From: a virus
Virus record (IMG/VR): IMGVR_UViG_3300030419_000617
Location: 1 to 29,990 of that record
DNA length: 29,990 nucleotides
Direction: 5' to 3' (one strand)
A program made the position numbers and the translations under genes. The notes beneath the pieces are model-generated. The model did not search any database. It had not been told where the DNA came from and saw only the letters and a program-made list of their open reading frames with translations. The number at the start of each line of letters is the position of its first letter. Position 1 is the stretch's first letter. Of this stretch, positions 1-29,990 are shown piece by piece.

Positions 1-1327
1 CGTCTGAAGCACCCACTCTGCCATTTACATGCACATGTATGTTATTACCTACCATACGCCTACTTTGGGCATTAGAAAACACTCTAGCCCCTCTAGGTAA
101 ATTAACCAATTCCGGCCCTAATTCACCAACTAATGCTGTTCCACCCGAAGAAACACCTCCTTTAGCAAATCTATGTTTGATATTTACTAGTGGTAATTTA
201 TTGAGAATTTCAATTAGTGAATTTAGTAATCCAGCACCTAATCCCCATAATACTGTTCCTAATATACCTAAGAAAGCCTTTAGCCCATTCCAAACCATAG
301 ATGCCAAACCTTTAGCGAATTTCTTAAGGCCATTCCATAATCCGAACAAATCTCCTGTTAGTGCTGCTTTAATCATATCAAATAAGCCACGAATCATTTT
401 GATAAATCCGTCAAATGTCTTTGATAATAGACCAAACCTTTCTTCAAACGCTTTGAGTTTTTGACCTAGTTTCATATTCTTAACAAAGGCAACAATTAAT
501 GTAATTGCAGTAGCAATTATCAAGAAATAATACAATCCCTTCATAGCAAAAGATAACCCAACTTGGAAAAATCTTCCAACGACTTCTTTCATACTGTTTA
601 ATTTCTTTCGGAGAGGCTCACCCTTTCTCTCTCTGTAATCTCTATCTTTGATAAATCTCCATCTTTTAGCCCAAGTTTTCTTCTGCCTTCTATAGAACCA
701 TTTTGTATCTTGAGTTATCCAAGAACCTTCTCTTAGATTCCCACCTTTATCAGTCAATTCCCCTCTTCTGATATAACGCATGGCTCTACCGCCACCGAGA
801 AGTCCTTTTGCATGAATATCCATTGCTCCTTTAATCCCTGTAGCCGCATCACCATAGGTTGCTCTGACCTTTGCCTGTGCAGCCCGTTTTGCTGCTCCTT
901 TGCCCATTTTCTCAACATGGATATTTTCATCTAAAAATTGTTTATACAGTTGATATGGTTCACTTTTTTTGAACATGTCTTGTTGTTTTTTGCTCATACC
1001 CCATAATTTTTTAATTGAAAATGCGGCTCCTTCAGTCATTTTTTCGTATGATTTTCTTAATTGAGTATTTGCTTCTGCCGATTTGATTGCTGTTTTAGCG
1101 GCTTCAGTTTGATGGGTATTATACATGTGCATTATACCGCCAATCGCACGAATACGATTTTGCAACTTCCAAAGTCCTGAACCTGATAATATTCGACTAG
1201 CAATATTCCATGCTTTACTACCATCAGATAATTCACCAAAAGCAACGCCTAATCCTTCGGCTGAATCAGCAGCAAGTTGCATTGCCTTGCTCAAATCCAT
1301 TGTTGCTTCAAATGAATCCTTAGCCAT
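1..1327 (-). CDS. Tail tape measure protein, N-terminal 442 residues (cut by the left window edge)
   Basis: The frame opens with ATG at 1327-1325 after an AAGGTGAAATA ribosome-binding site and stays open to base 1, so the gene is 3'-truncated by the window. Tape measure proteins set tail length inside the tube and help DNA enter the cell. The first 250 or so residues are helical and basic, with many K/R and Q. A hydrophobic segment, YYFLIIATAITLIVAFV, lies at about residues 263-280. Further hydrophobic, glycine-rich helices follow (GLWNGLKKFAKGLASMVWNGLKAFLGI is the style of this part, quoted here in pieces: GLWNGLKKF, GLASMVWNGL, FLGILG). Near residues 395-420 comes the family's recurrent GGTALVGELGPELVNLPRG motif, then an NNIHVHVNG strand. 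The gene sits directly after the tail chaperone genes, its usual place. The preceding -1 frame stops in TAATG, overlapping this ATG by one base. Confidence 0.85.
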   Translation of the reverse strand, partial: MAKDSFEATMDLSKAMQLAADSAEGLGVAFGELSDGSKAWNIASRILSGSGLWKLQNRIRAIGGIMHMYNTHQTEAAKTAIKSAEANTQLRKSYEKMTEGAAFSIKKLWGMSKKQQDMFKKSEPYQLYKQFLDENIHVEKMGKGAAKRAAQAKVRATYGDAATGIKGAMDIHAKGLLGGGRAMRYIRRGELTDKGGNLREGSWITQDTKWFYRRQKKTWAKRWRFIKDRDYRERKGEPLRKKLNSMKEVVGRFFQVGLSFAMKGLYYFLIIATAITLIVAFVKNMKLGQKLKAFEERFGLLSKTFDGFIKMIRGLFDMIKAALTGDLFGLWNGLKKFAKGLASMVWNGLKAFLGILGTVLWGLGAGLLNSLIEILNKLPLVNIKHRFAKGGVSSGGTALVGELGPELVNLPRGARVFSNAQSRRMVGNNIHVHVNGRVGASD

Positions 1328-1548
1328 TATTTCACCTTATTTTTCTTAATTTCATTATCTATTTCTTTCTGTTTTTTATCTTCTACTTCGGCATGGACTT
1401 GTAGCATTTCTAACATCAAATTTAACGGAGTGTGTATAGCATCAGCAGGGTTAATGTGAAACACCAAACTGTAAGAATACAGTAAGACTCGGAAACCAAT
1501 ATGCGGCGGTACTTCTCCGCCATTTACTGCTTTACGAATTAACTTTCT
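1327..1548 (-). CDS. Tail assembly chaperone, -1 frame extension (T-like part of a G/GT pair)
   Basis: This frame has 73 sense codons from the re-read base 1548 to TAA at 1329-1327. Just upstream of the slippery site the same frame is closed by TGA at 1560-1558. It has no ATG until roughly its 46th codon and no ribosome-binding site of its own, so expression by -1 frameshifting from the upstream gene is the simplest explanation. The predicted product begins RKLIRKAVNGGEVPPHIGF and ends in a highly charged K/E helix. The fusion would be about 192 residues (119 shared plus 73). In lambda, gpGT bridges the tape measure and tail tube proteins during tail assembly. The TAA overlaps the tape measure ATG by one base. 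It could instead start independently at an internal TTG or ATG, but that would lose most of the open frame. Confidence 0.72.
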   Translation of the reverse strand, partial: RKLIRKAVNGGEVPPHIGFRVLLYSYSLVFHINPADAIHTPLNLMLEMLQVHAEVEDKKQKEIDNEIKKNKVK

Positions 1549-1904
1549 TTTCCCGTATCAACCTCCATCATATCTGAGAAGGGATTGGGTAATACTTCTT
1601 TCAATTGATTTCCTATATATGGATTCAACCTAAGAAGGTCTAGAGCCGACAAACTTGGCTCGGTCTTTTCTATGAATTCCTCTACCATGAACTTATACAT
1701 CTTATTCAAATCAAGGTCTAACTCCTGACTTTGTGTATCTACATTCAACACGGTAGACAAGGCTTGTTCCACTTGAAGCCAAGTGGGTTCCTTTATCCAT
1801 ACTTTCAATATTTCATCAGAATCAGGTTCTACCTTCAAATGATGGCATTCAGTTTCAACTGCAACGAACAGTTTATTCTTGTCACTAACTACTACTTCAT
1901 TCAT
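1539..1904 (-). CDS. Tail assembly chaperone (G-like, zero frame)
   Basis: This is a 121-residue acidic protein lying between the tail tube gene and the tape measure gene, the position of lambda gpG. I chose ATG at 1904-1902 because AGGTGG lies eight bases upstream; an in-frame GTG at 1916 would add four residues. No family motif is recognisable, as is usual for these fast-evolving chaperones. The protein is rich in D and E, with short helices such as LSALDLLRLNPYI and LWQ-type segments. The last codons read GAT ACG GGA AAA GAA AGT TAA and contain a canonical slippery heptamer. Function is inferred mainly from synteny plus the frameshift site. Confidence 0.75.
   Translation of the reverse strand: MNEVVVSDKNKLFVAVETECHHLKVEPDSDEILKVWIKEPTWLQVEQALSTVLNVDTQSQELDLDLNKMYKFMVEEFIEKTEPSLSALDLLRLNPYIGNQLKEVLPNPFSDMMEVDTGKES
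1548..1554 (-). promoter_or_regulatory. Programmed -1 ribosomal frameshift site, G GGA AAA
   Basis: On the minus strand the zero frame reads xxG GGA AAA, an exact X XXY YYZ heptamer with X=G and Y=Z=A. It sits three codons before the zero-frame TAA. Lambda's G/GT site is the close relative G GGA AAG. After slipping, translation continues for 73 codons to the edge of the tape measure gene. A small GC stem (GGCGG at 1521-1517 with CCGCC at 1509-1505, seven-base loop) lies 26 bases downstream. That is further than a typical stimulatory structure. Confidence 0.75.
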
Positions 1905-1920
1905 TTTATTTTCCACCTAC

Positions 1921-1951
1921 AAAAAAACCAACAAACATACATACTTGTTGG
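1921..1951 (-). terminator. Terminator-like hairpin with U tract after the tail tube gene
   Basis: On the minus strand CCAACAA (1951-1945) pairs perfectly with TTGTTGG (1934-1928) around a ten-base loop, followed at once by seven T (1927-1921). This is the form of an intrinsic terminator, and in archaea the oligo-T alone can stop transcription. The ribosome-binding site of the tail chaperone gene starts only a few bases further on, so there is no room for a new promoter after it. Chaperone and tape measure expression would therefore depend on read-through. It would act as an attenuator, giving much tail tube protein and less tape measure. Confidence 0.6.
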
Positions 1952-1996
1952 TGGAATATAACCAAAGACGCTTCCTACTTGAAAAACGCCTCCTAT

Positions 1997-3562
1997 CTAA
2001 TTTTGTGATGCTACTCCGCCGATTGTGACTATTCCCCACTTACCTGTGTAGGTAGTAGTTCCTAATGTTCTAGCCGTGATAGAAACTTCTACTTCTACTG
2101 GGCCTTTATCTTCGGGAAATGGAATAGTCACAGAGTTTATGAGATAATCTTGTAGAATCATACTAATTGATTCTGTTTCGCCACTAGTGGAAGAATCCTT
2201 TGAGAATGTTAATTGAATATCGCCTGAAGATTCATTGTCATTCCTCAATTCATCCCACACCTTTGAATCAGTAATCATCATTGTCAAAGACAATTCATAT
2301 GTTCTTTGAGCAGGTATGTGTGCAGAAGCAGTTTCCCTATTGTAATTACCAACAAATGTTTGCGGAGTTATGTTATTACTTATTGTCAAAGTACCATTCT
2401 TTATCCTACTAACGGTTTGACCGAATAGTTTGATTGCTCCACCTGAGTATAGGAATGGGTAGTTATCAGTAGCATTGCTGCTGTAGTTAGCCAAACCGCT
2501 TGATGCTGTCAATACTGCTGTTTCAGTTACATTATGCATTGGAGTGTATGCATCAGGCATATCGAAAACTCTCCTAGTGACTAAATCTAGAGAAGTTTTC
2601 AATTCTTGTCCTTCTTCAAAATTCAAGGTCATAGAATTAACTTGACAACCTGTGTAGATTTTTGAAAGCATATTCTCATTTGGACTTAGCGAATCCTTTG
2701 CTGTAGTGCCTGTTCTACCTGCCTTTGAATATAGAACTTCTAGAGAAAAGGATGGTAGCATATCCCCATTTGCTTCTCCAAATGTGTATGTGATTGGGGT
2801 TCCATCCCAAGCATGTAAGTCATCTCCAATATTAGAATCATCATGTCTGTATCTAGGAACATTACTAACATGCAATGGTGGATAGAAAACTCCTGTTTTT
2901 GCCCTAACCATAGTTTTAGCACTTTCATCTATGAAAAAGCCCTTGTGTGTAGCAATGTTGTTATCAGAAGTAGATGCTAAATCTGTCGTTCCATCACAAC
3001 CCGACATAGATGTTATTTCACCAAGAGCATAATACAGCCAAGAACCATTGTTCAAGGAAATATCCAAAGAACCACCACTTACGGTTTCTCTGCCTTTGAA
3101 CTGATAATCGAAGTTTCTTCCACCTGCGGCTGCCAAATTCAGTTGTTTCATTTCCACTTCAAGACTAGGTGGATTGAAAGAATTCACTAATCCTAGCCAA
3201 TTATCAGAAAGAATTGTTCCATAATTCGCATCTTTGAGTTTGCCGGGAACAGGCGCACCGAATGCTAGAATGGTAATATCAACAGAACCTGCCGGAGTTT
3301 GGCTAATGTCTTCATTAAATGTAATTGTATTCTTAGTGTTAGATTTGATTAGTAAATATTGCTCAGGAGTAGTATTGTTATCAGTTTCTATCTTAGCCAT
3401 ACAACCCTGATACAAGTCTTTAATCAATAGAAAATCATCATCTACAGCAGTTGCCAATGTTGCTACTGCTCCACTAACAGTACATTCATCAAGGAATATA
3501 TCACATTCAGGGGCCATTGTGACCATTGCACCTGCGCCAATAAATACTTCATTACTTACCAT
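1997..3562 (-). CDS. Major tail (tube) protein
   Basis: A 521-residue, mostly beta-strand protein with low charge and many T, S, G and N. It would form the stacked rings of the tail tube. Segments typical of long-tailed-phage tube proteins are seen: an N-terminal VFIGAGAMVTMAPE strand, VSGGSLDISLNNGSWLYYA near residues 160-180, LPSFSLEVLY near 270, FGQTVSRIKNGTLTISNN near 380, and a C-terminal VEVEVSITARTLG strand. At 521 residues it is longer than common tube proteins, so extra surface domains are likely. Start ATG at 3562 follows GAGGGGATTATCAA. It is followed by a terminator-like hairpin and then the tail chaperone and tape measure genes, the standard order, which supports the call more than any single motif. 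A baseplate or other tail protein is the alternative. Confidence 0.75.
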   Translation of the reverse strand: MVSNEVFIGAGAMVTMAPECDIFLDECTVSGAVATLATAVDDDFLLIKDLYQGCMAKIETDNNTTPEQYLLIKSNTKNTITFNEDISQTPAGSVDITILAFGAPVPGKLKDANYGTILSDNWLGLVNSFNPPSLEVEMKQLNLAAAGGRNFDYQFKGRETVSGGSLDISLNNGSWLYYALGEITSMSGCDGTTDLASTSDNNIATHKGFFIDESAKTMVRAKTGVFYPPLHVSNVPRYRHDDSNIGDDLHAWDGTPITYTFGEANGDMLPSFSLEVLYSKAGRTGTTAKDSLSPNENMLSKIYTGCQVNSMTLNFEEGQELKTSLDLVTRRVFDMPDAYTPMHNVTETAVLTASSGLANYSSNATDNYPFLYSGGAIKLFGQTVSRIKNGTLTISNNITPQTFVGNYNRETASAHIPAQRTYELSLTMMITDSKVWDELRNDNESSGDIQLTFSKDSSTSGETESISMILQDYLINSVTIPFPEDKGPVEVEVSITARTLGTTTYTGKWGIVTIGGVASQN

Positions 3563-3574
3563 TTGATAATCCCC

Positions 3575-4111
3575 TCAAGTGCTTCTCCCGAATCTTTTCA
3601 TTTCTACCGATAACTTGTAGCCCAATAATCGTTTGCCTCTATCATTAGCCTCGTTTCTACTAGTAAGCGTGATTAAATCAGCATTATCAGTATATGTTGT
3701 GCCGCCCTCAACGGTAGTTACAGTAGGGCGAAGAGAGTTGTTCTCAAGAATGTATCGTGCGATTCTATACAATGCTTGCAATCTATCCCTAGATTTAGTG
3801 TTGCTTGCAAAATCCCTACGATGTAATACTCTAATGTGTACTGTAAAGGTAAATGTCTCATTTCTAACAGCATAATCAATAGTAGGATAAGTAGTGCTAG
3901 AACTATCTTCATAGACAACAACTACAGATTGTGAGTCAATATCTACCCTTCTTCCTTCTTTTGGCTCAATAGAACGCACATCAATAAACTTAGGTGTAGC
4001 GTTGTTAGATGCTTCTATAACACCATCAGAAACTAATTGAGTACCTGCTGAAGCCCAGTTATCACTAAGTAGCCTAATCAAAAATGTGACTTCATCTAAA
4101 ATTACTACCAC
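3575..4111 (-). CDS. Probable tail terminator / tail completion protein
   Basis: A 178-residue protein with an N-terminal helix (EVTFLIRLLSDNW), a variable middle, and alternating strands and helices: VDIDSQSVVVVYED, FTFTVHIRVLHRRDF, then a helix RDRLQALYRIARYIL and a final strand LLGYKLSVEMKRFG. This alpha/beta arrangement and its place immediately before the tail tube gene match the gpU-like tail terminator family, which caps the finished tube and joins it to the head. GTG at 4111 is the start. It overlaps the TAG of the preceding small gene (TAGTG), so translation is probably coupled. The assignment rests on position and secondary-structure impression, not on a diagnostic motif. Confidence 0.5.
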   Translation of the reverse strand: MVVILDEVTFLIRLLSDNWASAGTQLVSDGVIEASNNATPKFIDVRSIEPKEGRRVDIDSQSVVVVYEDSSSTTYPTIDYAVRNETFTFTVHIRVLHRRDFASNTKSRDRLQALYRIARYILENNSLRPTVTTVEGGTTYTDNADLITLTSRNEANDRGKRLLGYKLSVEMKRFGRST

Positions 4112-4287
4112 TACAACACCTTTTCCTTGAATATTATGAGATACTGCTTTTCGTATTCCTTCAATGCTTCCATGTAAATAGCCTCATCTGACAAAGCAAA
4201 ATCTGCATAATCACTATCCATCAATAACTCATTTCTAGATTTCTGCAATTCTAGAATTTCCTTGAAAAGATTAGTTAGTTTCTGCAT
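4111..4287 (-). CDS. Small helical protein, 58 residues, unknown function
   Basis: A short gene that fills what would otherwise be a 180-base gap. ATG at 4287-4285 is preceded by CGTGATACT, a GTGAT ribosome-binding site at the same three-base spacing as other genes here. The product begins MQKLTNLFKEILELQKSRNE and ends IIFKEKVL. It is almost entirely predicted helix, with heptad-like spacing of L, I and F. Its stop overlaps the next gene's GTG start by one base (TAGTG). Its position between the head-tail adaptor and tail terminator genes suggests a small joining or chaperone-like protein, but nothing in the sequence proves this. Confidence 0.6.
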   Translation of the reverse strand: MQKLTNLFKEILELQKSRNELLMDSDYADFALSDEAIYMEALKEYEKQYLIIFKEKVL

Positions 4288-4291
4288 AGTA

Positions 4292-5398
4292 TCACGAAAT
4301 GAAATGAACGATATTTTGTTTACCTTTTAGTATTGCTTCTGACTCTTGTATCAGTATATCGTGTTTAGTTTTCAAATCAATGTTAGAGCCTGTTTCTGCA
4401 ATCAAAATCGAATTGTCATCATGTCGTATTACTTCTGCTGCAACTAATTTTGTAGCAGCCTCATGTATTGTTGCCGGAACTCTACTATCTCCCGCAACAT
4501 AAGTGACTCTAATTGAATGGTTTTCCATGTATGGATATTTCTTGAGGAAGAATATCTTTCCTTCATTGCCCAATACCCAATAGTCTCCCAATCTGCGTTG
4601 GTCTTGATTATCAGTAAATGCGGTAACAGTACCTATTGCAGCATTACTGTTATCTGTGTCTACCGAAGTTATCCCACATGCCGAGCCGTCTTCACCTAGA
4701 AGAAGGGAAGATATTACCACAGTATCTCCGGCTTCACTATCTGTTGTAGCATAAAAGAAATCTGAAATGTTTACAGCCGTATTTCCATTTGCGGTCACAG
4801 ATTTTGCTTCTGTTTCTCCTGTGAATTTAGCAGTCTTCATTGGGAATACTTCATTGATAGCATCTACAACTTGACTAGCAGTAGTTTTAGGCCCATATGT
4901 ATCATAGAAATGTACCCCTTCCACTAAATCAAATACATATGCCCCTACAGTTAATCTGATTCTCCAAGATACTGAACTAGATGTAGATGATGATGGCATC
5001 TTTATTTTGGCTGTAGCAGAAGCCAAATCCACATATTCATTTCCCTGCCAAACTTCTAATCTTACAATCTTCTGAATTTTTGGTAGTTCTAGTTGAACAA
5101 ATCCTACATAGTCTCTCCACTTTCTTATTGGATATGCACCTTGAACCCATCCTTCAAAGGAATAGTATTCATCCTTGTGTATGATTGGTCTGAAAGATTG
5201 TTTGATAGTATCGTCTATTCTTTCTTCAACTCTTTTGATTATTTTTCCTATTTCTGCAATAGTAGGAGTTGTACTACTACTGAAAGCAGATATTTGTAAT
5301 AGATTTGAAACATCTGTATGTGTTGTATAATATCCATTACCACTATTGTAATTTACATTAATGTTTGTGAAATCACTAGGAGAGGATGCCTTTGGCAT
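4292..5398 (-). CDS. Probable head-tail connector (adaptor) protein
   Basis: A 368-residue protein. Residues about 40-75 (PTIAEIGKIIKRVEERID and following) form a helix like those at the start of gp6/gp15-type adaptors. The middle has beta-rich, S/T-rich stretches, including an inserted domain (about 150-280) reminiscent of a decorated beta sandwich. The C-terminal part has IRVTYVAGDSRVPATIHEA then KLVAAEVIRHDD, a pattern of strand plus helix (v.vtY..G....P..i..A...l.a) common in phage head-tail connector proteins. Start ATG at 5398 follows GGTGGCCTAATC, which overlaps the stop of the 927-residue gene. Its position after the capsid genes and before tail genes fits. The exact connector class cannot be settled by eye. 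Confidence 0.6.
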   Translation of the reverse strand: MPKASSPSDFTNINVNYNSGNGYYTTHTDVSNLLQISAFSSSTTPTIAEIGKIIKRVEERIDDTIKQSFRPIIHKDEYYSFEGWVQGAYPIRKWRDYVGFVQLELPKIQKIVRLEVWQGNEYVDLASATAKIKMPSSSTSSSVSWRIRLTVGAYVFDLVEGVHFYDTYGPKTTASQVVDAINEVFPMKTAKFTGETEAKSVTANGNTAVNISDFFYATTDSEAGDTVVISSLLLGEDGSACGITSVDTDNSNAAIGTVTAFTDNQDQRRLGDYWVLGNEGKIFFLKKYPYMENHSIRVTYVAGDSRVPATIHEAATKLVAAEVIRHDDNSILIAETGSNIDLKTKHDILIQESEAILKGKQNIVHFIS

Positions 5399-5400
5399 GA

Positions 5401-8184
5401 TTAGGCCACCATGCTACGCATTCGATTGAATTCCCTTATTACTCTTTTCAATGTATTCATATCTTTCTTTGGAATGTCCTTACTGGCTGCGCCCCTAATT
5501 CTTCTTTCACTAAATCTACCTGTTTTGAATTTAGTTCCACCCTTGACACCATATGTTCTAGTATCTATTCTTAGCCTGTCATTTCTGTTTGTTCCCTTTC
5601 TAGCGATTATTGGTAAATGAATCCCTCCACCTACCTTATCACCTTCTTCTCTAATTTTACCTTTCCAAGAAGTTTCTCTTAGTTCAGTTTCTACTGATTC
5701 GTTAAATTCCTCATAATCAGGGTCTAATATTTTGCTTGTGCTTTTTCCTTTAATGTAATTAAGCCATAGTGAAATAAAATCAACTTTCAAATCTAATCTT
5801 TTGTATTTGAAGGTACTCTGACTAAGTATTTTTCCTAATCCACCTTTTGCACCATCATACCATCTTTCTCCATGCCCTTCTATATCTCTATGAATATCAC
5901 TCATACTGCCTCCTTGAAAAAGAATCAGTAATTTTCCAAGTATTTCCCTTTGTTCAGATTTTGGTATATCCTTAGAATCCTCTATCAATTTACTATTCCA
6001 ATCTCTAGATTCATTTCTTATTTGTTGAAATCTCTTTTCACCATTAGGAAGTTTCGGAACTTCAGCAAGCCGTACTGCTAATTCTCCTTGAGCAGCCAAT
6101 CTTTCTTTTCGGTCAATTTCTTCTTGTGTAGGTTTGCGTGTTTGAGGAAAACGAGATTTTTCAATATCTTCTTTGGGAGCAGGTGGTAAATCAGGATGCG
6201 CCAATAACCAATCTTCATCTCCATAATTCTTAGTTTTAGGTAATGCGGGTAATGGTGTCTCTGGATTTGCTGCTTCTTCTTTGAATTTTTGATTCTTAGA
6301 ATCTTTCATATCGAACCATAAATTAGGTATTACTTCGCCAGTTATAATTTCTGAACCTATAAATTCCTCTTCATGATACCCTTTTTCCCAATCATCACCA
6401 TACCATGAATTCAATACATTCAAATCTGTTTGAGCCTTTCCAATTAATACAGAAATTCTATCAAGAACTTCTTTCTTGTCTTCTGTATTCTTGAATAATT
6501 TAATTACGATTTCTTCACCAATTAAATCTGATATTTCTTGTAATATCTTACTGAATGCTATTACTTGTGTTTGCAAAATTTCTATTGCGTCTTCATATTC
6601 TTCAGAAGATTCAGGACTAATACTATCTCCTAATGCTCTTTCCAAATCATCTACAGTATCATACTCATACTTTACTAGCGTAATATTTACATCACCAACG
6701 GTTAGAAAATTGTTTTCAGGAGTTATGGCATCAAGCACCAATTCTTTCAATTCAGATTTTCTTTGGTCTTGAATAGATTTCATAATCCATTCTTTCATTG
6801 ACTTTTCATCAAATTGAATTTCTGTAATAGCATCATGAACTTCTTCTAAATCATCATATGTATGAGTTGCATCCCAATCGTCTACAGTATAACTTTCTTT
6901 ACCCTTCTTATTCTGTTTAGGAGTTATCTTCAATACATGTTTTATGTTTGCCTGTTTTGTTGGCTTGAATATTGCCTTTGCTATTTCTATGGCTTTGAGC
7001 ATTTTTTCTTCTAAGTTTTCTGGATTATCAGAAATGAATTCATCACTTGTTGTTTCTCCTGAAGTTTCATATTCATCATCTTCACCATACTGTTCTAAAT
7101 CTTCCTCTATTTCCTTAGCATGTTCTTCTTTCCAATCTTCAAAGGCTTCTTCATACCATCTATCATGTGCTTTATTCCATTCAGGATTTTCCACTTCATT
7201 GCCATCCTCATCTTCAATAAATCTATCTAAATCAGATTCTTCTTCAAAAGCATCTTCACTATATGTACTGCCTTCTTCATCTTCAAATTGACTTCTTAAT
7301 TGCTGTTCCTTTTCTTGTTCTACTATATCTCTTCTAAAGGCATAATCATCAATTTTTTCATCTTTAGGTTTATCACTATCTGAATCAACATCAGCAACTT
7401 CTGAAATCCCAAATTGAAAATTTCCAGTAAATCTTCTACCTGTTTTTTGCTTTCCGGTTTTCTTATCCATTATCGGTTTACCATCTCTATCAGTAAGAGG
7501 TACATCGTCTTCAAATCCGTCTATATCTCCAAAACCATATTCCTTGAATAACTTACCAAAATACTTCTCTGTATCTATGGATATTTTTATTTCATCATCT
7601 TCTTGAGTTATTTGAATATACTTCTCAAGTACATCAGGGAATAAAACAGGTTTATTTGAATCAATCGCATTCATTAATTCATTATCAGTTCTTTTCCTCT
7701 TACCTTCTCCTTCTTCATATTTATACCCTAAAATTTTATTCAAATTAGATTCAATATTTCCTAATGTGTATCCTTCTTCATCTAGTTTTCTTTCTATCGG
7801 CACAGATAGAAGTTTCTTGTCTTTCAGGTATTTATCCTGAATTAAAATTCTAATTAGATACATCAATTCTTGTTCTTCAATTTTATCTAGGAACTTCTTA
7901 AGGTAATAATCGTAGACACCTTCATTGAAGGTACTAGACCTTTCTTTTTTAGGAGGAAAATCGGAATCTTCTAACTGTAATAACTCAGGCATTTGCTTTC
8001 TTACATTATCCATCTTAGACTCAGAATCCATATCATGAAATGGGTATGCAATCATTTGCATGAAAAACGGATTACTTGTTAATTCTTCAAATGATTTTCT
8101 AATATCACTAGGAAGTAAAGTAACAGAATAATTTAATCCAGCAATTTCATTACTAGAAATTTTCTGCTTTCGCGCTCTCACCAT
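5401..8184 (-). CDS. Large acidic protein of the head-tail region, 927 residues, unknown function
   Basis: I do not recognise a family. The N-terminus is basic (MVRARKQKISSN), followed by mixed helices. About residues 255-400 form a strongly acidic, low-complexity stretch dense in E and D. Long charged helices follow to about residue 620, then a P/K-rich linker (about 630-690). The last 120 residues turn basic, with glycine and arginine (VKGGTKFKTGRFSERRIRGA) and a final helix. There are no membrane segments, cysteine clusters or P-loop. ATG at 8184 has a very strong GGAGGGGG upstream, suggesting high translation. It lies between small virion-type genes and the head-tail connector gene, so a structural or packaged role is plausible. 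A basic tail on an acidic body could contact DNA or capsid. Confidence 0.6.
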   Translation of the reverse strand: MVRARKQKISSNEIAGLNYSVTLLPSDIRKSFEELTSNPFFMQMIAYPFHDMDSESKMDNVRKQMPELLQLEDSDFPPKKERSSTFNEGVYDYYLKKFLDKIEEQELMYLIRILIQDKYLKDKKLLSVPIERKLDEEGYTLGNIESNLNKILGYKYEEGEGKRKRTDNELMNAIDSNKPVLFPDVLEKYIQITQEDDEIKISIDTEKYFGKLFKEYGFGDIDGFEDDVPLTDRDGKPIMDKKTGKQKTGRRFTGNFQFGISEVADVDSDSDKPKDEKIDDYAFRRDIVEQEKEQQLRSQFEDEEGSTYSEDAFEEESDLDRFIEDEDGNEVENPEWNKAHDRWYEEAFEDWKEEHAKEIEEDLEQYGEDDEYETSGETTSDEFISDNPENLEEKMLKAIEIAKAIFKPTKQANIKHVLKITPKQNKKGKESYTVDDWDATHTYDDLEEVHDAITEIQFDEKSMKEWIMKSIQDQRKSELKELVLDAITPENNFLTVGDVNITLVKYEYDTVDDLERALGDSISPESSEEYEDAIEILQTQVIAFSKILQEISDLIGEEIVIKLFKNTEDKKEVLDRISVLIGKAQTDLNVLNSWYGDDWEKGYHEEEFIGSEIITGEVIPNLWFDMKDSKNQKFKEEAANPETPLPALPKTKNYGDEDWLLAHPDLPPAPKEDIEKSRFPQTRKPTQEEIDRKERLAAQGELAVRLAEVPKLPNGEKRFQQIRNESRDWNSKLIEDSKDIPKSEQREILGKLLILFQGGSMSDIHRDIEGHGERWYDGAKGGLGKILSQSTFKYKRLDLKVDFISLWLNYIKGKSTSKILDPDYEEFNESVETELRETSWKGKIREEGDKVGGGIHLPIIARKGTNRNDRLRIDTRTYGVKGGTKFKTGRFSERRIRGAASKDIPKKDMNTLKRVIREFNRMRSMVA

Positions 8185-8202
8185 ACACTAATACCCCCTC
8201 CT

Positions 8203-8874
8203 TCAAGCGAGCCATTTAGCCCAAGCAACTGCCTTACCTATTCCTGATGCTAAACCTAATCCACTTTGCGGTGGAGTGTATGTCATTTGACCTGTTGCTT
8301 GGTCTATCCAATATGGATTATTGAACTGGTCATATCCCGCCGGAGGAATAGGATACCCACTTTGATTATTGAACGCCTGTTGCTGCATCATCATTTGCTG
8401 ATTCATTCCACCCATAGCAGGTGCGCCTTGAATATTGGATGGGGCTGCTGCTGCTGTTGCTGCGGCTCCATCTGAACCTGCAAATCCTTGAGCCTCAAGA
8501 TACTGTTGTTTAGCCATTCTTCGCTGCATTATGACTTCACTATTTATCGCACTAGCCAAAAGATTCTGTAAATCTAACTGAATATTTTCATTAGTAATTC
8601 CTTGAAATTCCACAAGAGCATCAGGGCTAACAGTCATATTACCATTACTACCTTGAACAAACACTAATTTGCTTAACATTGAACAAACAACTCTAGTTGT
8701 TACATCTTCAATTAATTGTTCAAATGCACCTAAGAATGCTTCACCATGATATTGAAAGAAATCCTCTACATGATTCTCTTGTAATGTCAAGAGATTATTC
8801 ATCATCTTGAAATTAGACTGTTGATTATTGTTCATTGTGGTCATCAAATTACGATTACTTGTACCCCAAACCAT
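8203..8874 (-). CDS. Q/M-rich protein of unknown function
   Basis: A 223-residue protein. I chose ATG at 8874 over the upstream GTG at 8883 because AGGTGAGTAAG places GGTGA five bases before ATG; the upstream gene's TAA lies inside this ribosome-binding site. Residues about 10-130 are helical (LLTLQENHVEDFFQYHGEAF and later helices). Residues about 130-185 are low complexity: an alanine run (GAAATAAAAA), then M/Q-rich MNQQMMMQQQ, then a P/Y/N/Q-rich stretch. A short glycine/alanine-rich, weakly hydrophobic C-terminus ends in AVAWAKWLA. The disordered middle resembles linker regions of virion proteins. No enzyme motif is visible. It sits directly downstream of the zinc-finger and GTPase genes. 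Confidence 0.6.
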   Translation of the reverse strand: MVWGTSNRNLMTTMNNNQQSNFKMMNNLLTLQENHVEDFFQYHGEAFLGAFEQLIEDVTTRVVCSMLSKLVFVQGSNGNMTVSPDALVEFQGITNENIQLDLQNLLASAINSEVIMQRRMAKQQYLEAQGFAGSDGAAATAAAAPSNIQGAPAMGGMNQQMMMQQQAFNNQSGYPIPPAGYDQFNNPYWIDQATGQMTYTPPQSGLGLASGIGKAVAWAKWLA

Positions 8875-8875
8875 C

Positions 8876-9541
8876 TTACTCACCTTGTTCCTCGTTTACT
8901 ACCCTAACGCCTTCAGTCAATAGAGTTTTCATTCTTTCTTGCATTCCATTACTCTCAATGATAAGTCTGAACAACTCTTCTTCCTTGCTTTCTGATTCTC
9001 CTTTTGGTGGATGAATCACCCAACCTGAAGAAGAAAGGGAAACAATATCTCCTTGTGTTAGAGTTGTTAATGGGCCACTAGAAAGTGGATTGGGTATCTT
9101 AGGTCTAGGAATGTATGCGCTGAAACTGAGTCCGTTTTCTTCTGCTAGTATTTGCTGTTCTAACATTTCATATTGCATATGTATTTGAGCATGTTTTTCA
9201 CAATATGTTCCACGCATAGGATACCCTTTCCTGACTTTATGAAGTGGTAGTGGGGGTCGTAGTGTATCACTACTATCCCATGTCTTTTGTGTACCACAGA
9301 TAACACATCTATCTTTAATGTTGAAAGCGAATTTGTATGGAATTTTCAAGAATGTTTTCTTTTCAGGTTTCAAGACCTTGATTATTTCCTTTAGTTGTTT
9401 TTTCGGCTTGAGGCTTTTGTATTCGTAAACCATTACCGAACCGGGACTTCTAGCCTGAGTTAATCTATCCATAAAAGGGTTAGATGCAACCACAGCATTA
9501 GTAGCCCCAATCAAATTAGGCGGCTGATATTGCATTGACAT
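8876..9541 (-). CDS. Zinc-binding (CxxC...CxxH) protein, unknown function
   Basis: A 221-residue protein with one clear metal site: C79-x2-C82 (RCVICG) paired with C114-x2-H117 (YCEKHA), a treble-clef-like spacing of 31 residues. A lysine-rich segment lies just before it (residues 44-70), which could contact nucleic acid or acidic membrane. The C-terminal half has a proline-rich patch (YIPRPKIPNPLSSG) and an acidic helix. ATG at 9541 has GAGG eight bases upstream. It follows the GTPase gene by 13 bases, so the two are probably translated from the same message and may work together. I cannot name the family. No catalytic motif is seen beyond the zinc site. Confidence 0.62.
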   Translation of the reverse strand: MSMQYQPPNLIGATNAVVASNPFMDRLTQARSPGSVMVYEYKSLKPKKQLKEIIKVLKPEKKTFLKIPYKFAFNIKDRCVICGTQKTWDSSDTLRPPLPLHKVRKGYPMRGTYCEKHAQIHMQYEMLEQQILAEENGLSFSAYIPRPKIPNPLSSGPLTTLTQGDIVSLSSSGWVIHPPKGESESKEEELFRLIIESNGMQERMKTLLTEGVRVVNEEQGE

Positions 9542-9554
9542 TGACCATTCCTCA

Positions 9555-10223
9555 TTAGTAGTCCTTTATCATTGTTAGGATGCCTCTGTATACCATTTCT
9601 GAATCAGATTTAGCACTCACAATGTACTTGAAACAGGGAATACCATTGTCGTTCAATTTCTGCATACCACTTTTGAATGAATCATATATAGGATGATTCT
9701 CTATTTTATCATACGGATATTTGTCCTTCCAAATGTCTACTTTGTTTGCCCATATACCTACCGCTAATGGTATTTCGTGTTTTTTCTTTCTTACCTTTCT
9801 ACCATTAACATTCCAATAAGGGGCGCATATTGTATCTACTAGAAAAGTCCAACATAATTGCTGTTCAATGTCATAGTGCTTATCCATATGTCTATCATCA
9901 ATCATGAAAATAACATATTTCACATGTCGTGTTCTCAAATCTTCTGCCCATTCAGTCCAAAAAACAGTCTCACCGCCTACATCTGCGGTTTTTATTGTGT
10001 GTGCTTCTCCATCTAATTTGACATATTTTCTTGTTGCTCTTTGTCTCCCTACAGTTCTATCTACTATTGTAGGGACTTCGCCCCTAGTTTTGAGTTGATG
10101 ATGTAATGTGGTTTTACCCACTTGACTAGCACCGTAAACTCCGAAAGGTATTGCATGTAATCGTTGATATAATGCATTCAACTTTTCAAACAATAGGATG
10201 GTAAATCCTGTCATTAATGACAA
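9555..10223 (-). CDS. Arf-like small GTPase
   Basis: A 222-residue P-loop GTPase with all main G motifs in order: G1 GASQVGKT (31-38), G3 DVGGE (81-85), G4 NKVD (160-163, in WANKVD) and G5 SAK (203-205). The DVGG form of G3, the following W, and a VIFMIDDR strand (104-111) resemble the Arf/SAR/Galpha branch rather than Ras or translation GTPases. The residue that is usually the catalytic Gln after DxxG is Glu (E85). An N-terminal hydrophobic stretch (FTILLFEKLNALYQRL) could be a membrane-touching amphipathic helix, as in Arf proteins. The start is TTG at 10223, with GGTGAT three bases upstream, the same spacing as in neighbouring genes; ATG at 10214 is the alternative. Two small membrane-protein genes lie immediately upstream and a zinc-finger gene downstream. 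Its role here is unknown. Confidence 0.88.
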   Translation of the reverse strand: MSLMTGFTILLFEKLNALYQRLHAIPFGVYGASQVGKTTLHHQLKTRGEVPTIVDRTVGRQRATRKYVKLDGEAHTIKTADVGGETVFWTEWAEDLRTRHVKYVIFMIDDRHMDKHYDIEQQLCWTFLVDTICAPYWNVNGRKVRKKKHEIPLAVGIWANKVDIWKDKYPYDKIENHPIYDSFKSGMQKLNDNGIPCFKYIVSAKSDSEMVYRGILTMIKDY

Positions 10224-10235
10224 AATATCACCCTA

Positions 10236-10454
10236 CTATGAATAAACCAAATTCCAAAAACCTGCCCATGCAGAACCGAATAAATCTATTCCAAAACTAC
10301 CAATTAGGTTTCCTAAAAGAAAACTAGCAATACAAGCCATTCCGCCCCACAACCAAAATCTCGCTCTTAGAAACCAAATATCAGCAGAATGCGCCCTTTG
10401 CAAATCATACGCTAATGTGGATTCATCGAAACCCATCAGGATTTCGCCAACCAT
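10236..10454 (-). CDS. Small membrane protein (72 residues)
   Basis: ATG at 10454 is preceded by GTGAGGGTTAGT. A GTG at 10466 would add four residues but lacks a good ribosome-binding site. The first 30 residues are soluble (GEILMGFDESTLAYDLQRAH). The rest is hydrophobic: a membrane segment from about FWLWGGMACIASFLLGNLI, and a second, weaker, glycine/tryptophan-rich stretch to the end (GSAWAGFWNLVY). No signal peptidase site is apparent. It overlaps or abuts the end of the previous membrane-protein gene and precedes the GTPase gene by 12 bases, so the three are likely co-expressed. Holin-like or membrane-anchor roles are possible but not shown. Confidence 0.65.
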   Translation of the reverse strand: MVGEILMGFDESTLAYDLQRAHSADIWFLRARFWLWGGMACIASFLLGNLIGSFGIDLFGSAWAGFWNLVYS

Positions 10455-10462
10455 ACTAACCC

Positions 10463-10876
10463 TCACTCATTAAATGTAGTTAGAAATGAAGGACTAATAG
10501 CATCCTCTTGTGGCTGTATCGTTCTTGGTGGTGGGGGCATAGGTACATTGTTAAGAGCGTAGTTTTGGTCAAAGTTTCTTAGGGATTCTCTGACTCTCTT
10601 CTTGTTCTCTTCTTGTTGAGCCATTCTAGCCCAATACTGCTCAATCTTTCTTTGAAGTAGAAAATTCTCAATTCTATCATTCAAAACCATATCAAACATT
10701 GCTTTCATTATCATTATTACACCCACCGTTAGTATTCCGAATAATAGTGCATGAGTCCATCCACTATAGGGGAACAATGTTCCATACTCTGTGTAAAAGA
10801 ACACATTCATTCCACTTACTGAACCAACGAACAGTATTGTCATTATCAATCTTGTATCTGTATCAATACTTGGCAT
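10463..10876 (-). CDS. Membrane protein with two transmembrane segments and a cytoplasmic-type coiled coil
   Basis: A 137-residue protein with two hydrophobic segments, about residues 10-28 (LIMTILFVGSVSGMNVFF) and 40-62 (ALLFGILTVGVIMIM in its centre). A charged helix follows at 66-102 (ENFLLQRKIEQYWARMAQQE), then a proline run (PMPPPP, 112-117) and an acidic tail. ATG at 10876 follows GTGAGGGAATAAT. The hairpin of two membrane segments with a long soluble C-terminal helix would offer a docking surface for a partner; the GTPase encoded two genes on is an obvious candidate, by inference from order only. No similarity to a named family is evident. A holin is an alternative reading. Confidence 0.65.
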   Translation of the reverse strand: MPSIDTDTRLIMTILFVGSVSGMNVFFYTEYGTLFPYSGWTHALLFGILTVGVIMIMKAMFDMVLNDRIENFLLQRKIEQYWARMAQQEENKKRVRESLRNFDQNYALNNVPMPPPPRTIQPQEDAISPSFLTTFNE

Positions 10877-10885
10877 ATTATTCCC

Positions 10886-11170
10886 TCACGAATACTCCAC
10901 GGAATATGTTCCTGTTCCTGTAACATCAACATAAATTCCTTCTGCACATATTCTACCATGCATGTCATATTCTAGAGAGCCATTAGATGCTAGATATAAT
11001 CTAGCAACTTCTACTTTTCCTGAAGTAGTTGCTGTACCACTATCATAGACTGAAACAGTAAATGCAGAACCTGATGCATTAGTAGCATGAACGCTCATTA
11101 ATTTGCATCTAGCACTAGAAACAACGGCATCAACAGTTTTCACACCTGTAGAAGTACATGATTGGGTCAT
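10886..11170 (-). CDS. Small beta-rich virion protein, decoration-like
   Basis: A 94-residue protein made almost wholly of short strands rich in T, S, V and G (SAFTVSVYDSGTATTSGKVEV, quoted in part as FTVSVYDSG and YVDVTGTGTYSVEYS). This is the look of a capsid decoration or fibre-knob beta sandwich. Strand pattern, size and position shortly after the major capsid gene fit a protein that binds the capsid surface. Its ATG overlaps the TGA of the preceding gene (ATGA), giving coupled translation. Two cysteines (C5, C22) and a third at about C75 could be structural. The assignment is by composition and context. Confidence 0.5.
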   Translation of the reverse strand: MTQSCTSTGVKTVDAVVSSARCKLMSVHATNASGSAFTVSVYDSGTATTSGKVEVARLYLASNGSLEYDMHGRICAEGIYVDVTGTGTYSVEYS

Positions 11171-11565
11171 TCTTCCTCACTCTCAATTTCAACAGGTGGT
11201 TCTTCAACTATTGGTTCCTCAACAGGCTTTTCAGCAGGTTTTTCCTCTTTTACAGGTTCTGCTTCCTTTTTCTTTCTAGGTTTCCTTGTCTTCTTTGGGA
11301 ACATAATTTTCTTAATTGCCTTAGCATCAGGTTCTGCGCCAAATTCTTTTGCTAGAACTCTTAATGCATGACTACTTAATTCTGAAATGCCTCTTTCATC
11401 ACTAGCATTAAACTCAATTATCATTCCTTCATCACCAATTAGTGAAACTGCCGACCAAAGCGGCATATCCACGAATTCTTCATGTGTTATACTGTATGTG
11501 TGTCCACCTAGTCGTACTACGACTGGCCCTTCAAATCTATTTCTAGTTAGTTTCACTTTAGCCAT
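11167..11565 (-). CDS. Small protein with a basic then acidic proline-rich tail
   Basis: A 132-residue protein. Residues 1-55 form a compact beta-rich domain (VVVRLGGHTYSITHEEFVDMP) resembling small phage head-completion or head-fibre domains. Residues about 60-85 are helical. From about residue 88 the chain becomes a lysine/arginine cluster (KKTRKPRKKK), then an E/P/K/V repeat that ends in ESEEE. Such charge-segregated disordered tails are common on virion surface or tail-joining proteins. ATG at 11565 is preceded by GTGATAAT, the GTGAT signal at three-base spacing. It is the first gene after the GC-rich hairpin that follows the capsid gene pair. No family named. Confidence 0.55.
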   Translation of the reverse strand: MAKVKLTRNRFEGPVVVRLGGHTYSITHEEFVDMPLWSAVSLIGDEGMIIEFNASDERGISELSSHALRVLAKEFGAEPDAKAIKKIMFPKKTRKPRKKKEAEPVKEEKPAEKPVEEPIVEEPPVEIESEEE

Positions 11566-11587
11566 ATTATCACTTCGTTTGCGGTAA

Positions 11588-11623
11588 GTAGCCTCTGCCC
11601 CGGTCTGTCGGGGCAGAAACTAC
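11588..11623 (-). other. GC-rich stem-loop in the spacer after the capsid gene pair
   Basis: TCTGCCCC (11594-11601) pairs perfectly with GGGGCAGA (11610-11617), extendable by one G-C and one G-U pair inside. An outer GTAG/CTAC helix lies across a 2x2 internal loop. It is the most GC-rich short stretch in an AT-rich region and fills the 76-base gap between two genes. No U tract follows on the minus strand, so it does not look like a classical terminator. An mRNA processing or 3'-stabilising element for the capsid message is a fair reading. Confidence 0.6.
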
Positions 11624-11641
11624 TACTTTATGTTGTTCTAA

Positions 11642-11995
11642 TCAAAGGTTTCCGTAGACACGAACTCTGACCATTCCCAAATCTCCACCTGTAGAAGAAG
11701 CAGCACCACTACTGGCAACTGTTCCTACAAGTTGGAATGATGCACTACTGGCGTAATCGCCTGAAGTATCCGTTTCCACGACAAATCTCTGTAGGGCTAC
11801 ATTAGATGCTGTTTCACAGCCAGTTATCAATACTGCATGTATGGAACTGAGTCCCAACGAAGAAGCAGTAATTACTTCTCCACCTGCTGTATAACTGGTG
11901 ATGTTTACTTTAGCATCAACTAGATATTCTTCACCAGCCACTTTAGAGGCAGTTAGCCCCTTGTGGTTTTGGATGAGTGTAACTGTGTGAGTCAC
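11642..11995 (-). CDS. Small beta-rich structural protein next to the major capsid gene
   Basis: A 117-residue protein, almost all strand-forming T, S, V, A and G (HTVTLIQNHKGLTASKVAGE; IHAVLITGCETASNVAL; MVRVRVYGNL). Size, composition and position right after the major capsid gene suggest a decoration or cement protein. The start is GTG at 11995, with GGGTGATTAA upstream, the strong GGTGAT signal, consistent with high expression. It is separated from the capsid gene by ten bases and followed by a GC-rich hairpin, so it probably shares a stabilised message with the capsid protein. No family is recognised with certainty. Confidence 0.55.
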   Translation of the reverse strand: MTHTVTLIQNHKGLTASKVAGEEYLVDAKVNITSYTAGGEVITASSLGLSSIHAVLITGCETASNVALQRFVVETDTSGDYASSASFQLVGTVASSGAASSTGGDLGMVRVRVYGNL

Positions 11996-12005
11996 TTAAT
12001 CACCC

Positions 12006-13397
12006 TCAAGCACTCTTTAGGTTGGTAATCTTTCCTTGACCCTTGAAGAAGGAGCAGCATGTTTCGCCCATTGTGCGATACATACCCTGATTCCCAAGTT
12101 TCCCAACACCGAATGGGTTTCCACTAGTGATACCATCCTCAAAGTATTGGGTTGGTGTCATAACAGATAGCCAAAGGTGGTCAGTATCTAGGATTAGCAT
12201 GTCGCTCAAAGTATTAGTTGTGTTAGAACCAGTAGAAGGCATATCCTTTGCCGGGATAATTGGTATGTCGTAGTAAGTAGCGACTCGGAAGCCGACTTCT
12301 GAACCCTTCACGCCTCTTACACCATTATGGGATGGAACAATCTCCTTCCTATCCATAAATCTCTCTTGGCTCTGTAGTAGGTCTGATAGATGCTGAATGG
12401 TGTCGTATCCAGTAATGATAACCTTCGGGTTTCCACCATTTTGCCTGATTCTGCGAATCATGTCATTTAGTAGACTTAGTGTTAGAACTCTAGCATCACC
12501 TGCTGCATATCCGTCACCAAAATCAACTTCTGCATCTAGGAACGAAGCAGTTCCAGAATAGTCGTTGCTTGAAACAGTTACAGTTCTTGACTCACCGAAA
12601 ATCTTCACCACATCATCAACTACTGCGGAGTTATCTCCGTTGTTTGCGCCAGTATCCAATAGGTTTGCGTCAGCCATAGCCGCGATTTCAGCAGCAGAAG
12701 ATACAATCTTGAATAGAGAAGTATAATTTCTCTCAATGTTTGTAGCAGTTCCATCGTCATATCGCTCTAGAGGCATGACTAGCATCTTACTCTGAACTTC
12801 TGCGTGGTGCTTACCCATATCTTCTCTAACGATAGCGCGAATATCTCCTACGCCGTCGTCAATTGCAGCCAATTCCATTCCGAGTTCCGAGAACTCAAAT
12901 AGATGTGCAATAATCTTTGGGCTAACATACAGTTTGGTGTATTCAGGAGCCATTGCTCTGAATCCATCTGCACCGCCTAGTGTTGCGTTTTCTTCTACAC
13001 CGCCAATTTGGTCGGCTCTTGGTGAACCTGCATTAGCAGATGACATTGTTGCTGTAACAGCATTTGTGCCTATTCCGAATGCAGCATCTGAACCACCAAC
13101 AGGGCGGCTCTTTAGCACTCTCCATCCACTACTGGTGTATGGTCGCTTTGCAAGCATTGCTAGAGGATTAACCTCTTGGTTTAGCATTGACCATACTTTC
13201 TGTCCGTATAGAACATTGTATAGGTCGCCCAAATTTGCAGCAGCAGTAAATGGGTTAGATGCAGCGTCGTGTGGAGTTCCGAATCCACCAACAATACCAC
13301 CTGCTTTCAGCAGTTGGTTTCCTGATGCCCCTGCAACTCCGTAAGATGCTGCTTCCAAATCTCTCATTGTTTTGATATATCCTGTGTTTTCGCTCAT
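12006..13397 (-). CDS. Major capsid protein, HK97-fold type
   Basis: A 463-residue protein directly downstream of the protease-scaffold gene, the expected place. The first 90 residues are alanine/glycine-rich, with NPFTAAANLGDLYNVLYG, then an N-arm-like region. Residues about 150-230 (MAPEYTKLYVSPKIIAHLFE, then VREDMGKHHAEVQSKML) look like the long E-loop/spine-helix segment. The stretch RIRQNGGNPKVIITGYDTIQHL (about 325-346) and later YYDIPIIPAKDM and LILDTDHLWLSV match the P-domain and A-domain pattern (n.k.i.tg...l..l; y.giPii....mp; i.ild...l). ATG at 13397 follows GGAAGTGATTAA. Its GC content and codon choice are visibly richer than the neighbours', as for a very highly expressed gene. 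No cleavage site for the protease is certain. Confidence 0.85.
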   Translation of the reverse strand: MSENTGYIKTMRDLEAASYGVAGASGNQLLKAGGIVGGFGTPHDAASNPFTAAANLGDLYNVLYGQKVWSMLNQEVNPLAMLAKRPYTSSGWRVLKSRPVGGSDAAFGIGTNAVTATMSSANAGSPRADQIGGVEENATLGGADGFRAMAPEYTKLYVSPKIIAHLFEFSELGMELAAIDDGVGDIRAIVREDMGKHHAEVQSKMLVMPLERYDDGTATNIERNYTSLFKIVSSAAEIAAMADANLLDTGANNGDNSAVVDDVVKIFGESRTVTVSSNDYSGTASFLDAEVDFGDGYAAGDARVLTLSLLNDMIRRIRQNGGNPKVIITGYDTIQHLSDLLQSQERFMDRKEIVPSHNGVRGVKGSEVGFRVATYYDIPIIPAKDMPSTGSNTTNTLSDMLILDTDHLWLSVMTPTQYFEDGITSGNPFGVGKLGNQGMYRTMGETCCSFFKGQGKITNLKSA

Positions 13398-13409
13398 TTA
13401 ATCACTTCC

Positions 13410-14084
13410 TTAATTTCCCCTCGCTAGACTGTGAATATCCGACCACGACATGTCAGCAAGTTGCTCTGTCGTTGTAGGGAATCCTTCAGGAATTTCCATA
13501 GAAATTTCCTGTGTCTTGCGAATTTCATCATCTTTCTCAGATAGACTCTTTCGTAGTTCTGAGAATTCTTCCTTAAGTGCGGCTACTTCTCCGCGAGCAT
13601 CATACTCAGCCTTTTCAGCGTCACTCTTCTTGACGGCTAGTTCCTCTGCAAATCTCTCTCCAAAGTGAGTAGACAGATTCTCCATTGCCATCTTTTCTAG
13701 TTGTTCAGCCTTGTATTGCTCATATGCCTTCTCGATGTTTTCATTACTTAGATTCAGAGATGTGAAATCTTCGGCTGTTAGACCCTTAGCCATAGCAACC
13801 TTCAATTCAGAAGGAGTTCCAGTTGGCTTTCCACCACTAACAACTTCTTCACCAGCCTGATAGTCTCTTGTGCTGTCTTCGTCAAGAGCCATCTCAACCT
13901 TGTCATCTGTCTCTTCTGTATCCATGTATGCCTCATCACTAGCGGCTACTGTTTCCAAATCAGATTCATCTTCGCTTTCGTTCTTTGTTTCTTCATCCAA
14001 ACTTTCATCGCCTTTTTGGAACTCCTGAACCTGCTTTAACAGGTCATTCAATTCCTCAAGCGACTTTTCTAATTGTTCGCTCAT
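13410..14084 (-). CDS. Nested capsid scaffold protein (internal in-frame start)
   Basis: The 224-residue C-terminal part of the protease gene can be made alone from ATG at 14084-14082 (codon 182). A perfect GGAGG lies eight bases upstream. The product starts MSEQLEKSLEELNDLLKQ, then runs through an acidic disordered region and a long coiled coil (about residues 140-200, AALKEEFSELRKSLSEKDDE), ending MSWSDIHSLARGN. This is the architecture of lambda C/Nu3, where the scaffold is made in excess from a start inside the protease gene. The charged coiled coil would nucleate the procapsid and then be degraded by the protease. Confidence 0.65.
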   Translation of the reverse strand: MSEQLEKSLEELNDLLKQVQEFQKGDESLDEETKNESEDESDLETVAASDEAYMDTEETDDKVEMALDEDSTRDYQAGEEVVSGGKPTGTPSELKVAMAKGLTAEDFTSLNLSNENIEKAYEQYKAEQLEKMAMENLSTHFGERFAEELAVKKSDAEKAEYDARGEVAALKEEFSELRKSLSEKDDEIRKTQEISMEIPEGFPTTTEQLADMSWSDIHSLARGN

Positions 14085-14627
14085 TGTTTTTTCCTCCATT
14101 TTCAAAATGTCGAATTTCGCTTCGGGGTTTATTCCTTTTTCACATATTGTAACTTCATGTAATTCAAGTTCATCAATTTCGTTGTATTTTCCATATTCAT
14201 CTGATGTTCGTTCTTTCTTTGAAATTGCCTGTCCACCAATACTAAATGAACGGAGAGTTCCTTTTCTAATACCTCTTGAGATTTCTTTTGCCTTTTCTAT
14301 GTCATCTCGTAGTTTGATTACAACATAAAAACCAACATCGTCTACATCTGTTTTGTGTACGACTCCGTTGGAATCCCGATATTTGTCTATTACCTCCCCG
14401 ACTTGAACATTTGAATGATTTGACATTACATTTCTGTATTTTTGCTCTTTCATGTATTTCTTGACTGAATCTCTTAATGCTTCTATTGTTATCAAATCAT
14501 TTTGCTTGTCTACTATTTCTATTGATGCATACCCGCCAATAATTAATTCATCTGATTTCAATATACTAAATTCGTGTTTGTCATCTGCTTTCATTAACAG
14601 AGATTCTGTCATTAACACTTTTTCCAC
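13410..14627 (-). CDS. Prohead (U35-like) protease fused to scaffold
   Basis: A 405-residue protein. Residues 20-175 carry the herpes/HK97-type prohead protease fold: GGYASIEIVDKQNDLI (31-46), N-H71-S with VGEVI following (probable catalytic His), LRSFSIGG (125-132, probable Ser127 or Ser129), and ELHEVTICEKGINPEAKFDI (155-174), the usual end of the domain. Residues 182-405 are an acidic coiled-coil scaffold that can also be translated alone. The enzyme would cleave scaffold and capsid N-arms during maturation. The start is taken as GTG 14627, with GAGG five bases upstream; ATG at 14612 is the alternative. It lies between ligase and major capsid genes. The C-terminal MSWSDI resembles the N-terminal tag of seven upstream gene products. 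Confidence 0.85.
   Translation of the reverse strand: MEKVLMTESLLMKADDKHEFSILKSDELIIGGYASIEIVDKQNDLITIEALRDSVKKYMKEQKYRNVMSNHSNVQVGEVIDKYRDSNGVVHKTDVDDVGFYVVIKLRDDIEKAKEISRGIRKGTLRSFSIGGQAISKKERTSDEYGKYNEIDELELHEVTICEKGINPEAKFDILKMEEKTMSEQLEKSLEELNDLLKQVQEFQKGDESLDEETKNESEDESDLETVAASDEAYMDTEETDDKVEMALDEDSTRDYQAGEEVVSGGKPTGTPSELKVAMAKGLTAEDFTSLNLSNENIEKAYEQYKAEQLEKMAMENLSTHFGERFAEELAVKKSDAEKAEYDARGEVAALKEEFSELRKSLSEKDDEIRKTQEISMEIPEGFPTTTEQLADMSWSDIHSLARGN
14093..14097 (-). promoter_or_regulatory. Internal ribosome-binding site GGAGG for the nested scaffold
   Basis: On the minus strand GGAGG (14097-14093) lies eight bases before an in-frame ATG inside the protease gene. It spans codons for Met-Glu-Glu, a stretch where another choice of codons would have avoided it. 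Its strength and spacing exceed those of most gene starts in the window. Confidence 0.65.
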
Positions 14628-14648
14628 CTTTTCCTCTTACTATATCAA

Positions 14649-17261
14649 CTAATCGTCTTTTTCTGGTGGAAATTCTAAATGAGCGTATTTATCTTCTGTA
14701 ATATCCCATATATTTTCGTCACCTTTCATATCTAGCATCTTCTGTTTTTTGCCAGTCCATGCTAACCAACGCTTTTGTTCATCTAATGGAATTACTCTCA
14801 AATGAACTCTAGTATCGAACTTATCACCATCAATTCTATATTCGTGGTAGCCATCTTTTTGCACACCAAGAATTATTGTTCCTTTGTCTAGTGTTTTCTT
14901 TGGCTTACCTATTTTTTCTGCTACGATAGCAGGGAACTTACCTGACTTACCAAATAAGTTGTAAATGTCCTCAGTATCATCTATCTCTATAGTCCAAGCA
15001 TTTCTCTTGTCATTGACATCTATGATGAAATCTAAATTACCATCTTCCCTAAGAACAATCGTAAAATCTCCCTCTCTACTTTCCGCTTTGACTATTTTTG
15101 GCTCTATGTCCTTTTCTAATACATCTTCTCTAGCGGTGAATTTATTCGGATGATGATAAAGCAAATCTTCTTGTTTCCTTAACCAAGTCATTAATTTGCC
15201 ATCATTAGATTGGAATACATCTACGAAAGTTTCCAAATAGTGTTTCTCTACAAAATCTATAATTTTGTCAAGTGCTAATGGTTTATTTCCTCTTTCAATT
15301 ATTTCATTCTTAATTCCTATTCTCAAATCAGAACGGCGAGTTTTCATTATCTCAGTTATTTGTTCCTTCCAAACATCTATGTTGTGTAATGCATTCTTTT
15401 GCATCAATGAATCTCCTTCAAATCCATAAATGGTAAATCCATCTAAATCTTCTTTGAGAATAATCTCAGCAGTTCCGTGAATATAATCAGTAATGAAATA
15501 TCCCTTCTTTACTTTCTTCTTCTTCTTCTTAGGTTTGAAACTTAATCCACTCTCAACTTCAAACAATGTCCCAATCGCTTCTCCGGCAGTCCATCTCATG
15601 CCAGCAGCCAAAGACTTCTTTGTTTTGGATGCTAACTGTTCCAATGTTTGCAAAGTATCCGTTGATTCTACTTCAGGCAATTCAATTATCTTGGCGGAAT
15701 AAAGCGTGAACTTATCCTTTGTTTTCTTTACCTCATCAACTTTGACCCTAACTATCTTACCTGCATCAATTTTCTTTTTTGTGTTTAGAACCTTACCAAG
15801 CGGAAGATATTCCTTCTCTTCAAATTCTACAGTTTTGTAGTTCCTAGCAGTTTCAGCATTAACTGGCCCAATTCCTACAGTATACGAATGGAGTTTATTT
15901 TTTGTCTTTCTATCTGTTAGAACAATAACATCTAAATCAACAAATTTCTTCCACTTAATCCACTTCGGATTCTTCTTGTTTCCAATGTAATAAGTTGATT
16001 CTATATCCTTAATCACCACACCTTCTGAAGCAGGTAATTGCATTATTTTCTCAGCATATTTCCCAACTTCCTTAATTGAATCAGCAATTCTAGTGTCCTT
16101 CTTAGAAGGGAAGGCTAATTCTTCTGAAGAGTTTTGACTGTATTGATAGAACAAAATATTGATTCTTTCTCTAAGAGTTTCGTCTGTTATGTCCTTTCCA
16201 TCATGATTCATTATGTCGAAAACATGTGCCTTTAGTTTGCCACCTGTTTCCTTTTTGAAAATATGTTTGATTGTATCTGCCCTATGCAATGGTTCATCCC
16301 CATCGAACAACATTAACTCTCCATCTAAGATGCAATCTCCAAACTTCTTCTGTTTCAGTTTTTCAACTTGTTCAGGACATTTTTCAGTAATGTCATTATT
16401 GTTGAATGTTAAGATTTTTACTTTATTTCCAATCTTATGTAATTGTATTCTCATACCATCATACTTTTCTTGAACGACAAATTCACCACTAAGCCCCCTT
16501 ATGTCCTTCATATCTTCCAATTCAAATATTCTATACATTGGTTTGTTAGGAACTATGAAATCAATTTCAGATTTTTCTTCATCATCTGATTTTGAAATAT
16601 CTAGTTCTATTAGTGAATCCCACTTTTCATCTGTATATTGACTCAAGAATACCTTTTCTAATAGTGCATATGCACCTTTGAATTTACTCTTGATTCTTCT
16701 AGTGTCTGTGTTTTCATTTCCGTAGTGTTCGGTAATGTAAAGAGGAATGTCCTTCACTTCTAAATCTAAACCCATTGCACCCTGAGATATTTCATCAGGT
16801 TTCAAATCGTGCTTCTTCCATGCTTCTTCAGGAATAGGATTAGGATGAGAGCGTAATGCGTAATGGATAAATGCAGCAAATATAGCATCATTTTCTAGTA
16901 ATGTATCTATTACTTCATCTCCAAGTTGCTTTGAATATGGGTCACTAACTTTCTTTGACTTGAATCTCATTTCTTTTACAGATTCATAAATTTCCTTAGC
17001 GGCTAGTGATTGTGGGTCATATGCATCATCAGAAAATGCAACCTTTTCTTTTAGGTATTTTTTGAGTTCTCTAGTGAAATCATCTAGATTGTCGAACTTG
17101 TCTCTAACTTCCTTTACAGTTTTTTTCCATTTTGACCCATACTCTTTAGGGTCATCTTTAGCAGAAAGATATGCATAGCGCACACGCTCAAAGAAATCAA
17201 GAACACGCTTTGTCATCTCGTTCTTGTCTTTTTCAAACAAAAGACCGGATAACATTGCCAT
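14649..17261 (-). CDS. ATP-dependent DNA ligase with N- and C-terminal extensions
   Basis: An 870-residue protein counted from ATG 17261 (GAGG seven bases upstream; two in-frame codons earlier lies a TTG). Residue numbers here are from that TTG. Residues 1-245 are helical and of unknown role. The nucleotidyltransferase core follows: motif I EKYDG with Lys268 as the adenylated residue, FVVQ before it, DGEL (315-318), AHVFDIM (motif III, 347-353), EGVVIK (motif IV, 415-420) and KWIKWKK (motif V, 435-441). An OB-fold spans about 444-532. A lysine-rich linker (578-588) leads to a 280-residue C-terminal region. Residues 733-842 weakly resemble a LigD-type phosphoesterase domain (FIIDVNDKRNAWTI; EYRIDGDKFDTRVHLRVI) lacking its His/Arg catalytic set. 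It seals nicks in DNA. Its position among head genes rather than replication genes is odd. Confidence 0.88.
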   Translation of the reverse strand: MAMLSGLLFEKDKNEMTKRVLDFFERVRYAYLSAKDDPKEYGSKWKKTVKEVRDKFDNLDDFTRELKKYLKEKVAFSDDAYDPQSLAAKEIYESVKEMRFKSKKVSDPYSKQLGDEVIDTLLENDAIFAAFIHYALRSHPNPIPEEAWKKHDLKPDEISQGAMGLDLEVKDIPLYITEHYGNENTDTRRIKSKFKGAYALLEKVFLSQYTDEKWDSLIELDISKSDDEEKSEIDFIVPNKPMYRIFELEDMKDIRGLSGEFVVQEKYDGMRIQLHKIGNKVKILTFNNNDITEKCPEQVEKLKQKKFGDCILDGELMLFDGDEPLHRADTIKHIFKKETGGKLKAHVFDIMNHDGKDITDETLRERINILFYQYSQNSSEELAFPSKKDTRIADSIKEVGKYAEKIMQLPASEGVVIKDIESTYYIGNKKNPKWIKWKKFVDLDVIVLTDRKTKNKLHSYTVGIGPVNAETARNYKTVEFEEKEYLPLGKVLNTKKKIDAGKIVRVKVDEVKKTKDKFTLYSAKIIELPEVESTDTLQTLEQLASKTKKSLAAGMRWTAGEAIGTLFEVESGLSFKPKKKKKKVKKGYFITDYIHGTAEIILKEDLDGFTIYGFEGDSLMQKNALHNIDVWKEQITEIMKTRRSDLRIGIKNEIIERGNKPLALDKIIDFVEKHYLETFVDVFQSNDGKLMTWLRKQEDLLYHHPNKFTAREDVLEKDIEPKIVKAESREGDFTIVLREDGNLDFIIDVNDKRNAWTIEIDDTEDIYNLFGKSGKFPAIVAEKIGKPKKTLDKGTIILGVQKDGYHEYRIDGDKFDTRVHLRVIPLDEQKRWLAWTGKKQKMLDMKGDENIWDITEDKYAHLEFPPEKDD

Positions 17262-17274
17262 TAACAAACCTCAA

Positions 17275-17805
17275 TCAAGGTCTTGGCGGGTTTAGTCTAC
17301 CTCTAGATGGAGCAGCACTTCCCATATCCATCTCCAACAAATCTCTTACGGCTCTATAGGCTCTTTGTGCCAATCTATGTATTTCCTTCGGGTCTTTGGT
17401 TTCTTCCAACTTTCGCGTTGTTTCTGTCAAATCCTTCATGGCAGCACCATATCCTATATCCTCCATTGTTCTCATGTCAGCATCTAATATTGGATTTGAT
17501 TCAGTCATAGGTGCAAACTTTTCTCCGTATGTTTTTATCACCTTTTCAAATATGTCTAACATTGATTTTGTTATGGAATCCAATGATTTCTTGACTTCAT
17601 TAGATTTATCTTCCTTACCTTCGATGTTACTAGTTTTAGGTAGTGCTACCTCAGAAGGATTCTTCTTTGGTCGCTTTACCTTAACATCCTCTGTATCATC
17701 TTCTAGTTCAACAGTACCAAGATGCCCTGCATGTTGCAGAAATTCCTTTGCTTTCGATATGGCTAGTTCTACCATCTTTTCTTCTTTTGTTACTTTCTGT
17801 GGCAT
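17275..17805 (-). CDS. Helical protein of unknown function
   Basis: A 176-residue charged protein. A helix covers residues 8-25 (EKMVELAISKAKEFLQ). Residues 35-75 are a lysine/proline/glutamate-rich, probably disordered linker (VKVKRPKKNPSEVAL). A helical domain from about 75 to 160 includes ITKSMLDIFEKVIKTYGEKF and RLAQRAYRAVRDLLEMD. A short basic, proline-rich tail (SRGRLNPPRP) ends it. ATG at 17805 follows AAGGGGATGGAAAA. It stops just before the ligase gene and lies at the end of the run of MSW-tagged small genes, but does not itself start with the tag. No family recognised. It may be a virion-internal or ligase-associated protein by context only. Confidence 0.6.
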   Translation of the reverse strand: MPQKVTKEEKMVELAISKAKEFLQHAGHLGTVELEDDTEDVKVKRPKKNPSEVALPKTSNIEGKEDKSNEVKKSLDSITKSMLDIFEKVIKTYGEKFAPMTESNPILDADMRTMEDIGYGAAMKDLTETTRKLEETKDPKEIHRLAQRAYRAVRDLLEMDMGSAAPSRGRLNPPRP

Positions 17806-17817
17806 TTTTCCATCCCC

Positions 17818-18111
17818 TTAAATTGCTCCCAATAACACCTGTAATTTGTTTAATGCATTACTAGCATCATCGAATGCTCTCTGTATTTCAGGTGTTGATT
17901 GAGTGGAATCCAACTCTTCTAATTCCTGTAATTGTTCCACCATATTTCTCATGCTATCTGCAATATCACTTTCACCTAATCGGTGTGTCCCATACAGTTT
18001 CTCAACCTCTTCAGATTTTTCTTCATCGTCACTTAGAACAGCCGCCCCTACAAGTTTAGCAGCAGTACCTACTCCTTTCTCAGTATCCTTTAGTATATTT
18101 TCCCAACTCAT
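17818..18111 (-). CDS. Small MSW-tagged protein (MSWENILKD start)
   Basis: I place the start at ATG 18111-18109, where GTGATTAAG precedes it, not at the GTG at 18120 that forms part of that ribosome-binding site. The product of about 97 residues opens MSWENILKD, followed by a short alanine/glycine/valine-rich stretch (VGTAAKLVGAAVL) and then two helices rich in E, L and Q (MRNMVEQLQELEEL; FDDASNALNKLQVLLGAI). The 18 bases GTGATTAAGATGAGTTGG are identical to those at the start of the upstream gene. The body is a probable helical hairpin. No known family. It shares its N-terminus with six neighbours. Confidence 0.6.
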   Translation of the reverse strand: MSWENILKDTEKGVGTAAKLVGAAVLSDDEEKSEEVEKLYGTHRLGESDIADSMRNMVEQLQELEELDSTQSTPEIQRAFDDASNALNKLQVLLGAI

Positions 18112-18116
18112 CTTAA

Positions 18117-18506
18117 TCACTCCATGTAAAAGTCTTTTTCTTTAAGCCATTCTTTAGCACCCTGAGTTGCACCTACAGAATCAAATATATTATTTAACGA
18201 AGTCATTAGAAATGATGCGAATTTATCGGCTTGCTTATTCCAGTCTTCCTTATTATCAATCTTTTCAAATTCCATCTCCATGTTCATCAATTGCCTTAAC
18301 ATAACCATCCTAACAGGATTTTGCGGCTCAAATCTATGAATTAACTTTTGATAAACATCATTAAATACATTTTCTGCTTCCTCTGTTTTATTTGTTCCTT
18401 CAATCAAGTATTTATTGGCTTCCTTATCCCAGTCTATTTCTTGTAGTTTTCCCGCCGAAAAAGAAGGCATTTTAGGGTCTTCCTTTAGTACATCTTGCCA
18501 ACTCAT
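18117..18506 (-). CDS. Small MSW-tagged protein (MSWQDVLKE start)
   Basis: A 129-residue protein from ATG 18506-18504. The GTG at 18515 is part of the GTGATTAAG ribosome-binding site and overlaps the upstream TGA. It opens MSWQDVLKEDPKMPSFSAGK, with a short linker, then helices (NKYLIEGTNKTEEAENVF; MLRQLMNMEMEFEKID; ADKFASFLMTSLNNIFD). It ends EWLKEKDFYME. It is mostly helix, acidic and lysine-rich, without cysteine clusters or membrane segments. Function unknown. The tag, the short linker after it, and tight packing with similar genes suggest one module of interchangeable cargo-like proteins. Confidence 0.6.
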   Translation of the reverse strand: MSWQDVLKEDPKMPSFSAGKLQEIDWDKEANKYLIEGTNKTEEAENVFNDVYQKLIHRFEPQNPVRMVMLRQLMNMEMEFEKIDNKEDWNKQADKFASFLMTSLNNIFDSVGATQGAKEWLKEKDFYME

Positions 18507-18511
18507 CTTAA

Positions 18512-18781
18512 TCACTTACCTATGTCTAGCAATAACTCTCTAGTTTCTATTAAAACATCTTCAAGTTTCCTTTCTAATCCATCTATTTCCTTAGCAAACT
18601 CTTTCATTTCCATATACCTATCATCACCGTCTGGTAGTATCTCTTCTGCATAGTCGTCTAAGTTTTTAGATAATATACCTAAATCATTGAAACTAACATT
18701 AGTGTGCCAATGCTTATCAGTAAGTTGCTGAAATACAACTGGGATTGGGTAATACTTCTTTATCTCTTCTTGCCAACTCAT
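18512..18781 (-). CDS. Small MSW-tagged protein (MSWQEEIKK start)
   Basis: An 89-residue acidic protein opening MSWQEEIKKYYPIPVVFQQ, so the tag is followed directly by a folded-looking domain. The C-terminal half is a long helix (MKEFAKEIDGLERKLEDVL). ATG at 18781 follows GGGAGATAA. It ends in TGA overlapping the GTG of the next gene's ribosome-binding site. The fifth to eighth residues differ from the consensus (QEEIKK rather than QxILK), making it one of the looser copies. Function unknown. Confidence 0.58.
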   Translation of the reverse strand: MSWQEEIKKYYPIPVVFQQLTDKHWHTNVSFNDLGILSKNLDDYAEEILPDGDDRYMEMKEFAKEIDGLERKLEDVLIETRELLLDIGK

Positions 18782-19012
18782 TTATCTCCCCTCTATTTTA
18801 CTAACCAGTTTATTGATTTCATCCCATTCCATATTTCTGATTGTATCACCTGTAGGTGTCACATCATTACTCATACTAGGAGTTGGACTATCAACAACGA
18901 CAAAACCTGATTTCATCAGCATATTGTCCTTATTGTAAACTGCGCCTTCTAATGCTTTCACCTTATCTACTAATTCTTTCAGTAGCATTAACATTTCATT
19001 TTCTTCACTCAT
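18782..19012 (-). CDS. Small acidic helical protein, untagged
   Basis: A 76-residue protein from ATG 19012-19010 (MSEENEMLMLLKELVDKVKA). The first 30 residues are one leucine-rich amphipathic helix, probably a coiled coil for oligomerisation. A middle segment (SGFVVVDSPTPSMSNDVTP) is likely extended, and the end is a short helix. A TTG two codons earlier is possible. The ATG lies inside the end of the upstream gene, an eight-base overlap (ATGAGTGA). It stops exactly where the next gene's ATG begins. It lacks the MSW tag that flanks it on both sides. Function unknown. Confidence 0.55.
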   Translation of the reverse strand: MSEENEMLMLLKELVDKVKALEGAVYNKDNMLMKSGFVVVDSPTPSMSNDVTPTGDTIRNMEWDEINKLVSKIEGR

Positions 19013-19280
19013 CTTCAAAATCCTCCATAAGACTGTCTTCTAATTCACTAACACCTATTCTGTATGCTGTAGGGTCTACTTGCTGTAGTACCCATGAAGG
19101 AGAATAAGTTAGATTTCCTATCGTAATATCTCCTTGTTCATCTAACGATTCATTGAACATCTCCATAATGTCATCCTCACTATACATTTCACGAAATGCC
19201 TTTTCTTTATCGTCTTTTGCTATTACACCTAAATCTTCTGCAATATGTTGTTTCAATACTTCTTTCCAATTAGTCATCAT
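19005..19280 (-). CDS. Small acidic protein with a divergent tag (TNWKEVLKQ start)
   Basis: A 91-residue protein opening MMTNWKEVLKQHIAEDLG; the W-x-x-V-L-K core of the shared N-terminus is kept, with T-N in place of S. The remainder is acidic (EKAFREMYSEDDIMEMFNESL), with a strand-like centre (ITIGNLTYSPSWVLQQ) and an acidic C-terminus. Its ATG overlaps the previous gene's TGA (ATGA), giving coupled translation. I see no known fold. The shared short N-terminus with an otherwise unrelated body supports a detachable tag rather than gene duplication. Confidence 0.58.
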   Translation of the reverse strand: MMTNWKEVLKQHIAEDLGVIAKDDKEKAFREMYSEDDIMEMFNESLDEQGDITIGNLTYSPSWVLQQVDPTAYRIGVSELEDSLMEDFEDE

Positions 19281-19615
19281 AAATCCCCTTTCTTCTTTGG
19301 ATAAACCATCCCTCTAAGTTGCCTATAGAGAGTCTCATAGTCCTTGCGTAATTCGGCAGCAGATGAAACTATCTCCAAATTCATTTCATCAAAGTCTTCA
19401 AATTTTTTCTGCATCTTCTTATCAGATTTTATGAATTCTAGACTTTTCATCTCTTTGATTAAATCAGTCATCTTCGTTAATTCTTGACCCATGTATTCTG
19501 TAGGCTGAGATGATTGTAGAAGTTTTTTCAATTTCTTTTTCTCCTTTGGTTGTAATTTATCAAGGATAGAATTGGAAGGAGATTTATCATCCTTCAGAAT
19601 ATTTTGCCAACTCAT
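19277..19615 (-). CDS. Small MSW-tagged coiled-coil protein (MSWQNILKD start)
   Basis: A 112-residue lysine- and glutamate-rich protein opening MSWQNILKDDKSPSNSI. The tag is followed by a short serine/proline linker and then a largely helical body (KLQPKEKKKLKKLLQS; LIKEMKSLEFIKSDKKMQKK; LEIVSSAAELRKDYETLYRQL). AGGTGATGCCGT precedes the ATG at 19615, and the start overlaps the upstream stop (ATGA). The end is basic (YPKKKGDL). Function unknown. It looks like a packaged or scaffold-associated helical protein rather than an enzyme. Confidence 0.6.
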   Translation of the reverse strand: MSWQNILKDDKSPSNSILDKLQPKEKKKLKKLLQSSQPTEYMGQELTKMTDLIKEMKSLEFIKSDKKMQKKFEDFDEMNLEIVSSAAELRKDYETLYRQLRGMVYPKKKGDL

Positions 19616-21588
19616 ACGGCATCACCTAGTTCATTTTGGTTATCCGTATTCTTACCATCTTTTTTGTTGTTTTGGAATTTTCCGAGGATTTCTTTGATTT
19701 CTGCTATCTTTTCTTGTGTTGCAGTAATAACTTCTTGTGGTATTGGCTCGCCTGTTTCAGTTGCTTTTTCTTTTGCTTCTTCTGAAATTTTCTGTTCATG
19801 ATGTCGAATCAAATCCTTTAGCATTCGTTCTAATGAAAGAGGTTCTTTTACATCTTCTTCAAGTTTCTGCTGTAGTTCCTTTATTTTCTTTTCTCGGTAT
19901 CTTAGTTGTCTACGAATAGCCATTGATTCTTTAGTATCAATTTCTTTACCCGAAGTTAATCTTTCCTTTAGTTCGTTAATCTCATTTCTATAACCAGTAA
20001 TAGTACCTTTGAAATGCCTCTTGACTTCTTCTTCGTATGCTTCCATACGCTCTTTCTCTGATTTATATCGCTTAGTTCTCTTATGCGCTCCGCGTTTTCT
20101 ATTACGAGCCTTTTCTTGAGCGAGAGCATAATCTTCCGCGTTATCGTATGCGTCTATCAAATTTGGAAACTGTTTAGTTTCATCAAAATAAATTGTTACT
20201 TTGCGTCCTGATAATTTACCTTTGAGACTTCTAATTTCTTCCAATTCTCTATCATCAACAATATCTAATTTAGCAGTAATATCCATAACTTGATACATGA
20301 ATTCTAGTATCTCCATCCAACTCATTAACAAATTTGTTTTCTCTTCCTTTTCTGAATCAGACATTTTATTTCTCATATCTCTAGCATCTTCATATTCATC
20401 CATTATGTGATTACTCAATTTGTAAATTATGTTTCTATTTTTTTCTGCTCTTTCATCTTCAAACAAAAACTGATAATCTTCTATCTTATTACTATTCATT
20501 ACTTTTTGAATTTCTTCAATATCACTAGATATATCTGAAGAAAAATATTCCTTCATCTTACCTGCTGCACCTTCTCTAATTTTTGGCATAACAGTAGAAA
20601 TACCTAATTTGTTCAGTATTTCATAGAAAATATCCTTAGATGTTTTTCCTTTGTATTTCACATAGTCAGACCATTCGCCTGATTCTCTATCGAATTTTGC
20701 CCTTATAGGTATAAACAAATTCCAAATGGTTCTATCTATTTTTCCTTTATTACCATTTAGAAGTAGTTCTTGTATTGAATTAATTCTCTTTTCGGTAAAG
20801 AAACTAGTGTATTTTGCTTCCTTTGGTGGTTCTTGCAATTTTGCTATTGTATTCTTAGCAGCATCATAACCGCCTGTTCCCCAATCTCTTAACATCTTTC
20901 TTACATCGTATACTAACTTGTCAGTAGCAGTTCTAGATTCAGGCATTTGAATAGCCTGTTTCAGATATGACATTACTTTGACAACAAGTTCCATGTTATC
21001 AACTACAGATTCTAATTCCTCTATTATTCTCTGTACTTTTTTGGCCTCATCTTCCCTTTCTAAAAATCTAGCAGTTGCTTCAGGGTTTTTCAAATCTATC
21101 GTTTTGCCCTCAGTAAGTTTCAACCCCAACCGAAATGGTTCTACAATTGGAGAATCTAAGAAATTTTCTAATTTCTCTTCATCTATAACATTCAAATCAT
21201 CATCAAATGCTTCTATTCCAACATCAACAAGTTTGTCTATCTCATCATTTTTCTTTTCTATTTTCCTAATGATAGGATTAGCCTTAGCAGTCACTCTATT
21301 GATATTTCTTCGTATCTTTTCCGCGTCTTGTGTTTTGAACCAAGTTTCCGTTATTGTCTTAGTTTGCCCTCTCTTTCTTTGTGGTAGTGGAATATCAAAA
21401 TATTCACTTTCAAAGAAATTATCTTCTTCAGGCAATTCATACAATTTTGCATTCTCTACATAGTATCTATGTGCTAAATGCATATTCTTCTTAGGTAAGG
21501 CAAATCTCTCACCGGATTTTATTTCATCGAATAATGCCCAAACATCTTCATGAATTTTCGATTTTTTCAAAATATCCATGAATGACAT
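19612..21588 (-). CDS. Large tagged helical protein (MSFMDILKK start), 658 residues, unknown function
   Basis: It opens MSFMDILKKSKIHEDVWALF, a variant of the shared tag with F for W. The rest is almost entirely charged helix. There is a helical domain from about 90 to 215 with coiled-coil character (INRVTAKANPIIRKIEKKND; AKKVQRIIEELESVVDNMEL), and a middle region with RINSIQELLLNGNKGKIDRT. A long basic coiled coil lies near 490-590 (KARNRKRGAHKRTKRYKSEK), rich in R and K, that could bind DNA. A helical C-terminus has PIPQEVITATQEKIAEIKEI. GGAAGTGATTG precedes ATG 21588. No nuclease, ATPase or membrane motif is seen. A head-internal or scaffold-core protein fits the tag, length and position, but this is inference. 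Confidence 0.6.
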   Translation of the reverse strand: MSFMDILKKSKIHEDVWALFDEIKSGERFALPKKNMHLAHRYYVENAKLYELPEEDNFFESEYFDIPLPQRKRGQTKTITETWFKTQDAEKIRRNINRVTAKANPIIRKIEKKNDEIDKLVDVGIEAFDDDLNVIDEEKLENFLDSPIVEPFRLGLKLTEGKTIDLKNPEATARFLEREDEAKKVQRIIEELESVVDNMELVVKVMSYLKQAIQMPESRTATDKLVYDVRKMLRDWGTGGYDAAKNTIAKLQEPPKEAKYTSFFTEKRINSIQELLLNGNKGKIDRTIWNLFIPIRAKFDRESGEWSDYVKYKGKTSKDIFYEILNKLGISTVMPKIREGAAGKMKEYFSSDISSDIEEIQKVMNSNKIEDYQFLFEDERAEKNRNIIYKLSNHIMDEYEDARDMRNKMSDSEKEEKTNLLMSWMEILEFMYQVMDITAKLDIVDDRELEEIRSLKGKLSGRKVTIYFDETKQFPNLIDAYDNAEDYALAQEKARNRKRGAHKRTKRYKSEKERMEAYEEEVKRHFKGTITGYRNEINELKERLTSGKEIDTKESMAIRRQLRYREKKIKELQQKLEEDVKEPLSLERMLKDLIRHHEQKISEEAKEKATETGEPIPQEVITATQEKIAEIKEILGKFQNNKKDGKNTDNQNELGDAV

Positions 21589-21600
21589 TCAATCACTTCC

Positions 21601-21828
21601 TCAAAATGGTATGTTTTCCTTTCCTTTCTTATGCTTCTTAGGTAGTAAGATTGCATCAGGAATATCGGATGCGCCGGGAATCTTCTTCTCAACGGTTGTC
21701 GTTGGGTCTGTTCCCGCTACAGAATAATCACGATTCTTTGTAATGTTGTCATCGTGTGTCTGCTTTTCTCTTATCCTTGCTTCCTTTAGTTCTCTTTCTA
21801 ACTGTCTTACGCCTTTCTTTTCACTCAT
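21601..21828 (-). CDS. Small basic protein, untagged, unknown function
   Basis: I prefer ATG 21828-21826, since AAGGTGAAAAA lies just before it; the longer frame from ATG 21846 would overlap the upstream TGA and add six residues. The 75-residue product starts MSEKKGVRQLERELKEARIR, a charged helix, then an extended stretch (DYSVAGTDPTTTVEKKIPGA), and ends in a lysine-rich tail (LLPKKHKKGKENIPF). It may be an unstructured nucleic-acid- or capsid-binding peptide. No known family. It sits between two tagged genes. Confidence 0.5.
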   Translation of the reverse strand: MSEKKGVRQLERELKEARIREKQTHDDNITKNRDYSVAGTDPTTTVEKKIPGASDIPDAILLPKKHKKGKENIPF

Positions 21829-21842
21829 TTTTTCACCTTCTT

Positions 21843-22367
21843 TCATAATGTTGATTGTATACTTATTAGTTCTTGTAGTGAACCTCGCTGATTTTTTATG
21901 TGTTCATCTAAATCATCTAATTCTTTGCGTTTCTGTTCCAATCTTGCTTTCGCTTCATTTATTTTGATTTCTTGTCTTTTGACTTCTTCTTTATTACTAT
22001 CATTATCTTGAATATTAGAAATGTACTCACCCATCTGCACAATTAAATTTTGTTCATTGTTCGTATCTCTTGCCATTGCATCTAGTAGTTTTTCTTTGGA
22101 CTCTATGTATGTATTTCCATTATCTATTTCTTCTTGAATTTTAGTGCCTATGTTTTGCATACTAATATCCTCGCTTAATTTATCTGCTTCTTCTTGACCA
22201 TAAGTAGTGATTAACCATTCATGTAATGTTGTTAATGGTGCAGAAAAACTCTCAAACTTATCTTCAAACTCCCTTACATCTGTAGTGTTTGGTTCTTTAG
22301 GTACTCCTGTAATTCCATAGTGAGATTCCTTCCAATCATCTACTTTCAGAATTTCAAACCAACTCAT
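21843..22367 (-). CDS. MSW-tagged coiled-coil protein (MSWFEILKV start)
   Basis: A 174-residue protein, the first tagged gene after the portal. It opens MSWFEILKVDDWKESHYGI, followed by an acidic linker and a helical body. Residues about 95-174 form a long coiled coil (NIQDNDSNKEEVKRQEIKIN; EARLEQ-type heptads; KELDDLDEHIKNQRGSLQEL). ATG 22367 lies three bases after the portal stop, with GGAGAGTAGG upstream inside the end of the portal gene. The coiled coil next to the portal could suit a portal-nucleated scaffold core or an internal protein. Function is not known. Confidence 0.6.
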   Translation of the reverse strand: MSWFEILKVDDWKESHYGITGVPKEPNTTDVREFEDKFESFSAPLTTLHEWLITTYGQEEADKLSEDISMQNIGTKIQEEIDNGNTYIESKEKLLDAMARDTNNEQNLIVQMGEYISNIQDNDSNKEEVKRQEIKINEAKARLEQKRKELDDLDEHIKNQRGSLQELISIQSTL

Positions 22368-22368
22368 C

Positions 22369-24015
22369 TCAGCCTACTCTCCTTTCTGTTCTTTTGTCTA
22401 CATTCTCATTGCCAGCATCTTTCGGCAATCCACTAAATCTCTTATCCGGCCCTACTGAACTACGCGATTTATTTCTTGTAGCGGGTGGATTTTCTTGTGC
22501 GCCTGAACCAGCAGCCATCATTTGTTCTTGCATTTGACCCATTTGACTAGCATCTATGTTTGTGCCAGCATAGGGGTCTGTTTCAATTTGACCGTCACCT
22601 TCTTCCTTTGGCCCTTGTGCTTCAGGTTCAGGTGGTGGCTTTTCATAACTGAATCTACCTTCATCATCCATCTCTATTTCAAATCCTAGATTCTTAATTG
22701 AAGCAGCAATATTAACTTCTATCTCTCTCTTACGAAGTGTAGCAACTTCATCTTCTTCTTCAGATGGTGGGAGTTTTAGTTGCCAATCTGTAATGCCAAA
22801 TTCCTTAGTGACGAATGGAAATACATAGTTATTCCAAATTGTTTGAGCCATTTCAACTGCTCGGTTAGTAACTAGAACTTGCATACCCTCATTATTCAAT
22901 CCACCACTAGCAGAGTTATCTGCCATGAAAATCTTAGATACACCATAGAATGCTGAAATCCTATCTCGCAAATCATCCTTAACCTGAATATAATCCATTT
23001 CTTTCAGGCTATCCATGAACTTAACCCATTCAACAGAACCCTTACCACTTTCTGCTTCAATTCCCATTACTGGAATAAAGTGTGGGTCTGCTTCCATCTT
23101 CTCTTTGACACCACGCCAAAAGGATTTCATTGATTCCATATTGCGAGTTTGAACAGCAAGTAAACCTCTAGGCATACGCGCCTTAGTGTATGATGAATTC
23201 ACATAATTTTCCATAGCCAGTAATGTTGTTACATTACTCCAAAGAGTAATTATTGGTGATAATCCATACAATCTACCGGGAGAATATTTACTGAAATGAA
23301 GCACTTCCCCCTTGATGAAATACTGCTCAACTCCATTTACTCTATTTACATAGTGAACAGGATACAATTCTGAATTGCACAATTCACACATGTCTGTTGG
23401 GCTAGTAGATATATGATTTCTATGCTTCAAACAGGTGTATCCTTCTACGCCTCTTTCACCTAGTTCGTTAGAATAAATGTGCATAGTCACAGGGTCGCCT
23501 CTGTATACTTCTTTGATTCGATGCATCTTAATCTCAGCATCGTTATCCAAGAAATATTCCTTAACAAGAACAAAGTATGCATCATCCATGATATTCAAGT
23601 CATCTTCTAATTCCTTCAAAACATCAATGAACATCTGCTCAGACTTATTCACATATCCATCCATGAACCTATGTGCATAATCCAATTGTTTAGTATCAGG
23701 TTTACTTAAATTAGGTGAACCACATTCTATACATTCTTTCGTTGGAGAACTATGTTCTTTACAACAATCATCACATTTCACCACGAATTTTTCTTCCCAA
23801 AAATATCCCCGTCTAAATATCTCTTGTTTCAACTGTGTTATACATGTGCGTACAATCGTAGATTGTTGTGCAATGTGATATATCACAGGGGAAGTAAGAA
23901 GATACGAAGTATCCTTCTCTTGTATTCCCGGTGTGAAAACCGTCCTATCTTGGGGCTTGGGAGTTGTCTGCCTAAACAGATTTCTTATCGAAAATCTGCG
24001 TTTTTCCTCTACCAT
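22369..24015 (-). CDS. Portal protein with two zinc-ribbon-like insertions
   Basis: A 548-residue portal, the dodecameric ring through which DNA enters and leaves the head. The family pattern is visible: an N-terminal region with TSPVIYHIAQQSTIVRTCI, a wing region, then GEVLHFSKYSPGRLYGLSPI (237-256), the long stem/crown helices (LAMENYVNSSYTKARMPRG) and DDLRDRISAFYGVSKIFMAD (about 340-360) with NNEGMQVLVTNRAVEMAQ. Two metal-binding clusters interrupt the N-terminal half: C81-x2-C84 with C95-x2-C98, and C195-x2-H198 with C210-x2-C213. The last 100 residues are disordered and rich in P, Q, M and G. ATG 24015 follows GAGGAATGATATT. It lies downstream of terminase with an endonuclease gene between. 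Confidence 0.85.
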   Translation of the reverse strand: MVEEKRRFSIRNLFRQTTPKPQDRTVFTPGIQEKDTSYLLTSPVIYHIAQQSTIVRTCITQLKQEIFRRGYFWEEKFVVKCDDCCKEHSSPTKECIECGSPNLSKPDTKQLDYAHRFMDGYVNKSEQMFIDVLKELEDDLNIMDDAYFVLVKEYFLDNDAEIKMHRIKEVYRGDPVTMHIYSNELGERGVEGYTCLKHRNHISTSPTDMCELCNSELYPVHYVNRVNGVEQYFIKGEVLHFSKYSPGRLYGLSPIITLWSNVTTLLAMENYVNSSYTKARMPRGLLAVQTRNMESMKSFWRGVKEKMEADPHFIPVMGIEAESGKGSVEWVKFMDSLKEMDYIQVKDDLRDRISAFYGVSKIFMADNSASGGLNNEGMQVLVTNRAVEMAQTIWNNYVFPFVTKEFGITDWQLKLPPSEEEDEVATLRKREIEVNIAASIKNLGFEIEMDDEGRFSYEKPPPEPEAQGPKEEGDGQIETDPYAGTNIDASQMGQMQEQMMAAGSGAQENPPATRNKSRSSVGPDKRFSGLPKDAGNENVDKRTERRVG

Positions 24016-24019
24016 AATA

Positions 24020-25399
24020 TCATTCCTCTATTTCTTCCAAAGGCTGTCTCTTGATGACACCTTCGATTTTATCCATTTCATTCATTTTGCAATTATCATA
24101 CAGTTTTTCAACCGTATCTATGTTTATATCATATTGAGAGAAGTCATAACCAACATGGTCTTTGTGATTTTCAAACTTCATCAATTTGAATAATTCTTCT
24201 TTTCTAGCAGTATACCATTCTTCCTTCTTGTGGGATTTCTTCATCCTTATAAGTTCCAATAGAATATCCGCATTCTTCTTTTTCATTTTCAAGAATGGCC
24301 TACACTTTGTTAGAAGTTCAGTCACATCATTACCTGAATAAAAATTCAGTCTATTGACAGGTCTAGTATCCTGTGGAGATTTTTGGTCAAGATGTAGTCT
24401 TCCGCAACCAAGTGATTTATGCATCTCAATCATGAACGCCTTACCTCTATCACCAGTAGCCACCAACCCAACTCTAGGATTAAATTTCTTATCCATTGTA
24501 ATGTAGCCATCTGAATCAATAAATGCAGCAGTATAAGCATAAATGTCCTTCTTAATGTCATCATCAAATTTGTAGAAAGAACCATCTACAGAAGTGATAT
24601 TGTTTCCAATCGCCATCTTTGAGATTATACTAGGTGTAGTCTTCTTGAACAAATTCTTAGGTAGTCTCTCATGTATTTGCCTCGATGAAATACCGGGTTC
24701 TTCACATACTGATTTCAAAATATGATGTTTGATAATTTCCTTGTTTCCAGTATTTGCCATATATTTCTTGAGTATTCCCTTGAAACCACGCTTACTAGAT
24801 TTCATTTCTTTACTTAACCTAGAGTATTCAGGCCCATAAGATAAATCATTCCTGTCTAGTTTGGCTTCCCAATACTTACACAATTCATCTATGACACTTC
24901 TCCTAACATCTTCTTCATGAATGTATGATAATTTGATAATATCACTTTCATTACATGTCATGTCATTTAATGGTGATTTGTATTTTGAAATCCAGTAAAT
25001 GCTGTCAATGCTCTTACTTAGATGCTCAGAATATGAGTTAATCAGATTGTCTATTGATTTAGTGACTAGTTCTTTCTTTTCGCCTTTGAGCGTCCTACGA
25101 TGCTTCTTCAATTCCTTGATTAATTTAGGAATGTCCTTATTTTCAACTTCGTACTTTTTCAAATTAGGATTAAGCATCTTCTTTGCATCTGTAAGAGAAA
25201 TCCTGTGCTTTTCAGCATAATTCTTCTCTACTTCAAAATGACTCGATATTCTATGGTCTTCTAACCATGATTTTCTTGCTTGCATATCATTGATTTTTTG
25301 ACGCTGTGCTTCTTCCATCTCTTCTATTTCTCTAGCATCATCTGCAAGTTCATCGAGTTTATCGCTATCCAATTCATCAGGTTGATTCTCGATTACCAT
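24020..25399 (-). CDS. Free-standing LAGLIDADG homing endonuclease with helical and winged-helix domains
   Basis: A 459-residue protein. Residues 1-50 are an acidic coiled coil. Residues 60-215 are lysine-rich helices. Residues about 218-278 (IIKHHILKSVCEEPGISSRQ, then SVDGSFYKFDDD) read as a winged helix-turn-helix. Residues 286-385 carry a single LAGLIDADG-type motif, AAFIDSDGYI, then a strand and helix pair (GLVATGDRGKAFMIEMHKSL; LNFYSGNDVTELLTKCRPFL). One motif implies a homodimer. The enzyme would cut a long specific DNA site and spread its own gene. ATG 25399 follows AGGTGGTATC. It sits precisely between terminase and portal genes with no flanking intron or intein signs, so it is probably an intergenic (intronless) homing gene. 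Confidence 0.78.
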   Translation of the reverse strand: MVIENQPDELDSDKLDELADDAREIEEMEEAQRQKINDMQARKSWLEDHRISSHFEVEKNYAEKHRISLTDAKKMLNPNLKKYEVENKDIPKLIKELKKHRRTLKGEKKELVTKSIDNLINSYSEHLSKSIDSIYWISKYKSPLNDMTCNESDIIKLSYIHEEDVRRSVIDELCKYWEAKLDRNDLSYGPEYSRLSKEMKSSKRGFKGILKKYMANTGNKEIIKHHILKSVCEEPGISSRQIHERLPKNLFKKTTPSIISKMAIGNNITSVDGSFYKFDDDIKKDIYAYTAAFIDSDGYITMDKKFNPRVGLVATGDRGKAFMIEMHKSLGCGRLHLDQKSPQDTRPVNRLNFYSGNDVTELLTKCRPFLKMKKKNADILLELIRMKKSHKKEEWYTARKEELFKLMKFENHKDHVGYDFSQYDINIDTVEKLYDNCKMNEMDKIEGVIKRQPLEEIEE

Positions 25400-25407
25400 G
25401 ATACCAC

Positions 25408-26841
25408 CTAGAAATTCAGTCCTAACATACCGCCTATAGATGTGTTTGTTGGTTTGGGGTCGTTGAAGATTTCTAAATCATCCAATAATAGGAACACATC
25501 TGTAGCGTTTTGTGTTGCAGCGTTTGCCAATGCCAATCCCATAACTAAGTCGTCGTGCGCCCCTACACCTTCAAATCTTCCCGACTCAGTAATGGTGAAC
25601 ATCTGTAATTCTTCTATCAATGTATTAGTCAGATTTCTACTGGCATTATCACCATATGGGAAATTCATTTTTCCATTTTCAATGTTCATTTGTAGATTAA
25701 GAATAATTTCCTGTTTCTTCTTTCTAGTTGTATCGAAGTCTCTAACATTCAAATCAGATATACTTCTCAATTCTTGAGTGAATGCTTTGGCAAAAGTGTT
25801 AGTTTCGTACAGAATAACTTCAGGTTGGAATATCTTTCCAATGAGCCTTATCTTCTCTATGTTCTCTCTAAACTCTACATTCTTTGCCCTATCTACATGG
25901 ACGATAGTTTTGTTCATTTCTTCATCAACTTCTAAGACTGTAATTACATTGTAGTCTCCATCAGTTGAGATAGCAGGGTCTACACCGACATAATACTTGT
26001 AGCCCTTATCCTTTCGATTGCCCAATTTCAAAACATAATTTTTATTCTTGCACTTCTGAACAAATTCAGGATTGAACAGGGAAGTTCCTGTTGAGACAGG
26101 CACACATAGATATTCTCTTGTGAATTTTAGAGAACCAATCTCTGCCTTTCTTTGCATAAGTGCGTCAAAATCCCAACGCTCAGGCCAAAGTGGTTCATTG
26201 AGTGAATTTAGACAAGGATATTTTCTGACAGTATAGGCTTGATTTTCCTCTAATTGTGTGAAAATATCAGTATATGTGAATGGTGTTCCAATCATTCTTA
26301 GATTAGCAGTATGATGTAGTGTGGGTATCATATCACCAAAGAACCAATCTGTGACTCTATTGATACCTGCCAAACTAAACTCCTTCAAAGGGTCGTCAAT
26401 GATAATCTCCTGTGGGTGAAGTCCACGAATCTGAGAACCAACAGAACGCTCTAGTACAGAATTGCCATTGGTCAATGTGATGTTTCCAATAGCCCATCCC
26501 TTAGAAGGACGAAATTTTCTCAATGCTGGCTTGTTGAAATATCTATCAATTTCTCTCATGTGAACAAGAGTCTGCTTTTGGTTAGATGAAATGTATACCA
26601 TTTGATATGGTGGCTCTTGGAAGATTAAATTCCATACAACCCAACAATGCATAAATACGGATTTTCCGTGGTCACGACTACAGACAATTACTGTTCTATC
26701 TGTCTGTTGCATTATTTCTAGCCATTCTTGCATATATGGAGGAAACATCATTCCCAAAACATTCTGAAAGAAATATGGAAATGATGTCTTTGACATCTCC
26801 ATATCCATTGCCGTGACTAAATCTAATTCTTCTAGAGTCAA
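25408..26841 (-). CDS. terL: Terminase large subunit
   Basis: A 477-residue DNA packaging motor. The ATPase domain has Walker A CSRDHGKS (54-61), Walker B EIIIDDP (145-151) and a coupling motif IGTPF (184-188). The nuclease domain (RNase H fold) has Asp288 in YVGVDPA, Glu346 in EVILYETN and the Asp pair 430-431 in GAHDDLVMG. It cuts concatemeric DNA and pumps it through the portal. The start is TTG 26841, with GGGGCGATTAA upstream, close to the GGTGATTAA signal of neighbours; a later ATG (residue 12) is the alternative. No separate small terminase gene is obvious upstream, although the protein two genes earlier ends in a possible helix-turn-helix. Confidence 0.93.
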   Translation of the reverse strand: MTLEELDLVTAMDMEMSKTSFPYFFQNVLGMMFPPYMQEWLEIMQQTDRTVIVCSRDHGKSVFMHCWVVWNLIFQEPPYQMVYISSNQKQTLVHMREIDRYFNKPALRKFRPSKGWAIGNITLTNGNSVLERSVGSQIRGLHPQEIIIDDPLKEFSLAGINRVTDWFFGDMIPTLHHTANLRMIGTPFTYTDIFTQLEENQAYTVRKYPCLNSLNEPLWPERWDFDALMQRKAEIGSLKFTREYLCVPVSTGTSLFNPEFVQKCKNKNYVLKLGNRKDKGYKYYVGVDPAISTDGDYNVITVLEVDEEMNKTIVHVDRAKNVEFRENIEKIRLIGKIFQPEVILYETNTFAKAFTQELRSISDLNVRDFDTTRKKKQEIILNLQMNIENGKMNFPYGDNASRNLTNTLIEELQMFTITESGRFEGVGAHDDLVMGLALANAATQNATDVFLLLDDLEIFNDPKPTNTSIGGMLGLNF

Positions 26842-27381
26842 TTAATCGCCCCGCTTCAACATTGCAAACCATTTTGCAACCCCCCAATCATCCACATTAT
26901 CTAGATGTTTTATTCTCTCATTCATGAAAGCCAATACATCATCAGGAATAACCTCATGAGTTTCAGGCTTATCCAATTGAAGTCCTGATTTTCTACGCAT
27001 GGTAGAAAACCCTGCAATTCTTGGCATTCCCTCTATCGGTTCTAATGCCTTTGCTCTCACTTCTCTGAAAACCCCACCTCCACGATAATCAGGGTGCGTT
27101 TTAGCACCACCAAAATAAGCGTATGGCTGACCATCTTTACCTGTTCTCACGGCATTACCAACTACTGAAACTAATCTGCTTTTCTTACCCTCTCTTCGTA
27201 TGTGACCAAACCAACTTTCTACAGGATATTTCCACCTATCATTAGAACGCATTTCATGAGGCATGTCAGGATTACTGGCATCCCACAGTTCTTTCATCTG
27301 TGCTTCATCACCGATTTGAACAGTAATAGCATCCTTGCCCTGAGATAACGCTCTCAAATCAGGATGAAATTTACGAATCAT
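26842..27381 (-). CDS. GNAT-fold acetyltransferase-like protein
   Basis: A 179-residue protein with a recognisable acetyl-CoA-binding motif A: a strand AYFGGAKTHPDYR (88-100) followed by GGGVF and a helix REVRAKALE (106-114), matching the v.PdyRg.G.g..l pattern of GNAT enzymes. The preceding VVGNAVRTGKDGQPYAYF gives the usual beta hairpin. The C-terminal third is helical and less typical, and the usual end of the fold is not clear, so substrate is unknown and activity is not certain. ATG 27381 is preceded by AGGTGATTAT. Its TAA abuts the TTG start of terL. Possible roles are modification of host or viral proteins or of DNA-packaging components; none is shown. Confidence 0.65.
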   Translation of the reverse strand: MIRKFHPDLRALSQGKDAITVQIGDEAQMKELWDASNPDMPHEMRSNDRWKYPVESWFGHIRREGKKSRLVSVVGNAVRTGKDGQPYAYFGGAKTHPDYRGGGVFREVRAKALEPIEGMPRIAGFSTMRRKSGLQLDKPETHEVIPDDVLAFMNERIKHLDNVDDWGVAKWFAMLKRGD

Positions 27382-27385
27382 ATAA

Positions 27386-29990
27386 TCACCTAAAATTCGC
27401 CTTCAAGAAGTATACGCTTTCTTTAGGTACTCCATGTTTGATACTCAATTCTTCCATAGAATTTACTTCCTTGACTATAGCATCTAACTCATAAGCAGTT
27501 AGTTCAACATGGTATCTTTCTTCAACCAATTCTATTGCCTTACTAACATGAGAATAATTGTCTAACTTTGCCGTATTGTGATAGATTGGCTTACCCTCCA
27601 TCTTTCTAATCTCATCGTGAACTCGCATTAATGCCTGTTCGTATTCCGATTTACCGAAGTCCATATTGCTCAATGCATCCAAGAATTTTTGCGCCAATAC
27701 TATCTTACCACTACCAGCATCTGTCCCACCTAATTCCTGAGTATATCCTTCTCGATTTCTTTCTATGTGGTACACCATTGCTTCAAACGGATATACAGTA
27801 TCTGGATTATATCTATCAGCCCAATCTTCAGAATCCTTTCCAAAAATTTCTTGCCCCTCTAAATTATTACTCATCAAAACTCTATGGAAATATGCCCCAA
27901 ATTCTATTTTTACTTCATCAGCAATATTGCTTCTCTTACTAGAACCTAAAATCCAAGTCACTCTCTTTCGCGCTCTATTCAATAGATTACGCAATTCACC
28001 CACATCTACACCAACATCAGGTTCAGCAATAAATTCCATCAAGTCTAAGAATATTGTAAAGTCATCTTCATTCAATAATGCAACACCTTCGCTTGCTTCC
28101 AATGCTAAGAATTTGAAGAAAGCAGTCTCTTCTGCTTTATCACTAGTTAGCATAGACCACACTCGATTTATTTTCTCACTAGTTTTGTATGTTTCAGCAA
28201 TGTTATCATTGAACGGACGATATTTAGAATTCATTGGTAGGATATAGAATTCTTTCATGGCTTCTATGAAGGCATTCCAAGTCTCTCCTACTTCCTCAAT
28301 ATCTTTCAATAGATTTTTTCTGTTTTTTCTGCCGGGGAAGGTTGTATCAAATGCTGTTTGCGTACTGCGGTCTTTTGATGATGTTTCCTTTGTAGCGGCT
28401 GCTCTACTCGGAGATGCGCTTCTGCTCAGACTACTCCCAGTATCGAAGAATTGAGATATTACTTCTAGAAATCCTCCTACTCTCTTCAATTTGTTATCTA
28501 TTTCAGTTTCATCCCCAATATCCAAATTCTTCAGAGTATCGCTTATTGGTAAGTAAAATTTCTTTTTCTCACTAATTACCAAATCTTCTAACTTTTCGAT
28601 AAAGTCGAATATCTTGTCATCCACATCTACTTCGGTTACTGTTTCTCCTACTCTAGCACCACTTAACATCTCTCGCTTAATTTTGTTAAGTTCTCGCTTG
28701 AAAACTTGAGTATCAGAAAAGACTCCGCTATCCTTTGTGAATGCATGATAATATAATGGGTCTACTTTCACATCTTCAAATTCTGTCAGTTCTATTCCCA
28801 ATTGCATTAATTCTCTTGTATCAACATTTACGAATGTATCAGAATCTCCCTCTTTACCCGGTAATCTAAATCCGCGAGCATCAGAAGGATTTACAGGGTC
28901 TTTGGGGGGTGGCCTGTTTACCTTCTCAGCACCGCCAGTAGTGGGGTCATATTCTCTAGTGTCAATTTCTTTTCCTTCTGCATCAGTAATAATGTGGTCT
29001 TTGCTACCTGCTCCTTCAGTAGTATGTTCCCATTGCTCTGTCATTTCTTCTAGAGTATCCTTCTTCTTATCTAGAAGATTATTCTCTTGTAGAAATCTCT
29101 CAAGTATATATGCAGGTTTTTGCTTCTTAGGTACTGACTTCATATCCATTGGTGCTAATTCCACAATGTAATTCAGCGTACCGTTTTCCATATCAGGTTT
29201 GAAATCATAAAATGCTAAGAGAACCTTTTTCAATTCAGGGTCAATCTCTTGTTCTATATCACCAAACAAATCTGCAAATTCCTTTCTCAAATCTTCATAT
29301 GTCTTTTGTAAATTATCATATTCAGTAGTGCCAACTCTCTCCCAATACTTGTAAATCTCTTCTCTGCGAGATAATTCTCTCAGACTTAATTTTCCTAATA
29401 CATAATCTGCTTCCAGATTAATGACTCTCTCTCCCGTTTTCAATCGTCCTCTAATGATAGAAATAATAGGAGCAATCCTTTGTCTAATTGCTCCCCTTTG
29501 ATTTTCAACTATCCTTAGCCATTTCTCAAGTGTCTTCTTATTGACACTACCTTTAGGCATAAATACAACATTAGAAATATCCATTGGTGGGACTTCAACA
29601 GTTTCTCCATCGGCATTTTCCTTAGTATGTCCCATTACTTTCCTATGACTCAAGGGTGATGATTTACCTCTAATCGTGAAATTTCTCAATACATTATCTA
29701 ATGATGCAATATCCGCAAAGGTGTGTCTTAGGGTCTTTTCATCTTCCATTTCAGAAACATCATCTACTACCGTTCGCTTTCCTTTACCATATTTATCTTT
29801 ACTAACTAAATTCTTAATCAAATACTTTAGCATTCTTTCCTTTGTTGTTTGAGGGAATCCAGCAAATGAGTTTCTATATCTATCATTTAATTCCTGTACT
29901 AATAGTTCTTGCATTTGCTGTCTTTTTATTTTATCACTCGTTTGAAGGTAATGTACTTCTAATAATTTAAGCCTAAGATGATGTTGTAAT
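27386..29990 (-). CDS. Large helical protein of unknown function (open past the right window edge)
   Basis: At least 842 residues from ATG 29914, but that ATG has no ribosome-binding site and the frame remains open, with sensible coding sequence (HYLQTSDKIKRQQ before the ATG), to base 29990. I therefore treat it as 5'-partial. The protein is charged and mainly helical. A polar disordered linker (about residues 290-350) contains PPPKDPVNPSD. A serine/arginine patch (SLSRSASPSRAAA) lies near residue 485. The last 30 residues (SMEELSIKHGVPKESVYFLK) look like a helix-turn-helix. There are no cysteine clusters or membrane segments. It precedes GNAT and terL, the usual neighbourhood of the small terminase, so a packaging or DNA-recognition role can be considered but is not demonstrated. 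Confidence 0.6.
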   Translation of the reverse strand, partial: LQHHLRLKLLEVHYLQTSDKIKRQQMQELLVQELNDRYRNSFAGFPQTTKERMLKYLIKNLVSKDKYGKGKRTVVDDVSEMEDEKTLRHTFADIASLDNVLRNFTIRGKSSPLSHRKVMGHTKENADGETVEVPPMDISNVVFMPKGSVNKKTLEKWLRIVENQRGAIRQRIAPIISIIRGRLKTGERVINLEADYVLGKLSLRELSRREEIYKYWERVGTTEYDNLQKTYEDLRKEFADLFGDIEQEIDPELKKVLLAFYDFKPDMENGTLNYIVELAPMDMKSVPKKQKPAYILERFLQENNLLDKKKDTLEEMTEQWEHTTEGAGSKDHIITDAEGKEIDTREYDPTTGGAEKVNRPPPKDPVNPSDARGFRLPGKEGDSDTFVNVDTRELMQLGIELTEFEDVKVDPLYYHAFTKDSGVFSDTQVFKRELNKIKREMLSGARVGETVTEVDVDDKIFDFIEKLEDLVISEKKKFYLPISDTLKNLDIGDETEIDNKLKRVGGFLEVISQFFDTGSSLSRSASPSRAAATKETSSKDRSTQTAFDTTFPGRKNRKNLLKDIEEVGETWNAFIEAMKEFYILPMNSKYRPFNDNIAETYKTSEKINRVWSMLTSDKAEETAFFKFLALEASEGVALLNEDDFTIFLDLMEFIAEPDVGVDVGELRNLLNRARKRVTWILGSSKRSNIADEVKIEFGAYFHRVLMSNNLEGQEIFGKDSEDWADRYNPDTVYPFEAMVYHIERNREGYTQELGGTDAGSGKIVLAQKFLDALSNMDFGKSEYEQALMRVHDEIRKMEGKPIYHNTAKLDNYSHVSKAIELVEERYHVELTAYELDAIVKEVNSMEELSIKHGVPKESVYFLKANFR

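Follow-up and report, generated by a model that had tools for sequence, protein, structure and literature searches.

A short motif at the termini of head-module proteins in magrovirus-type viruses, a likely capsid-loading signal

In encapsulins, a short terminal cargo-loading peptide docks cargo on a shell with the HK97 fold, and in bacteriophage T4 the capsid-targeting sequence (CTS) is a peptide of the MKTYQEFI type. The internal proteins of T4 are a diverse set whose sole common part is this conserved CTS (PMC3012670), and passages of two papers describe T4 head cargo as acting in counter-defence (PMC3012670, PMC7411985). According to passages of the second paper, the C-terminal propeptide of the SPN3US prohead protease has been proposed to target the protease into the prohead, and ejected head proteins of SPN3US and phiKZ-like phages carry N-terminal propeptides (PMC7411985). 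These propeptides are 64 to 130 residues long and are removed at a T4-like site, and the same passages report no common short motif among them, whereas the viruses described here use one 8-residue motif at both ends of proteins.

The motif was examined in a 29,990-base virus record (IMG/VR IMGVR_UViG_3300030419_000617; "the window" denotes this whole stretch), which we assign to a magrovirus-type tailed virus on the basis of its gene content, its marine relatives and the genome size of those relatives. Its gene set matches that of magroviruses, viruses of marine group II archaea that are reported to be among the most abundant in the ocean (PMC10160649): both have a halovirus-like major capsid protein (MCP), an ATP-dependent DNA ligase and a marine distribution, and the genomes of relatives measure 73-102 kb against a magrovirus expectation of ~90 kb. 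The host is presumed to belong to the marine group II archaea (Poseidoniales). A host check through GTDB yielded only four magrovirus contigs (L242-L245), which were placed in Maricaulis and Altibacter MAGs, most likely by mis-binning.

Late genes lie on the minus strand in the order terminase large subunit (TerL), portal, tagged block, ligase, S78 prohead protease and MCP. The portal protein (22369..24015, minus strand; Pfam Phage_portal, 4e-9) served as bait to gather 97 relatives in IMG/VR; the tag counts below cover 80 relatives and also drew on 8 near-complete genomes. The MCP (12006..13397, minus strand; Pfam SU10_MCP) is similar to that of halovirus HVTV-1 and is a candidate receptor for the motif. 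Between terminase and portal, most relatives retain a 459-aa gene (24020-25399, minus strand; a 72-member cluster) whose C-terminal domain is homing-endonuclease/HNH-like (PHROG 5046, E 8e-6); selfish elements are seldom so widely fixed. A 222-aa protein (9555-10223, minus strand) encoded downstream of the capsid gene has weak small-GTPase matches (SRPRB/Arf/Ras, best E 4e-4). One record of 184,733 bases (G036, the record of locus L144) is twice the usual length and has a magrovirus capsid gene at two places, 70457-71803 and 161908-163248; it represents either two joined genomes or an assembly artefact.

An earlier note on this DNA had claimed that seven neighbouring products at 17818-22367 share a short N-terminal tag on otherwise unrelated bodies, and both parts of that claim held. 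All seven minus-strand ORFs are present with the N-termini it described, four of which fit M-S-W-x-x-[IV]-L-K exactly, the other three being variants (F for W; a one-residue offset; EEIK). The block, all on the minus strand, encodes a 174-aa protein (21843..22367; MSWFEILK at 22344-22367), a helical 658-aa protein (19612..21588; MSFMDILK at 21565-21588), a 112-aa protein (19277..19615; MSWQNILK at 19592-19615), a 90-aa protein matching PHROG 9294, of unknown function (19005..19277; MTNWKEVLK at 19251-19277), an 89-aa protein (18512..18781; variant tag MSWQEEIK at 18758-18781), a 129-aa protein (18117..18506; MSWQDVLK at 18483-18506) and a 97-aa protein (17818..18111; MSWENILK at 18088-18111). 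Minus their first 10 residues, the seven proteins showed no mutual similarity (best blastp E value 0.25), and neither full-length homology nor simple gene duplication was found among them. The block does lie between portal and protease, as had been stated, but not exactly: a 176-aa gene and the gene for the ligase separate it from the protease, and two ORFs without the N-tag (21601-21846 and 18782-19018) are interspersed within it. The ligase itself (872 aa; 14649-17267, minus strand; Pfam, 5e-29) has long N- and C-terminal extensions, on which, as on the rest of the protein, the tag was not found, and its gene adjoins that of the protease within the head module in nearly all relatives.

A start of the form M[ST][FW]xx[IV]L[KRT] is present in 18/18 members of the family of the 658-aa protein; in the AF2 model of this protein, which is of low confidence, residues 1-31 have pLDDT <50. 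Most relatives encode an orthologue of the 112-aa protein, the tag being degenerate in some of them. A PHROG assignment of the 174-aa protein as "head maturation protease" was not trusted, the match falling in a helical, coiled-coil-like stretch. Foldseek searches of the PDB with the 658-aa and protease models, both of low confidence, returned nothing below E 0.1. Tandem tagged paralogues occur in two relatives. About nine tagged genes stand in tandem at L148 (1091-7969), the last encoding 806 aa; seven or more share (W/F)xxILKNIQIxxQxT, which suggests amplification of one cargo type. At L174 (2542-5082), four genes in succession encode paralogues of 183-245 aa, each tagged or nearly so, that have a lysine-rich KKPKKIE stretch in common.

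Across the relatives and near-complete genomes counted, the N-tag occurs on 339 distinct proteins that represent 151 unrelated body families, 110 of them singletons; further loci added about 109 tagged families (≥120 aa). Across 81 loci the strict motif [ST]W..[ILV][ILV][KR] occurred 261 times, and 242 of these occurrences lay among the 15 N-terminal residues of a protein. As with the carriers of the T4 CTS, the genes for tagged proteins belong with those for head assembly: the 8 near-whole genomes carry the tag on 66 of 523 late-strand genes and on 1 of 467 opposite-strand genes, and it is not widespread in early genes. This strand bias, together with the N-terminal placement, argues against chance. 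Each near-whole genome has 6-10 tagged genes, almost all of which lie between about -18 kb and +6 kb relative to the portal start. They form two clusters, one running from portal to protease and another, absent from the earlier note, upstream of the terminase gene. The downstream tail module, on the same strand, is nearly devoid of the tag, which is thus no general feature of late genes. Ten of 71 portal-protease blocks lack the strict N-tag.

A strict DNA pattern search of IMG/VR yielded at least 120 stretches, and 38 of the 50 pattern-matched records tested encode a magrovirus MCP. At least four pattern loci (L145, L175, L192 and L199) appear to be accidental hits in phages unrelated to these viruses. 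In HVTV-1, the motif was not found at the ends of the protease or of its small neighbour, and the neighbouring genes are without N-tags; near the MCP of Methanofastidiosa virus vir519 the motif was likewise not found. Our search of the literature found neither this motif under a name nor a capsid-targeting tag in an archaeal virus.

A tag profile was derived from one representative per family (n=151). Its consensus is M-[ST]-W-x-x-[IV]-[LI]-K, with S/T/N at position 2 and two variable positions occupied by E/Q/K and then D/N. The tryptophan is present in 148 and the lysine in 147 of the representatives, with I/V and L/I/V between. Past position 8 no residue is conserved among the 151, so a cut just after the tag, which the earlier note expected, is unsupported. 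Identity within families is 67% over the tag, 39% over the next seven residues and 32% over residues 9-40. All six leucine and all three isoleucine codons are in use within the tag, which places selection at the level of the peptide, and the lysine codons vary too. AGT is the codon of Ser2 in 90 of the 94 tag representatives. Among untagged genes that begin MS the corresponding figure is 61 of 104, and a protein-level model cannot fully explain the bias. The AGT bias would fit a tag that acts at the nucleic-acid or translation level in late operons, or that marks a recombination seam for gene swaps, with a peptide that has no binding function; so would the small size, exchangeability and operon packing of tagged genes. 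We consider this very improbable given the free variation of the Leu, Ile and Lys codons, the occurrence of the motif at C-termini and the late tail genes without it.

These C-terminal motifs, missed by the earlier note, are carried by the prohead protease and by a ~78-aa coiled-coil protein. The protease (13410..14627, minus strand; Pfam Peptidase_S78) has a helical C-terminal region ending in MSWSDIHSLARGN (13413-13451). The small protein (18782..19018, minus strand), a probable scaffold or core component encoded in the middle of the tagged block, ends in the motif MEWDEINKLVSKIEGR (18785-18832). The sequence M-[SDEN]-W-x-[DE]-[IL]-[HN]-x-[LMIV], or a close variant, terminates the protease in 68/68 homologues, and the same C-terminal motif is found in 70/71 homologues of the ~78-aa protein. 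In the protease, the motif tryptophan is invariant in 36 aligned sequences (alignment A3), and the predicted model places the motif in a separate C-terminal helix (pLDDT ~75). When the two proteins were compared by hhalign, the last ~26 columns alone matched (probability 96%, E 1.6e-9), and the probability was 0.5% once the motif had been removed. Paralogy between the ~78-aa protein and the scaffold region of the protease was therefore rejected; since nothing is shared beyond the last stretch, it is the motif, and not common descent, that links the two.

A position-specific scoring matrix (PSSM) built only from N-tags and scanned away from N-termini recovered C-termini, which account for 30 of 31 hits in the cluster comprising the protease and the ~78-aa protein (cluster 0), for 12 of 12 in an upstream family of 240-400 residues (cluster 25) and for 19 of 33 in cluster 3. 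The same scan gave a weaker C-terminal match, AKWFAMLKRGD (26845-26877), on the 179-aa protein directly upstream of TerL (26842..27381, minus strand). The N- and C-terminal forms agree at W, at +2 (D/N/E) and at +3 (I/V/L). At +4/+5 the former has LK and the latter [HN]x, and the binding of the two may accordingly not be identical. Relatives whose MCP is 44-45% identical keep the C-terminal motif on the protease and the small protein, and their portal-protease block is without N-tags. This comparison suggests that the C-terminal motif may be the older, core assembly contact and that the N-tags imitate it, an order that we infer.

The carriers of the C-terminal motif bear on two other readings of its role. 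The protease, the probable scaffold and, more weakly, the protein encoded before TerL are assembly proteins and not delivered cargo, as would be expected of a head-assembly docking peptide (for example, for the portal or capsid protein) most of whose carriers are transient assembly factors or packaging regulators, neither kept nor injected. We regard this as unlikely: more than 150 families, the 110 singletons and the tagged tRNA-repair enzymes described below are easier to reconcile with cargo that is delivered and evolves fast than with conserved assembly factors. A partner other than the procapsid is also conceivable for an amphipathic W-x-x-I-L-K peptide, which could gather proteins at a membrane, at a viral assembly compartment or on a host factor. 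The presence of the motif on the prohead protease, which must act within the procapsid, and the clustering of tagged genes with those for portal and terminase make such a partner a decidedly unlikely one.

Most tagged proteins had no match in Pfam or PHROGs. Three neighbouring genes in one relative (L074, 1061-3201), all tagged, encode tRNA-repair enzymes: a cyclic phosphodiesterase (MWFDLLK; PF08302, E 1e-8), a HAD phosphatase of the RNA-repair type (MSWMDILK; PF10307, E 2e-12; PHROG 415, polynucleotide kinase) and a class II CCA-adding enzyme (MSWMDILK; PF01743, E 7e-16). A second relative (L176) encodes a CCA-adding enzyme (6429-7679, minus strand) with the motif at both ends, and its record also holds a PF08302 match. 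In a class II CCA-adding enzyme, both the N-tag (residues 1-8) and a C-terminal WKSILRR lie outside residues 21-397, to which homology with solved enzymes is limited; the tags are thus additions to a known fold. The class II type was found in 10 bacterial control genomes. Single members of the larger tagged set match pentapeptide repeats and the HsdM N-terminal domain. The tagged tRNA-repair enzymes of the two relatives suggest, from their sequences, that counter-defence proteins may be injected, and repair of cut tRNAs on entry would be a plausible form of counter-defence.

Together, the results favor, with a probability of roughly three in four, a short linear docking motif by which proteins would enter the magrovirus-type procapsid, so that cargo would be enclosed and delivered with the DNA. 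A modular capsid-loading tag like the T4 CTS, as the earlier note had proposed, is the best explanation of what is observed, namely the motif itself, its positions, its modularity on more than 150 unrelated bodies, its conservation at the protein level, its confinement to the head and packaging region and its C-terminal occurrences. The proposal is partly supported overall, and for the capsid-loading tag itself these observations are strong independent support. The motif is well supported, and its role as an encapsidation signal appears likely; encapsidation, a receptor, injection and any proteolytic removal are what we infer from it. The docking motif would probably form a small amphipathic helix, and its oldest users would be the prohead protease and the small coiled-coil probable scaffold, at their C-termini. 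Other late proteins, with the motif at the N-terminus and in some cases at the C-terminus or both, would engage the same binding site, candidates for which are the major capsid protein, the scaffold core and the portal; the C-terminal motif common to protease and probable scaffold indirectly favors binding to the scaffold core or capsid. The protease must be enclosed, and cargo with an N-terminal motif would be enclosed through the same contact and then delivered with the DNA into the host, where at least part of it, such as the tRNA-repair set, might serve as early counter-defence or host take-over machinery. A more specific proposal is that one address code, usable at either terminus and common to the protease, the scaffold and over 250 families of cargo, loads an injected proteome that changes rapidly. 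Among its members would be a tRNA-repair kit carried in the virion (2',3'-cyclic phosphodiesterase, HAD phosphatase and CCA-adding enzyme), which would mend tRNAs cut by host defence at entry; we judge this about equally apt to prove right or wrong.

With the T4 CTS of IPI-III and Alt, the magrovirus tag has in common that it is a short N-terminal peptide on otherwise diverse proteins linked to head assembly. The two sequences look unrelated (MKTYQEFI type versus MSWxxILK). The magrovirus system differs further in its far larger number of tagged families, in the additional C-terminal motif on protease and probable scaffold, in the lack of a visible conserved cleavage site and in belonging to archaeal viruses. 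As judged from these comparisons, the tag would work like the T4 CTS yet cannot be filed as a member of that class. Encapsulins, by general description, are not viruses with a portal and DNA, and their peptides are usually C-terminal and unrelated in sequence to the tag. What is new relative to the T4 principle is that both termini are used, that protease and probable scaffold have the motif in common, that the scale is so large and that the viruses are archaeal.

For most magrovirus proteins no function is known. Should the tag prove to be an encapsidation signal, its eight residues would identify more than 250 families as virion-internal and probably injected, which would provide a direct handle on host take-over by an uncultured archaeal virus. 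The T4 principle would then also hold for archaeal viruses, through a motif common to cargo, protease and probable scaffold, and the peptide would offer a means of loading capsids of this kind with foreign proteins.
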